A DNA stretch of 64,000 nt. Origin: Mycobacterium sp. (GTDB lineage: Bacteria; Actinomycetota; Actinomycetes; Mycobacteriales; Mycobacteriaceae). The notes beneath the pieces were generated by a model. That model saw only the letters and a program-made list of their open reading frames with translations. It ran no database searches and was not told the origin of the DNA. The translations under genes and the position numbers were made by a program. The number at the start of each line of letters is the position of its first letter. Position 1 is the stretch's first letter. Location: positions 21,130 to 85,129 of the forward strand of contig JAOPWC010000130.1 in assembly GCA_025965895.1 (NCBI GenBank), written 5' to 3'. Of the stretch, positions 1 through 64,000 are shown piece by piece.

Positions 1-1057
1 ACGTCGGGTAGACGGGCACCAGTTCCTTGACCGGATCCACACCCAGATAGGTGCGGGCGAACTCGGTGATGTCGGGAAGTTTCGCTTCGAGCACATCCTC
101 GCCGAGGTGGCGTACGTCGATGTAGACGTAGTCCTTGTGCGGCCCGGCGCCGCGGCCCTCCAACACCTCGCGCACCATCGCGCGGGCGACGATGTCGCGG
201 GGCGCCAGGTCGACGATCGTGGGCGCGTAGCGCTCCATGAAGCGCTCGCCTTCGCCGTTGAGCAGTCGGCCCCCCTCGCCGCGGACCGCCTCGGAGATCA
301 GGATGCCAAGTCCGGCAAGCCCTGTTGGGTGGAACTGGAAAAACTCCATGTCCTCCAACGGAAGCCCCTTACGGAACACGATGCCGATGCCGTCGCCGGT
401 CAGCGTGTGCGCGTTGGAGGTGGTCTTGTAGATCCGGCCGGATCCGCCGGTGCCGATGACGACGGCCTTGGCGTGAAAGATGTGGACATCTCCGGTGGCG
501 AACTCGTAGGCGATGACGCCGGTGGCCACCGGGCCGCTGGGCGTCTCGGTCAGCGCCAGGTCGAGTACGTAGAACTCGTTGAAGAACTTGACGTCGTGCT
601 TCACGCAGTTCTGATAGAGGGTCTGAAGGATCATGTGCCCGGTGCGGTCGGCGGCGTAACAGGCCCGGCGCACCGGCGCCTTGCCGTGGTCGCGGGTGTG
701 TCCGCCGAAGCGGCGCTGGTCGATCTTGCCTTCCGGGGTGCGGTTGAACGGCATTCCCATGTGCTCCAAGTCGAGCACCGCGTCGATGGCCTCCCGGCAC
801 ATGATCTCGACGGCGTCCTGGTCACACAGATAGTCGCCGCCCTTGACGGTGTCGAAGGTGTGCCACTCCCAGTTGTCGTCTTCGACGTTGGCCAGCGCCG
901 CACACATGCCACCCTGAGCGGCGCCGGTGTGACTTCTGGTGGGATAGAGCTTACTCAGCACCGCGGTCCGTGCGCGCGGGCCCGCCTCGACCGCGGCGCG
1001 CAACCCGGCGCCCCCGGCCCCGACGATCACCACGTCGTAGCGGTGTTCTTGAATCAT
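1..1057 (-). CDS. sdhA: succinate dehydrogenase flavoprotein subunit, truncated at window edge
   Basis: Minus-strand start MIQEHRYDVVIVGAGGAGLRAAVE (FAD-binding GxGxxG); followed upstream by sdhD and sdhC. Confidence 0.93.
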   Translation of the reverse strand, partial: MIQEHRYDVVIVGAGGAGLRAAVEAGPRARTAVLSKLYPTRSHTGAAQGGMCAALANVEDDNWEWHTFDTVKGGDYLCDQDAVEIMCREAIDAVLDLEHMGMPFNRTPEGKIDQRRFGGHTRDHGKAPVRRACYAADRTGHMILQTLYQNCVKHDVKFFNEFYVLDLALTETPSGPVATGVIAYEFATGDVHIFHAKAVVIGTGGSGRIYKTTSNAHTLTGDGIGIVFRKGLPLEDMEFFQFHPTGLAGLGILISEAVRGEGGRLLNGEGERFMERYAPTIVDLAPRDIVARAMVREVLEGRGAGPHKDYVYIDVRHLGEDVLEAKLPDITEFARTYLGVDPVKELVPVYPT

Positions 1058-1068
1058 CGTCTCGACCT

Positions 1069-1132
1069 CCTCAGCTGCTCTTCGCGCAAGCGCTCATCGG
1101 CCTCAGCTGCTCTTCGCGCAAGCGCTCATCGG
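1069..1132. repeat. exact 32-bp tandem duplication (cctcagctgctcttcgcgcaagcgctcatcgg x2)
   Basis: Units 1069-1100 and 1101-1132 identical; a third partial copy (tgctcttcgcg) at 1141-1151. Confidence 0.95.
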
Positions 1133-1157
1133 CCACAGTCTGCTCTTCGCGGCCCTG

Positions 1158-1640
1158 TCAAGAGATGTTCGGGTTGAAGGTCAACAGCACGTAGGTGCCG
1201 AGCACAATCGTGAAGGTCACCGCCAATGCCAACAGCGAGTTCAACCAGAAACGGGTGGAACCCTTGCGCGCGTAGTCCGCGATGATCGTGCGCATGCCGT
1301 TGGCACCGTGCAGCTGTGCCAACCACAGCAGCAGCAGGTCCCAGGTTTGCCAGAACGGCGACGCCCACCGCTGCGCGACGTAGTTGAAGTCGATGCGGTA
1401 TACCCCGTTGTCCCACATCAACATCACGAACAGGTGCCCCAGCGCGAGCAAGACCAGCACGATGCCGGAGAATCGCATGAACAGCCATGCGTACTTCTCG
1501 AAGTTGGGCATGCCGGACCGCCGCCGCGGCGAGCGTGGGTTGTCCAGCGAAGCGGGCCGGTCGTGGCTGCGCTGCAGCACCGGCGCGGGCCTGCCGCGCC
1601 GGCTGTCCGGGGGGACCGACGCCGGTACCGACGCGGTCAC
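1158..1640 (-). CDS. sdhD: succinate dehydrogenase membrane anchor subunit
   Basis: MPNFEKYAWLFMRFSGIVLVLLALGHLFVMLMWDNGVYRIDFNYVAQRW; GTG start overlaps the sdhC stop (GTGA). Confidence 0.88.
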   Translation of the reverse strand: MTASVPASVPPDSRRGRPAPVLQRSHDRPASLDNPRSPRRRSGMPNFEKYAWLFMRFSGIVLVLLALGHLFVMLMWDNGVYRIDFNYVAQRWASPFWQTWDLLLLWLAQLHGANGMRTIIADYARKGSTRFWLNSLLALAVTFTIVLGTYVLLTFNPNIS

Positions 1641-2062
1641 AGGAACCGCTCCGCCATGTGCACACCGAGCACGATCAGCGCGGGCACCATCACCGCGAGC
1701 CAGACCACGGCGACCACCCAGAGCATCACGCGTTGGTAGCGGGTGCCCTGCCACCAGAAGTCGATCAGGATGACCCGGATGCCGTTGAGGGCGTGGTAGA
1801 GCACCGCGGCCACCAGCCCGGCTTCCATCAGGCCGACGATGGGTGTCTTGTAGGTCGCGACAACTTCGTTGTAGGCCTGAGGGCTGACGCGGACCAGCGC
1901 CGTGTCAAGCACGTGGACGAACAGGAAGAAGAAGATGGCGGCACCGGTGATGCGGTGGAGCACCCACGACCACATGCCGGGATCGCCGCGGTACAACGTT
2001 TTGCGGGACGCGCGCGGCGCCGCAACCGCCGGCGTTCCCGTCGATGTCGACCTGGTCATCAT
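1637..2062 (-). CDS. sdhC: succinate dehydrogenase cytochrome b556 subunit
   Basis: LYRGDPGMWSWVLHRITGAAIFFFLFVHVLDTALVRVSPQAYNEVV; start chosen at MMTRSTSTG. Confidence 0.9.
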   Translation of the reverse strand: MMTRSTSTGTPAVAAPRASRKTLYRGDPGMWSWVLHRITGAAIFFFLFVHVLDTALVRVSPQAYNEVVATYKTPIVGLMEAGLVAAVLYHALNGIRVILIDFWWQGTRYQRVMLWVVAVVWLAVMVPALIVLGVHMAERFL

Positions 2063-2070
2063 TGTTGTTT

Positions 2071-2093
2071 GCTCTTCGCGCAAGCGCTCATCG
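2071..2093. repeat. third full-core copy of the sdh spacer repeat (gctcttcgcgcaagcgctcatcg)
   Basis: 23-bp exact match to the 1069-1132 units, immediately upstream of sdhC. Confidence 0.9.
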
Positions 2094-2271
2094 CGACCTC
2101 CAACACCGTCGGTGGACTGTCGGGTGGACTCTAAACCCACTCCTGTTCAGCAAACCACCACGGTGCAGCGGTCGCGACCAGCGCAACTGGTCATTTTCCC
2201 GACCTTTCGCCGCCCCGCGCTGATGACGGGAGACGCCCCCAACCCATTCAGATCGCGGAAAGACGGCCACG

Positions 2272-2673
2272 ATGAACCTTGACTTTGACTGGAACCTCTT
2301 GCGCGACAGGGCGGTTGCCGCTCGGGCAAACGCGTACGCGCCGTACTCGGGGTTTCCCGTCGGCGCCGCCGCACTCGTCGACGACCGGCGTATCGTGGCG
2401 GGCTGCAATGTGGAAAATGTCTCATATGGTCTTGGTCTCTGCGCCGAGTGCGCGGTGGTGTGCGCGTTGCACGCGACCGGGGGAGGCAGGCTCCTCGCCA
2501 TCAGCTGCGCCGGTGCCTCACCGGAGCCGTTGATGCCGTGCGGGCGCTGCCGCCAGGTGCTGCTCGAGCACGGCGGCCCCGAGTTGCTGGTGGACCACCG
2601 CGACGGTCCGCGCCCACTGAGCGAGTTGTTGCCCGAGCCGTTCGGCCCGGACGATCTGGAGCGCGGGCCGTGA
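2272..2673 (+). CDS. cdd: cytidine deaminase
   Basis: NAYAPYSGFPVGAA, CAECA, PCGRCRQ zinc-site motifs. Confidence 0.95.
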   Translation: MNLDFDWNLLRDRAVAARANAYAPYSGFPVGAAALVDDRRIVAGCNVENVSYGLGLCAECAVVCALHATGGGRLLAISCAGASPEPLMPCGRCRQVLLEHGGPELLVDHRDGPRPLSELLPEPFGPDDLERGP

Positions 2674-3983
2674 CAGCCAGACACCCGATGCGGCACGTCT
2701 TCGACGCGCCGTCGGTGATCAAGACCAAGCGCGACGGCGACGCGCTCTCGGGTCCGGCGATCGACTGGGTCGTCGACGCGTACACCAATGGCGACGTCGC
2801 CGACGAGCAGATGTCGGCGTTGCTGATGGCGATCTTTCTGCGCGGCATGGACCGCGACGAGATCGCGCACTGGACAGCGGCCATGGTCGCCTCCGGAGAC
2901 CGATTCGATCTCTCCGAATTGCGCCGCGCCGGAAACCCGCTCGTGACCGTCGACAAGCACTCGACCGGCGGTGTCGGCGACAAGATCACGCTCGCGCTGG
3001 TGCCGATCGTGATGGCGTGCGGCGCCACGGTGCCGCAGGCCGCCGGGCGCGGCCTCGGTCATACCGGGGGGACGCTCGACAAGCTGGAGTCCATCTCCGG
3101 ATTTACCGCCGAGCTGCCGAAATTGCGCATCCACCAACAACTTTCCGAGATCGGCGGCGCCATGTTCGCCGCGGGCCAGCTGGCACCCGCCGACCGGAAG
3201 ATCTACGCGCTTCGCGACGTGACCGGCACGGTCGAATCACTGCCGCTGATCGCCAGTTCGGTGATGAGCAAGAAGATCGCCGAGGGCACGGCGGCGCTGG
3301 TGCTCGACGTCAAAGTCGGATCAGGCGCGTTCATGAAAGGTTTGGCCGAGGCCCGTGAGCTCGCCCACACCATGGTCGACCTCGGCGCGGCCAACGGCCT
3401 GGCCACCCGTGCGTTGCTGACCGACATGAACCGGCCTCTGGGCGCGACAGTCGGCAATTCCGTCGAGGTCGCCGAGTCGCTGGACGTGCTCGCCGGCGGA
3501 GGGCCGGCCGACGTGGTGGAACTGACGCTGCGCCTGGCCGCCGAGATGCTCGAGGTCGCCGGTCTCGATGGCCGCGACCCGGCTGACACGTTGCGCGACG
3601 GGTCGGCGATGGACGCGTTCCGCGAGCTCGTCACCGCACAGGGTGGCGATCTGTCCGCACCGCTGCCCCTGGGGGCCCACTCCGAGACCGTGGTCGCCGG
3701 GCGCGGCGGCACAATAGGGGACATCGACGCGATGGCAGTGGGTCTTGCGGCGTGGCGGCTTGGTGCCGGCCGGGCACGCCAGGGCGAACGCGTGCAGCAC
3801 GGGGCCGGCGTCCGGATCCACCGCCGCCCCGGTGACCCGGTGGCCGCAGGCGACGTCGTGTTCACGCTTTACACCGACACCGCCGACCGCATTCCGGCCG
3901 CGATGGCCACTCTCGAGTCCGGCTGGAGCATCGGCGAGCCCCCGGGGCGCACTGCGCTGGTCATCGATCGGATCGTCGCGTGA
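2670..3983 (+). CDS. deoA: thymidine phosphorylase
   Basis: [50 protein letters not shown] start overlapping cdd stop. Confidence 0.95.
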
Positions 3984-5068
3984 CCGCACCGCTGACCCTG
4001 GACATGATCGGACAGGCACCCAAGGCGTTGCTTCACGACCACCTCGACGGGGGTCTGCGCCCGGCCACCGTGCTGGGACTGGCCGAACAGGGCGGCTACG
4101 ACAACCTGCCCGCGACCGATGCCGACGCGCTGGCCGGCTGGTTCCGCACCGCCGCGCACAGTGGCTCACTGGAGCGCTACTTGGAGCCGTTCGCGCACAC
4201 GGTGGGGGTCATGCAGACCGCGCCGGCCCTGTACCGGGTGGCCTACGAATGCGTCGAAGACCTGGCGGCTGACAACGTGGTCTACGCCGAGGTGCGCTTC
4301 GCCCCGGAGTTGCACATCGACCAGGGACTGTCGCTGGACGAAGTGGTCGACGCGGTGCTCGCGGGGTTCGCCGACGGCGAGAAGGCGGCAAGCAGCGAGG
4401 GCCGCACCATCACGGTGCGGTGCCTGGTGACCGCGATGCGCCACGCGGCGCGTTCGCAGGAGATCGCCGAGTTGGCGATCCGGTACCGCGACCAGGGTGT
4501 GGTGGGCTTCGACATCGCGGGCGCCGAGGCCGGTAACCCGCCGACGCGCCACCTCGACGCGTTCGAGTACATGCGGGACAACAACGGCCGCTTCACAATT
4601 CACGCCGGGGAGGCGTTCGGCCTTCCGTCCATCCACGACGCGATCGCCTTCTGTGGCGCCGACCGGCTCGGCCATGGCGTGCGCATTGTCGACGACATCG
4701 AGGAGCGACCGGGCGGCAGCTACCGGCTCGGACGGCTGGCGTCGCTGCTGCGGGACAAGCGCATCCCGCTGGAGCTGTGCCCGAGTTCCAACGTTCAGAC
4801 CGGAGCGGTGCGCAGCATCGCTGAGCACCCGTTCGACCTGCTGGCCAGGCTGCGGTTCCGGGTCACGGTCAATACCGACAACCGGTTGATGAGCGACACC
4901 ACGATGAGCAAGGAGATGCTGCGTCTGGTCGAGGCGTTCGGCTACGGCTGGAGTGACCTCGCGCGCTTCACGATCAACGCGATGAAGTCGGCGTTCATCC
5001 CGTTCGACGAGCGGCTCGCGTTGATCGACGAGGTGATCAAGCCGCGCTTCGCGGTCCTCATCGGCTAA
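3980..5068 (+). CDS. add: adenosine deaminase
   Basis: [42 protein letters not shown]. Confidence 0.95.
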
Positions 5069-5886
5069 CCGGTGAGCACCGCGGTCAGCCGGTCGGCGAA
5101 CTCCCGTGGCGCGCTCAGGAAGCCTCCGTGGTCGCCGGGGAACAGGGCGGGCGCGGAGCCGAGCAACTCGGCCAGCGCCGTCGAGGTCGCATGTGTCACC
5201 AGGTGGCCGGAATCGGCGCCGATGCCGACGAGGACCCGGGTCGGACCGTTTTTCAACGCGGCGATGTCGGGGACGTAGTGCGCGCTGGGCCGCAGCTCGT
5301 GATCGAAGAAGCGGGCGCCGTTTCTCAGCTCCTCCTCGGTGGGCTCACCGGCCGGGGCCGGCGCGCCATCGCCGCCGACGTCGAATCCGGCGTTCGCCAT
5401 GAACTTCATCCACGCCGCCGCGACCCCGTGCCGATGGAACGTCTCGACCACGTCGTCGGTTTTGGCCCGCTGCTCGGCCGCATCCGGCAGCAGCTCCAGC
5501 AGGGGCGGCTCGTGGGCGACGAGCGTGCGGATCCGGCCCGGATAGCGTGCCGCGAGCGCCAGCCCGGTCACCGCACCGCCGCTGGAACCGAACACGTCGG
5601 CGGTGTCGGCGCCCACCGCGTCCAGCAGCGCGATGACGTCGTCGGCCCGCAGCTCGGGTGTGGAGTCCTGTGACGGGTCGTCCACCCGGCTGCCGGAGAT
5701 CCCGCGCGGGTCGTACGTGATGACGGTGTGCCGCTCTGCCAGGGCGTCGGCCAGCGAGGAGAACTCGCCGGCCGCCATCGGCGATCCGATGACTGCCAGC
5801 GTGGGGCCGGCGCCGCGGACCTCGTAGTACAACCGCGCCCCGGGCACGGTCAGGGTCTGGGTGCTGCGGTGTGTGGTGTGAGTCAT
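5065..5886 (-). CDS. alpha/beta hydrolase
   Basis: [21 protein letters not shown] (GxSxG), C-terminal HGGF. Confidence 0.85.
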
Positions 5887-5951
5887 GTCGGTACAGACTG
5901 CCGTCTCGGGCACATCTCATCGCGACTCGCCGACGTGATCACCGGTAGGCC

Positions 5952-7265
5952 CTACTCGGGGCGCAGCCGCGACTCCACAAACGTCTCCAGTCGCTCCCAC
6001 TGCGCGACCGCGTCGGCGTAGGGCGCCGCAGGCTTGCGGGACGTGCCCGGGTCGAGCACATAGGCCACCAGCTTGCCGAGCGGGGTGTCGCCCTCCAACG
6101 TGTCGTCGACGAGATTTTCTTCGGCGTACACACCGGCGTCCCTGAGCAGTTCGACAGCCAGTTCGAGCTGTTCGCGGTCCAGCGCCTCGGGCCCGTCGCC
6201 GATGTCGTCGGCCAGCCCGGTCAGCACGTAGACGTTGTCCTCGGTGATATCGACCCGCAGCGAGCCGTCGGTGGCGGCTGTGCGGATGTCGTCGTAGGTG
6301 GCGAGCCCGGAGAGGTCGTGGTCATGCTCGTCGGCCAGGTAGCGCGCCAGCGCGCGCTCGGAGTTGAACACACTGATCCTGCCGTTGCGGCCCAGGAACA
6401 CCGGCTCATCGTCGAGATAGCAGCGCAATGTGTAGAAGGTGCCCGCGCCGGTGATCATCCGGATCGGATCGATGCCGACCTTCATCCAGAAGTCGTCGTC
6501 GCCGCCGAGGACGAGGTTGTCGTCGTGGCTGACGGTCTCCTCGTGCTCGTGTTCTGTGGTGTCGACATCGTCGGTGTCCGCGGTCTCGGCCTCGTTGTCG
6601 ACGTCCTCGTCGACATCGACATCCTCGACATCCTCGACCTCGTCGACATCGTCGAGCTCGTTCTCCGGTGCGGCGAGCAATTCAGCCTCTGCCTGCTTGG
6701 CGGCGTCGCTGTCCACCTTCGGTATCGAGATGATCCCCTCGATGGCGTCGACCACTTTGTCCCAGCCCTTGTCGACGGTCGCGCCGATCTCATGCCAGCG
6801 CCGCAAGCCCGCCTTGTCGGAGAAGTTCTCGACCCCACCCGACAGCGACGACAGCACCGGATTGCCGTTGAAGAACTTGGTGACTGCGGGCAGTTCGCAG
6901 ACCGACCCGATCGCCGAGACGATCGCCATCGTGCCCTGCAGCTCCTCGACGGATTCCTGTCTCGGCTTCTCCGCGAGCAGCTCGTAGACCTTGATCAGGT
7001 CGAACCGCTTGTCCTCGTCAGGGTCAAGCTCGTGGGCCGACAGCGCGGTCAGGGTCTTCCAGGACGGGTGGTCGGCAAGGTCGTTGTCGCTGTCGCCGCG
7101 GACGAAAGCGACCAGGTCAGGAACGGATTCGAATGCATACAGGTCCTCGTCCTTGCCGAGGAACGCCTCCCACTCGTCACCGGCATCGCGCCAGCGTGGG
7201 GCCCACAGCGTGAACACGTCGCGTTCGTCCAATGCCAGCCCGATGGGCACGATGTCAACAGCCAC
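5952..7265 (-). CDS. conserved mycobacterial protein (Rv3311-like by position) with highly acidic D/E/V-rich tract
   Basis: Long ORF; ENELDDVDEVEDVEDVDVDEDVDNEAETADTDDVDTTEHEHEE central tract; gene order as in M. tuberculosis. Confidence 0.75.
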   Translation of the reverse strand: MAVDIVPIGLALDERDVFTLWAPRWRDAGDEWEAFLGKDEDLYAFESVPDLVAFVRGDSDNDLADHPSWKTLTALSAHELDPDEDKRFDLIKVYELLAEKPRQESVEELQGTMAIVSAIGSVCELPAVTKFFNGNPVLSSLSGGVENFSDKAGLRRWHEIGATVDKGWDKVVDAIEGIISIPKVDSDAAKQAEAELLAAPENELDDVDEVEDVEDVDVDEDVDNEAETADTDDVDTTEHEHEETVSHDDNLVLGGDDDFWMKVGIDPIRMITGAGTFYTLRCYLDDEPVFLGRNGRISVFNSERALARYLADEHDHDLSGLATYDDIRTAATDGSLRVDITEDNVYVLTGLADDIGDGPEALDREQLELAVELLRDAGVYAEENLVDDTLEGDTPLGKLVAYVLDPGTSRKPAAPYADAVAQWERLETFVESRLRPE

Positions 7266-7393
7266 GCGGCACAGCTTAGCCAGCACTGTCGGCGCAGCAC
7301 CGACTGCCGCTGCTGAGCGGCTGCGCATGCCGGCTCCGCAGCGGGAGAGCTCTGCCGCCACGCCACGCCGCCGCGTCGGCACCGTGTCGTCGA

Positions 7394-7411
7394 ATTGTCA
7401 TTCGCGACAAT
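7394..7411. promoter_or_regulatory. candidate operator: ATTGTC-N6-GACAAT inverted repeat
   Basis: Perfect 6-bp arms in the divergent spacer upstream of the hemophore-like gene. Confidence 0.4.
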
Positions 7412-7481
7412 ATAGTTCTCGGGTGTGGTTAGCTGACCGTGTCGATAGCCGTCCCGAGACTGGGATGAAGGGAGCTCATGC

Positions 7482-7865
7482 ATGTTGCTGTCAGGCGTTG
7501 GCATCCGGCGGGCACTGCTGGGAGCGATCGGTACCGGGGCGATGGTCGGTGCCACTCTGTTCGGTGGGCCCTCATGGGCGTTTGCTCAGCCCACGCCCAT
7601 ACCGCCACCTCTTCCGCCTGCGGCACCGCAGCCCGGGTGCACGGCCGGCGACCTGGCCACGGTGTCGGGCACTGTCGGGACGGCGATGGGGGACTACCTG
7701 TTCAGCCACCCGGACGTCAACAACTTCTTCACCGGTCTTCGTGGGCTGCCGAACGATGAGATTCGCGGCGACGTCCAGAACTACCTCAACGCCAACCCCC
7801 AGGTCGAGTCCGACATCAACGGGATCCGCCAACCCCTCACCGACCTGAGGAACCGCTGTCAGTAG
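7482..7865 (+). CDS. secreted hemophore-related (MHB/Rv0203-like) protein
   Basis: Signal peptide, then CTAGDLATVSGTV..YLFSHPDVNNFFTGLRGLPNDEIRGDVQNYLNANPQV..DINGIRQPLTDLRNRC. Confidence 0.8.
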   Translation: MLLSGVGIRRALLGAIGTGAMVGATLFGGPSWAFAQPTPIPPPLPPAAPQPGCTAGDLATVSGTVGTAMGDYLFSHPDVNNFFTGLRGLPNDEIRGDVQNYLNANPQVESDINGIRQPLTDLRNRCQ

Positions 7866-7867
7866 CC

Positions 7868-7906
7868 AGATCAGTCACTGCAGATCAGTCACTGCAGATC
7901 AGTCAC
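7868..7906. repeat. 14-bp tandem repeat (agatcagtcactgc) x2.8
   Basis: 7868-7881, 7882-7895 identical, 7896-7906 partial. Confidence 0.93.
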
Positions 7907-7927
7907 CTTGCTGAGGAGACAAGCACG

Positions 7928-8224
7928 ATGAGTCATTGGACACGGTCATGGACCGTCACGGCGGCGACAGTCTTGACGCTCGCGGCCGTTCCCGGGGCGA
8001 TAGTCACGATTCAGCTGCCCGGCGTCGCCAGGGCCGACGTATGTGCCAGTGCCGGCCGACGGGTATCCGTGAGTGGCTGCGCGAACATCGCCGACGCAGT
8101 TGCGCCCTACGTTCCGCCGCCGGCGTACTACGCGCCCATGCCGTACGACCCACCGCCGCCGCCGAACGTCAGCGGGTGTGTCAGCTACAACGGCCGGTGG
8201 GTCAGCGCCGGCGGGTGCAACTAG
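7928..8224 (+). CDS. small secreted proline-rich protein with duplicated Cys motif
   Basis: Signal peptide ([17 protein letters not shown]), [49 protein letters not shown]. Confidence 0.75.
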
Positions 8225-8234
8225 GTTTTCGGCC

Positions 8235-8858
8235 ATGGATGTCCGCGTCGTCGACCACCCTCTCGCCGCGGCGCGGCTCACCACGCTGCGCGACGAGCGC
8301 ACCCAGAACGCGGCTTTCCGCGCAGCGCTGCGCGACCTGACCCTGATGCTCGTCTACGAAGCGACCCGCGACGCGCCGACCGACCCGGTGGCCGTGCGCA
8401 CGCCGCTGGCCGACACCACCGGCTGCCGGCTCGCCAACCCGCCGCTGCTCGTCCCGGTCCTGCGGGCCGGCCTCGGGATGGTCGACCAGGCACACGCCCT
8501 GATTCCCGAGGCCAGGGTCGGCTTCGTCGGCGTGGCGCGCGACGAGAAGACCCATCTGCCGACGCCATATCTCGAGTCGCTGCCCGACGACTTGAGCACC
8601 CAGCCGGTGATGGTGCTGGACCCGATGGTGGCCACGGGCGGCTCGATGGCCCACACCGTCGGGCTGCTGCAATCACGCAACGCCATGGATATCACCGCCA
8701 TCTGCGTGGTGGTCGCACCCGAGGGCATCGCGACGCTGGAGAACGTGGCGCCGGACATGCGGCTGTTCACCGCCACCATCGACGAGCGGCTTAACGACAT
8801 CGCTTACATAGTCCCCGGGCTGGGGGACGCGGGGGATCGGCAGTTCGGACCGCGCTAA
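8235..8858 (+). CDS. upp: uracil phosphoribosyltransferase
   Basis: [39 protein letters not shown]-binding motif. Confidence 0.96.
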
Positions 8859-8906
8859 ATGTCGGCCGTCATGCATAGCGGCGGCCCCACTGGGTACGTC
8901 GCGAAT

Positions 8907-9311
8907 ATGACCAAACACCAACAAGACCAGGACTCCGGCGGCGGCATCCGCACGGGTCCGGAATCATCAAAGTCGCTGCAGTACGCGCAGGAGATCCGTT
9001 CCCCGGACGACAAGCCGGAGAAGCCGGGCCAGACCCTGGTGACCACCAACCACGACGTGATCCGCCAGTGGGCGGAGAAACGAAACGCGCAACCCGCGAC
9101 GGTCCCGGGGACCGAGCACGACGGCCATCTCGGTGTGCTGACCTTCGACTTCCCGGGCTACGGAGGCGAAAACCTGCGCCACGTGAGTTGGGACGAATGG
9201 TTCGAGACCTTTGATGCCCGCCACCTCAACTTCGTCTATCAGGAGTCCAAGGCGGATGGCACGCCCAGCAACTTCTTCCATCTTGAGAACCCCGACCGCG
9301 AGGACGGCTGA
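8907..9311 (+). CDS. conserved actinobacterial small protein of unknown function
   Basis: MTKHQQDQDSGGGIRTGPESSKSLQYAQEIRSPDDKPEKPGQTLVTTNHDVIRQWAE. Confidence 0.7.
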   Translation: MTKHQQDQDSGGGIRTGPESSKSLQYAQEIRSPDDKPEKPGQTLVTTNHDVIRQWAEKRNAQPATVPGTEHDGHLGVLTFDFPGYGGENLRHVSWDEWFETFDARHLNFVYQESKADGTPSNFFHLENPDREDG

Positions 9312-9320
9312 GCAACTCCC

Positions 9321-10925
9321 TCAGCCCTGAACCAGGTTGGCGGCTTCTCTTTCCACGTCGGCACGTAGCGTCTCGGCGGCCTTCCGCGCAGCAGCCAGGT
9401 CTGTGTCGACCGCCTCGCGAATTTCGATGTAACCCTTGATCTTCGGTTCGGTGCCCGATGGGCGCAGGGCGAGCCGCACCGACGTGCGCCCGGTGCCGCC
9501 CGAGAGGATCAGCGCGTCAGTGCGCATCTGCCCCCGGCCCGCCAACAGGTCGGTGACGGTCACATCGCTCCCGGCCAGTCGTGCCGGAGGTTGCGCCCGC
9601 AGCCGCGTCATCACCCCCGGCGCGTCGTCCGTCCGCGCGGTGATCGAAGAGGTGGCGTGGACGCCGAATTGCCGCGCGAGGTCGTCGAGCACGGCCGGCA
9701 CCGAGCGGCCACCGGCCTTCAGCCCCGCCACCAGGTCGCTGCACAGCACAGCTGCGCTGATCCCGTCCTTGTCCCGTACCGCGGCAGGGTCGACGCAGTG
9801 CCCGATCGCCTCTTCGTACGCGTACACCAACCCGCTGCCGGCAGCGCGGGCGAGCCATTTGAACCCGGTCAGCGTTTCGACGTGGCGCGCGCCGTGCGCC
9901 GCCGCGATCGACGCGAGCATCCGCGACGAAACCACGGTGCTTGCGACCACGGAGCCAGCGGCGGCATCGGACAGAATGTAGCCGCCCAGTAGCCAGCCGG
10001 TTTCGTCGCCTGAGAGCATCCGCCAGCCGTTTGCGGTCGGGATGCCGATCGCGCAACGGTCGGCGTCGGGGTCGAGGGCGACGGCGATGTCGGCGCCAAC
10101 GTCGGCGGCCAGTTGCAGAAGCGCATCGACGACACCGGGTTCCTCGGGGTTCGGGAACGCGACGGTGGGGAATTCGGGATCGGGGTCGGATTGAGCGGCA
10201 ACGGTATGGATGTCGTCGAAGCCTGCACGGCGCAGCACTTCGACGGCGCAGGCACCGCCGACCCCGTGCAGCGCGGTCAGCGCCACTCGCGCCGAACCGG
10301 TCCCGCGCCGCACCGACGCCGCTCGGGCGACGTACTGGTGCACCAGTTCGGCACCGGAAGCCTCGACCGGCCCGCGGGCGATCTCGTCGGCGAACGGCGC
10401 GACCGCGATGGCCGCTTCGATCGCGCGATCGGTGGGCGGGACGATCTGCATGCCGCCGTCGGTGTAGACCTTGTAGCCGTTGTCCGACGCCGGGTTGTGC
10501 GACGCGGTGATCTGCACGCCCGCGGCCGCGCCGGTGTGCCGCACCGCGAACGCCACCACCGGGGTGGGCTGTGGCCCCGGCAGGAGCGTGACTAAAAAGC
10601 CCTCTGCAGCAAGCACTTCGGCAGCGGCCGTCGCGAACCGCTGGGAGCCGTGACGGGCATCGTGGCCCACGATCACCGCGGACCCGGCAAGGCAGCGGTC
10701 CTTGAGCACCCGTGACAGCGCCCAGGTGGCCCGCAACACCACGGCCAGGTTCATCCCACCCGGTCCGCCGCGCATAGGACCGCGCAGCCCGGCGGTGCCG
10801 AACGCCAGTGACCCGGCAAAGCGGGCTGCCAGCTCGCCAGGGGGACATCCGGCCAGCTCCGCGGCGGTCACCGGGTCGGGATCGTGGGCGATCCACTCTT
10901 CAGGCGTCAACCCGTGCAGCGCCAT
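9321..10925 (-). CDS. pmmB: phosphomannomutase/phosphoglucomutase family protein
   Basis: ITASHNPASDNGYKVY, DPDADRCAIG, RPSGTEPKIKGY. Confidence 0.93.
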   Translation of the reverse strand: MALHGLTPEEWIAHDPDPVTAAELAGCPPGELAARFAGSLAFGTAGLRGPMRGGPGGMNLAVVLRATWALSRVLKDRCLAGSAVIVGHDARHGSQRFATAAAEVLAAEGFLVTLLPGPQPTPVVAFAVRHTGAAAGVQITASHNPASDNGYKVYTDGGMQIVPPTDRAIEAAIAVAPFADEIARGPVEASGAELVHQYVARAASVRRGTGSARVALTALHGVGGACAVEVLRRAGFDDIHTVAAQSDPDPEFPTVAFPNPEEPGVVDALLQLAADVGADIAVALDPDADRCAIGIPTANGWRMLSGDETGWLLGGYILSDAAAGSVVASTVVSSRMLASIAAAHGARHVETLTGFKWLARAAGSGLVYAYEEAIGHCVDPAAVRDKDGISAAVLCSDLVAGLKAGGRSVPAVLDDLARQFGVHATSSITARTDDAPGVMTRLRAQPPARLAGSDVTVTDLLAGRGQMRTDALILSGGTGRTSVRLALRPSGTEPKIKGYIEIREAVDTDLAAARKAAETLRADVEREAANLVQG

Positions 10926-11710
10926 CAGATCACGGCGAGCAGTTCGGCCAGCAGAGAACCCATCCGGGTCGCGGATTGACGGCCTGCCTGCAGCACTTCA
11001 GCGTGGGTGATCGGTTGCCCGGTCATCCCGGCGGCCAAGTTGGTGACCAGCGAGAGGCCGAGCACCTCCACGCCGGCCGCGCGTGCGGCGATCGCCTCGT
11101 GGACCGTCGACATGCCCACCAGGTCGGCGCCGAGCGTCCGCAACATCCGGATCTCCGCCGGGGTTTCGTACTGGGGTCCCGACACGCCGGCGTACACGCC
11201 TTCGGCGAGCGACGGGTCGATGCCACGGGCCAGCGCCCGCAGTCGCGGCGAGTAGGCGTCGACCATGTCGACGAACTGGGCGCCGACCAGCGGCGAGCGC
11301 CCGGTCAAGTTCAGGTGGTCGCCGATCAGCACCGGCTCGCCGATCGTGTAGTCGTCGCGGAGCCCCCCGGCGGCGTTGGTGAGCACCACCGCGCGCGCCC
11401 CGGCGGCTGCTGCCGCGCGGACCGGGCGGACGATGTCGGGCAGGTCGTGACCTTCGTAGGCGTGGATCCGCCCGAGCAGCACCAGCACCCGATTGTCCGC
11501 GACGGGAATCGACAACATCTGTCCTCGATGGCCGGCCGCGGCGGGCGGAGTGAAGCCGGGCAGCTCGGCCATCTGCAGCGTCGCCGCGGGCCGGCCCAGC
11601 GTTTCTGCCGCCGGCGCCCAGCCGGAACCCAGCACCACCGCAACCTCGTGGCGGGCGACGCCCGTGCGTTCGGCGATGAGGCGCGCCGCGCTCTCGGCGA
11701 GCTCATCCAT
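10925..11710 (-). CDS. deoD: purine nucleoside phosphorylase
   Basis: [62 protein letters not shown]. Confidence 0.93.
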
Positions 11711-11744
11711 GATCGGCGAGCATAACCGCGGGTGGGATACTGCA

Positions 11745-12962
11745 ATGATGACCACCAGTTCGCCGACCCGCGGCGAGGCCGATGCCGACGCGCCGGCCGA
11801 GGTGGCTTCGGGGGTGGTGACGCGGCGGCGCGCGGACTTGATCGCGCTGTCGCACGAGATCCACGCCGAGCCGGAATTGGCGTTCCGCGAACACCGAAGC
11901 TGTGCGAAGACGCAGGCGCTGGTCGCCGAGCGCGGATTCGCCGTCACGTCGGGTCCCGGTGAGCTGGACACCGCGTTCCGCGCCGACTACGGCGGCGGCG
12001 ATCTGGTGGTCGCCGTGTGCGCGGAGTACGACGCGCTGCCGGGGCTGGGGCATGCCTGCGGTCACAACATGATTGCCGCGTCGGCGGTCGGCGCAGCGCT
12101 GGCGCTGGCCGAGGTGGCCGAGCGCCTGGGGCTGACCGTCGTGCTGATGGGCACCCCTGCGGAAGAATCGGGTGGCGGAAAAGCGTTGCTGCTCGAGGCG
12201 GGAGCGTTCGACGACGTCGCCGCCGCGGTGATGATCCACCCCGGTCCGGTCGACATCGCGGCCGCCCGCTCGCTCGCGTTGTCAGAGGTCGCGGTCGACT
12301 ACCGGGGCCGGGAATCGCACGCCGCGGTGGCGCCCCACCAGGGTGTCAACGCCGCCGACGCGGTCACTGTCGCGCAAGTGGCCATCGGGCTGTTGCGTCA
12401 GCAGCTGGTGCCCGGCCAGCTGGTGCACGGCATCGTCACCGACGGCGGCCAGGCCAGCAACGTGATCCCCGGCCGCGCCGCCATGCAGTACACGATGCGG
12501 GCCGGCGACCGGGCGTCGCTGCGCGCGCTCGAGGACCGGATGGCCGACTGTTTCCGGGCCGGCGCGATTGCGACGGGCTGCGAGTATCAGATCAACGAAA
12601 GCGCGCCCGCCTACGACGAGTTGCGGCCCGATCCGTGGCTTTCGGCGGTGTTCCGTGCCGAGATGGTCCGGTGCGGACGCAACCCGGTGTCTGAAGACCT
12701 CGAAGCCGCGCTGCCACTCGGCAGTACCGACATGGGCAATATCACTCATGTCATGGCGGGTATCCACCCCGTTGTGGGCATCGATTCTGGCGGTGCGTCG
12801 ATTCACCAGCCGGGATTCGCTGCTGCGGCGGTCGGCGCGAGTGCCGACGAAGCCGTGATCGACGGTGCGATCATGCTGGCACGCACGGTGATTCAGCTGG
12901 CTCAGACGCCCGCCGAGCGGGACCGCGTGTTGCAGGCACGGGCGGACCGGGCACCGCGATGA
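11745..12962 (+). CDS. amiB1: M20-family amidohydrolase
   Basis: [39 protein letters not shown]. Confidence 0.88.
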
Positions 12963-14134
12963 GCATGGTCGATACGGCGGAATCGTGGCTGGCCGCGCAC
13001 TACGACGACCTGGTCGCCTGGCGGCGGCACATCCACGCTCATCCGGAACTGGGCCGTCAGGAGTTCGGCACGACGCAGTTCGTCGCCGCGCAGCTCGCTG
13101 ACGCCGGTCTGAATCCCAAGGTGCTGCCCGCGGGCACGGGCCTGACGTGCGATCTGGGGCCGGCCCATCTGCCCAAGATCGCGTTGCGGGCCGACATGGA
13201 TGCGCTGCCGATGCCCGAACGCACCGGTGCGACGTACGCGTCGGTTGTGCCCAACATCACGCACGCCTGTGGCCACGACGCGCACACCGCGATGCTGCTC
13301 GGGGCGGCGCTGGCGCTGGCGTCGGTGCCCGATCTGCCGGTTGGTGTGCGGCTGATCTTCCAGCCGGCGGAGGAACTGATGCCGGGCGGGGCGATCGACA
13401 CGATCGCGGCCGGTGCGCTGGCCGGTGTTTCACGGATCTTCGCGCTGCACTGTGACCCGCGCCTGGATGTCGGGAAGGTGGCGGTTACCGTCGGCCCGAT
13501 CACGTCTGCGGCTGACTCGATCGAGATCACGCTGCATTCGCCCGGCGGTCACACGTCCCGGCCGCACCTGACGGCCGACTTGGTGTACGGCATCGGCACG
13601 CTGATCACCGGTTTGCCGGGGGTGCTGTCACGCCGCATCGACCCGCGCAACAGCACGGTCATGGTGTGGGGTGCGGTCAACGCGGGGGTGGCCGCCAATG
13701 CGATTCCCCAGGTCGGGACGCTGGCCGGGACGATCCGCACCGCCAGCCACGAGACTTGGCTGACGCTGGAGGCGATCGTGCGCGAAACCGTGACGTCGCT
13801 GTTGGCTCCGCTTGGTGTCGAGCACTCTCTTCAGTACCGCCGCGGCGTGCCGCCGGTGGTCAACGAGGAGATCTCGACGCGCATCCTGACGCATGCGATA
13901 GAAGCTGTGGGGCCCGATATGCTGGCGGAAACGCGCCAGTCCGGTGGTGGTGAGGACTTCTCCTGGTATCTGGAGGAAGTGCCGGGCGCAATGGCGCGGC
14001 TGGGGGTGTGGTCGGGTCGCGGGCAACAGCTCGACCTGCACCAGCCGACATTCGACCTGGACGAGCGGGCGCTCGCTGTCGGGCTGCGGGTGCTCGTCAA
14101 CATCGTCGAGCAGGCCGCCACGTTCGGGGCCTAG
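12959..14134 (+). CDS. amiA1: M20-family amidohydrolase
   Basis: RRHIHAHPELGRQEF, ACGHDAHTAMLLGAA, FQPAEELMPGGA. Confidence 0.88.
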   Translation: MSMVDTAESWLAAHYDDLVAWRRHIHAHPELGRQEFGTTQFVAAQLADAGLNPKVLPAGTGLTCDLGPAHLPKIALRADMDALPMPERTGATYASVVPNITHACGHDAHTAMLLGAALALASVPDLPVGVRLIFQPAEELMPGGAIDTIAAGALAGVSRIFALHCDPRLDVGKVAVTVGPITSAADSIEITLHSPGGHTSRPHLTADLVYGIGTLITGLPGVLSRRIDPRNSTVMVWGAVNAGVAANAIPQVGTLAGTIRTASHETWLTLEAIVRETVTSLLAPLGVEHSLQYRRGVPPVVNEEISTRILTHAIEAVGPDMLAETRQSGGGEDFSWYLEEVPGAMARLGVWSGRGQQLDLHQPTFDLDERALAVGLRVLVNIVEQAATFGA

Positions 14135-15291
14135 CGGATCTTTCCGGCGATGGCGGGCCCGACCCGGGGACGCCGCCACAATTCCCAGCTCAGGCGCAAC
14201 GCCCCGATCGCGCCGAGAACCACCAGCGTCAGCACGGCCGGGATGTGGACAGCGAGCGGCAATACGAGCAGGCACGCCGCACCGGTAATGAGCCGGTCGA
14301 CGGTGAGTTGGTGGTGATCGCGCCACCGGTAGGCCACATCTCCCAGGTAAAACAGCGCCACGCCGCCGGTCAGCGCAAGGGCGGGCAGCGTTTTCAGGGG
14401 CGCGTCGAATTGCGCCACCGAGGCGTGGGCGCCGACGGCGAAGAACACGATGCCGGCGACGAGCAGCAGGTGCAGATAGCTGTAGGCATCGCGGGCCAGC
14501 AACGCCCGCTCGGTGCCGTCGGCGTGCCGCAGTCTCTGCTCCGCTCCGGAGGTGAGGCCGAAGTAGGTCCACCACAGGGTGGCGGAGATCAGGACACCAA
14601 GGACCAGGCAGGCGATAACGCCGGGCTTTTGGATGTCTTTTCCACCGGTGCCCAATTCGACGATCGCCTCACCCAACGCGATGATGACGATCGAGCCGTG
14701 GCGTTCAACGAAATAGGACGGCACTACCCTGAAGCCGCCGATGCTCGTCACGAGCGGCACGCTGTAGTCGATGCAGGCCGCAGCGACCCACAGCAACTCG
14801 CGGTAGGGCGAGTCGACGAACGCGGCGGCGACGATCAATGCCGGGGCCGCGACGAAGGCCGGCGCCATCCGGCGCGCTGCGGTCCGTGTATCCAGCGCCT
14901 CACCGGACGCGCCTGCAAGCAGCTTGACGACGTGGATCAGCCGAACGACGAACAACGCCAGGCCGAACACAAGCGCTCCGCTGCCGAATGCGGTCGGCGT
15001 CGCGGTTGCCGCGACGAGCATGGCCGCCATCGCCACAATCATCACGCTGGTGTGTCTCACGTCGTTCGTGCCGAACGCGTTCCTCAGCCAGGTGTAGCGT
15101 TCCCACGCCCACCACACCGCGAGCAGAGCCAGCACCCCACGCCCAAATCCCAGCCAGCTGACATGGGAAAGCATCAGTTGGGTGACTTGGGACATCGCAA
15201 ACACGAACACGAGGTCGAAGAACAGCTCCAGGTTGCCCGGTGAGCGTTCGTCGTCCGGTTGCCGTGATCCGTCTGATCCATCCCCCGACAT
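14131..15291 (-). CDS. low temperature requirement protein A (LtrA) family membrane protein
   Basis: NLELFFDLVFVFAMSQVTQLM and multiple TM segments; ERHGSIVIIALGEAIVELG. Confidence 0.87.
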   Translation of the reverse strand: MSGDGSDGSRQPDDERSPGNLELFFDLVFVFAMSQVTQLMLSHVSWLGFGRGVLALLAVWWAWERYTWLRNAFGTNDVRHTSVMIVAMAAMLVAATATPTAFGSGALVFGLALFVVRLIHVVKLLAGASGEALDTRTAARRMAPAFVAAPALIVAAAFVDSPYRELLWVAAACIDYSVPLVTSIGGFRVVPSYFVERHGSIVIIALGEAIVELGTGGKDIQKPGVIACLVLGVLISATLWWTYFGLTSGAEQRLRHADGTERALLARDAYSYLHLLLVAGIVFFAVGAHASVAQFDAPLKTLPALALTGGVALFYLGDVAYRWRDHHQLTVDRLITGAACLLVLPLAVHIPAVLTLVVLGAIGALRLSWELWRRPRVGPAIAGKIR

Positions 15292-15457
15292 GGTCGTGTG
15301 ATTACCCAGCCGCGGAAGCCGCAACGCAGCCGAATGCCGCGGGAATATGAGGGGCCAAAGGGTTTCAGCACATGGGCGAGGTTTTGGCGGTGCTCGAGTG
15401 GCCGGTGTGGCTGCGCCGTCGCGAACCGATCGACCACCGCCGAACAGAAGGTCGGCC

Positions 15458-15502
15458 ACCGTCGGCGGCCAGAATAGCTATCCGCTTGCCCTGCAGTTCA
15501 TT
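15458..15502 (-). pseudogene. short N-terminal remnant resembling a DJ-1/PfpI-family protein (NELQGKRIAILAADG)
   Basis: 15-residue stretch matches the typical PfpI-like N-terminus and then loses similarity. Confidence 0.4.
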
Positions 15503-15642
15503 TGCCAGGCCCAGGCCGCCCGCAAGCGCTCCGCGATAGGCCAAGCGGCGCATTCCGCGGGTTCGGCGGGCTCAACCAGGCAGAACCAATGATGATCTGG
15601 AACATGTTCCCGGCGTTGGCTTTCGCCCTACCCGCCTCGGAC

Positions 15643-16122
15643 TTAGCCGCCGTGCCCCGGACCGACGTTACGCGCCGGTCGGGTGCGCAGAGCCTGCACA
15701 TAGTCGGGTGGTGCACCGGCGATTTCGGCTGCATCGGCCATCACGCCGAGATAGCGCGCCGAGGGCAGTCCGCCCTCCCATGCGTCCAAGACGTACAACC
15801 ACGCGAGCACCGGATCCGTGGTGGTGTCAGACGACAGCCGCTGCACTCGGCATCGGATCTTCTTGTGGACGCCCAGTTCCGAGCCTTCCCAGCGGTCCAG
15901 ATTCGTCTCGTCCGACGGGGTCATGTCGTAGAGCACGACGAACACCTTCGAGTGCGGTTCCTCAACGACCGTGGCCAGTGCGCCCTCCCAGCCAATGTCC
16001 TCGCCTCCGAAAGTGAGCCGCCAGCCGTGCAGCCAGCCCGTTCCGGCCATCGGGGAATGCGGCGCCCGCTGCAGCATCTGCTCGGGATGCATGTTCGACC
16101 CGTACGCGGCGTAGATCGGCAC
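15643..16122 (-). CDS. gamma-glutamylcyclotransferase-like protein
   Basis: MPIYAAYGSNMHPEQML; Rv3304 position. Confidence 0.82.
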   Translation of the reverse strand: MPIYAAYGSNMHPEQMLQRAPHSPMAGTGWLHGWRLTFGGEDIGWEGALATVVEEPHSKVFVVLYDMTPSDETNLDRWEGSELGVHKKIRCRVQRLSSDTTTDPVLAWLYVLDAWEGGLPSARYLGVMADAAEIAGAPPDYVQALRTRPARNVGPGHGG

Positions 16123-16188
16123 GGGAAAAGCCTAAAGCGTTTCCCGGTGGCTGGGCGCCCAACTGTGCGAGTGGCTACGGTTGGGGCT

Positions 16189-17601
16189 GTGGCAACCCGC
16201 ATCGTGATCATCGGCGGCGGGCCCGCCGGGTACGAGGCGGCATTGGTCGCGGCCGCACATAGCTCCGACGTCGACGTGACCGTGGTCGACTCCGACGGCA
16301 TCGGTGGCGCCTGCGTGATGTTCGACTGCGTGCCGTCGAAAACGCTCATCGCGTCGACCGGCCTTCGCACCGACCTGCGTCGTGCTCCAGACCTCGGCTA
16401 CGACTTGAATTTCGAGGACGCCAAGGTCCTGGTGCCGAAGCTCTACCGGCGCGTCAAGACGCTGGCAGCCGCCCAGTCAGCCGACATCACCAATGCGCTG
16501 TGCGCCCACGGCGTGAAGATTCTCGACGGCCGCGGCGAACTCGTCGATGACGTGCCCGGCCTGGCTCAGCACCGTGTCAAGGTCACGTCGCCCGACAGCA
16601 GTACCTGCACCCTGCATGCAGACGTCGTGCTGATCGCCACCGGGGCCAGCCCACGAGTCCTGCCCGGCGCCGAACCCGACGGCGAGCGAATCCTGACCTG
16701 GCGGCAGCTCTACGACCAGGACGAGCTGCCTGAACACCTGGTCGTGGTCGGCTCGGGTGTCACCGGCGCCGAGTTCGTCAACGCCTACACCGAACTCGGC
16801 GTGATGGTCACCGTCGTCGCCAGCCGCGACCAGATCCTGCCGCACGAGGACTCCGACGCCGCCGCCGTGCTGGAGGACGTGTTCGCCGAACGCGGCGTGA
16901 CGCTGGTCAAGAACGCCCGCGCCGACAAGGTCCTCCGCACCGACGCCGGCGTCGTGGTGCAGATGACCGACGGCCGCTGCGTCGAAGGCAGCCACGCGCT
17001 GATGACAGTCGGATCTGTGCCCAACACCCGGGGGCTCGGCCTCGAGCGGGTCGGCATCGAGCTCGGCAAGGGCAACTACCTGGTCGTCGACCGGGTGTCG
17101 CGCACACCGGTGCCGACGATCTACGCCGCCGGCGACTGTACTGGGCTGCTGCTGTTGGCCTCGGTCGCGGCGATGCAGGGCCGCATCGCGATGTACCACG
17201 CGCTGGGTGAGGCCGTCACCCCGATCCGGCTGCGTACGGTCTCGGCGGCCGTCTTCACCCGGCCCGAGATCGCGGCCGTCGGCGTACCGCAGTCGGCAAT
17301 CGACAGCGGCAAAGTGCCTGCCCGCACGATCATGCTGCCGCTGAACACCAACGCCCGCGCCAAGATGTCCAGCCTGCGGCGCGGCTTCGTCAAGATCTTC
17401 TGCCGCCCGGCCACCGGCGTCGTGATCGGCGGCGTCGTGGTGGCGCCGGTCGCATCCGAGCTGATCCTGCCGATCGCATTGGCCGTGCAGAACCTGCTGT
17501 CGGTCACCGATCTCGCCGCGACACTGTCGGTCTACCCGTCGCTGTCCGGGTCGGTCACCGAGGCGGCCCGCCAGTTGATGGCGCACGACGACCTGGATTG
17601 A
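16189..17601 (+). CDS. lpdA: NAD(P)H quinone reductase / dihydrolipoamide dehydrogenase-like flavoprotein
   Basis: VATRIVIIGGGPAGYEAALVAA, IGGACVMFDCVPSKTLI, YAAGDCTG; GTG start at 16189. Confidence 0.9.
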   Translation: MATRIVIIGGGPAGYEAALVAAAHSSDVDVTVVDSDGIGGACVMFDCVPSKTLIASTGLRTDLRRAPDLGYDLNFEDAKVLVPKLYRRVKTLAAAQSADITNALCAHGVKILDGRGELVDDVPGLAQHRVKVTSPDSSTCTLHADVVLIATGASPRVLPGAEPDGERILTWRQLYDQDELPEHLVVVGSGVTGAEFVNAYTELGVMVTVVASRDQILPHEDSDAAAVLEDVFAERGVTLVKNARADKVLRTDAGVVVQMTDGRCVEGSHALMTVGSVPNTRGLGLERVGIELGKGNYLVVDRVSRTPVPTIYAAGDCTGLLLLASVAAMQGRIAMYHALGEAVTPIRLRTVSAAVFTRPEIAAVGVPQSAIDSGKVPARTIMLPLNTNARAKMSSLRRGFVKIFCRPATGVVIGGVVVAPVASELILPIALAVQNLLSVTDLAATLSVYPSLSGSVTEAARQLMAHDDLD

Positions 17602-17620
17602 CCCGTAATCTGAGGATAAG

Positions 17621-17666
17621 TGACCGACCAGTAACAAACCGACCAGTAACAGACCGACCAGTAACA
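17621..17666. repeat. 15/16-bp tandem repeat (gaccgaccagtaaca) x3 upstream of glpD2
   Basis: 17621-17636, 17637-17651, 17652-17666; ends 10 bp before the GTG start. Confidence 0.93.
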
Positions 17667-17676
17667 AGGAGTACCT

Positions 17677-19422
17677 GTGATCGAGGCTGCCCCCGCTCCT
17701 GGCAACGGGCAGACGTTCCTGGGTCCCCGGGAGCGGGCCGTGGCATGGGAGCGGCTCGGGTCCGAGCAGTTCGACGTCGTGGTGATCGGCGGCGGCGTAG
17801 TGGGTGCGGGCGCCGCGCTGGACGCCGCCACCCGCGGGTTGAAGGTCGCGCTGGTGGAAGCGCGCGACTTCGCCTCCGGCACGTCGAGCCGGTCGTCGAA
17901 GATGTTCCACGGCGGCCTTCGCTACCTCGAACAGCTGGAGTTCGGCCTGGTGCGTGAGGCGCTGCACGAGCGTGAGCTGTCGCTGACCACGCTGGCGCCG
18001 CATCTGGTCAAGCCGCTGCCGTTCTTGTTTCCGCTGACCAAACGGTGGTGGGAGCGGCCCTACGTGGCAGCCGGCATGTTCCTCTACGACCAGCTCGGCG
18101 GCGCGAAATCAGTTCCGCCACAGAAGCACTTGACGAAGGCGGGAGCGCTGCGGCTGGCGCCGGGCCTGAAGCGCAGCTCGCTGATCGGCGGCATCCGCTA
18201 CTACGACACCGTGGTCGACGATGCGCGGCACACCATGACCGTCGCCCGCACGGCCGCACACTACGGCGCGGTGGTGCGGGCGTCGACGCAGGTCGTGTCG
18301 CTGCTGCGCGAGGGTGACCGCGTGATCGGCGTGCGCGTGCGCGACTCCGAAGACGGCGCGATGACCGGGGTGCGCGGCCACGTCGTGATCAATGCCACCG
18401 GGGTGTGGACCGACGAGATCCAAGCGTTGTCAAAGCAGCGCGGACGATTCCGGGTGCGCGCATCCAAGGGTGTGCACATCGTCGTCCCGCGCGACCGCAT
18501 CGTCAGCGAGGTGGCGATCATTCTGCGCACAGAGAAGTCGGTGCTCTTCGTGATCCCGTGGGGCACGCACTGGATCATCGGCACCACGGACACCGACTGG
18601 AACCTCGACCTGGCCCACCCGGCGGCCACGAAGGCCGACATCGACTACATCCTCGGGCACGTCAACACCGTGCTGGCCACCCCGCTGACCCACGACGACA
18701 TCGACGGCGTCTACGCCGGCCTGCGCCCGCTGCTGGCGGGGGAGAGCGACGACACTTCCAAGCTCTCACGTGAGCACGCGGTGGCGGTGCCTGCGCCCGG
18801 GCTGGTCGCGATCGCCGGCGGCAAGTACACCACCTACCGGGTGATGGGCGCGGACGCGGTGGACGCCGCCAGTGAGTTCATTCCGGCACGGGTGGCGCCG
18901 TCGATCACCGAGAAGGTGCCACTGCTGGGTGCCGACGGTTACTTCGCGCTGGTCAACCAGACCGAGCGGGTCGGTGCCTACTACGGGCTGCACCCGTATC
19001 GGGTGCGGCATCTGCTGGACCGGTACGGGTCGCTCATCGGCGAGGTGCTGGCGATGGCCGAGGACAGGCCGGAGTTGCTGACACCGATCACCGAGGCGCC
19101 GGTCTACTTGAAGGTGGAGGCGGTGTACGCGGCGGTCGCGGAGGGGGCCCTTCACCTCGAGGACATCCTGGCGCGGCGGATGCGGATCGCGATCGAATAC
19201 CCGCACCGCGGCGTCGACTGCGCTCGCGAAGTCGCCGAAGTGGTTGCGCCGGTGCTGGGTTGGGACGCGGCGGACATCAAACGCGAGGTCGACACGTACA
19301 TCGCGCGGGTGGACGCCGAGGTGCGCTCCCAACAGCAGCCCGACGACGAGTCGGCCGACGCGCTGCGGGCCGCGGCGCCGGAGGCCCGCGCCGAGATCCT
19401 CGAACCGGTACCCCTGACGTGA
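17677..19422 (+). CDS. glpD2: glycerol-3-phosphate dehydrogenase
   Basis: FDVVVIGGGVVGAGAALDAATRGLKVALVEARDFASGTSSRSSKMFHGGLRYLEQ. Confidence 0.95.
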   Translation: MIEAAPAPGNGQTFLGPRERAVAWERLGSEQFDVVVIGGGVVGAGAALDAATRGLKVALVEARDFASGTSSRSSKMFHGGLRYLEQLEFGLVREALHERELSLTTLAPHLVKPLPFLFPLTKRWWERPYVAAGMFLYDQLGGAKSVPPQKHLTKAGALRLAPGLKRSSLIGGIRYYDTVVDDARHTMTVARTAAHYGAVVRASTQVVSLLREGDRVIGVRVRDSEDGAMTGVRGHVVINATGVWTDEIQALSKQRGRFRVRASKGVHIVVPRDRIVSEVAIILRTEKSVLFVIPWGTHWIIGTTDTDWNLDLAHPAATKADIDYILGHVNTVLATPLTHDDIDGVYAGLRPLLAGESDDTSKLSREHAVAVPAPGLVAIAGGKYTTYRVMGADAVDAASEFIPARVAPSITEKVPLLGADGYFALVNQTERVGAYYGLHPYRVRHLLDRYGSLIGEVLAMAEDRPELLTPITEAPVYLKVEAVYAAVAEGALHLEDILARRMRIAIEYPHRGVDCAREVAEVVAPVLGWDAADIKREVDTYIARVDAEVRSQQQPDDESADALRAAAPEARAEILEPVPLT

Positions 19423-20294
19423 GCAGAGCCATCCGGGCTGCCCCGTTGCCGGTGCGCGACGGGCTCGGGCCGGCGCGGTTGCGGCTGCGCGGCGGCTCGG
19501 TCGTCGATGAGTTCCGGGTCAGGTTCGGTCCGGCCGCGGCGGCGAGGGTGCGGGCCGGCGAGGTCGTGGACGCCGACGGTGCCGTGCTCGACGTGGCAAG
19601 CGTGCTGCCCGCCGGGGCGCGGGTGTACTTCTACCGGGAGCTGCCCGACGAGGTGCCGGTGCCGTTTGACACTGCGGTGCTGCATCGCGACGACGGCATC
19701 GTCGTGGTGGACAAGCCACACTTCCTTGCGACGATGCCGCGGGGTCGGCACGTCGCCCAGACCGCGTTGGTGCGGCTACGCCGACAGCTCGATCTGCCGG
19801 AGCTGAGCCCCGCACACCGGCTGGACCGCCTCACCGCGGGCGTCCTGTTGTTCACCACCCGGCGCGAGCTGCGCGGGCGCTATCAATCGCTGTTTGCGCG
19901 GGGATTGGTGGCCAAGACGTATCTGGCGCGCTCGGCGGGCGTGGCGTCGGTGACGCCGCCGACTGTGGTGCGGAGCCGAATCGTGAAGCGGCGCGGTTGC
20001 CTACAGGCGGTTGTGGAGGCGGGCAAACCCAACGCGGAGACCTTGGTCGAGCCGCTCGGCGGCGCCCTCTACCGGCTCCAGCCGCGCACGGGGCGCACCC
20101 ACCAGTTGCGGGTGCACATGGCGTCGATCGGCCTGCCCATCGACGGAGACCCGTTGTACCCAACCGTTGTCGACGTCCCTGCCGACGACTTTTCGGCGCC
20201 GCTGCAGCTCCTTGCGGAGTGCCTCGAGTTCGAGGACCCCGTCAGCGCGGAGCGCCGCCGCTTCGTCAGCGGGCGCACGCTAGCCGGCCGATGA
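19419..20294 (+). CDS. RluA-family pseudouridine synthase
   Basis: VVDKPHFLATMP, SPAHRLDRLTAGVLLF (catalytic HRLDR), RTGRTHQLRVHMASIGLPIDGDPLY. Confidence 0.92.
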   Translation: MSRAIRAAPLPVRDGLGPARLRLRGGSVVDEFRVRFGPAAAARVRAGEVVDADGAVLDVASVLPAGARVYFYRELPDEVPVPFDTAVLHRDDGIVVVDKPHFLATMPRGRHVAQTALVRLRRQLDLPELSPAHRLDRLTAGVLLFTTRRELRGRYQSLFARGLVAKTYLARSAGVASVTPPTVVRSRIVKRRGCLQAVVEAGKPNAETLVEPLGGALYRLQPRTGRTHQLRVHMASIGLPIDGDPLYPTVVDVPADDFSAPLQLLAECLEFEDPVSAERRRFVSGRTLAGR

Positions 20295-21412
20295 GAGCAC
20301 CGCAACCACCAGAACCAGAACTCTTCACCTCGTCGCCCCAGGTCCACACCACCGACGTGGACGAGGCGACCGACCTGTTGAACCGGGTTTATCTCCCGGT
20401 GAAGCTGAGCCCGAGCCGGTCCGCACGGCTGGACATGCGCATGAAGGCAGCGGAGCTCCCGATGTTGACGGCGGGCTACCTTCACTTCGGTGCCGACGTC
20501 TCGATTGGCGGAGACGACATCCCCGCTTACTACATCGAGGCGCCGTTGTCGGGAACGGCGGTGAATCGATGGCGCGACGGGTGCCTCGAGAAGACCGCCC
20601 AAGGTTCGGCCGCGGTCTTCTCGCCCGGCACTCCGTGCGACCTCAGCTGGTCGAACGACTGCGGCCAGGTCTGCCTCAAGGTGACGGAACCGCAGATGCG
20701 CCGTCATCTGGAAGGCATGCTCGGCCGGCCGGTGCGAAAGCGCATCACGTTTGCCCGGGGAATGCCGCTGAACGGCCCGACGTCAGGCAGTTGGTTCGAC
20801 TTGGTGCGAATTCTCGCGCGCGAGGCCGGCCGATCAGACGGCGTTCTAGGCCATCAGCTCGCCCTGGCGAACATGCAGCAGCTCCTGATCGATGGCCTGC
20901 TGTCGATACAACCGCACAACTACGCCGAGGCCCTCTTTGAAGACCACCGCGCGGCGAGTTCGGCGGTCGTCAAACGAGCAACTGACCTGGTCCACGCATA
21001 CCCTGAAAACCCTTGGAGCATAGCTGAACTCGCGCGCGCGACGGCTGTCAGCCCGAGTGCCCTGCAAAAAGCGTTCCAGCGGGCCGGTCAGCCGCCGCCC
21101 ATGACGTCCCTGCGACAGGTACGCCTGCGCCGGGTGCACGCCGAGCTTGCGCGCAGCTCTGCCGGCGCCACAACGGTCACGAGGACCGCGGGTCGATGGG
21201 GATTCGTTCACATGGGCCGGTTCGCTCAGCAATATCGGCAGATGTTCGGCGAGGTGCCCTCGGAAACGCTGCGCGCGGGCGTCAGCTCCGGCAACTCCGC
21301 CTTGCCCAGCGCATCGATCACGGCGCGCCGAGCGCTTCACCCCCGAGGTCGCCACCCACATGAACGTGTCGCGAACCGATCCGTTTCGCATCCACCGGGC
21401 AACGGCGGCTAA
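20291..21412 (+). CDS. AraC-family transcriptional regulator
   Basis: C-terminal PWSIAELARATAVSPSALQKAFQRAGQPPPMTSLRQVRLRRVHAEL...GFVHMGRFAQQYRQMFGEVPSETLR. Confidence 0.88.
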   Translation: MRAPQPPEPELFTSSPQVHTTDVDEATDLLNRVYLPVKLSPSRSARLDMRMKAAELPMLTAGYLHFGADVSIGGDDIPAYYIEAPLSGTAVNRWRDGCLEKTAQGSAAVFSPGTPCDLSWSNDCGQVCLKVTEPQMRRHLEGMLGRPVRKRITFARGMPLNGPTSGSWFDLVRILAREAGRSDGVLGHQLALANMQQLLIDGLLSIQPHNYAEALFEDHRAASSAVVKRATDLVHAYPENPWSIAELARATAVSPSALQKAFQRAGQPPPMTSLRQVRLRRVHAELARSSAGATTVTRTAGRWGFVHMGRFAQQYRQMFGEVPSETLRAGVSSGNSALPSASITARRALHPRGRHPHERVANRSVSHPPGNGG

Positions 21413-21421
21413 CTTTAGGGC

Positions 21422-22360
21422 ATGTACCTGATCACCGGTGCGGCCGGTGCGGTCGGCGGGGTGAGCCGGACCGTTGTCGAGCTCCTGCTCGAAAAGGGTG
21501 AGCAGGTGCGGGGGATGGTGCACCGCGACGACGTCCGCGCTGATCGGCTACGGGAACTTGGGGCCGACGTCGTGGTGGGTGACCTGACCCGGCCGGTGGA
21601 CGTCGTCGCCGCGATGGACGGCGTGACGCGGATGTTCTTCAACATGGGCGTCTCACTGGACTACCTGCAGGCCACCGCCGTGGTGTGTGCTGCAGCCCTC
21701 GATCACGGCGGCCTCGAGGTGCTGGTGAACATGTCGCAGTTGACGGTGTCGCAGATGACGCTGGCGAGCACCGAGGAGTCGCGGCAGCAGCGGCTGCACT
21801 GGCTGTCGGAGCAGATCATCAATTGGTCGGGGGCGCCCGTCACCCACATCAGGCCGACGGTGTTCCTGGACAACCCCCTCTTCACGCTGCTGGACCGGCG
21901 GTCGGTCGGCGAACGGGGAGTGCTGGCGCTGCCGTTCGGCACCGGCCGGACCTCGCCGATCGCCGCAGCGGACGTGGCACGAGTGGTCACCACCGTGCTG
22001 CAGGACCCGGCACACCGCGTCGGCAAGGTCTACGAGCTGACCGGGCCGCGAGTGCTCGATATCGCAGGCCTCGCCGAGGAGTATTCACGTGCGCTGAAGC
22101 GCCCGATCACCGCCGAGGACATCCCTTACGACGAATGGCTGCGGCACCATTTGCGACCGTCGGGGCTGCCCGACCACGTCCAGCAACACATCGCGACGAT
22201 GGCGCGACTGCATCGTGAGGACCGCTACAACCGCGCCACCGACGACGTCGAGCGCATCATCGGCGAGCCGGCCCGGACCGTCGGGCAGTACATCGCGTCC
22301 CACCCCGACCTCTTCGTCAGCCGGGCGCCTACCGCTGACATGCCGGGCACCAGTAGCTGA
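21422..22360 (+). CDS. NAD(P)-binding NmrA-like protein
   Basis: [37 protein letters not shown]; 32-bp tail-to-tail overlap with nei2. Confidence 0.85.
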
Positions 22361-23096
22361 CGCGGTCACCGCTGCTGTCGGATTCGATCAGGGTTCCGCA
22401 GCGCCGGCACGGCTCGCCGCGTCGGCCGTAGACCCACAGCTCCTGTCCGTGGCGCCGATCGCCGGTGGTGGTGCGATTCCACCGAAACCTGTTGGCCCAC
22501 AGCATGTCATGCGCCCGCGACACTACCCGCAGCGGATCGGTGACCCGGGCCACCGGGGCAGTGGGGAGGTGGCCGGCGATGAAGCACAACTCGTTGCAGT
22601 AGACGTTGCCGACCCCCGCCATCACCCGCTGGTCCAACAGAGCCGCGGCGATCGGCCTGTCGGGCTCGGCCGTGAGGTTGGCCGCTGCACGCTGCGCATT
22701 CCAGTCGTCGCCCAGCAGATCAGGGCCAAGGTGGGCGACCCCGGACATGTCATGTTCACGGTCCAGGATCTCCAGCACGCCCAGGTCGATGCCCACCGCC
22801 TGTACATCGTTGGTTTCCAGAATGATCCGCAGCCGATGGTCGTTGACTCGCATTCGGCGTCGGCCGGCGCCCGCCACCCGCCAGCTGCCTTCCATCTTCA
22901 GATGGGAGTGAATGCTGGCCGGCCCGACGCGGATGAACAGGTGCTTGCCGCGGCTGATCACCTCGTCGACCCTGTGACCGGACAGGTCGACGGTGGCGAA
23001 CCGCGGTACCCGCACGTCGCAGCGGGTCAGCGTCTTGCCGACGAGCCCGTCGCGGAGATCGGCCGCGGTGTGCCAGACGGTGTCTCCTTCAGGCAT
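22329..23096 (-). CDS. nei2: endonuclease VIII / formamidopyrimidine-DNA glycosylase family
   Basis: [20 protein letters not shown]-terminal zinc finger [19 protein letters not shown]. Confidence 0.92.
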
Positions 23097-23105
23097 CGGC
23101 CCCGG

Positions 23106-26100
23106 TCACCGCAGTCGCAGGCCGCGTGGCGTCCTGACGAAGCCCGCATCGGCGAGCGCCGCGGCCACCTCCGCACGGTCGCCCGCCGGTGACGGCTCCA
23201 GCACCGGTACCCCGTCGACCTTTTCGATCAGCAGCCCGTCGATGCGTCGCGTGCCGACCATGTCGGCCAGCGCGCCGGCAGCCGCTCGTTGGGCCTCGCG
23301 ATCGTCGCCGCCGAAGTTCAGCAGGGACCGCCCGCCGCGCTCGAGGAACCACACCAGCTCACCGTCGACCAGCACGACGAGCGCGCCCGCTTTGCGACCG
23401 GGCCGGTGAGCGGTCTCGTCGTCACCCGCGGGCGATTTCGACGGCCACGGCAGCGCGGAACCGTACGGGTTGGCCGGGTCGGACGCGGCCAGCGCCACCG
23501 CCCGGTACTGCGGCTTGTCCGGATCGACGCTGTCCTGAAACGACCGCAGCCGGTCGACCGTCGAGGCGGCGGCGAACTGCGCCCCGCCCAGCGATTCCAC
23601 GAAGTAGCCGCGTTGGCAGCGGCCCGCATCCTCGAGTGCCGTCAGCACCTTGTACATCGTCGCGAAGCCGCCCGGCACGCGCTCCGACGCGACGGCACCC
23701 TTGGTCAGCACCCCGTGGCGCCCGAGCAGCAACTCGGCGGTGAAGTGTGCTCTCAGCGTGGAATCCGGCTCGGGCACCGGCAGCGCCGACCACCGGCCCG
23801 CGACGGTCGGATCCGCCGCCCGGGTCTGCGGATGCGCAAGGCTGTAGCGGCTCAGCCGCGGCGGACGGCGCTGTTGCCGGTGAGCAGGCGACGAGCGGCG
23901 ACCGCGGTGCGAGCCGGCCAGCAGCGCGCGTACGGGCGCGAACGTGTCACCGGTGACCCAGCCCGCCCATACCAACTCCCACAGCGCCTGCTTGAACTCG
24001 TCGCTGTCGGAGCCGTCGGCCAGCTTCCTGAAGAAGAAGCCCCCGCCGGGGCTGAGCGTGTCGCGGATCATCCGGTGACGGTCAGTGAACTCGATCTCGG
24101 CGCCCGGCACCAGCGAAAGTGGCGCGGTGTCGGCGCTGTGCAACGCGATCCAGCCGTCGCTGGCCGAGATCATCCCCGCTCCCGACCAGGTGACCTCGCC
24201 GGTCGCCAGCAACTCGTCGAGCATCGCCGGTTGGTAGTCGCGGACCCGCGCAGCGAGCACCAGGGGTTCGATCGCCGACGCGGGCATCGGCACACCGGCC
24301 AGCTGCTCGATCACCGCGGCCAGTCCGTCGGTACCCGACGTTGTTTGCTCGCCCACCTGCTGCCAGGACGGCAGGAACCGGCCGTACGCGGCGGTGGTGA
24401 CCGGCTCGACCTGCGCCCGCAGCGCCGCCAGCGACCGCCGGCGCAGCATCCGCAGCACCTCGGCGTCGCACCATTGATCCGGCTCCGGCAGGTCGGTGAA
24501 CTCGCCGCGCGTGAGCTTTCCGTCGACCGCGAACCGGCCCAGCACGTCGGCGGCCACCCGCAGACCCAAGCCGAACCGTGCGGCGGCGTCGGCCGTGGTG
24601 AACGGGCCCCGGGTGCGGGCGTAGCGGCCGAGGAGCTCGGTCAGCGGGTCGGCGACCGGCTCGGCGAAACTCACCGGCACGCCGGGCGGCACCGCGATGC
24701 CGACGCCGTCGCGCAGCCGGCCGATGTCCTCGATGGCCACCCACCACGTCCGTCCGGCGTAGGACACGGTGACCGCGCGCCGCGCCGCACGCAGGCCCTC
24801 CAGCCAGCCGCCGACGTCGGCAGCGCCGGATCGCTCCGCGACTTCCTGCTCGGTCAGCGGCCCGAGCAGCCGCAAAAGGTCGGCCACGCCTTCGGCGTCG
24901 CGTGCCTGACGGTCCTGGCTCAGATGCTGCAGTTGGCGGTGCGTCGCGGCGACGACGTCGGCGTCGAGCAGTTCGCGCAGCTCGACGCGGCCGAGCAATT
25001 CGGCCAGCAGGGTGCTGTCCAGCGAGAGCGCCGCGGCGCGGCGCTCGGCCAGCGGCACGTCACCCTCGTACATGAACGCGCCGACGTAGCCGAACAGCAG
25101 CGACGCCGCGTACGGCGACGGGTTTGCGGTTTCGACCTCGACCACGCGAATCCGGCGCTGGGCGATGCGGGTCATCAGCTCGGCGAGCATCGGCACGTCG
25201 TAGACGTCCTGAAGGCATTCGCGGACGGTCTCCAGCACGATCGGGAAATCGGGGTATTTGCGGGCGACGTCGAGCAGCTGCGCGGCGCGCTGCCGCTGGT
25301 GCCACAGTGGCGAGCGCCGGCCCGGGTGGCGGCGGGGGAGCAGCAACGCGCGGGCCGCGCACTCGCGGAATCGGGATGCGAACAACGCCGAGCCGCCGAC
25401 TTCGGCGGTGACGATGGGTTCGATGTCCTCGGCCTCGAACACGAACAGGTCCGCGCCCGGAGGGGCGTCCTCGGTGTCCGGCAGCCGGACCACGATCCCG
25501 TCGTCGGAGGCGGTCGGCTTCTCGTCGATGCCGTATCGCTCCCTCATTCGCCGGCCGATCGCCAGCGCGAGCGGCCCATGCACCCGTAACCCGTATGGGG
25601 AGTGCAGGATCACCCGCCAGTCGCCCAGTTCATCGCGGAATCGCTCGATCACCAGTGTGGTGTCGGTGGGCAGCGCATTGGTGGCCTGGCGCTGGTCGTC
25701 GAGCAGCTGCCGCAGATTTTCAGTGGCATGGCCCTCGAAACCCAAATCCGCACAACGCCTCTGGAATGCCTCGTCGTCGAGTCGTGCCAGTTCGCCGGTG
25801 AACGCGCCCAGTGCGCGGCCCAGCTCGGCCGGCCGGCCCACGCCGTCGCCATGCCAGAACGGCAGCCGGGCCGGTTCCCCGAACGCCGGGATCACCAGCA
25901 CCCGGTCATGAGTGATCTCGGTGATTCGCCAGCTCGTCGCGCCGAGCGAAATGACGTCGCCCGGACGTGACTCGTAAACCATCTCCTCGTCGAGTTCGCC
26001 CACGCGCGACGGCTTCTCGGAGTCCGCGCCCGCTGCGAGGTACACCGTGAACATCCCGCGGTCAGGGATCGCCCCGCCGGACGTCACCGCCAGCCGCTGT

Positions 26101-27653
26101 GCGCCCGGTCGTCCGGAGAGCGTCGCGGTGTCACGGTCGTAGACGATCCGCGGCCGAAGCTCCGCGAACTCGGTCGACGGGTATTTCCCGCTGAGCAGGT
26201 CGAGGGTCGCTTCGAACGCGCTGCGCGGCAGGGTCGCAAACGGCGCGCTGCGCCGGACCGCGTCGAACCAGCGATCGGCGTCCAGCGGTTCCAGTGCGCA
26301 CGTGGCAACGGTGTGCTGAGCCAGCACGTCGAGCGGGTTGGCCGGAACGCTGAGCTGTTCGATCTTGCCCTCGAGCATCCGCTGCACAGTGATCCCGCAG
26401 CCGACCAGATCCGTGCGGTGCTTCGGGAACACCACACCGCGGGAGATCTCGCCGACCTGGTGGCCCGCGCGCCCGATGCGCTGCAGCCCGTTGGCCACCG
26501 ACGGCGGCGCTTCCACCTGGATCACCAAATCGACTGCACCCATGTCGATTCCGAGTTCGAGGCTCGATGTGGCGACCACCGCCTTCAGCCTCCCGCTCTT
26601 CAGGTCGTCCTCGACTGCGGCGCGCTGCTCCTTGCTCACTGAGCCGTGATGGGCCCGGGCAAGCAGCGGCTCGGCGCCGAACGCCTGGGACATACCCATG
26701 ATGTGCGCGGGCGAGCCCCCCGGCACCTGGGGATTGCGCTCGGCGGGCAGTTCAATGCCCAAGCGTTCGGCATGAATCTCGTTCAGGCGCGAGGTGAGTC
26801 GCTCGGCCAGCCGTCGGGAGTTCGCGAACACGATCGTCGACTGGTGGGCCTCGATGAGGTCGGCGATGCGTTGCTCGACGTCGGGCCAGATCGTGTTGTT
26901 CGCCAGGTTGGCCATGTCCGGCACCGGGACCACGACCGACAGGTCGAAGGTCTTGTCCGCGGGCGGCGCGACGATCGTCGTGGGCGCCTGCCCGGACAAG
27001 AACCGCGCGACCTCCTCCGCCGGCCGCACCGTGGCCGACAGGCCGATGCGCTGCGCGGGCCGCTCCAGCAGCATGTCGAGGCGCTCCAGCGACAACGCCA
27101 GGTGCGAGCCGCGCTTGGTCCCCGCGACCGCGTGCACCTCGTCGACGATGACGGTTTGCACACCCGCGAGCGTCTCGCGCGCCGCCGATGTCAGCATCAA
27201 AAACAGCGACTCCGGCGTGGTGATCAGGATGTCGGGCGGTCTGGTGATCAGCTCACGGCGACGGGCGGTCGGGGTGTCGCCGGACCGGACGCCGACGGAG
27301 ATCTCGGGATCGGGCAGGCCGAGCCGCTGCGCGGTCCGGATGATGCCGGTCAACGGGGTGCGCAGGTTCCTCTCGACGTCGACGGCCAACGCCTTGAGCG
27401 GCGAGACGTAAAGGACCCTGGTGCCGGTGCCGGGCTTCGGTTCGGCGGTGAGCCGGTCGATGGCCCACAGAAACGCCGCGAGAGTCTTGCCGGAACCGGT
27501 GGGGGCGATGACGAGCGTGTTGTCCCCGTCGGCGATTGCCGACCACGCCTGGCGTTGCGCGGGTGTCGGCTCCTCGAACGTGCCCTCAAACCACTCGCGC
27601 GTGGCGACGCCAAAACGCGCGAGCGGATGCCGGGCAGACTGATCGATCTTCAC
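23106..27653 (-). CDS. lhr: large ATP-dependent Lhr-type helicase (1515 aa)
   Basis: LVIAPTGSGKTLAAFLWAIDRL, VDEVHAVAGTKRG, QRIGRAGHQVGEIS. Confidence 0.94.
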   Translation of the reverse strand: MKIDQSARHPLARFGVATREWFEGTFEEPTPAQRQAWSAIADGDNTLVIAPTGSGKTLAAFLWAIDRLTAEPKPGTGTRVLYVSPLKALAVDVERNLRTPLTGIIRTAQRLGLPDPEISVGVRSGDTPTARRRELITRPPDILITTPESLFLMLTSAARETLAGVQTVIVDEVHAVAGTKRGSHLALSLERLDMLLERPAQRIGLSATVRPAEEVARFLSGQAPTTIVAPPADKTFDLSVVVPVPDMANLANNTIWPDVEQRIADLIEAHQSTIVFANSRRLAERLTSRLNEIHAERLGIELPAERNPQVPGGSPAHIMGMSQAFGAEPLLARAHHGSVSKEQRAAVEDDLKSGRLKAVVATSSLELGIDMGAVDLVIQVEAPPSVANGLQRIGRAGHQVGEISRGVVFPKHRTDLVGCGITVQRMLEGKIEQLSVPANPLDVLAQHTVATCALEPLDADRWFDAVRRSAPFATLPRSAFEATLDLLSGKYPSTEFAELRPRIVYDRDTATLSGRPGAQRLAVTSGGAIPDRGMFTVYLAAGADSEKPSRVGELDEEMVYESRPGDVISLGATSWRITEITHDRVLVIPAFGEPARLPFWHGDGVGRPAELGRALGAFTGELARLDDEAFQRRCADLGFEGHATENLRQLLDDQRQATNALPTDTTLVIERFRDELGDWRVILHSPYGLRVHGPLALAIGRRMRERYGIDEKPTASDDGIVVRLPDTEDAPPGADLFVFEAEDIEPIVTAEVGGSALFASRFRECAARALLLPRRHPGRRSPLWHQRQRAAQLLDVARKYPDFPIVLETVRECLQDVYDVPMLAELMTRIAQRRIRVVEVETANPSPYAASLLFGYVGAFMYEGDVPLAERRAAALSLDSTLLAELLGRVELRELLDADVVAATHRQLQHLSQDRQARDAEGVADLLRLLGPLTEQEVAERSGAADVGGWLEGLRAARRAVTVSYAGRTWWVAIEDIGRLRDGVGIAVPPGVPVSFAEPVADPLTELLGRYARTRGPFTTADAAARFGLGLRVAADVLGRFAVDGKLTRGEFTDLPEPDQWCDAEVLRMLRRRSLAALRAQVEPVTTAAYGRFLPSWQQVGEQTTSGTDGLAAVIEQLAGVPMPASAIEPLVLAARVRDYQPAMLDELLATGEVTWSGAGMISASDGWIALHSADTAPLSLVPGAEIEFTDRHRMIRDTLSPGGGFFFRKLADGSDSDEFKQALWELVWAGWVTGDTFAPVRALLAGSHRGRRSSPAHRQQRRPPRLSRYSLAHPQTRAADPTVAGRWSALPVPEPDSTLRAHFTAELLLGRHGVLTKGAVASERVPGGFATMYKVLTALEDAGRCQRGYFVESLGGAQFAAASTVDRLRSFQDSVDPDKPQYRAVALAASDPANPYGSALPWPSKSPAGDDETAHRPGRKAGALVVLVDGELVWFLERGGRSLLNFGGDDREAQRAAAGALADMVGTRRIDGLLIEKVDGVPVLEPSPAGDRAEVAAALADAGFVRTPRGLRLR

Positions 27654-27803
27654 CTACCCATGGTGCCAACAACGTCCGACAACTACCGGCCGCCCGGTCG
27701 GCAGTTCGCTGCCGGCAGAACCATCCGCGACCGTGTCGGGGGCGAATATCCTGCGCGGCGGTCGTTTGCTGGCTGCAGCCGCCTCCGCAGGTAGGATGCC
27801 GTC

Positions 27804-28484
27804 ATGCGGCTGCCGGTGTCCCTCGCGGGACTGCTCACCGCGGCGGTGCTGTTGGCCGGCTGCGCGCACCCGATCCATGGCCGTGCGGTTGCCGCGCCGG
27901 TCCATGTCGGCAAGTCGCTCTCCGGTGCCGACCTTGACTCCGTGCTGCTGAGCCCGTCGCAGATCAGCGACATGGTCGGGGCCAAGCTGGCACCGCACAC
28001 CGACGTCGGTCGCCCGGTCCGCGGGGATCCGGCGCAGGGCCCGTGCGCGGCGCTGGACAGTGCGGGCATGCAACCCTTCATCGGCGACGGGTTCGGCGCG
28101 TTCCACCTGCTTCTGCTTTCCGATGGGATCCCGACCGAGCACGACCACGTCGTCACTCAGGCCGCCGCGGTCTACCCGGATTCTGCCAGTGCCACAAAGG
28201 TTTTCACCACCGCCGCGGCAAGCGTGGCGCCATGTAACGGCAAGGAGCTCAAGACCGAGGCCGCGTGGCGGTTCGCGGTCAACGACATCACCTCCGACGC
28301 GGTGCGGTGGAACAAAGAGCAGACGGACCTGCCGATCCTGTGGGTGTGCTACGGGCAGTCGCGGGTTCGCGCAAACGCCATACTCCAGGCCATGTCGTGC
28401 CAGGGAGACGACGGCGGACAGGCCAACGCCGACGCGATCCTCAATAAGATGTCGGCGACGGTGTGGGAGCTGTCCGGCGCCTGA
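27804..28484 (+). CDS. lipoprotein with sensor (PknH-like extracellular) domain
   Basis: Lipobox LLAGCAHPIHGRA; mycobacterial LSGADLDSVLLSPSQISDMVGAKL pattern. Confidence 0.72.
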   Translation: MRLPVSLAGLLTAAVLLAGCAHPIHGRAVAAPVHVGKSLSGADLDSVLLSPSQISDMVGAKLAPHTDVGRPVRGDPAQGPCAALDSAGMQPFIGDGFGAFHLLLLSDGIPTEHDHVVTQAAAVYPDSASATKVFTTAAASVAPCNGKELKTEAAWRFAVNDITSDAVRWNKEQTDLPILWVCYGQSRVRANAILQAMSCQGDDGGQANADAILNKMSATVWELSGA

Positions 28485-28548
28485 CCCTCGGCGGCGTAGG
28501 GCTGACCTGGGCCTCAGAATGTTCATCCGGACCAGATATTCTTCTGCC

Positions 28549-29229
28549 ATGGCCCAGGACCCGGTCGGCGACCTGGTTACATCCCCCATCGAACAGGCGT
28601 TGGCCGGTGGGGCGCCGCAGCGCGTCGGCTGGTTCCGGTTTTACTTTGCTGACGAGCGGTGGGAGTGGTCGCCACAGGTACAGCGCATGCACGGCTACGA
28701 CCCGGGCGAGGTGGAGCCGACCACCGAGATTGTGTTGTCGCATAAGCACCCCGACGACTACGGCCAGGTTGCCGCGACGCTGGAGGAGATTCGCCGTACC
28801 TCCCAGGCATTCAGCACGCGGCATCGCATCCTGGACGTCCAGGGCCGCGTCCACCACGTCGTCGTGGTGGGTGACCGGCTGTACGACGACACCGGCGCGG
28901 TGATCGGGACACACGGGTTCTACGTCGACGTGACGCCGATGATGGACCAGCGCCGCGACCAGATGGTCAGCGCGGCGGTTGCCGAGATAGCCGAGAGCCG
29001 CGGTGTGATCGAACAGGCAAAGGGAATGTTGATGTTGGTGTACCACATCAACGTGGAAACGGCCTTCGAGCTTCTACGCTGGCGCTCGCAGGAGACGAAC
29101 GTCAAGTTGAGGGTGCTGGCCGAGCAGATCGCCACCGACTTCACCGCGCAGGACTACCACGATGCGCTGCCGCCCCGGTCGGAATTCGACCGGCTGCTGC
29201 TCACCGCGCACCTGCGTGTGGGGGGCTGA
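28549..29229 (+). CDS. PAS-ANTAR domain protein (putative RNA-binding antiterminator sensor)
   Basis: PAS-like N-term (GWFRFYFADERWEWSPQVQRMHGYDPGE), ANTAR-like C-term (SRGVIEQAKGMLMLVYHINVETAFELLRWRSQETNVKLRVLAEQI). Confidence 0.85.
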   Translation: MAQDPVGDLVTSPIEQALAGGAPQRVGWFRFYFADERWEWSPQVQRMHGYDPGEVEPTTEIVLSHKHPDDYGQVAATLEEIRRTSQAFSTRHRILDVQGRVHHVVVVGDRLYDDTGAVIGTHGFYVDVTPMMDQRRDQMVSAAVAEIAESRGVIEQAKGMLMLVYHINVETAFELLRWRSQETNVKLRVLAEQIATDFTAQDYHDALPPRSEFDRLLLTAHLRVGG

Positions 29230-29236
29230 CAGCGGC

Positions 29237-29261
29237 GTTTGTCCCGCTGAGCGACAGGGAA
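29237..29261 (+). promoter_or_regulatory. SigF-like promoter variant GTTT-N16-GGGAA
   Basis: gttt 29237-29240, ggga(a) 29257-29261; 9 nt before ATG 29271. Confidence 0.45.
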
Positions 29262-29270
29262 TCCGATGGC

Positions 29271-29522
29271 ATGGCAATTTGCGACACCTGCGGAAACGAC
29301 TACGACAAGGCGTTCACAGTGAGCTGGGGCGGTCGCACGGCGACGTTTGACAGTATCGAGTGCGCGGCCGCCGAAGTGGCACCCGAGTGCGCCCACTGCG
29401 GCTGCCGCATTCTCGGACACGGCGTCGAAGCAGACGACACGGTCTACTGCTGCGCCCACTGTGCACGCAAGGCCAGCAACGCCGACATCAACGACAGGTA
29501 TCCGCCGCCCGCAGGCGCCTAG
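29271..29522 (+). CDS. small Cys-rich (zinc-ribbon-like) protein
   Basis: CDTCGNDYDKAF, CAHCGCRILGHGV, YCCAHCAR. Confidence 0.75.
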   Translation: MAICDTCGNDYDKAFTVSWGGRTATFDSIECAAAEVAPECAHCGCRILGHGVEADDTVYCCAHCARKASNADINDRYPPPAGA

Positions 29523-29557
29523 CGCGGAATCGGACGCCGGATCAGAAGAGGACGACC

Positions 29558-29923
29558 ATGAAGATGGCCCCCGACGCCAGCAACCCGCGGCGCGATCGGC
29601 AGACGTTTGCCGCGGCGGCCCGCTTCACAGGGATCTTCGTGGCCATCGCACTGGTGGTGTTGCTGGTCTCCCTGGCCTGGCTGAACGGCTGCAAGTCGGG
29701 CACCGGTCAGGGATCTCTGGCGCACTGCAGCGCGATACAGCGCAACACGTTGGCGATCGGGCCGCCCGCGATCCTTGCGCTCGGTGGGGTGTGGGCGTTC
29801 GTCCGGACCTTGCAGGTGTGGCGTGCACGCGGCGGCTGGTGGATCTGGCAGGGCGCCGGCTGGTTCCTGATGTTGCTGATGCTGGTCGTGCTTGCCATGA
29901 CCGTGCCTGCCGCGCTGTTGTGA
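29558..29923 (+). CDS. small membrane protein of unknown function
   Basis: Two TM segments FTGIFVAIALVVLLVSLAWL and WFLMLLMLVVLAMTVPAALL. Confidence 0.65.
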   Translation: MKMAPDASNPRRDRQTFAAAARFTGIFVAIALVVLLVSLAWLNGCKSGTGQGSLAHCSAIQRNTLAIGPPAILALGGVWAFVRTLQVWRARGGWWIWQGAGWFLMLLMLVVLAMTVPAALL

Positions 29924-30042
29924 ACCGCGCTGTGAACCGCCGCTGTGAACAGCGCCTTCCTGCCAAAACATGGCGTTCTCGGCGGTCCCGCCGACTCCTG
30001 AGCGAGGTACCCTCAGTGGTATCTCTACGAAGGAGAGATGCG

Positions 30043-30354
30043 ATGGGAGACACGCATCACGATCCGATTGATCACTCCCGCACGCACCACCAGCACGCTG
30101 GCGAGTCGATGATCGACGCCTACTTCTGGCCGGGATTCTTCCTGCTGGCGGTCGGCCTCATCGCGCTGGTTGCCTGTGTCGCGGCGGCCGCATACAAACA
30201 TCACGAGTGGATACTGACGACCGGTCTGGTCGCGCTCACAGCGGTCGCGGCCGGCTCGGCCTGGATCGCGCTCGAACACCGGCGGATACGCCGCATCGAG
30301 GCGCGCTGGCGGGCGGACCACCCGGCCGGCCACTCGCACGGGCGCGCCGTATAG
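30043..30354 (+). CDS. usfY: UsfY-like membrane protein
   Basis: MGDTHHDPIDHSRTHHQHAGESMIDAYFWPGFFLLAVGLIALVA; N-terminus matches mycobacterial UsfY. Confidence 0.8.
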   Translation: MGDTHHDPIDHSRTHHQHAGESMIDAYFWPGFFLLAVGLIALVACVAAAAYKHHEWILTTGLVALTAVAAGSAWIALEHRRIRRIEARWRADHPAGHSHGRAV

Positions 30355-30397
30355 CGTTGGCGTGCCGCAACTCCGGTGTGTTTCGCACCGCCGGACA

Positions 30398-30422
30398 GTT
30401 TCGTGCCGCCCCCGCCAGGGTA
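30398..30422 (+). promoter_or_regulatory. SigF-like promoter GTTT-N16-GGGTA
   Basis: gttt 30398-30401, gggta 30418-30422; upstream of second UsfY-like gene. Confidence 0.65.
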
Positions 30423-30460
30423 GCCACGCTCAACGGCTTGATCGCGAGAGGAGAAAGCTG

Positions 30461-30763
30461 ATGGCAGACGTGGACCCTACCGACCACGCTCGCACCACCA
30501 TCCCGCGCGCCGGGGAGGCGATGAAGGACACCCGCAGCCTGCCCGGCTATTTCCTGATGGGTGTGGCCATCGTGGCCCTGGTGGCCTGCCTGGCCGCGGC
30601 GGCGATGGGCCAGGTCGGGTGGACGATCGGCCTCGGCGCCGCCGCGGTCCTCACCGCCATCGGCGGCTCGGTGTGGGTTTACGTGGAGCGTCGCCGCGTG
30701 GCGCGACTGGCGCGCCAGTCGCCGACCGAGGCGCAACGTCCCGGTCCGAATCCGCCTCGCTGA
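30461..30763 (+). CDS. second UsfY-like membrane protein (tandem paralog)
   Basis: DPTDHARTTIPRAGEAMKDTRSLPGYFLMGVAIVALVACLAAA aligns with the preceding UsfY-like protein. Confidence 0.75.
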   Translation: MADVDPTDHARTTIPRAGEAMKDTRSLPGYFLMGVAIVALVACLAAAAMGQVGWTIGLGAAAVLTAIGGSVWVYVERRRVARLARQSPTEAQRPGPNPPR

Positions 30764-30773
30764 CGGCAGGATG

Positions 30774-30806
30774 ACGATGGGCCCAGTCTCCGACTGGGCC
30801 CATCGT
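30774..30806. terminator. bidirectional hairpin: 15-bp perfect stem, 3-nt loop
   Basis: acgatgggcccagtc-tcc-gactgggcccatcgt between convergent genes. Confidence 0.88.
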
Positions 30807-30821
30807 GTGCCAACGCACTGG

Positions 30822-31055
30822 CTACTGGTTGGACTTCTGGCGCCCTTCTGCGGCTTTGGCGCCGCCGCGAGCCGACTCAGCCTCGGCCTCTTTCTTGGCG
30901 GCATCGCGCTCCGCTTCGGCCTTGTCCTGCTGGGCCTTACCCTCGCGGACCAGGTCATCGCGACCGGTCACGGTGCCGACGGCTTCCTTGGCCTTGCCCT
31001 TGACGTCCTCGACGACGCCTCTGACGGCTTCTTCGGGTCCGCTGTTTTCCGCCAT
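30822..31055 (-). CDS. CsbD-like stress protein
   Basis: AVRGVVEDVKGKAKEAVGTVTGRDDLVREGKAQQDKAEAERDAAKKEAEAE. Confidence 0.78.
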   Translation of the reverse strand: MAENSGPEEAVRGVVEDVKGKAKEAVGTVTGRDDLVREGKAQQDKAEAERDAAKKEAEAESARGGAKAAEGRQKSNQ

Positions 31056-31137
31056 GGATTCCTCCTTGTTGGCTTCCTTCGGTAGAACGGTCGCTTCCGT
31101 TCGGCGACGGGCGCCATTGCCCGTCAGTTCCGGCTGA

Positions 31138-31162
31138 TTCCCGCCGAGCACGGTGGCTAAAC
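31138..31162 (-). promoter_or_regulatory. SigF-like promoter variant GTTT-N16-GGGAA
   Basis: Minus strand GTTT (31162-31159), GGGAA (31142-31138); ~80 nt upstream of CsbD-like gene. Confidence 0.4.
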
Positions 31163-31273
31163 CTGACGGATCGCTGCTGACCTGCGGCGCCCACCGCCTA
31201 CCGGGCGTTATCCGGCCCGCGGCGTGACCGATGTCACGCCGACGGCGCGATCTCGTCGGAGCTGGCTGACGTC

Positions 31274-31513
31274 CTAGGTGATATCCGGGTCCCAGTCCTC
31301 GTCGCCGCTGTCGGCGCTGGTCAACTGCTCCTGCCAGTCCGCCGGGTCGACGTCGGTGGGTGGCGGCATCTCCGCCGCTATCTCGCTGGCCTCGGTGGGC
31401 TGGAAGTCTTCCGAGAGCTCTCGGTCCTCACCTACTGGAAGCCGTTGCTCGACCGCATCGGGTATCGGCACCTCTTCACCGATGGGCTCGTCGGAATCAG
31501 GACCAAGTGTCAC
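31274..31513 (-). CDS. small acidic hypothetical protein
   Basis: MTLGPDSDEPIGEEVPIPDAVEQRLPVGEDRELSEDFQPTEASEIAAEMPPPTDVDPADWQEQL; GTG start 10 nt downstream of a SigF-like -10. Confidence 0.65.
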   Translation of the reverse strand: MTLGPDSDEPIGEEVPIPDAVEQRLPVGEDRELSEDFQPTEASEIAAEMPPPTDVDPADWQEQLTSADSGDEDWDPDIT

Positions 31514-31523
31514 ACGCGGAAGC

Positions 31524-31548
31524 TACCCGGACGGCATTCGGCCAAAAC
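31524..31548 (-). promoter_or_regulatory. SigF-like promoter GTTT-N16-GGGTA
   Basis: Minus strand GTTT (31548-31545), GGGTA (31528-31524). Confidence 0.68.
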
Positions 31549-31580
31549 CCCGTGCCGAAACCCCGTGCCAAAACCCCGCG
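31545..31580. repeat. 13-bp tandem repeat aaaccccgtgcc(g/a) x2.8 between divergent SigF-like promoters
   Basis: 31545-31557, 31558-31570, partial 31571-31580. Confidence 0.92.
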
Positions 31581-31603
31581 TTTCGTCTCCGGTGCGCCGG
31601 GTA
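31580..31603 (+). promoter_or_regulatory. SigF-like promoter GTTT-N15-GGGTA
   Basis: gttt 31580-31583, gggta 31599-31603; ATG at 31616. Confidence 0.7.
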
Positions 31604-31615
31604 ATAAGGCAACCC

Positions 31616-33139
31616 ATGACTTCTCTGTGGTTAGCCGACCGAGTTGGCGGGCCTTGGGCTGCAAGTACCCTCGACGACGTTGACCGGGCATCCGACGTGA
31701 TCGTCGCGGGCGCGGGCATCACCGGGCTGATGACGGCGGTGTTGCTGGCCCGCGCAGGCGAGAAGGTAGTCGTGCTCGAGGCGCGCTCGGTGGGCGCCGT
31801 CACGACCGGCAACACCACCGGCAAGATCAGCCTGTTGCAGGGCGATCACCTGGCCAGGATCATCGCCAAACACGGCACCGACGTCGCCCGCGACTATGTC
31901 AGCGGCAACCGGGAGGGTCAGGAGTGGGTGCTTCACCACTGTGCGACCCACGGTGTGGCGGTGCAGCGCGAAGACGCGTACACCTACGCCCAGTCCGGCA
32001 AGGGCGTCGGCGCCGCCCGCGCCGAGCTCCAGGCATGTCAGACCGTTGGCCTGCCGGCGGAATGGGATGACGATGCCGACGTGCCGTTCCCGTATCACGG
32101 CGGCGTCCGGCTGGCCGACCAGGGGCAGTTCGACCCGATGCCGTTCCTCGACAGCCTCGCGACAGAGCTGATCGGGCGAGGGGGCAGTCTGCTCGAGGGC
32201 GCGCGGGTGCGCCGGGTCTCCGGCCAGTGCGGGAGGCTGAAGGTGCAGGTCAACGGTCCGTCGGACGGTGACATCGAGGGGGCGGTCGAACTGGGAGCCG
32301 GGCAGCTGGTGCTGGCCACCGGCATCCCGATCCTCGACCGCGGCGGCTTCTTCGCCAGGCTCAAGCCGGGCCGCTCGTACGCCATGGCCTTCCGGGTGCC
32401 CGGCAACATCACCCGACCGATGATGATCTCGACCGATTCACCGACCAGGTCCGTGCGCTACGCGCCGACCGCCGACGGCGAGCGGCTGATCGTCGGCGGC
32501 GCCGGCCATCCAGTGGGGCGCGCCAAAAGCCCTGCCGCCGCGCTTGAGGAGCTGTCGAACTGGGCGCGGGTGCACTATCCCGGCGCGGTGCGCACGCATT
32601 ACTGGTCAGCGCAGGATTACACCCCCATTGACGAATCGCCTTACGTCGGCCCGATCCTTCCCAACAGCGAATCCATATTTGTGGCAACGGGATTCAACAA
32701 GTGGGGCATGACCAATGGCGCGGCCGCCGCGCTGGCGTTGTCCAGCCGCATTCTCGGTGGCCGAATGGATTGGGCGAGCGCGTTCTCCAGTTGGAGTCCG
32801 CGCGAATTGCATGGGCTGGCCACGGCAGTCGAGGCCAATCTCGAGGTCGGTCTCAATATGGCCAAGGGCTGGATCGCTCCGCTCACCCGGTCGATTCAGC
32901 GCAATCCGGGAAAGGATGAGGGTGGCGTCGTCAGCGGGCTGCCGTGGCATCTGGAAGCCCGCTCTGTGGTGGACGGCACCGAACACCGGGTGTCGCCGGT
33001 GTGCCCGCATCTGGGCGGGATCGTGAACTGGAACGACGTCGACAGGGCCTGGGAGTGCCCGTTGCACGGATCGCGATTCGCGCCGGACGGCACATTGCTG
33101 GAGGGGCCTTCGACACGGGATCTCACCGCGTCACGCTGA
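31616..33139 (+). CDS. FAD-dependent oxidoreductase with C-terminal Rieske [2Fe-2S] domain
   Basis: SDVIVAGAGITGLMTAVLLARAGEKVVVLEA; Rieske CPHLGGIVNWNDVDRAWECPLHGSRF. Confidence 0.9.
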   Translation: MTSLWLADRVGGPWAASTLDDVDRASDVIVAGAGITGLMTAVLLARAGEKVVVLEARSVGAVTTGNTTGKISLLQGDHLARIIAKHGTDVARDYVSGNREGQEWVLHHCATHGVAVQREDAYTYAQSGKGVGAARAELQACQTVGLPAEWDDDADVPFPYHGGVRLADQGQFDPMPFLDSLATELIGRGGSLLEGARVRRVSGQCGRLKVQVNGPSDGDIEGAVELGAGQLVLATGIPILDRGGFFARLKPGRSYAMAFRVPGNITRPMMISTDSPTRSVRYAPTADGERLIVGGAGHPVGRAKSPAAALEELSNWARVHYPGAVRTHYWSAQDYTPIDESPYVGPILPNSESIFVATGFNKWGMTNGAAAALALSSRILGGRMDWASAFSSWSPRELHGLATAVEANLEVGLNMAKGWIAPLTRSIQRNPGKDEGGVVSGLPWHLEARSVVDGTEHRVSPVCPHLGGIVNWNDVDRAWECPLHGSRFAPDGTLLEGPSTRDLTASR

Positions 33140-33154
33140 CCGCCGCCGGGCCAT

Positions 33155-33179
33155 GTTTGGCAGCGATAGTGCAAGGGAA
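33155..33179 (+). promoter_or_regulatory. SigF-like promoter variant GTTT-N16-GGGAA
   Basis: gttt 33155-33158, gggaa 33175-33179; ATG 33191. Confidence 0.5.
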
Positions 33180-33190
33180 GTACTTTTCGT

Positions 33191-34165
33191 ATGCCGACAA
33201 CAGCATCGGTGCGAACCGTTTTGCTCTGGCACGTACACGGCTCCTGGACCGAGGCTTTCGTGCAGGGCCGCCATCGCTATGTGCTGCCGCGCAACGACGC
33301 CGGCGACGCCGACGGGCGTGGACTGTGTGGGCGGCAATGGAAGCGTGCCGACGAGGTGGCGGTGGACAAGTTGGCCGACGAACCGGTCGACCTCGTCGTG
33401 TTGCAGCGCCCGGAGGAACTCGATCTGGCGGCCCGGTGGCTCGGCCGGCGCCCCGGCGAGGACGTGCCGGCCGTCTATGTCGAGCACAACGCGCCGCGAC
33501 CCTCACCGGTGAACAGCAGGCACGCGATCGCCGAGCGCTCCGACATCACGCTTGTCCACGTCACCGATTTCAACCGGCTGATGTGGGACAACGGGGTGGC
33601 GCCGACAATGGTGATCAGCCACGGCATCCCCGATCCCGGAGACCTCTACACCGGCGAACTTCCGGCCGCCGCGGCGATGATCAACGAGCCGCTGCGGCGC
33701 AACCGAGTGGTGGGCACAGACCTTCTCGGCCGGCTCTCCGCAGACGTTCCGCTCGACGTCTGGGGAATGGGAACCCACCAGCTCAACGATATCGACCTTG
33801 GCGGGCAGGTGCGCGGCCGCGGTGACGTGCACGCGCCGGAGTTGCACCGTCAAGTGGCCCGGCGCCGCGTTTATGTGCACACCGCACGCTGGACGTCGCT
33901 GGGGCTCTCGCTGATCGAGGCGATGCACCTGGCCATGCCGGTGATCGCGGTGGCCTCGACGATGGCCCCTCTGGCGGTGCCCAGCCAGGCCGGTGTGGTC
34001 AGCGCCGACGTCGACACGCTGGCGGAGGCAGTGAGGTTGTTTGTCTCCGAGCCGGAGGCGGCGAGGGCTGCGGGCAAGTCGGCCCGCCTGTTCGCCCTGC
34101 ACCACTTCGGGCTGCAGCGGTTCCTGGCCGACTGGGATCGTTTGATCGACGGCGTCTGCGCGTGA
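33191..34165 (+). CDS. GT4-like glycosyltransferase
   Basis: YVEHNAPRPSPVNSRHAIAERSDITLVHVTDFN; RVYVHTARWTSLGLSLIEAMHLAMPVIAVAST. Confidence 0.82.
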   Translation: MPTTASVRTVLLWHVHGSWTEAFVQGRHRYVLPRNDAGDADGRGLCGRQWKRADEVAVDKLADEPVDLVVLQRPEELDLAARWLGRRPGEDVPAVYVEHNAPRPSPVNSRHAIAERSDITLVHVTDFNRLMWDNGVAPTMVISHGIPDPGDLYTGELPAAAAMINEPLRRNRVVGTDLLGRLSADVPLDVWGMGTHQLNDIDLGGQVRGRGDVHAPELHRQVARRRVYVHTARWTSLGLSLIEAMHLAMPVIAVASTMAPLAVPSQAGVVSADVDTLAEAVRLFVSEPEAARAAGKSARLFALHHFGLQRFLADWDRLIDGVCA

Positions 34166-34195
34166 ATACGGCGCGTGAATAGGGAGGGAAGCCGG

Positions 34196-35416
34196 ATGAG
34201 AATCGCAATGATTTCCGAACACGCCAGCCCGCTGGCCGTGTTGGGCGGCGTCGACGCCGGCGGCCAGAACGTGCACGTCGCCGAGTTGTCCGCGGCGATG
34301 GCGCGCCGCGGCCACGAGATTCTGGTGTTTACCCGCCGCGACGACCCCGGCCTTCCGGAACGCGTGGATACCGCGGCCGGGTACACCGTCGTGCACGTGC
34401 CGGCCGGGCCACCGACGAACCTGCCCAAGGACGACCTGCTGGAGCACATGGGGCCGTTCGGGGAGTACCTCGCCGATCAGTGGATCACCGAGCGGCCCGA
34501 CATCGCACATGCGCATTTCTGGATGTCGGGAGTCGCGACAAGGCTGGCCGCGCGCCGCCGGAACGTCCCGATGGTGCAGACATTTCACGCGCTCGGCGTT
34601 GTCAAGCGGCGTCACCAGGGCGTGCGGGACACCAGCCCACCCGCGCGGGCACAACTCGAGAAGCTGCTGGCCCGCAATACCGACTGGGTTGCGGCCACCT
34701 GCACCGACGAGGTGTTCGAGCTGGTGCGGCTCGGCCGGCCGCGCTCCCGGACATCGGTGATCCCGTGCGGCGTCGATCTGCACCGCTTCACCCCGACTGG
34801 GGCCCGCGCCGGCCGGACAGACCGCCGCAGGATCGTTTCGGTGGGAAGGCTGGTGCCGCGGAAGGGGTTTGACATTCTGATACGGGCGATGGTCGCGGTC
34901 CCCGACGCCGAACTGCTGATCGTCGGTGGTCCCGACGTCAGCGCCCTGGATTCCGACCCCGAAGCGGTCCGGCTGTCGACCCTGGCGGCCGGGCTCGGGG
35001 TGGCCGATCGGGTTCGGCTGACCGGATCGGTGTCGCGGGGCGCGATGCCCGCGCTGCTGCGATCGGCCGACGTGGTCGCCTGCACGCCGTGGTACGAGCC
35101 GTTCGGCATCGTCCCGGTCGAGGCGATGGCGTGCGGAGTGCCGGTGCTCGCCGCGGCGGTCGGCGGGATGCTCGACACGGTTGTCGACGGCGGGACGGGT
35201 GTGCTGGTGCCGCCGCGCGATCCGCAGGCCTGCGCGGAGGCGCTGAACGCGATGCTCGCAGATCCTGCGCGGCTCGCCGAGTGGGGCGCAGCCGGACGCG
35301 CGCGCGCCGAGTCACGCTACTCGTGGGACAGGATCGCCGCCGACACGCTGAAGGTCTATCAGCGGACGATGCCGGCTTCGCATGCGATGACGGTGTCGGA
35401 CCGCCAGTGGGGTTAA
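34196..35416 (+). CDS. GT4 glycosyltransferase
   Basis: MRIAMISEHASPLAVLGGVDAGGQNVHVAELS; VGRLVPRKGFDILIRAM; PWYEPFGIVPVEAMACGVPVLA. Confidence 0.9.
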   Translation: MRIAMISEHASPLAVLGGVDAGGQNVHVAELSAAMARRGHEILVFTRRDDPGLPERVDTAAGYTVVHVPAGPPTNLPKDDLLEHMGPFGEYLADQWITERPDIAHAHFWMSGVATRLAARRRNVPMVQTFHALGVVKRRHQGVRDTSPPARAQLEKLLARNTDWVAATCTDEVFELVRLGRPRSRTSVIPCGVDLHRFTPTGARAGRTDRRRIVSVGRLVPRKGFDILIRAMVAVPDAELLIVGGPDVSALDSDPEAVRLSTLAAGLGVADRVRLTGSVSRGAMPALLRSADVVACTPWYEPFGIVPVEAMACGVPVLAAAVGGMLDTVVDGGTGVLVPPRDPQACAEALNAMLADPARLAEWGAAGRARAESRYSWDRIAADTLKVYQRTMPASHAMTVSDRQWG

Positions 35417-36300
35417 GCCGCCTCCAGTTGGCGCACCTTGCGCTCGAGTTCCTCAGGCAGCCGGCGACGCCGGCCCAGCGCGATGGGCAACCGGACCAAC
35501 GCCTCGGCGGCAGCGCGGGCGTGCGCGCTGTCGGCGGCGGCCGCCAGCAACAACTCGCGGGCGGTGGCCACACACCGATCGGGTGGTCGCCGCATCAAGC
35601 AGGTCAAGAAGTCGTTGCGCAGCACCCGCGCGTCCTGCGCGGCGGCCGCCGCCCGCACCGGCGAAGGCTCATGGAACGCAACGAGTTCGGGGCAGTAGCA
35701 CAGCTCCCACCCGGCGGCCGCAAGATCCAGCGCGAGCAGCTGCTCCTCGCCGCGAAAGTGCAGGACCGTACTGAATCCGCCGGCAGCAAGGAATGCCGAG
35801 GCGCGCACCATCGCCGAACACGACTGGAAGCCAAGCACAGAGGGTCCCGGCATGGCCGGCTTGCGGCCGAGCGCGCTGGACGCCAGCACGTCGCTGAACG
35901 GATCGCGGCGCCCCGACGGCCATACCACGGTCTGCGCGGCCAGCACCGCCACAGTGGGGTGCCGGTCGAACAGTTCCGTGCCGATCCGCGCCGACTCCGG
36001 AGCCCACCACGAATCGTCGTCGCAGAACGCCACATACGGCGTGTCACACGTCGCTACACCCACATTGCGGGCCACCGCACCACGATTGCGGGTCAGCGCC
36101 ACCAGCCTCAGCCGGGAGCCCTGCGGGTGCGTCCGCGCCAACGTGCCCACCGCGTCGCGCGAGTGGTCCCCAGAGTCGTTGTCCACCACGATGATAGGGC
36201 ACGGAGTGGTCTCGAGCAGGCGTGCCAACGTGTGCCCGAGTCCTTGGGCGCGGTCGCGGGTCGCGATGACAAACGACATTCGTCGGCCGGCGAGATCCAT
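35413..36300 (-). CDS. GT2 glycosyltransferase
   Basis: MSFVIATRDRAQGLGHTLARLLETTPCPIIVVDNDSGDHS; RNRGAVARNVGV; FCDDDSWW. Confidence 0.88.
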   Translation of the reverse strand: MDLAGRRMSFVIATRDRAQGLGHTLARLLETTPCPIIVVDNDSGDHSRDAVGTLARTHPQGSRLRLVALTRNRGAVARNVGVATCDTPYVAFCDDDSWWAPESARIGTELFDRHPTVAVLAAQTVVWPSGRRDPFSDVLASSALGRKPAMPGPSVLGFQSCSAMVRASAFLAAGGFSTVLHFRGEEQLLALDLAAAGWELCYCPELVAFHEPSPVRAAAAAQDARVLRNDFLTCLMRRPPDRCVATARELLLAAAADSAHARAAAEALVRLPIALGRRRRLPEELERKVRQLEAA

Positions 36301-36310
36301 GCCGGCCGAT

Positions 36311-36335
36311 TACCCGCCGCGACTCGGCGACAAAC
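36311..36335 (-). promoter_or_regulatory. SigF-like promoter GTTT-N16-GGGTA (for GT2 gene)
   Basis: Minus strand GTTT (36335-36332), GGGTA (36315-36311); ATG at 36300. Confidence 0.7.
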
Positions 36336-36336
36336 C

Positions 36337-36360
36337 GTTTTACCTCCCTGGATTCGGGTA
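36337..36360 (+). promoter_or_regulatory. SigF-like promoter GTTT-N15-GGGTA (for epimerase gene)
   Basis: gttt 36337-36340, gggta 36356-36360; GTG start 36371. Confidence 0.72.
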
Positions 36361-36370
36361 CCCGCGACCC

Positions 36371-37354
36371 GTGGCGGAATCGAATCGTGTCCTCGTCACC
36401 GGCGGAGCGGGCTTCCTCGGCAACCACCTGTGCCACCGGCTGCTCGACCGCGGTACGGAAGTGGTGTGCGTTGACGATTTGTCGACCAGTGGACCGGGCA
36501 ATGTGGCGGACCTCGGGCGACGCAGCGGGCTTCAGTTCGTCGAACACGACATCACCGAGACCTCAGGCGATCCGCGCCTGAACCACCCCTTCGATGCGGT
36601 CTTTCACCTGGCATCGCCGGCCTCCCCGCCGGATTACCAGAGGCTGCCGGTGCAGACCTTGCGGGTGGGAGCCCACGGGACGTCGGTCGCCCTGGATATC
36701 GCCGAACGCAGCGGCGCTCGCTTCGTGCTCGCCTCCACCAGTGAGGTGTACGGCGATCCCCTCGAACATCCGCAACGCGAAACCTATTGGGGCAACGTGA
36801 ATCCTGTCGGTCCCCGCAGCGTCTACGACGAAGCCAAACGGTTCGCCGAGGCGCTGGTGTTCGCCTATCACCGATCTCGTCACGGCGACGTCGCGGTGGC
36901 CCGCATCTTCAACACCTACGGTCCCCGGATGCGGGCCGACGACGGGCGGATGGTGCCGACATTCTGCCGGCAGGCGCTGTCTGACGAGCCGATCACCGTA
37001 TCCGGCAACGGTCGGCAGACCCGTTCGCTGTGCCACGTGGACGACACGGTCGCGGCGCTGCTCGCGCTCGCCGACGCCGACATCACCGGGCCGGTCAACA
37101 TCGGCAACCCGACCGAGCTCACCGTGCTCGAGGTTGCAGAGATGATTCGCGAGCTCGCACGCAGTTCCTCGCCGATTCATTATGTCGCTGCCGCGCAAGA
37201 TGATCCGCAACGCCGGTGCCCCGACATCCGGCTGGCACGAGAGCAGCTGGGTTGGGAGCCGAAGGTCCCTCCACAGGAGGGGCTCGCCGAGACCGTCGCG
37301 TGGTTCCGCGGTCGGGAGGCCGTCACGCGGCCGCACGCGGCCGAGCCTGTTTAA
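36371..37354 (+). CDS. NAD-dependent epimerase/decarboxylase, UDP-glucuronate decarboxylase (UXS)-like
   Basis: VLVTGGAGFLGNHLCHRLLDRG; HLASPASPPDYQ; STSEVYGDPLEHPQRETYWGNVNPVGPRSVYDEAKRFAE; ARIFNTYGPRMRADDGRMVPTFCRQAL. Confidence 0.85.
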   Translation: MAESNRVLVTGGAGFLGNHLCHRLLDRGTEVVCVDDLSTSGPGNVADLGRRSGLQFVEHDITETSGDPRLNHPFDAVFHLASPASPPDYQRLPVQTLRVGAHGTSVALDIAERSGARFVLASTSEVYGDPLEHPQRETYWGNVNPVGPRSVYDEAKRFAEALVFAYHRSRHGDVAVARIFNTYGPRMRADDGRMVPTFCRQALSDEPITVSGNGRQTRSLCHVDDTVAALLALADADITGPVNIGNPTELTVLEVAEMIRELARSSSPIHYVAAAQDDPQRRCPDIRLAREQLGWEPKVPPQEGLAETVAWFRGREAVTRPHAAEPV

Positions 37355-37372
37355 CCCCGACTTCTGTGGGTA
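37349..37372 (+). promoter_or_regulatory. SigF-like promoter GTTT-N15-GGGTA (for carbamoyltransferase operon)
   Basis: gttt 37349-37352 overlapping the stop of the preceding gene, gggta 37368-37372. Confidence 0.7.
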
Positions 37373-37412
37373 AGTGCTCTTTGGACGACTAACCACAGGC
37401 CAGGAGGTACGC

Positions 37413-39047
37413 GTGCGCGTTTTGGGCATCAACGCGGTGTTCCACGACCCCGCGGCCGCGCTCGTCGTCGACGGTCAGATCGTCGCGGCGGCCGAAGAGG
37501 AGCGCTTTTCCCGGCGCAAACACGGCAAGCAGGCGGTCGCGTTCTCCACGTGGGAAATGCCCACCCAGGCCGCGCGCTGGTGCCTCGAGCAGGGCGGCAT
37601 CGCGGCGTCCGACCTCGACGCCGTCGGGTACTCCTACGACCCGGCAACCGCGGAGCTCTCCGAGCCCCTGGCCGGACAGGACCGCGACTGGGAGTATCTG
37701 CGCACGCTGTACGCGCGGCGGGCCCCCCAGTTCCTCGCGGCCGCCCTGCCCGGCCTGGATCCCGGCATCGTCCGGCACGTCCGTCACCACGTCGCGCATG
37801 CCGCGTCCGCGTCACTGGCCTCGCCCGAACCCGACAGCGCCGTGCTGGTAATCGACGGTCGCGGCGAGACCACCTCGATGCTGGCGGGTGACTACCGCGA
37901 CGGAAAGCTCGATATCCTGTCGTCCCAACAACTCCCGCATTCACTCGGGCTGCTGTACGAAAGCCTGACCGAGCATCTGGGCTTCAAGCGGTCCAGCGAC
38001 GAGTACAAAGTCATGGCGATGGGCTCCTACGGGAAGCCCAGCTACGCCGACCGGCTACGGGAGTTGGTGTACTCCTGCGGCGACGGCACGTTCCGCACTG
38101 AGCCGGTGCACTGGACGCGGTTCACCGCACCGCGCGGCCGGGGCGACACGGGCCTCGACCCCGCACACGCCGACCTGGCCTGCAGCGTGCAGCGGGTTCT
38201 CGAGGAAGTGCTTTCCGACCTGGTGTCATGGCTACGCGGCCGCAGCGCCTCAGAGACGCTCTGCCTGGCAGGCGGGGTGGCGTTGAACTGCGTCGCCAAC
38301 TCGCGGCTGTACCGCAGCGGTCAGTTCCGCGACATCTGGGTGCAGCCCGCGGCCGGTGACGCGGGCACCGCGCTGGGCGCGGCGCTGGCAGTGGCGGCCG
38401 ATCTCGACGAGCCGATCAGCCCGATGCCCTCGGCGTCACTGGGCCGGGGGTGGGCGGACGACGAGCTCAGGGCGATCCTCGACGCCGCCGACGTGACCTA
38501 TGAGCGCCCCGACGATATCGCGGTGGCCATCGGAGACGCGTTGGCCGACGACAAACTCGTCGGCTGGTTCCAGGGCCGCGCCGAATTCGGCCCCCGCGCA
38601 CTGGGCAACCGGTCGTTGCTCGCCGATCCCCGGCACGCTGAAAACCTTGAGCGGATGAACGCCGTCAAGGGCCGCGAACAGTTCCGGCCGGTGGCGCCGA
38701 TGGTGCTCGCGGAGCGAGCCCCCGACATCTTCTCCGGCGGCCCGATACCCAGCCCCTACATGCTGTTCGTCCACGACGTCGATCCGGCATGGCGATCGCG
38801 AATACCCGCGGTAACCCATGTCGACGGCACCGCACGAATCCAGACCGTCGACACCGACACGCCGCTGCTGCACCAGATGATCAGCCGGTTCGCTTCGCGC
38901 ACCGGGGTACCGGTCGTGGTCAACACCAGCTTCAACACCGCGGGACGTCCCATGGTCGACAGCCCTCGTGACGCGCTCGAGTGCTTCGGCAGCGCACCAA
39001 TCGATGTACTGGCCTTGGGGCCCTTCATGATTCGGCGGCATCGGTGA
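37413..39047 (+). CDS. NodU/CmcH-family carbamoyltransferase
   Basis: VLGINAVFHDPAAALVVDGQIVAAAEEERFSRRKHGK; HVAHAASA; LAGGVALNCVANSRL; GRAEFGPRALGNRSLLADPR. Confidence 0.93.
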   Translation: MRVLGINAVFHDPAAALVVDGQIVAAAEEERFSRRKHGKQAVAFSTWEMPTQAARWCLEQGGIAASDLDAVGYSYDPATAELSEPLAGQDRDWEYLRTLYARRAPQFLAAALPGLDPGIVRHVRHHVAHAASASLASPEPDSAVLVIDGRGETTSMLAGDYRDGKLDILSSQQLPHSLGLLYESLTEHLGFKRSSDEYKVMAMGSYGKPSYADRLRELVYSCGDGTFRTEPVHWTRFTAPRGRGDTGLDPAHADLACSVQRVLEEVLSDLVSWLRGRSASETLCLAGGVALNCVANSRLYRSGQFRDIWVQPAAGDAGTALGAALAVAADLDEPISPMPSASLGRGWADDELRAILDAADVTYERPDDIAVAIGDALADDKLVGWFQGRAEFGPRALGNRSLLADPRHAENLERMNAVKGREQFRPVAPMVLAERAPDIFSGGPIPSPYMLFVHDVDPAWRSRIPAVTHVDGTARIQTVDTDTPLLHQMISRFASRTGVPVVVNTSFNTAGRPMVDSPRDALECFGSAPIDVLALGPFMIRRHR

Positions 39048-40558
39048 TGACGGCCGCCGAAGCGGCCAGCGTGGCGATGGTGATTCCGACGATCGGGCGC
39101 GAGTCGCTGGGGCGGCTGCTGGCCGCACTGGACCGCGGCGACGGTCCGCGGCCGTCGGCGGTGATCGTCGTCGACGACCGCGCGGCAACAGATAAGCCGC
39201 TGGATATGACCGCGACCGAACTGCCGATCACAGTGCTGCGCTCAGGGGGCCGCGGACCCGCGGCGGCGCGAAATGTGGGATGGCGCAACAGCGGCGCCAC
39301 GTGGATCTGCTTCCTGGACGACGACGTGGTCACGGGCGACGACTGGCCGGCCCGGCTGGCCGACGACGTCAAAGCCGCGGATCACTCCGTCGTCGGAATA
39401 TCGGCCCGCATGACGGTGCCCGCGCCCTCGCACCGGCGTGCCACCGACGACGAGCGCCGCACGCTGCAGCTGGCCACCTCGCGATGGATCACCGCCGACA
39501 TGGCTTACCGCCGATCCGCTTTGGTGGCGTGCGGCGGGTTCGACGAGCGGTTCCCCCGCGCCTACCGGGAAGACGCCGACATCGCGCTGCGGATAACCCG
39601 CTGCGGCGGGCGAATCGTGACGGGGACGCGGGAAACCGTGCACCCTGTTGCCGCCCGCTCGTCGTCGGTGCTCACCAGCGTGCGGGCCCAGGTCGGCAAC
39701 CGCGACGACGCGTTGATGCGGCGTAAGCACGGTCGTCGCTGGCGCGAAAAGATCGGCGGCGAGCCCGCGCGGCTGCCTGTGCACGCGACGACGACCGCGG
39801 GTGCCGCCCTCGCGACGCTGGCGGCACTCGCGCGCCGGCCGCGGCTCGCGGTTATCGCGTTGCTGTCATGGCTGGGCCTGACTACGGAGTTCGCGATACG
39901 CCGCATCGTGGCCGGCCCCCCCGCTGCGCGGGAAGTCATCGCGATGCTCATCAGCAGCGCGCTGATACCGCCGGTGGCGGTCGCTCAACGTCTTTGGGGC
40001 ACCTGGAGGTTCCGGCGCGCGCGGCCCGACCCCCCGCTCGCGGTACTGCTCGACCGCGACGACACGCTGATCGAAGACGGACCCTATCTGAACGATCCGG
40101 GTGCCGTGGTGCCGAAGTCTGACGCGGTGCACGCGCTGGGCCGCCTTCGCAAGCACGGCCTGTTGCTGGCCGTCGTGAGCAACCAGTCGGGCGTCGCGAA
40201 GGGCTTGATCAGCGCCGAGCAACTCAACGCGGTGAACGCCCGGGTCGACGAACTGCTCGGCCCATTCGACTCGTGGCAGATCTGTCTGCACGACGTCCAC
40301 GACGCGTGTGAATGTCGAAAGCCCGCTCCCGGCATGGTGATCGCGGCAGCCGACGCGCTGGGCGTCGACACCGCCCGCTGCGTGATGATCGGCGACACCG
40401 GCGGCGACGTGGAAGCCGCCCGGGCCGCCAAGGCAACGGCAATCTTGGTGCCGACCGACCGAACTCGCCGGGAGGAGATCCACGACGCCCACGTCAACGC
40501 GCGGGTGGCCGGTTCGCTCGACGAGGCGGTGTCGCTCGTCCTGAGGGCCTGGCAATGA
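39047..40558 (+). CDS. fusion: GT2 glycosyltransferase + GmhB-like D-glycero-D-manno-heptose-1,7-bisphosphate phosphatase (HAD)
   Basis: GT2: VIPTIGRESLGRLLAALDRG..VVDDRAA..WICFLDDDVVTGDDW; HAD: AVLLDRDDTLIEDGPYLNDPGAVVPKSDAVHAL..SNQSGVAKG..CLHDVHDACECRKPAPGM..MIGDTGGDVEAA. Confidence 0.88.
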   Translation: MTAAEAASVAMVIPTIGRESLGRLLAALDRGDGPRPSAVIVVDDRAATDKPLDMTATELPITVLRSGGRGPAAARNVGWRNSGATWICFLDDDVVTGDDWPARLADDVKAADHSVVGISARMTVPAPSHRRATDDERRTLQLATSRWITADMAYRRSALVACGGFDERFPRAYREDADIALRITRCGGRIVTGTRETVHPVAARSSSVLTSVRAQVGNRDDALMRRKHGRRWREKIGGEPARLPVHATTTAGAALATLAALARRPRLAVIALLSWLGLTTEFAIRRIVAGPPAAREVIAMLISSALIPPVAVAQRLWGTWRFRRARPDPPLAVLLDRDDTLIEDGPYLNDPGAVVPKSDAVHALGRLRKHGLLLAVVSNQSGVAKGLISAEQLNAVNARVDELLGPFDSWQICLHDVHDACECRKPAPGMVIAAADALGVDTARCVMIGDTGGDVEAARAAKATAILVPTDRTRREEIHDAHVNARVAGSLDEAVSLVLRAWQ

Positions 40559-41580
40559 GCACCGCGTTGGTTGCCCGGCTCGACAGCACCGGTGACGTGT
40601 TGATCACCGGTCCTGCCGTGCGGGCGGTCGCGGCGTCACACGATCGGGTGGTCTTCCTCGCCGGCCCGCGCGGCAGCGAAGCGGCACGGCTGCTGCCCGG
40701 CGTGGACCGTGTCGTGGAATGGGCCGCCGCGTGGGTGGACTTCGACGCACCCGAGCTGACCGCCGACACCGTGACGGCGCTGATGACGATGATCGCGCAG
40801 GAACAGCCGGATTCGGCGCTGATCTTCACCTCGTACCACCAGTCGCCGTTGCCGCTTGCGCTGATCTGCCGCATGGCGGGGGTCAGCTGGACCGGCGCGA
40901 TCTGCGAGGACTATCCGGGCAGCCTGCTCAACCTGCGCCACCACGTCGCCGACGGTGTACCGGAGCCCCTGCGCGCGCTGTCGCTGGCGGAGGCTGCCGG
41001 GTGGCGGTTGCCGTTCGGCGACGACGGCCGGCTTCGTCTTCGCCGGCTTCCGCCACTGCATCCGAGCCTGTCGTCGGCAACGGCCGGACACGACTACGTG
41101 GCGTTCCACCCGGGCGCCGCCGTACCGGCCCGGCGGCCGTCGGCACATTCGTCGGCCGAGATCGCGCGGGCGCTCGCCGCCGCCGGTCACTTCGTCGTGG
41201 TCACCGGCACCGAAGCCGACCGGGTACTGACGGCACAGGTGGCCGGCGACGACGGGCTCGACCTTGGCGGCCACACGACGCTGGCGGAACTGGCTTCGGT
41301 GTTCGCTTCGGCCCGGGCCGTCGTGGCGCCCAACACAGGGCCGGCGCATCTTGCCGCGGCGGTCGGGACACCGGTGGTGTCGCTGTTCGCACCAGTGGTG
41401 CCCGCCGGCCAGTGGGCGCCGTACGGAACGATCGTCGTGCTCCTGGGTGATCAGGACGCGCCGTGCCGGCTGACCCGGGCGAGGGAATGCGCGGTCCCGG
41501 GACACCCGTGCCTCAACGGCATCGCGCCGGCAGATGTCGTCGCCGCAGTCGCCGATGTACAGAGTCGAGGTGCAGCATGA
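40555..41580 (+). CDS. GT9 (heptosyltransferase-like) glycosyltransferase
   Basis: VARLDSTGDVLITGPAVRAVA; HPGAAVPARR; VVAPNTGPAHLAAAVGTPVVSLF. Confidence 0.88.
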   Translation: MSTALVARLDSTGDVLITGPAVRAVAASHDRVVFLAGPRGSEAARLLPGVDRVVEWAAAWVDFDAPELTADTVTALMTMIAQEQPDSALIFTSYHQSPLPLALICRMAGVSWTGAICEDYPGSLLNLRHHVADGVPEPLRALSLAEAAGWRLPFGDDGRLRLRRLPPLHPSLSSATAGHDYVAFHPGAAVPARRPSAHSSAEIARALAAAGHFVVVTGTEADRVLTAQVAGDDGLDLGGHTTLAELASVFASARAVVAPNTGPAHLAAAVGTPVVSLFAPVVPAGQWAPYGTIVVLLGDQDAPCRLTRARECAVPGHPCLNGIAPADVVAAVADVQSRGAA

Positions 41581-42134
41581 TTGACAAACATTTCGCCGAC
41601 CTGGTCCGGGCGGCGGTCCAGGTTCGGCCGAGTGCCGTCCAGCTGCAGCAGTGGGCCGAGCACCTGGTGCGCGTCTTCGATGCAGGCGGCCGGCTGATGG
41701 CGTGCGGCAACGGCGGCAGTGCCGCCGAGGCTCAACACCTGACCGCCGAACTGGTCGGGCGGTTCAAGGATGATCGCCGACCTCTGTCGGCCATCGCATT
41801 GCACGCGGACACGTCGGCCACCACCGCGATCGTCAACGACTACGGCGCCGAGGAGATGTTCGCACGCGGGGTGCGGGCGCACGGGCGGCCCGGCGACGTG
41901 CTGGTGGCGTTGAGTACCAGCGGCACCAGCCCCAATGTGCTGAGTGCGGTCAAGGCGGCCCAAGAGGCCAACGTGACCACCTGGGCGCTGACCGGGCCGG
42001 CGCCGAATCCGCTCGCCGCGATGAGCGATGACGCGATCTGCGTGGAGGCCGGGTCCACCGCGACGGTGCAGGAGATGCATCTGGTCCTGCTGCACGCGCT
42101 GTGCATCGCGCTCGACGAGTTGCTGATCGGATGA
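41577..42134 (+). CDS. gmhA: sedoheptulose 7-phosphate (phosphoheptose) isomerase
   Basis: MACGNGGSAAEAQHLTAELVGRFKDDRRPLSAIALHADTSATTAIVNDYGAEEMFARGVRAHGRPGDVLVALSTSGTSPNV. Confidence 0.93.
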   Translation: MIDKHFADLVRAAVQVRPSAVQLQQWAEHLVRVFDAGGRLMACGNGGSAAEAQHLTAELVGRFKDDRRPLSAIALHADTSATTAIVNDYGAEEMFARGVRAHGRPGDVLVALSTSGTSPNVLSAVKAAQEANVTTWALTGPAPNPLAAMSDDAICVEAGSTATVQEMHLVLLHALCIALDELLIG

Positions 42135-43528
42135 CAGTGAAATCGCTTGTCATCGTTGGTGATTCGATGCTCGACGTCGATGTCGACGGGTCGGCCAGCC
42201 GGCTGTCCCCGGAGGCGCCCGTGCCGGTCGTCGAACCCGACCGGATCTGGCACCGTCCCGGCGGAGCCGGCCTTGCCGCGGTGCTTGCGGCGCGGGTGCA
42301 TTCCGAGGTCGTGCTGATCACGGCGACCGCCGACGACGCCGCGGGGCGTTCGCTTGCCGCGCTGTTCGCGACCGATCACCCCGAGATCCGGTTGATCGGG
42401 CTGCCGCTCACCGGCACCACGCTGAGCAAGATCCGTATCCGGGCGGGCGGGCAGTCGGTGGTCCGGGTCGACCACGGTGACGGCGCGGCCGCCGCTGACA
42501 CCCTGCCGTCGGAAGTGAGCGACGTGCTGGCAGCGGCGGGTTCGGTCTGCGTTGCCGATTACGGGCGCGGCGTCGCGGCGCACCCGCATCTGCGCGCGGC
42601 GCTGAGCGATGTCGTCGCGCGCCTGCCCGTGGTCTGGGATCCTCATCCGCGGGGTGCGCGACCGATCCCGGGATGCACACTGGCCACTCCCAATCTCGCA
42701 GAAGCCCAGCACTTTTCGCCGGGCGCCGCACACGCCGGCCAGCTGGCTACCACGTTGCGGGCCGATTGGCAGGCTCGCGCGGTCAGTGTCACGCTGGGAT
42801 CGCACGGTGCGATGTTCTCCGACGCAGATCACACCGTGGAGCACGTCGCGGCGCCAGACAACCTCGGGGCCGGCCGCCCCGACACCTGCGGCGCCGGTGA
42901 TCGGTTCGCTGTGGCGGCCGCGCTTGCGCTCGCCGACGGTGCCGGCCCGCTCGCCGCCACCACCAGCGCGGTGGAGGCGGCCTCGCGTTTCGTCGCCACC
43001 GGTGGTGCGGCCGGGGTGTCCAGCGCGATGGCGATGCCCGGCGATTTCGGGCTGGCGCCCACCGCCGGCGCGGTCACCGGCATGCCCGCGGTGCTCGACC
43101 TGGCCGATCGGCTCCGCCAGCGCGGCAAGACATTGGTCGCCACCGGCGGATGCTTCGACCTGCTGCACACCGGGCATGTGCGGCTACTGCGCCGCGCCCG
43201 CGAGCTGGGCGACGCGCTCGTGGTGCTGATCAACTCCGACGAGTCCGTGAGCGCGCTGAAGGGGCCCGGCCGCCCGGTGGTGCCCGCGGCCGACCGCGCG
43301 CGGGTGCTCGCGGCACTGGCGTGCGTCGACGGCGTCGGGATTTTCACCGAAGAGTCCCCGGTGGCCGCAGTGGAGCGGCTCAAGCCGGACATCTGGGTAA
43401 AAGGCGGCGACTACACCGGCGTGCAGCTGCCGGAAGCGGAGGCGGTGCGCAGACACGGCGGTGAGGTGGTGCTGCTGCCGACCGTGCCGGGCTACTCCTC
43501 GTCGAAGCTCATCGCCGACGCACGGTAA
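42131..43528 (+). CDS. hldE: bifunctional heptose-7-phosphate kinase / heptose-1-phosphate adenylyltransferase
   Basis: PfkB domain (GDSMLDVDVDGSASRLSPEAPVPVVEP; PDTCGAGDRF) + nucleotidyltransferase (TGGCFDLLHTGHVRLLRRAR; DIWVKGGDYT). Confidence 0.92.
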   Translation: MTVKSLVIVGDSMLDVDVDGSASRLSPEAPVPVVEPDRIWHRPGGAGLAAVLAARVHSEVVLITATADDAAGRSLAALFATDHPEIRLIGLPLTGTTLSKIRIRAGGQSVVRVDHGDGAAAADTLPSEVSDVLAAAGSVCVADYGRGVAAHPHLRAALSDVVARLPVVWDPHPRGARPIPGCTLATPNLAEAQHFSPGAAHAGQLATTLRADWQARAVSVTLGSHGAMFSDADHTVEHVAAPDNLGAGRPDTCGAGDRFAVAAALALADGAGPLAATTSAVEAASRFVATGGAAGVSSAMAMPGDFGLAPTAGAVTGMPAVLDLADRLRQRGKTLVATGGCFDLLHTGHVRLLRRARELGDALVVLINSDESVSALKGPGRPVVPAADRARVLAALACVDGVGIFTEESPVAAVERLKPDIWVKGGDYTGVQLPEAEAVRRHGGEVVLLPTVPGYSSSKLIADAR

Positions 43529-43549
43529 ACGCAACAGGAAGGCTCACCG

Positions 43550-44254
43550 ATGACGCAGACCTCACACCCGCTGGGCAACGTTCTGATCGCCGGCGGTGCA
43601 TCCGGACTCGGCGCCGCTGCGGTGCTCGCCGTGCAGCGACACGGCGGCACCCCGCTGGTGATCGACATCGCGAAACCGCAATCCGATGAGGTCGCCTACG
43701 CGTGGGCCGACCTCGCCGACACGGCGATGGTGGACGCCGCGATTCACGAGCTCGTCGAATCCGTCGACGGTCGCTTGCAAGGCGTGTTCACCCCTGCCGG
43801 GATCGACAGCTGTGGGCGGCTGGACACCGTGGCGGTCAAGGACTGGGAACGGGTGCTGCACGTCAACCTGCTCGGCACGGCGGCCGTCGTGCGTTCCACG
43901 CTGCCCTACCTGAGAGCCTCCGGTGGCCGCATCGTCACGTGCGCGTCGACGTTGGGCATCAAGGCGGTCAGCGACGCCACCGCGTACTGCGCGTCGAAAT
44001 TCGGTGTGGTGGGCTTCACCCGCGCGCTGGCCGCGGAGCTCGCCGGTCAGGTCGGCGTGACGTTGCTGATTCCCGGCGGCATGCAGACCCCGTTCTTCGA
44101 CGGGCGCGACGAGCAGTACAAGCCGCCGCCCGACGCCAAGCTCAACGACCCCGACCACGTCGCCGAAACCGTCGTGTTCGCGCTGAGCCAGCCGCCGGGA
44201 TGTGAGATCCGCGAGATGGTGGTGTGCTCCTCTGAGGAGTCGTCGTGGCCCTGA
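43550..44254 (+). CDS. short-chain dehydrogenase/reductase
   Basis: VLIAGGASGLGAAAVLAVQRHGG; YCASKFGVVGFTRALAAEL. Confidence 0.87.
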   Translation: MTQTSHPLGNVLIAGGASGLGAAAVLAVQRHGGTPLVIDIAKPQSDEVAYAWADLADTAMVDAAIHELVESVDGRLQGVFTPAGIDSCGRLDTVAVKDWERVLHVNLLGTAAVVRSTLPYLRASGGRIVTCASTLGIKAVSDATAYCASKFGVVGFTRALAAELAGQVGVTLLIPGGMQTPFFDGRDEQYKPPPDAKLNDPDHVAETVVFALSQPPGCEIREMVVCSSEESSWP

Positions 44255-45198
44255 ACCTCGCGGATCCCGCGGGAACCGTGCTGGTGCTGAGGGCGCTGGG
44301 TCTTGGTGATCTCCTGACGGGGATTCCGGCGCTGCGCGGGCTGCGCCGGGCGTTCCCGGCGGCGAGGTTGGTCTTGGCGACCCGGGCGGATCTCGCGTCG
44401 TTGGCGTTGTTCTGCGGCGCCGTCGACGAGGTGGTGCCCACCCCGGGTCTGGGCGAATTGCGTTGGAATCGGCCTCCTCCCGAGTTGGCGGTCAATCTGC
44501 ACGGGTGCGGCCCGGAAAGCATCGCCGACCTGATGGGCGCCGGACCCAGGCTTGTGATCTCGCATCGACACGCGTCGTACCCGACACTGGGCGGACCGCC
44601 GTGGCGCGACGAGGTGCATGAGGTCGACCGCTGGTGCGGTCTTCTGGGCTGGGCCGGAATCGACTGCGATGCCGAGCATTTGGGTCTGGGCCGACCCGCA
44701 GGCTACCCGTATCGCCGTGATGTCGTCGTCATCCATCCCGGCGCCGGGTACCCGTCGCGCCGCTGGCCGCCGGAGAGGTTCGCTGAAGTCGCCGCGGCGC
44801 TGCAGGCCGCGGGTCACCGCATCGTCGTCACCGGGTCGGCCGCCGAGCAGGAACTCGCCGAGACCGTGGCGCAGCACGCCGGCCTGGACGAGTCGGCGGT
44901 CCTGGCGGGACAACTCGACGTGCTCGGCATGGTCGCCCTGATCACCGACTGCCACTTGCTCATCTGCGGTGACACCGGTATCGGCCACATCGCGACAGCG
45001 ACCGGCACGCCCTCGGTGCTGTTGTTCGGTCCGACGCCACCGAGCCGGTGGGGGCCACGCGGCCGCGGACGCCACGTCACCGTCTGGGCCGGCGACCGTG
45101 GCGATCCGCACGCGGACCGGCCGCATCGCGGCCTGCTGCTTATCACGCCGTCGCGCGTGCTGGAGGCCAGCAGGCAGATCCTCGCGGAGATCGCATGA
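44245..45198 (+). CDS. GT9 (heptosyltransferase-like) glycosyltransferase
   Basis: VLVLRALGLGDLLTGIPALRGLRRAFPAARLVLAT; VIHPGAGYPSRRWPPERFAEVAAAL; ICGDTGIGHIATATGTPSVLLFGPTPPSRWGP. Confidence 0.9.
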   Translation: MALNLADPAGTVLVLRALGLGDLLTGIPALRGLRRAFPAARLVLATRADLASLALFCGAVDEVVPTPGLGELRWNRPPPELAVNLHGCGPESIADLMGAGPRLVISHRHASYPTLGGPPWRDEVHEVDRWCGLLGWAGIDCDAEHLGLGRPAGYPYRRDVVVIHPGAGYPSRRWPPERFAEVAAALQAAGHRIVVTGSAAEQELAETVAQHAGLDESAVLAGQLDVLGMVALITDCHLLICGDTGIGHIATATGTPSVLLFGPTPPSRWGPRGRGRHVTVWAGDRGDPHADRPHRGLLLITPSRVLEASRQILAEIA

Positions 45199-46496
45199 GC
45201 CAGATGAGCATCAGGGCCGGCGTGGTCGGCGCGGGTTATGTTGGGCTCACGAGCGCGGTCTGCCTGGCCGCCAAGGGAATCGACACCGTGTGCGTGGACA
45301 GTGACCCTCATCGCGTCACGCAATTGTCCCGCGGCGTGCCGGTGCTCGACGAGCCGGAACTCGACGACCTCCTGCACGCCGGCTTAGAGTGCGGCACACT
45401 GAATTTCGCCGACGACTACGAGGCCTTACACGGATGCGATGTGGTATTCGTGTGCGTGCCCACCCCGACCGCGGCCGACGGCAGCGCCGAGCTCAGCGCG
45501 GTCGAATCAGCAGTCGACAAGCTCGCCGGACTGCTGCGGCGCGGATCCGTGGTCGCGATCAAGTCGACGGTGCCGGTGGGTACCTGCCGCCGGTTGAGCA
45601 CCCGGCTTGCCGCCCGCGACATCGCGACGGCCTCGAATCCCGAGTTCCTGCGGGAAGGCCACGCGATCTACGACTTCTGCCACCCGGACCGGGTCGTGAT
45701 CGGCGCGAATGACGCCGTCGCCGCCGACACCGTGGAGCAGGTGTATCGCGGGGACACCGACACGATCCTGCGGTTGAGCCTGGAAAGCGCTGAGTTGGCC
45801 AAGTACGCCAGCAACGCCTTCCTGGCCGTCAAGCTCTCCTACGCGAACTCGCTCGCCGCGCTGTGCACGCAGGTGGGCGCTGACATCCGCGACGTCACGC
45901 GCTGCATGGGCGCCGACCCGCGCATCGGCCGGGAGTTCTTGGCACCCGGGCCCGGCTGGGGCGGGTCCTGCCTGCCGAAGGACACCGCGGCGCTACTGCA
46001 CACCGGCCGTGCACACGGTGTCCCGCTGTCCGAGGTCGCGTGGGCCCGGCGCACCAACCACGCCCAGGGCGAGCGCATCATCACCACGCTGCGCCGGGCG
46101 CTCAAGCGCCCGCTGCGCGATGTCCGGGTCGCCGCGTTCGGGCTGACCTTCAAGGCCGGCACCAGCGACATCCGCGACTCTCCGGCGCTGACGATCTGCG
46201 CAGAACTTCAGCTGGCCGGCGCGCTGGTCACCGCCTACGACCCGAGATTGGACAGCATCGACCGCGCACAGCTCACGGTGGCGACCGAGGGTGACCCGTA
46301 CGTGGCGGCCAAGGACGCGGACGCGATCCTGGTGCTCACCGAGTGGCCGGACTTCGTGGAGCTGGACTGGGATTCCATCGGCCGCGATGCTGCTTCGTCA
46401 GCCGTCGTCGTCGACACTCGCAACATCCTCGACCGGAACATGATCGGCGAATCGTCGCTGGCCTACATGGGCAACGGCGTCGCGGGGGGCTACTGA
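45195..46496 (+). CDS. UDP-glucose/GDP-mannose dehydrogenase family protein (likely UDP-glucose 6-dehydrogenase)
   Basis: GVVGAGYVGLTSAVCLAAKG; VPTPTAADGSAELSAV; SNPEFLREGHAIYDFCHPDRVVIG; PGPGWGGSCLPKDTAAL; FKAGTSDIRDSPAL. Confidence 0.9.
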   Translation: MSQMSIRAGVVGAGYVGLTSAVCLAAKGIDTVCVDSDPHRVTQLSRGVPVLDEPELDDLLHAGLECGTLNFADDYEALHGCDVVFVCVPTPTAADGSAELSAVESAVDKLAGLLRRGSVVAIKSTVPVGTCRRLSTRLAARDIATASNPEFLREGHAIYDFCHPDRVVIGANDAVAADTVEQVYRGDTDTILRLSLESAELAKYASNAFLAVKLSYANSLAALCTQVGADIRDVTRCMGADPRIGREFLAPGPGWGGSCLPKDTAALLHTGRAHGVPLSEVAWARRTNHAQGERIITTLRRALKRPLRDVRVAAFGLTFKAGTSDIRDSPALTICAELQLAGALVTAYDPRLDSIDRAQLTVATEGDPYVAAKDADAILVLTEWPDFVELDWDSIGRDAASSAVVVDTRNILDRNMIGESSLAYMGNGVAGGY

Positions 46497-46499
46497 CGC

Positions 46500-47519
46500 T
46501 CAGCGGTTCTTGTCGGCACGGGTGATCAGCCGAGCGGCGGCCTGCTCGACGATCTGCTGGCGGGTCGCCGCTGAGCGCTCCCGGTCGGCTCGGCGCAGCG
46601 CGGGGGCGATCGTCACGCCGCCCTCATATGCGCGCACCACCCGCGGATCGACATACGAGCTGCGCGCCACGGCGGGGGTGTTGCCGAGTTCTTCGGATAC
46701 GGCCTTCATCACCGCCGATGCCGCGCGGCGGCGAGCGGTTTTCGACGTCGGCTCGGGAGCGTGAGCGAACGCCTCGGCGGCCAGCACGGTGCCGTGCCAG
46801 GTTCGGAGGTCTTTGATGGTGAACTCGTCGCCGACAAGCTCCCGAAAGCGGGAGTTGACGTCGTCGGCGTGTACCTCGGCCCATCCGTCGTCCGCCCGAT
46901 ACACCAGCAGGCGCGGCAGCCGGGTGTCGGCGCGCAGCAGCGACCGCACCGCATTCACCAGCATCGGATCTTCGATCGTGATGGTGCGGCGCACCCCGCT
47001 CTTGGCGGGGTAGTCGAATTCGACGCCGCCGCGACACAGTCTGACGTGTTCGCGGCGCAGGGTGGCCAACCCGAAGCTGCCGTTCTCCTGCGCGTACTCT
47101 TCGCCGCCGGCGCGGAAGTAGCCGACGTCGAGCAACTGGTGAGCCACCGCGAGCACCCGGTCACGGTGCAGCCCGCGGGCGTTGAGATCGTCGAGCACTC
47201 GTAACCGCCAGGTCGGCAGGCGCTTGGCCATGTTCAGCGCCCGATCGTATTTCTCCTCGGCGCGTTCGGCGTGCCATTGCTCGTGATACAGGTACTGCTT
47301 GCGCCCCGCGGCATCGACGCCGACGGCCTGTATGTGGCCGCTGGGATAGGGACAGATCCAGACGTTCTTCCACGCCGGCGGGATCACCAACGCTTCGATC
47401 CGGGTAAGGGTCTCGGGGTCGTCGATCCTGTCGCCGTTCGGGTCCACGTATGAGAAGCCACGACCGCGGCGGACCCGGCGCACACCGGGGCCGCCGACCG
47501 TACTCCTGCGCAGCCTCAC
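46500..47519 (-). CDS. type IB (poxvirus-like) DNA topoisomerase
   Basis: GFSYVDPNGDRIDDPETLTRIEALVIPPAWKNVWICPYPSGHIQAVGVDAAGRKQYLYHEQW; TIKDLRTWHGTVLAAEAFA; ARSSYVDPRVV. Confidence 0.9.
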   Translation of the reverse strand: MRLRRSTVGGPGVRRVRRGRGFSYVDPNGDRIDDPETLTRIEALVIPPAWKNVWICPYPSGHIQAVGVDAAGRKQYLYHEQWHAERAEEKYDRALNMAKRLPTWRLRVLDDLNARGLHRDRVLAVAHQLLDVGYFRAGGEEYAQENGSFGLATLRREHVRLCRGGVEFDYPAKSGVRRTITIEDPMLVNAVRSLLRADTRLPRLLVYRADDGWAEVHADDVNSRFRELVGDEFTIKDLRTWHGTVLAAEAFAHAPEPTSKTARRRAASAVMKAVSEELGNTPAVARSSYVDPRVVRAYEGGVTIAPALRRADRERSAATRQQIVEQAAARLITRADKNR

Positions 47520-47570
47520 GGCCGGTTATTTACCGCTGAAATGGGTATCCCGGGATCGATGAACACCGGC

Positions 47571-47729
47571 TCACTGCATCTGTGGCATGACGTCGCCGAA
47601 TACGACGAGATATACGGCCAGTACCAGCAGGCAGAGCACCAGCACCACCACTCCCGCGACCGCGGCTATGCTTCGCACGGCCTGCGACGCCGTGGCCCGT
47701 TGCTGCGCGGTAGGCGGTGTGGGCACCAT
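47571..47729 (-). CDS. small single-TM membrane protein
   Basis: MVPTPPTAQQRATASQAVRSIAAVAGVVVLVLCLLVLAVYLVVFGDVMPQMQ. Confidence 0.6.
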   Translation of the reverse strand: MVPTPPTAQQRATASQAVRSIAAVAGVVVLVLCLLVLAVYLVVFGDVMPQMQ

Positions 47730-47827
47730 GCCGGGATACCCAGCCCTGAGCAAACCCACACCTCGGGCGGCGCATCCGCAGACGGGACGAAACGATGACA
47801 GGTCGGCCAGAGGGTAACCTCGTGCAG

Positions 47828-48283
47828 ATGACGTCGGGAGGCCACATGTCCGAGGCTCATACCGATAACCCGAAATCGCGGTCGCAGGGTCAGCCGGTCG
47901 AGTTCCGAGTGGCCGCCCGCCTGGAAAGCCTGGCCGTCATTCGGACCCTGGTAAGCGCACTCGGCACCCTCGAGGACCTCGATCTTGACGCGGTCGCGGA
48001 CCTGCGACTGGCGCTCGACGAGGCCTGCACACGGCTGATCCGTTCGGCGGCCAAGGATTCCACACTGGTGGTCAGCGTCGAGCCGCGCGAGGACGACCTT
48101 CGGATCAGTGTGTCCACCACGTGCATGGATGACGATATCCTGCGGCCGGGCACCTTCAGCTGGCATGTGATCAGCTCGTTGACCGATGATGTGCAGACGT
48201 TCCACGACGGCGCTGACGCTGATGGGCCCACCGGGGTATTCGGCATCACGATGATCGCCCGAAGGCTGGAAACCGACAGGTGA
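47828..48283 (+). CDS. rsbW: anti-sigma F factor (RsbW/UsfX-like)
   Basis: VADLRLALDEACTRLIRSA ATPase motif; stop overlaps sigF start. Confidence 0.85.
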   Translation: MTSGGHMSEAHTDNPKSRSQGQPVEFRVAARLESLAVIRTLVSALGTLEDLDLDAVADLRLALDEACTRLIRSAAKDSTLVVSVEPREDDLRISVSTTCMDDDILRPGTFSWHVISSLTDDVQTFHDGADADGPTGVFGITMIARRLETDR

Positions 48284-49056
48284 AAGACAGTTCGTCGCCG
48301 CGAACACGATCTGAATACGCCGACGTACCGGACATGTTCCGGGAAATGAATTCCCTCGCTGCCGAATCGGTTGAGCGGGCGCGCGCGCGCGACCGGATCG
48401 TGCGCCGCTGCATGCCGCTTGCGGAGCACATCGCTCATCGGTTCGAGGGCCGGGGTGAGCCACGCGAAGATATTGCACAGGTGGCCCGGTTGGGGTTGGT
48501 CAATGCGGTGAACCGGTTCGACGTCGAGTGCGGCAGCGATTTCGTGTCGTTCGCGGTGCCGACGATCATGGGCGAAGTCCGTCGGCATTTCCGGGACAAC
48601 AGCTGGGCCGTCAAGGTGCCCCGGCGGTTGAAGGAACTGCACCTGCAGCTTGGTAGTGCCACCGCCGAGATGTCTCAGCGGCTTGGTCGTGCGCCGACCG
48701 CGTCCGAGCTCGCCGCCGAACTGGAGCTCAACCGCGAAGAGGTGGTCGAGGCGCTGATCGCCGGCAGTGGCTACAACACGCTTTCGATGGACAGCGGTGG
48801 CAGCGGCGACGACCAGACCCCGCCGCTGACCGAGACACTTGGCAGCCATGACGCCAACCTGGACCGCATCGAAAACCACGAGGCGCTCCGCCCACTGCTG
48901 GACGGGCTGCCCGAACGGGAGCGCACGGTGATCGTGCTGCGCTTCTTCGAATCGCTTACCCAGAGCCAGATCGCCGAGCGGGTCGGCATTTCACAGATGC
49001 ACGTATCGCGCCTGCTGGCACGGACGCTAACTCGACTCCGGGACGAGCTGCAGTAA
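48280..49056 (+). CDS. sigF: RNA polymerase sigma factor SigF
   Basis: GEPREDIAQVARLGLVNAVNRFDVECGSDFVSFAVPTIMGEVRRHFRDNSWAVKVPRRLKEL; GTG start. Confidence 0.95.
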   Translation: MKDSSSPRTRSEYADVPDMFREMNSLAAESVERARARDRIVRRCMPLAEHIAHRFEGRGEPREDIAQVARLGLVNAVNRFDVECGSDFVSFAVPTIMGEVRRHFRDNSWAVKVPRRLKELHLQLGSATAEMSQRLGRAPTASELAAELELNREEVVEALIAGSGYNTLSMDSGGSGDDQTPPLTETLGSHDANLDRIENHEALRPLLDGLPERERTVIVLRFFESLTQSQIAERVGISQMHVSRLLARTLTRLRDELQ

Positions 49057-49482
49057 CGGCTGCGTGCTGTTGGAGCTCGAAAAGAGTTGCAGCGCTTGGG
49101 CGACCGACGAGACCGCCGGAAGCTGTCCGTCCGTGACGCAGATCCGCAACAGACGGCGGACCGCGCGGCCTGGCACCAGCGCCCAGTCCACTCCAGCCTC
49201 CCCGCATCTCTCATTGATCGCCAACAGAGCTGAAATTCCCTGAGCCCCAAGGAAGTCCAACTCAGTCAAGTCGACGACAACGGGCCGGTCGCCCGTCAGA
49301 TAGTGGTGCACGTAGTCACTGAGGTGGTGGATGTTACAAGCATCCATTTCCCCGGTGGCGGCGATGACGGTGGCGCCCCCCAGCGCGTGACTGGACAGGT
49401 GTACACCGTCACAGCACACGGAGAAATGGTCAAGAACGCCCGAGTTGGTTGCGTTGTGAACAACAGTCATTGACGACTCCAT
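49027..49482 (-). CDS. STAS-domain (anti-anti-sigma factor-like) protein
   Basis: ATVIAATGEMDACNIHHLSDYV..RPVVVDLTELDFLGAQGISALLAI; overlaps sigF by 30 bp tail-to-tail. Confidence 0.82.
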   Translation of the reverse strand: MESSMTVVHNATNSGVLDHFSVCCDGVHLSSHALGGATVIAATGEMDACNIHHLSDYVHHYLTGDRPVVVDLTELDFLGAQGISALLAINERCGEAGVDWALVPGRAVRRLLRICVTDGQLPAVSSVAQALQLFSSSNSTQPLLQLVPESS

Positions 49483-49507
49483 CAGTCTGAATGTGTCGTA
49501 ATTCGAC

Positions 49508-49577
49508 AGAGAGTGCCGATCGGAACATAGGACCTACGAGCAGGGAGTTCGAATCCTGCGCGCCAGGGGCGCTCTCT
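49508..49577. other. 70-nt stem-loop with internal T-arm-like hairpin (tRNA-like relic or structured RNA/terminator)
   Basis: agagagtgcc (49508-49517) pairs with ggcgctctct (49568-49577, one G-T wobble); inner GCAGG(gagttcgaat)CCTGC. Confidence 0.45.
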
Positions 49578-49645
49578 TTATCAGGCTGTGAACTCAACCC
49601 GATCGTGACATTACCCCCGGCACCGTCGGGTGACAACCGTCATTG

Positions 49646-49660
49646 ATGACAAGCTGTCAT
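49646..49660. promoter_or_regulatory. candidate operator palindrome ATGACA-AGC-TGTCAT with neighbouring half sites
   Basis: Perfect 6-bp arms; additional TGACA/GTCAT half-sites at 49631-49650. Confidence 0.4.
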
Positions 49661-49780
49661 TCTGAGCCAATTTTTTATCCTGCTCTCAGGTACCGGTCAT
49701 CTCGGCGAAAACGCAACGTACGGTAGCGAAAACCTTACCGAAAAGCTTTGTGCAGCCAACATTTACGTCAGCGTAAACAG

Positions 49781-51577
49781 CTACTTGATCTCGGCGAGAA
49801 CCGTGCCCTGGGTGATCGCGGCGCCGGGCTCGACGGCCAGCCCGGTGATCGTCCCCTCCTTGTGCGCGGTGACCGGGTTTTCCATCTTCATCGCCTCCAG
49901 CACCACCACCAGGTCGCCCGCCGCCACCTGCTGGCCCTCCTCGACGGCTACCTTCACCACGGTGCCCTGCATCGGCGCGGTGACCGCGTCGCCGGAGGCC
50001 GCCGACGCGGTGGCGCCGCCACGCTTGCGGGGCTTGGGCTTCTTTCGAATGACACCCGGCGCGGCCCCGGCGGCGCCGTTGCCGAGTGCGAGGTCGCCGG
50101 GCAGGGACACCTCCAGCCGGCGGCCGCCGACCTCGACGACCACCTTCTGCCGGGGGGTTGTCTCGTATTCCTCAACCGGCTCACCGCCGCTGAACGGCTC
50201 GACCGTGTTGTCCCATTCGGTCTCGATCCAGCGGGTGTGCACCGAGAAGCTCTCGCCGTCGCCGATGAACGCCGGGTCGGACACGATCGCGCGGTGGAAC
50301 GGGATCACGGTGGCCAGGCCCTCGACGTCGAACTCGTCGAGCGCCCGACGGGACCGGGCCAGCGCCTCCTCGCGCGATGCGCCATAGACGATCAGCTTGG
50401 CCAGCATCGAGTCGAACTGACCGCCGATGACCGAGCCGGTCTCGACGCCCGAGTCCAGGCGCACGCCGGGGCCGCTGGGCGGCCGGAACTTCGTGACCGG
50501 GCCGGGCGCGGGCAGGAAGTTGCGGCCCGCGTCCTCGCCGTTGATCCGGAACTCGATCGCGTGGCCACGCGGCGTCGGGTCCTCGGTGATGTCCAGCTTC
50601 TCGCCGTTGGCGATCTTGAACTGCTGCAGCACCAGGTCGATGCCCGCGGTCTCCTCGGTGACCGGGTGCTCGACCTGAAGACGGGTGTTGACTTCGAGGA
50701 ACGAGATCATGCCGTCCTGGCCGACCAGATATTCGACCGTGCCCGCGCCGTAGTAGTGGGCCTCTTTGCAGATCCGCTTGGCCGACTCGTGGATTTCCTT
50801 GCGCTGCGCGTCGGTGAGGAACGGCGCGGGCGCCTCCTCGACCAGCTTCTGGTAGCGGCGCTGCAGCGAGCAGTCGCGGGTCCCGGCGACGACCACGTTG
50901 CCGTGCTGGTCGGCGATCACCTGCGCCTCCACGTGGCGTGGCTCGTCCAGGTAGCGCTCCACGAAACATTCGCCGCGGCCGAAGGCGGCGGTCGCCTCAC
51001 GTGTCGCGGAATCGAACAGTTCGGGGATCTCCTCGATGGTGCGAGCCACCTTCATGCCGCGCCCGCCGCCGCCGAACGCGGCTTTGATCGCAATCGGCAG
51101 GCCGTACTCCTGGGCGAACTCGACGACCTCGCCTGCGTCCTTGACCGGCTCGGGAGTGCCGGGCACCAGTGGGGCCTGGGCCCGCGCGGCGATGTGGCGC
51201 GCGGTCACCTTGTCGCCGAGGTCGCGGATGGACTGCGGGCTGGGGCCGATCCAGATCAGGCCCGCGTCGATGACCGCCTGTGCGAAGTCGGCGTTCTCGG
51301 AGAGGAAGCCGTATCCCGGGTGTATCGCATTTGCCCCGGACTTCTCGGCGGCGTCGAGGAGCTTCGCGAAGTCGAGGTACGACTCCGTCGACGTCTGGCC
51401 GCCGAGGGCGAAGGCCTCATCGGCCAGCCGGACGTGCGGCGCGTCGGCGTCGGGTTCGGCGTACACGGCCACGCTGGCCAGCCCGGCATCCTTGGCGGCC
51501 CTGATCACCCGGACCGCGATTTCTCCGCGGTTCGCGACGAGCACCTTGGAGATCCGTGAGCTGGCGTGACTGGGCAC
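49781..51577 (-). CDS. accA3: acyl-CoA carboxylase alpha subunit (biotin carboxylase/BCCP)
   Basis: [38 protein letters not shown]-terminal [12 protein letters not shown] biotinylation site. Confidence 0.95.
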
Positions 51578-51639
51578 TGCGCCTCCCTGATAGGCATGTC
51601 TCTAAGAGCGTCTTTAAGAAAGGTATCCGGTCACGCAGT

Positions 51640-52065
51640 TTAGGCGCTGCGCAGACGCCGCTTGATCCGGGCCAGCATGGCAGACATGCCGCGCAGCCGC
51701 AGCGGGCTGATCAGCTTGGCTAAACCCAGGTCGGAGTAGAAGTCGTCGGGCACCGCGAGGATGTCCTCGGCGGGCTGATGATCCAGACCCGCGGCCAGGA
51801 TCGATGCGAAGCCGCGGGTGGTCGGGGCCTCGGCGGGAGCGCTGAAGTACAGCCGCACCTGCTCCGGATCGGCGGCGTCGACGTGCAGAAACAGCGGCGA
51901 CTGGCATTCTGGCACCGGTTCCATCGCGGCCTCTTCGAGGTCGGGCGGCAGCGGCGGCAGCTCGTCGGCGAATTCGAGCAGCAGTGTCAGCTTGTCCCGG
52001 CCCTGCACATCCTGGAAGTCGGACACCACCTCGGCCAGGGGCGCCGGCAGTCCGATGACGGTCAC
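51640..52065 (-). CDS. SufE-like protein
   Basis: [40 protein letters not shown]. Confidence 0.85.
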
Positions 52066-52946
52066 GGCGAGCCCGGCTCCTCTCCGGCGGTGATGGGTAC
52101 CCGCACGGTGTTGCCCCACTCCGTCCACGAGCCGTCGTAGTTGCGTACCCCCGGCTTTCCCAGCAGGTGGGTGAGCACGAACCAGGTGTGGCTGGACCGC
52201 TCACCGATGCGGCAGTAGACGATGGTGTTGTCCTCAGGGCGGAGGAAGCCGTAGAGCGCGTCCAGTTCCTCGCGTCCGCGGAACCGCCCGCTTTCGTCGG
52301 CCGCCTTGGCCCACGGGATCGACCTGGCGGTAGGGATGTGGCCGCCGCGCAGCGCGCCTTCCTCGGGGTAGTCGGGCATGTGGGTGCGTTCGCCCGTGTA
52401 CTCCTGGGGCGAGCGCACGTCGATCAGCGGCTGCTTGCCCAGACTTGCCAGCACCTCGTCCTTGAAAGCCCGGATCGCCGTGTCGTCGCGTTCGACTACG
52501 GGGTAGCCTCTGCTCCGCTTCTCCGGCACATCGAGTGTGGTGTCGCGGCCGGACGAGATCCACAGATCCCGGCCGCCGTCGAGGAGGCGGACGTCGCGGT
52601 GCCCGAACAGCGTGAACACCCACAGTGCATATGCGGCCCACCAATTGCTCTTGTCGCCGTAGATCACCACGGTGTCGTCGCGGGCGATGCCCTTGCGGTC
52701 CATCAGTTCGGCGAACTGCTCGCCGGTGATGTAGTCGCGGACATGCGGGTCGTTGAGGTCGGTGTGCCAGTCGACCTTCACCGCCCCGGGGATGTGCCCG
52801 ATGTCGTAGAGCAGCACGTCCTCGTCGGACTCGACGATCGCGAGACCCGGTTTGCCGATGTTGGCCGACAGCCAGTCGGCGGTGACCAGGCGCTCGGGGT
52901 GGGCGTAGGACTTGAGGGCGGGATTCGGGTCGGCAGGTAGCGGCAC
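52062..52946 (-). CDS. sseA: thiosulfate sulfurtransferase (rhodanese)
   Basis: [58 protein letters not shown]. Confidence 0.93.
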
Positions 52947-52956
52947 GTCTTCGAGC

Positions 52957-53601
52957 CTACTCAGGCACCGGATTCGTTGCCCATAGTCCGGATACCGACA
53001 ATCCGGCGTGTTCGAGGAGCCGCCGGGTCAGCGGCAGGCTGATCCCGATCACGCTGGACGGGTCGCCGTCGACCGCATCGATGAACCACCCTCCAAGCCC
53101 GTCGAGCGTGAACGCCCCGGCCACTTTCAGCGGCTCGCCGCTGTCGACGTATGCGCGCAGGTCGTCCTGTTGTGGGGTACCGAAATACACTGTGGTGACG
53201 CTTGTTTCGGCATCTTTGAAGACAACGTCATTGTCACGCAGCCGGATCAGGCAGTGCCCGGTGTGCAGCTGGCCCGCCCGCCCGGCCATCCGTTGCCACT
53301 GTTGACGTGCCGCCTTCGCGGACTCCGGCTTGCCCCGCAGTTCGCGGTCGACGTAAAGCATGGAATCACAGCCGATCACAACGCAATCCGAGGTCAGCTC
53401 TGGATCGAGGCTGTTCGCGACCTGCTCGGCCTTCGCGGTGGCGAGGGCGCTGGTGACGCGGGCCGGGGGTGTGTGGGAACCGAGCTCGGCCACGATCACG
53501 TCTTCCTCGACACCCGACACGACGACCAGCGGGTCGATTCCGGCCTGACGCAGCACCTTGCGCCGTCCCGGCGAGGCCGACCCGAGGACCACCCGGGTCA
53601 T
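52957..53601 (-). CDS. maf: Maf-family nucleotide pyrophosphatase
   Basis: [47 protein letters not shown]. Confidence 0.92.
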
Positions 53602-53834
53602 CGGCGCATGTGTGTCCGTTCGAGCAGCGTCATGCGCTGCCAGCTGAAGATCGCGTACCGCAGCTTGTCGACGGGATGGCCCCAGAGATTGCGCTCCGCG
53701 GGACCGCGTTCGGTTGTGCTGCCTGCGGCGGCGTTGCCGAGCACGGCCACCAGTGCGGCCAGTTCCTCGTCGGTGGGCTGGCCGCGCTCGACGCGGATGT
53801 GCGCCTCGTGGTCGTGCTGGTCACTGAAGGTCAT
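53598..53834 (-). CDS. accE5: acyl-CoA carboxylase epsilon subunit
   Basis: [21 protein letters not shown]...[18 protein letters not shown]; between maf and accD5. Confidence 0.85.
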
Positions 53835-55471
53835 AGCGGAATGTTCCCGTGCTTTTTCGGCGGCATCTGCGTGATCTTGCGCTCCAGCAGCCGCAGCGCG
53901 GTCGCGACGTATCCGCGGGTGTGCGACGGCGGGATGACCGCGTCGACGTAGCCGCGCTCGGCGGCGATGTAGGGGTTGACCAAGGTGTCCTCGTAGTCCT
54001 GCTGGAGCTTCAGGCGCAGCCCGTCGACCGCCTCGCCGTCGCGTGCGGCCTCGGCGAGCTGCTGGCGGTAGACGAAGCCGACCGCGCCGGAGGCGCCCAT
54101 CACCGCGATCTGGGCGGTCGGCCACGCGACGTTGACGTCGGCGCCCATGTGCTTGGACCCCATCACGTCGTAGGCACCGCCGTAGGCCTTGCGGGTGATC
54201 ACGGTGATCTTCGCCACCGTGGCCTCGCCATAGGCGTAGAGCAGCTTGGCGCCGCGTCGGATGATGCCGTTGTATTCCTGGTCGGTGCCGGGCAGGAAGC
54301 CCGGCACGTCGACGAGGGTGACGATCGGGATGTTGAAGCAGTCGCAGGTGCGGACGAAGCGGGCGGCCTTCTCCGAGGCGTTGATGTCGAGGCAGCCGGC
54401 GAAATGCGTCGGCTGGTTGGCGACGATGCCGACGGTGCGGCCCTCGATCCGTCCGAAGCCGACGACGATGTTTTGGGCGTAACCGCCTTGGATCTCGAGG
54501 AATTCGTCCTCGTCGAGGATCCGCCTGATGACTTCGTGCATGTCATAGGGCTGGTTCGGCGAATCCGGGATCAGCGTGTCGAGCTCGAGGTCTTCGTCGG
54601 TGAGGTTCTCCTCGATCGCACCCGTGGGCACCGGGGCCGGGTAGCGGGGTGGGTCGGAGTAGTTGTTGGGGGGCAGATAGCCGAGCAGGTCGCGGACGAA
54701 GTCGAACGCGTCTTGCTCGCCGCTGGCGGCGTAGTGGGCCAGGCCCGACTTGGCCATGTGGGTGTGTGCTCCGCCGAGCTCCTCCATCGTGACGTCCTCG
54801 CCGGTGACAGTCTTGATCACGTCGGGGCCGGTGATGAACATCTGGCTGGTCCCCTCGACCATCACGACGAAGTCGGTGAGGGCGGGGGAGTAGACGTGCC
54901 CGCCGGCCGCGGCGCCCATGATCAGGGAGATCTGCGGGATGACGCCCGAGGCGAGGATGTTTCGGTGGAAGATCTCGCCGTAGAGGCCGAGTGAGACGAC
55001 GCCTTCTTGGATGCGGGCGCCCGCGCCGTCGTTGATGCCGATGATAGGGCGCCCGGTCTTGATCGCGAGTTCCTGGACTTTGACGATCTTCTCGCCGTAG
55101 ACCTCGCCGAGGCTGCCGCCGAACACGGTGGCGTCCTGGCTGAAGACGCAGACATCGCGCCCGTCGATGGTGCCGTAGCCGGTGACCACACCGTCCCCGA
55201 CGGGACGCTTCTGCTCGAGGCCGAAGTTGCTGCTGCGGTGCTTGGCCAGCGCGTCAAGTTCCACGAAGGAGCCCTCGTCGAGCAGCGCGTAGATGCGCTC
55301 GCGCGCGGTCAGCTTGCCCTTGGCGTGGACCTTCTCGACCGCGGTTTCGCCGACCGGGTGCAGCGTCTCATCGGTGCGCTTGCGCAGGTCGGCGAGCTTG
55401 CCGGCGGTGGTGTGGATGTCGATCGTGTGCTCGGCAGCGGCCTCGGCCTTGTGCTCGGAAACGCTCGTCAT
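53831..55471 (-). CDS. accD5: acyl-CoA carboxylase beta subunit
   Basis: [60 protein letters not shown]. Confidence 0.95.
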
Positions 55472-55510
55472 GGTGGTCGATGGTACTTACTAACTTACTA
55501 GGCTTCAGCC

Positions 55511-56296
55511 ATGCGCCGCGAGCCGCTCGACGTCGAGTCCCTGCGGCGGGCCCTTGGGGCTCCTTGGGGGCGCCTCGACGTGGTCGCCGACACCGGCTCC
55601 ACGAACGCCGACCTGCTGGCGCGAGCCGCTGCCGGAGAGGACATCGACGGTGCTGTTCTGATCGCCGAGCACCAGACCGCCGGCCGTGGCCGCAACAACC
55701 GCAGCTGGTCGACCGCGCCGCGAGCGCAGCTAACCATGTCGGTCGGCGTCGGCACCGCCGACGTGCCCGCCGCGGCGTGGGGATGGCTGCCGCTGGCCAC
55801 CGGGGTGGCCGTCGTGGATGCGGTCGCCGACGTCACCGGGGTCGGGGCCGGCCTGAAATGGCCCAACGACGTGCTCGTCGGCGATCGCAAGCTGGCCGGG
55901 ATCCTCGCCGAGGTGCCCCGGCAAAGCGCCATCGTCGTGGGTATCGGGCTCAACGTCACGCTGACCCCCGAAGAAGCCGGTGACCCCGCCGCGACATCGC
56001 TCCTCGATCTCGGCGTTGATCAGGCCGACCGCAACGTCGTGGCGCGTCGGCTGCTTGGCCACCTCGCCCGCCGCGTCGCACAGTGGCGCACCGCCGACCC
56101 GGAGCTGGCGAAGGATTACCGATCGCACAGCCTGACCATCGGCACGCCGGTACGCGCGATTCTGCCTGGCGACCGCGAGGTCGTCGGCACCGCCCGATCG
56201 GTCGACGAACAAGGGCGGCTGCGTATCGGAACCGAAGACGGCCAGACCGTCGCCGTCTCGGCCGGGGACGTCGTGCATCTGCGGCCAAGCCTCTAA
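55511..56296 (+). CDS. birA: biotin-[acetyl-CoA-carboxylase] ligase
   Basis: ADTGSTNADLL; EHQTAGRGRNNRSWSTA; GLKWPNDVLVGDRKLAGIL. Confidence 0.94.
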   Translation: MRREPLDVESLRRALGAPWGRLDVVADTGSTNADLLARAAAGEDIDGAVLIAEHQTAGRGRNNRSWSTAPRAQLTMSVGVGTADVPAAAWGWLPLATGVAVVDAVADVTGVGAGLKWPNDVLVGDRKLAGILAEVPRQSAIVVGIGLNVTLTPEEAGDPAATSLLDLGVDQADRNVVARRLLGHLARRVAQWRTADPELAKDYRSHSLTIGTPVRAILPGDREVVGTARSVDEQGRLRIGTEDGQTVAVSAGDVVHLRPSL

Positions 56297-56305
56297 AGTC
56301 GCCTC

Positions 56306-56851
56306 GTGGGCTACCCCGACAACGTCCTGGCCGAAGACGAACAGCTGGTGCTGCACCGCCATCCGCACTGGAAGCGGCTGGTGTCGCCGGTGCTGATGCT
56401 GATCGTGATAACCGGGCTGGCGGCGTTCGGGCTCGGAGTCGTCGCGCAGACCACCTGGGATCCGACGGCCAAGAACGTGATCTTCGGTGTGCTCGGCGCG
56501 ATCTGGCTCGTGGTGGTTAGCTGGTTCACCCTGTGGCCGTTTTTGAATTGGGCGACAACGCACTTCGTGATCACCGACCGGCGGGTGATGTTTCGGCACG
56601 GGCTGTTGACCCGCACGGGCATCGACATCCCGCTGGCTCGCGTCAACAGCGTCGAGTTCCGCCACGGGTTGGTCGACAGGATGCTGCGCACGGGGACGTT
56701 GATCGTAGAGTCGGCGTCACAGGATCCGTTGGAGTTCTACGACATTCCGCGCGTCGAGCAGGTGCACTCCCTGCTGTATCACGAAGTCTTCGACACCTTG
56801 GGGGTCGAGGAGTCCGACAGCCGGTCGTCTGCCAGGCGCCGTCCGGCCTGA
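56306..56851 (+). CDS. PH-domain (bPH2-like) membrane protein
   Basis: GYPDNVLAEDEQLVLHRHPHWKRLVSPVL; TTHFVITDRRVMFRHGLLTRTGIDIPLARVNSVE. Confidence 0.85.
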   Translation: MGYPDNVLAEDEQLVLHRHPHWKRLVSPVLMLIVITGLAAFGLGVVAQTTWDPTAKNVIFGVLGAIWLVVVSWFTLWPFLNWATTHFVITDRRVMFRHGLLTRTGIDIPLARVNSVEFRHGLVDRMLRTGTLIVESASQDPLEFYDIPRVEQVHSLLYHEVFDTLGVEESDSRSSARRRPA

Positions 56852-57441
56852 CGGCGGCGGAACAGCGTGACCTTCCCGCTTTCCAGGCCTTCCTCGATGG
56901 CCTCGGCGATGCCGCCGTCGGTGAGCGCCGACTCGAGCGCCTTGTCCGGACTGCGGCCGCACTCGTCGGGGAAGACCCACCGGCGGAACGCCCAGAACCG
57001 GAACGCCATCTGCAGACTGTTGCCCAGCACGTAGGCGGAGATGAAGTCGGCGATGTTCTCCACGGTGAGCGACACCTGCGGCACGCGCAGTCCCAGCACA
57101 TAGCTGGAGCACCACAGCGGTGCCATGCTCAACAGCACCCCGACGCCGCTGAACGCGAAGAACAGCAGCGCTTCGTGGTGACGTTCGCGGCCGCCCCTGT
57201 CCCGGAAGCTCCACTCCCGGTTGAGGATGTATGACGCGATCACCGCGACGATGCCGGCGATGATCTTCGCGGTGACAGGCTTGGGTTCCAGCACGGTCAG
57301 CTTGAGTGTGTAGAACAGGGCCGAGTCGATGAAGAACGTGGTAGCCCCGACAATCGCGAACTTGATCAGCTCGTGATGCTGCTCGGCCACCGGTCGAATC
57401 GGGCGCGGAAGACGCCTGATCGTTGCGTCGGTAAAAGACAC
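56779..57441 (-). CDS. GtrA-family membrane protein
   Basis: ELIKFAIVGATTFFIDSALFYTLKLTVLEPKPVTAKIIAGIVAVIASYILNREWSFRDRG. Confidence 0.9.
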   Translation of the reverse strand: MSFTDATIRRLPRPIRPVAEQHHELIKFAIVGATTFFIDSALFYTLKLTVLEPKPVTAKIIAGIVAVIASYILNREWSFRDRGGRERHHEALLFFAFSGVGVLLSMAPLWCSSYVLGLRVPQVSLTVENIADFISAYVLGNSLQMAFRFWAFRRWVFPDECGRSPDKALESALTDGGIAEAIEEGLESGKVTLFRRRQAGRRLADDRLSDSSTPKVSKTS

Positions 57442-57522
57442 AGCCCGCAGTGTACGGAACCTGCCTGTGCGCCGCTCATCCGGTGACGTGGATCACTCCA
57501 CCGACCGTGACACGATGAATCC

Positions 57523-58737
57523 ATGCCGAACACTTCGACCGCGTCTCCCGTGGTGGCGATGATCGGCGCCGGCCAGCTCGCCAGGATGACGCATCAGGCC
57601 GCAATCGCGCTCGGCCAGACGCTTCGGGTGCTGGCCGTCAGTCCTGACGATCCGGCCGCCCAGGTCACCCCCGACGTCGTGATCGGCTCGCACGAGAACC
57701 TCGACGATCTGCGTCGCGCCGCCGACGGCGCAACCGTGGTCACGTTCGACCACGAGCACGTCCCGATCGAGCTCCTCGAGAAGCTGATTGCCGAGGGCGC
57801 GACCGTCGCGCCGCCGCCAGGGGCCCTGGTGCACGCTCAGGACAAGCTGGTGATGCGGCGCCGGCTCGAAGCGCTGGGCGCGCCCGTGCCGAGATATTCC
57901 GTTGTCGAACGGCTCGACGACGTGGACGCGTTCTCATCTCGGGTCGGCGGTCCGGTCGTGGTCAAGACGGTGCGGGGCGGCTACGACGGTCGCGGCGTGT
58001 ACTTGACCAAGGATCTCGCCGATGCTCGTTCGGTCGCCGAACGGCTGCTCTGTGCGGGCGTGCCGGTGCTGGTGGAGGAACACGTCAGGATGCGGCGGGA
58101 ACTGTCGGCGCTGGCGGCGCGGTCACCGTTCGGGCAGGGGGCGGCGTGGCCGGTGGTACAGACGGTGCAGCGCGACGGCGTCTGTGTCGTCGTGATCGCA
58201 CCGGCGCCGGCGCTGCCGGGCAATGTGGACGCCGAGGCCGAACAACTGGCGCTGCGGATCGCCGACGAGCTCGGTGTGGTCGGCGTGCTGGCCGTCGAGC
58301 TGTTCGAGACCGCTGACGGCAAGCTTCTCGTCAACGAGTTGGCCATGCGGCCGCACAACTCCGGGCACTGGACGATGGACGGGGCCATGACCGGCCAGTT
58401 CGAGCAGCATCTGCGAGCGGTGTTGGACTATCCCCTGGGGGCCACCACAGCGACCGTGCCGTTGACCGTGATGGCCAATGTGCTGGGAGCGCCGGAGTCG
58501 CCGGCAATGCCGATGGACGAGCGGTTGCATCACCTTTTCGCGCGGATGCCCGACGCCAGGGTGCACCTCTACGGCAAAGCCGAGCGACCCGGGCGCAAGA
58601 TCGGCCACGTCAACATCCTCGGCGACGGCTCACCCGACGACGGGGAGTACGTGGCGAACGTGCGTGAACGGGCCGAGCGGGCGGCACACTGGTTGTCGCA
58701 CGCCGAGTGGACCGATGGATGGGACGTGCATGGCTGA
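57523..58737 (+). CDS. purK: N5-carboxyaminoimidazole ribonucleotide synthase
   Basis: [82 protein letters not shown]. Confidence 0.96.
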
Positions 58738-59236
58738 CGGGGCCCGGGTGGGGCTCATCATGGGCAGCGACAGCGACTGGCCGGTCATGGAGGCCGCCGC
58801 GCACGCGCTGGCCGAATTCGGCGTGCCGTTCGAGGTGGGCGTCGTTTCCGCGCACCGGACGCCGGGCCGCATGCTGGATTACGCGCGGAGCGCGGCGGGG
58901 CGCGGAATCCAGGTGATCGTCGCCGGGGCGGGCGGTGCCGCACATTTGCCGGGGATGGTCGCGTCGGCCACGCCGCTGCCGGTGATCGGTGTGCCCGTCC
59001 CGCTGGGCGCGCTCGACGGCCTCGACTCGCTGCTGTCGATCGTGCAGATGCCTGCCGGTGTGCCGGTCGCGACGGTATCGATCGCCGGTGCCCGCAACGC
59101 CGGCCTGCTCGCCGTGCGCATCCTCGGATCGTCCGATGCTGCGCTGCGCGGTCGGATCGAGGAGTTTCAGAAGCAGTTGGAGGCGTCCGTGCTGGAGAAG
59201 GATGCTTCTCTGAGAGCGCGGCTGCTCGGGCAGTAG
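58730..59236 (+). CDS. purE: N5-carboxyaminoimidazole ribonucleotide mutase
   Basis: [48 protein letters not shown]. Confidence 0.97.
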
Positions 59237-59276
59237 CCCCCGAGGTAAAGTTACTGGCAAGTAGCAAGGAGTCCTG

Positions 59277-60437
59277 ATGGCCGGTAATCCGTCGTTTGAT
59301 GTGTTCAAGCTTCCCGATGAACACAACGAGTTGCGCGCGGTGTTGCGGGATCTCTGCGAGCAGGAGATCGCGCCGTACGCCGCCGATGTCGACGAGCATT
59401 CGCGGTTCCCGGAGGAGGCGCTGAAGGCGCTCAACGACTCCGGGTTCTCGGCGGTCCACGTGCCCGAGGAGTACGGCGGGCAGGGCGCGGACTCCGTGGC
59501 GACGTGCATTGTCATCGAGGAGGTCGCGCGGGTCGACGCGTCGGCGTCGCTGATCCCGGCGGTCAACAAGCTCGGCACGATGGGCTTGATTCTTCGGGGT
59601 TCGGAGGAACTGAAGAAGCAGGTGCTGCCGACACTGGCCGCCGGCGAGGCGATGGCGTCATATGCCCTTTCCGAGCGGGAGGCAGGCAGTGACGCGGCGG
59701 CGATGCGCACTCGCGCCCGCGCCGACGGCGACGAATGGCTGCTCAACGGCGCGAAGTGCTGGATCACCAACGGCGGCAAGTCGACCTGGTACACGGTGAT
59801 GGCGGTGACCGACCCGGATAAGGGCGCTAACGGGATCTCCGCATTCATGGTGCACAAGGATGATCCCGGTTTCACGGTCGGTCCCAAGGAGCGCAAGCTG
59901 GGCATCAAGGGCTCGCCGACCACCGAGTTGTACTTCGAGGACTGCCGCATCCCGGGCGATCGCATCATCGGCGAACCGGGAACGGGATTCAAGACCGCGT
60001 TGGCGACCCTCGATCACACCCGCCCGACGATCGGGGCGCAGGCCGTCGGCATTGCGCAGGGCGCGTTGGACGCGGCGATCGCCTACACCACCCAGCGCAA
60101 GCAGTTCGGGCAGCGCATCAGCGATTTCGAGGGTGTGCAGTTCATGCTGGCCGACATGGCGATGAAGGTCGAGGCGGCCCGGCTGATGGTGTACACCGCC
60201 GCCGCCCGCGCCGAACGCGGGGAGCCGGAACTGGGGTTCATCTCGGCGGCGTCGAAGTGTTTTGCCTCCGATGTCGCGATGGAAGTCACCACCGACGCCG
60301 TGCAACTGTTCGGCGGCTACGGCTACACCCGCGACTTCCCCGTCGAGCGGATGATGCGCGATGCGAAAATCACCCAGATCTACGAAGGCACTAACCAGAT
60401 TCAGCGCGTGGTCATGTCGCGCGCACTGCTGCGCTGA
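59277..60437 (+). CDS. fadE25: acyl-CoA dehydrogenase
   Basis: SYALSEREAGSDAAAMRTRARADGDEWLLNGAKCWITNGG; QLFGGYGYTRDFPVERMMRDAKITQIYEGTNQIQRVVMSRALL. Confidence 0.94.
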   Translation: MAGNPSFDVFKLPDEHNELRAVLRDLCEQEIAPYAADVDEHSRFPEEALKALNDSGFSAVHVPEEYGGQGADSVATCIVIEEVARVDASASLIPAVNKLGTMGLILRGSEELKKQVLPTLAAGEAMASYALSEREAGSDAAAMRTRARADGDEWLLNGAKCWITNGGKSTWYTVMAVTDPDKGANGISAFMVHKDDPGFTVGPKERKLGIKGSPTTELYFEDCRIPGDRIIGEPGTGFKTALATLDHTRPTIGAQAVGIAQGALDAAIAYTTQRKQFGQRISDFEGVQFMLADMAMKVEAARLMVYTAAARAERGEPELGFISAASKCFASDVAMEVTTDAVQLFGGYGYTRDFPVERMMRDAKITQIYEGTNQIQRVVMSRALLR

Positions 60438-60739
60438 TTCTCGGCGCGTTCGGCCTCGATTCGGTACCGCAGGTCCGCCGCTCTGCTGCGCCTGCGCTTG
60501 GGCATCATCGCCCCACGATGAGTGGGATTGCGCGCCGGGGACCGGGGCAGTTCCGCGGTGGGCACCGAGAATGCCGGGATGAGAAGCGCACTGCCGGGTT
60601 TGGTGGTGTAGGTGCGGCCGCTCGGTGACCGCCAGATCACCGTTCCGTCGGGAAGCTGCCGATCGTGCCAGCCGATAGCCCCCGTCCAGAATGTCTTGAG
60701 CAGATGGTGGCACCGATTACGCGAAGAACACTTTAGGTT
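60401..60739 (-). pseudogene. C-terminal fragment of a 13E12/DUF222 HNH-family protein
   Basis: NLKCSSRNRCHHLLKTFWTGAIGWHDRQLPDGTVIWRSPSGRTYTTKPGSALLIP...MMPKRRRSRAADLRYRIEAERAEN without the N-terminal DUF222 part. Confidence 0.75.
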
Positions 60740-60839
60740 GCGAGACCGAGACCAGTTTGGCCCGGCGTTTACGTTGCAACGGTCGCTATTCCGCATGATG
60801 TGAGGGCGAAAACCGCTTTGCGGTTCAACGCATCTCTGC

Positions 60840-62384
60840 TCATCTGCGGCCGGCGGCGGGGGCGAGGCGGGCCATCCCGCGCAGGATCCACGGTGCGCGC
60901 CTCGCCATCGCCTCCACGGCGCGGTCCGAGCGGCGCATCGCGGTCCGACGGCTGGGGGTGGGCGTGGACGCCAGTTCCGCCTCGGCCGATCCCGCCCGCG
61001 CGCCGTGGCGATCCACCGCCAACAGTTGCCAGCTGCCGGGCACGCCACGCAGCCCGACGCTGCCGCGGTCCTCGAAGCCCGTGCCCGAGCCGACGACCAA
61101 ATCACGCACGGTGCGTGAGACAAGGATGTCGCCCGCCCCTGCGTGCCCGAGGATCCGCGCCGCGATGTGTACCGCGATCCCCCCAATGTCGCAGTCCAGC
61201 AATTCGCACTCGCCGGTGTGGATACCTATGCGGATCTCGATGCCCAGGATCTCAGCGTCATCGCGCAACGCCTCCGCGCAACGGATGGCCTGCGTCGGGC
61301 CGTCGAACGTGGCGAGGTGGCCGTCGCCGGTGCTTTTGACCACCGAGCCACCGAATCGTTGCGTGAGTTCGGCAGTGATCTCACCAAAGCGGTGCAGCAC
61401 CGCCCGCCATCGCTCGTCGCCGGTCGCTGCGGCGTGTTGCGTCGACGCCACAATATCGGTGAATAGCACGGTGCGCAGGGCACGATGTGACTGCGCCGGT
61501 GCGGCATGGCGGCCGGTGAGGAACTCCTCGATCCCGGTCAGGACCTTGTCGGGCTCGGTTAAGACCGGTGTGTGGTCGGCACCTTCGACCTCGAGGTACC
61601 GCGCGCCGGGGATGTGGTCGGCGAGATACCGGCCGCCCTGCACCGGAACCGCGTTGTCCTCGCGGGCATGGATGACCAGGGTTGGCGCGGTGAGCGTCGG
61701 CAAGATCGGCCGCACGTCGATCAGAAACGCCGCTTCGAATGACGCCCGCGCCATTCCCGGGCTCGCGCTCATCCGCTCCAACATCGCGAGCTGGCGTATC
61801 GACCGGACCGACGGCGCGCTGATGCTGGCTGCCACACCGCTGCCCCACCCCGAGCGCACGGCGCGGCCGGCTTCCTGGAAGCGGGCGAGCTGCTCAATCG
61901 ACGGCGTGTAGTCCTCACCCAGCTCGGCAAGAAAACACGCCCGCAGCTCGGCCGGGTCGCGATCCATGTCGTCCCACCCCGCGAAGCCCCAATACGCGAT
62001 GGTGCCGGAGAGGATCAGCGCCCGCACTCGCTCCGGCCGTGTTGCCGCGAACATCATGGCGACCGGTCCACCGTCACTCAGACCGGCCACGACGGCCTGT
62101 TTGAAGCCGACCGCATCCATAACAGCCTCGATCTCGGCCGCTCGCTCCTCCAGCGTGCGAACTTTCGGCACCGGGTCCGACAGCCCGACCCCGGCCTTGT
62201 CGAACACGGCAACGCGACAGAACGTGGCGAGCTGCTCAAAGAACGCTTTGAATTGGGGGACGGTCCAGGCCAACTCGACGTGGCTGACGAACGGCCCGAC
62301 GATGACCAGCTCGATCGGCCCGTCGCCGAACACCTGATACGCCAGGCTCAGATCGCCGCATTTTGCGTACGACGTTTCCGCCAC
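60840..62384 (-). CDS. alpha/beta hydrolase fused to class III adenylate/guanylate cyclase domain
   Basis: Hydrolase VVAGLSDGGPVAMMFAATRPERV; cyclase VLFTDIVASTQHAAATGDERW..GGSVVKSTGDGHLATFDGPTQAIRCA..GIHTGECELLDCDIGGIAVHIAARI. Confidence 0.9.
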   Translation of the reverse strand: MAETSYAKCGDLSLAYQVFGDGPIELVIVGPFVSHVELAWTVPQFKAFFEQLATFCRVAVFDKAGVGLSDPVPKVRTLEERAAEIEAVMDAVGFKQAVVAGLSDGGPVAMMFAATRPERVRALILSGTIAYWGFAGWDDMDRDPAELRACFLAELGEDYTPSIEQLARFQEAGRAVRSGWGSGVAASISAPSVRSIRQLAMLERMSASPGMARASFEAAFLIDVRPILPTLTAPTLVIHAREDNAVPVQGGRYLADHIPGARYLEVEGADHTPVLTEPDKVLTGIEEFLTGRHAAPAQSHRALRTVLFTDIVASTQHAAATGDERWRAVLHRFGEITAELTQRFGGSVVKSTGDGHLATFDGPTQAIRCAEALRDDAEILGIEIRIGIHTGECELLDCDIGGIAVHIAARILGHAGAGDILVSRTVRDLVVGSGTGFEDRGSVGLRGVPGSWQLLAVDRHGARAGSAEAELASTPTPSRRTAMRRSDRAVEAMARRAPWILRGMARLAPAAGRR

Positions 62385-62460
62385 AGGCTTGACCGTAATC
62401 GATGCCGGGCGCTAGCCGTACCGTATCCACTGCGTCGCGTCCCGGCCGTACGACAACGCC

Positions 62461-62492
62461 GCCATTTCCGCCCTTCGCCATTTCCGCCCTTC
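62461..62492. repeat. exact 16-bp tandem duplication gccatttccgcccttc x2
   Basis: 62461-62476 and 62477-62492 identical. Confidence 0.93.
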
Positions 62493-62568
62493 TAGAACTC
62501 TGCCGGGCGCGCTGATCGGCTCGGCCGCTGTGCAGCAGCAGGGTCAGGCGTGTGTGCAACTGGATGGC

Positions 62569-63849
62569 TCAATTGAATCGAGAGTCAGACTGGTGGTCAC
62601 GCGAGTCCCAAAACGTTTTCACCAAATGGTGTTTCCGGCACAGACACTTCAGGTTCGACGGATGCGTCGCCCCACCGGCGTCATATGGCACGGTGTGGTC
62701 GAGATCGCAGAGGTCCGCAGGCCGTCGGCAACCGGGGAAGCGGCACGTCAAGTCGCGGCAGCGCACGAAGGCGACGAGCGCCTCGGAAGGTCGGTAGCGC
62801 GGCTCGGGAGGTGCGTCGCCCGGGTGAGTAACCGTGCGGACCGTCGCGGCGCCCCGCGCAATGAGGTCGGTGAGCAATTCCGTTGGGATGACGGGGCCGC
62901 CGATGACGACCGCGGGCCGTGGCGGGGGATCCGGCAGCGGATCGGGCGGAGGTGGAAGCGAGCTCACCGCTGCGGTGAATTCCTCGGGCGTCCGGATCAT
63001 CAGTTGCCGCGTTGAACTCTCACCATGAGGGCTCAAGCGATCGGTGGCGGCATCGAGCGAGGCGGCTTCGGCCACCACGTGAACCACCACACCGCTCGGC
63101 GCAACCGACGGTGTTGCCCCGCAGGTAGATCCGCCACATGCACAGGTCAGCCTGGTCTGGCCGGCGGCCAGAGCGCCGAGAGCGTCAGCGCGGCGTTGTT
63201 CAACGGTCCGTGGGTCGGCCTCGCAGACTTGGTGCGCCATCGCGGTCAGTCGCCGGTCCAGCAGAGTGGCGTCGGTGGAGTAGAGCTCTCCCCATATCGA
63301 TGTGGTTTGCCCGTTAGGGGTCGTGTCGATCGTGAAGTGCCGGGAGCGCACCCTGTCGGCGGTGCGCCGCCGCGCAGCGGGATCGCGGCGTGTCACGATG
63401 ACGTCGACAGCCCGCTCGGTCTTGTCGACTGACATCGGTCCCCACCCGGTGATGGTGTCGGCGATCTCGGCGTCGATGCCGGCGAGGACATCGGGGTCGA
63501 TGGCCAGCAGCGTGCGCGCAATGATGATCTTCGCGGTCCGCAGAGAGATCTCGCCGGTGGCGAACACGGCGGCCACTTTTGGGAGCCGTTCGTCCAGGCA
63601 CGTCGCCCAGTGCAATTGAGCGGAAGCGGCCGCCGGCGTGATGCATTGCGCAGCGGCGACTTCGGCTGCTACCGCTTCCCAGGGGTCGATGCGCCACAGT
63701 TCGCGGCCGTTGCCGTCCTCGACCGGTATCTGCCGCCGCTTGTACAACTCCGCCACGGCGGCGAGTCGGCGGGCACACGCGGCGTTCTCGGCGCGCGCGG
63801 ATGTGCTGATCGCGTCCACCACCGCAGCGTCCTCCACGTCTTCGAACAT
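62569..63849 (-). CDS. DUF222/13E12-family HNH endonuclease-like protein, C-terminally truncated
   Basis: MFEDVEDAAVVDAISTSARAENAACARRLAAVAEL..CRDLTCRFPGCRRPADLCDLDHTVPYDAGGATHPSNLKCLCRKHHLVKTFW then divergent DSRDHQSDSRFN-stop. Confidence 0.82.
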   Translation of the reverse strand: MFEDVEDAAVVDAISTSARAENAACARRLAAVAELYKRRQIPVEDGNGRELWRIDPWEAVAAEVAAAQCITPAAASAQLHWATCLDERLPKVAAVFATGEISLRTAKIIIARTLLAIDPDVLAGIDAEIADTITGWGPMSVDKTERAVDVIVTRRDPAARRRTADRVRSRHFTIDTTPNGQTTSIWGELYSTDATLLDRRLTAMAHQVCEADPRTVEQRRADALGALAAGQTRLTCACGGSTCGATPSVAPSGVVVHVVAEAASLDAATDRLSPHGESSTRQLMIRTPEEFTAAVSSLPPPPDPLPDPPPRPAVVIGGPVIPTELLTDLIARGAATVRTVTHPGDAPPEPRYRPSEALVAFVRCRDLTCRFPGCRRPADLCDLDHTVPYDAGGATHPSNLKCLCRKHHLVKTFWDSRDHQSDSRFN

Positions 63850-63947
63850 ACTTGCGACGCTACAGCCGTGCAGCCGCGTTGAATCGCCTTTTATGCGCGC
63901 GAAGTGGGTATTCGTTGCCTCATCCAAAATGCGCGCGTGCGGCGTGC

Positions 63948-64000
63948 CTACCTGAGGGATCGTCGGAGGTCTCGGTAGGCCCAGACGATGGGGTTGACGT
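63948..64000 (-). CDS. C-terminal end of an unidentified minus-strand ORF, truncated at window edge
   Basis: Open frame ...VNPIVWAYRDLRRSLR-stop. Confidence 0.3.
   Translation of the reverse strand, partial: VNPIVWAYRDLRRSLR

Follow-up and report, generated by a model that had tools for sequence, protein, structure and literature searches.

Heptose metabolism in mycobacteria has so far been presented as following a GDP route (PMC7705670). The 64,000-nucleotide stretch of Mycobacterium sp. DNA analysed here (the window) carries a gmhA gene, an hldE gene and a gene in which a GT2 glycosyltransferase is joined to a GmhB-like phosphatase domain of the HAD family, and this locus raises the question of which heptose branch it serves, to what product it might contribute and whether the fused protein is peculiar to its lineage.

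An ORF check placed the genes for the GT2-HAD fusion, a GT9 glycosyltransferase, GmhA and HldE head to tail on the forward strand between positions 39047 and 43528, each with an ATG start (Table 1). Successive genes share four-base ATGA overlaps at 40555 (GT2-HAD/GT9), 41577 (GT9/gmhA) and 42131 (gmhA/hldE), the last of which bears out the start-to-stop overlap that the preliminary description had reported for reading frames it had placed correctly. The carbamoyltransferase gene upstream overlaps that of the fusion by a single base (TGATG at 39047). These overlaps of one to four bases suggest that translation of the genes may be coupled.

Table 1. Genes of the putative heptose cluster in the window, with assignments and supporting matches (relatives: those with full flanks)
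Position	Strand	Predicted product	Evidence
33191..34165	+	GT4-type glycosyltransferase, cwgF-like, short N-terminal part	Pfam Glycos_transf_1 2.5e-09
34175..35416	+	GT4 glycosyltransferase, cwgG-like	Pfam Glycos_transf_1 2.7e-40; 49/56 relatives
35413..36300	-	GT2 glycosyltransferase, cwgK/L-like, opposite strand	Pfam Glycos_transf_2 1.2e-17
36299..37354	+	UDP-glucuronate decarboxylase (UDP-xylose synthase), cwgA-like	ATG at 36299
37374..39047	+	O-carbamoyltransferase, cwgB-like	Pfam Carbam_trans_N/C
39047..40558	+	GT2 + GmhB-like HAD fusion, counterpart of cwgC+cwgD	Pfam, NCBIfam, PDB, fold search
40555..41580	+	GT9 glycosyltransferase a, heptosyltransferase family, cwgE-like	Pfam Glyco_transf_9 4.4e-20
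41577..42134	+	GmhA sedoheptulose-7-phosphate isomerase, cwgH-like	NCBIfam phosphoheptose isomerase 3.4e-54
42131..43528	+	HldE heptose-7-phosphate kinase / heptose-1-phosphate adenylyltransferase, cwgI-like	NCBIfam HldE 1.7e-80
43550..44254	+	Short-chain dehydrogenase, classical type	Pfam adh_short 3e-32; 42/56 relatives
44245..45198	+	GT9 glycosyltransferase b, heptosyltransferase family, cwgJ-like	NCBIfam heptosyltransferase models 1.1e-20
45195..46496	+	UDP-glucose 6-dehydrogenase	TIGR03026 nucleotide sugar dehydrogenase 1.8e-120, above cut-off

Comparison with Streptomyces revealed a 12-gene operon in Streptomyces sp. CA-256286 that runs from epimerase through carbamoyltransferase, GT, HAD, GT9, GT, GT, SIS, HldE, GT9 and GT to GT, and every one of these genes matches a protein of the window. 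The comparison also returned an Arthrobacter locus, and the matches taken for Streptomyces are those at the coordinates of this operon. In S. coelicolor, the genes cwgA-L (SCO6179-6190) form a 12-gene operon under the envelope-stress factor sigma-E (PMC6767563), in which a phosphoheptose isomerase (cwgH) and a bifunctional synthase/transferase (cwgI) are annotated at the eighth and ninth positions, respectively (PMC5839063). As the Streptomyces sp. CA-256286 operon agrees with S. coelicolor cwg in the number and kinds of its genes, the window locus was read as cwg-type; the comparison, made by way of that strain and the published gene order, is consistent with this identification. The shared complement consists of a UDP-glucuronate decarboxylase-like protein, a carbamoyltransferase, a GT2, a HAD, a GT9, two GT4 proteins, GmhA, HldE, a further GT9 and two further GT2 proteins. 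The first GT4 gene of the window was kept in 46 of the 56 relatives with full flanks and matches a gene of the Streptomyces operon at 53%, and the GT2 encoded on the opposite strand matches both terminal glycosyltransferases of that operon (44% and 39%). The core order of the operon is kept in the window, but the full order is not: the GT2 and HAD, which are separate adjacent genes in Streptomyces, form one protein, both GT4 genes have an upstream position, a GT2 gene is on the opposite strand, and genes for a short-chain dehydrogenase and a UDP-glucose dehydrogenase have been added. The best specific NCBIfam models for the latter were UDP-glucose 6-dehydrogenases, and the decarboxylase (query from 36305) matched human UDP-glucuronate decarboxylase 1 with an E-value of 1.2e-96. 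The cwg counterpart, the UDP-sugar genes, the carbamoyltransferase and the further glycosyltransferases had not featured in the preliminary description.

We consider it likely that the locus represents the actinobacterial cwg operon in a mycobacterial form, in which cwgC (GT2) and cwgD (HAD) are fused, and that it makes a predicted ADP-heptose for an envelope glycan or glycolipid. Even in Streptomyces, the cell wall glycan product of cwg is only termed ‘predicted’ or ‘tentative’ (PMC5839063, PMC6767563). Among the genes of the cluster, none was recognised as coding for a flippase, a polymerase or a lipid carrier, and a search for the sigma-E-type promoter GAAC-N15-18-CGTC returned 24 matches against 20.3 expected, which is no excess over chance, and none of them on the forward strand shortly before the cluster. 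The carbamoyltransferase resembles antibiotic tailoring enzymes, its best solved relatives including TobZ, GdmN and the novobiocin carbamoyltransferase, and ADP-heptose is known to feed septacidin and related Streptomyces antibiotics (PMC10948575, PMC11573728). The product could on these grounds be a secreted secondary metabolite, such as an antibiotic-like glycoside comparable to heptose-bearing septacidin, in place of an envelope glycan; this seems unlikely, however, as no polyketide synthase, non-ribosomal peptide synthetase or aglycone gene was recognised beside the cluster.

The assignment of the heptose genes was then considered at the level of protein families. Pfam searches with the three gene products that follow the fusion retrieved GT9, SIS, and PfkB plus CTP_transf_like domains, respectively. 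GmhA (PF13580) had phosphoheptose isomerases as its nearest solved structures (PDB 5i01, 1.4e-45), and HldE, which combines PF00294 and PF01467 in one protein, was closest to a nucleotidyltransferase of the HldE type and to a heptose-7-phosphate kinase (4e84, 2.3e-12). The locus encodes, in sum of its parts, a GmhA-type SIS isomerase, a PfkB kinase with an adenylyltransferase, and a GmhB-type HAD-IIIA domain with its key residues. Both GT9 proteins appear to be of the heptosyltransferase type, as had been proposed, in that each matched heptosyltransferase II (1psw), GT9a weakly (1.1e-06) and GT9b with an E-value of 2.6e-17, and NCBIfam models agree; membership of GT9 by itself does not prove a heptose donor. 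The scores of GmhA (183.6 against 276 bits), GmhB (114.8 against 178 bits), HldE (271 against 521 bits) and both GT9 proteins all fall under the NCBI curated equivalog cut-offs, and the identity of the substrates as those of the heptose pathway is consequently not assured.

The source genome, which is 95.7% complete, encodes a single GmhA, located in the cluster, and a single GmhB-grade HAD, the fused one, the next best protein reaching approximately 33 bits with the same model; no other candidate for either function was found elsewhere at a comparable score. The preliminary description had proposed an ADP-heptose-type branch, marked by HldE and with the fused HAD as its phosphatase, and this is backed by the family assignments together with the single GmhA and the single GmhB-grade HAD, such that a gene set predicted to make ADP-heptose is supported. 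The 6-epimerase HldD is dispensable unless heptose of the L,D form is made. In the source genome no protein exceeded the 274.6-bit cut-off of the HldD model, the best of 16 weak extended-SDR matches reaching 83.8 bits, and D,D-heptose is therefore favoured as the predicted form. An NAD-epimerase within the cluster was rejected as an HldD candidate on being recognised as the UDP-glucuronate decarboxylase, and the short-chain dehydrogenase of the cluster is of the classical type, in contrast to the extended type of HldD. A second HldE, 37% identical and scoring 347 bits with the HldE model, is encoded on another contig of the genome, where it adjoins a GT9 and a GT2-like gene. Since there is no second GmhA or GmhB in the genome, the fused HAD may serve both HldE loci.

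The fusion itself comprises 503 residues, in which Pfam recognised the GT2 and HAD domains in one frame, with the GT2 part at approximately residues 1-240, helices up to about 321 and the HAD part at approximately 330-503. In an AlphaFold2 model (mean pLDDT 84.4), the GT2 fold is followed by three long helices (243-321), and these by the HAD fold. These helices are only moderately hydrophobic, and on this basis tethering of the modelled protein to the membrane may be possible. The GT2 domain sequence had no match in the PDB, and its fold retrieved only generic GT2 structures, as did a search of a viral fold library. For the HAD half, the top NCBIfam model was GmhB (PRK08942, 3.1e-33) and the nearest solved structures in the PDB sequence search were D,D-heptose-1,7-bisphosphate phosphatases; those of E. 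coli and Bordetella were also the top PDB fold matches of the model (3l8e/2gmw/3l8h, TMt ~0.8). Among 135 HAD domains, fused or free, the DRD motif (with the nucleophile and acid aspartates), NQS, RKP and GD...D were invariant, and the zinc-binding Cys-His-Cys-Cys set was retained in at least 134. In 16 mycobacterial fusions (that of the window and 15 others, 61-71% identity) the GT2 motifs DDR, DDD and ED and all of the HAD residues were kept. The reported C-terminal fusion of a GmhB-like HAD to a GT2 was thus upheld, with both Pfam domains in one frame and the catalytic and zinc residues intact. An assembly error was ruled out as its source, given that one open frame occurs in dozens of independent genomes, with 58-71% identity within the genus.

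Of 149 mycobacterial species sampled, 36 encode the entire fusion, Mycobacterium persicum and M. yunnanensis being named carriers, and in one more it is broken over contigs. Across the class, 42 of 396 genomes had it complete or almost complete within a single frame, and a search for the GT2-HAD architecture located 31 of these outside the family; a phylum sample added 13 genomes of other classes. The genera concerned include Mycobacterium, Nocardia, Amycolatopsis, Saccharopolyspora, Prauserella, Geodermatophilus, Blastococcus, Kribbella and Cellulomonas, and at higher ranks the carriers fall in Geodermatophilaceae, Nocardioidaceae and Acidimicrobiales, with one Dormibacteraeota MAG. The suggestion that the fusion is specific to this lineage is refuted by this spread across the Actinomycetota. 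Elsewhere, the cluster encodes the GT2 and HAD as two genes, which are neighbours or lie on opposite strands, or its HAD is present without the GT2. A tree of the HAD domains required eight changes between fused and separate states, of which at least three were forced by well-supported branches, from a sampling that favoured fused forms; the tree is compatible with change in either direction and with one origin of the fusion or several.

The co-occurrence of the fusion with the heptose genes bears on the substrate of its HAD domain. In the 149 mycobacterial genomes, GT2-HAD and the cluster-type HldE were both present in 37 and both absent from 112, with no discordant case (Fisher p ~7e-36, a value that ignores relatedness), and for the class the corresponding figures were 93 with both, 293 with neither and 9 + 1 discordant. 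Of the 56 relatives with full flanks, 51 had both GmhA and HldE no more than 10 kb away from the fusion, and the other five lacked one or both in that range. It could be supposed that the HAD domain acts on some other substrate, such as a phosphate of the GT2 product or histidinol phosphate, and that an unlinked enzyme removes the C7 phosphate: its covalent link to a GT2 might point to a role on the product of that enzyme, and the domain, which falls short of the GmhB cut-off, passes the broader histidinol-phosphatase-domain and HAD-IIIA models. We nevertheless regard this as improbable, as GmhB provides both its top equivalog and its top solved structures, no other HAD in the genome exceeds approximately 33 bits with the GmhB model, the domain strictly co-occurs with HldE, and the free-standing HADs of related genomes lie within the same cluster even where the GT2 is absent or on another strand.

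The locus shares GmhA, a bifunctional HldE, a GmhB-like HAD and GT9 enzymes with the Gram-negative ADP-heptose pathway (GmhA, HldE, GmhB, HldD and WaaC/WaaF), but differs in the fusion of GmhB to a GT2, the lack of an HldD over the cut-off, the lack of an LPS acceptor and its sub-cut-off scores. The published M. tuberculosis scheme for GDP-heptose consists of GmhA, HddA, GmhB and HddC, of which GmhA as the first step and the type of phosphatase are shared with the window, whereas HldE takes the place of HddA and HddC, indicative of the beta/ADP branch (PMC7705670). Despite this precedent, it is very improbable that the cluster feeds the GDP-heptose (alpha) route, as its kinase is of the PfkB type and fused to an HldE-type nucleotidyltransferase, and neither an HddA kinase nor an HddC or other GDP-type guanylyltransferase domain was found among the locus genes scanned with Pfam and NCBIfam. 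NDP-heptose synthesis in actinobacteria has already been proposed by Tang et al. (PMC11573728, PMC11461863), who also described an arginine motif for NTP promiscuity (STTR5). In comparison with the NDP-heptose biosynthetic enzymes across kingdoms and the tridomain NDP-heptose synthetases of actinobacteria in that work (Tang et al. 2022, 2024), GmhA is here a separate protein, HldE has two domains and a GT2 carries the phosphatase. The arginine motif is absent from the HldE of the window, which has VPGYSSS, including a tyrosine, at the equivalent site; three other mycobacteria have GYSSS there. No paper on a mycobacterial ADP-heptose or cwg cluster was found among the literature hits, as judged by their titles and abstracts.

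From the gene content and order, active-site conservation, co-occurrence and operon match, which were observed directly, we infer the reactions, the anomer and epimer, the donor of each glycosyltransferase and the product. On the established chemistry of these enzyme families, GmhA would act first, the PfkB half of HldE would phosphorylate C1 (beta), the fused HAD would take off the C7 phosphate, the nucleotidyltransferase half of HldE would complete the sugar nucleotide, and one or both GT9 enzymes would transfer the heptose. Some of the GT2/GT4 enzymes would draw on UDP-glucuronate and UDP-xylose made by UDP-glucose dehydrogenase and the decarboxylase, the carbamoyltransferase would decorate a hydroxyl, and the product would be a carbamoylated, xylose- and heptose-containing envelope glycan or glycolipid. 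Because the HAD would act between the two HldE steps, before a sugar nucleotide exists, neither direct hand-over to its own GT2 nor use of heptose by that GT2 is implied; most simply, the fusion may be a device for co-expression in equal amounts or for location.

A conserved HldE-type locus occurs in ~25% of the sampled mycobacterial species, M. persicum among them, and mycobacterial heptose metabolism is thereby predicted to include a second route, of the ADP type. The locus also links the cwg operon, which is chemically undefined and serves in Streptomyces to report envelope stress, to a predicted D,D-heptose, glucuronate/xylose and carbamate. If this prediction holds, mycobacteria bearing the cluster may carry a metabolite that the human ALPK1 sensor detects as an agonist.

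Few mycobacteria retain the gene encoding the FAD-dependent oxidoreductase as a neighbour of the cluster; the predicted topoisomerase gene adjoins the cluster in many mycobacteria and in a few other relatives. Within the cluster, the SDR gene directly following hldE was retained in 42 of the 56 relatives with full flanks, often at 57-70% identity, including outside the mycobacteria.

Features of the cluster surroundings and of related loci
Feature	Location	Coordinates	Remarks
FAD-dependent oxidoreductase with C-terminal Rieske domain	window	31445-33139	immediately upstream of cluster
Classical SDR	window	43550-44254	immediately 3' of hldE
Predicted type IB DNA topoisomerase	window	46500-47519	strand opposite to cluster; predicted from the protein alone
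Second HldE locus (L046)	contig C12, own genome	6412-10008	HldE flanked by GT2-like gene and GT9 on opposite strand
Heptose-type locus (L190)	genome G034, same genus as window	8572-13810	HldE, free HAD, GT9-like gene
Broken cwg cluster (L045)	genome G074, Mycobacterium (4.40 Mb, single contig)		

The second HldE of the organism's own genome scored 347 bits against the family model, with a nucleotidyltransferase domain exceeding its cut-off, and is by these scores more canonical than the HldE of the cluster. Despite this second HldE, neither a second GmhA nor a second GmhB was found in the genome. Comparable second HldE copies are present in several other families too. The heptose-type locus of G034 is a further one that lacks the cwg cluster; its HldE shares 34% identity with that of the window and its free-standing HAD is distant (63 bits).

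At three Amycolatopsis loci (L104, L106 and L109), the GT2-HAD fusion occurs with a GT9 but without GmhA or HldE nearby, and adjoins a different carbamoyltransferase (37% identity) on the opposite strand; this fusion is perhaps a relocated copy or one serving a second use.

The remnant cluster of G074 retains the carbamoyltransferase, decarboxylase and GT4 genes, whilst its GT2 is truncated at approximately residue 306 and the HAD, GT9, GmhA and HldE are absent from it. This broken cluster represents a loss in nature.
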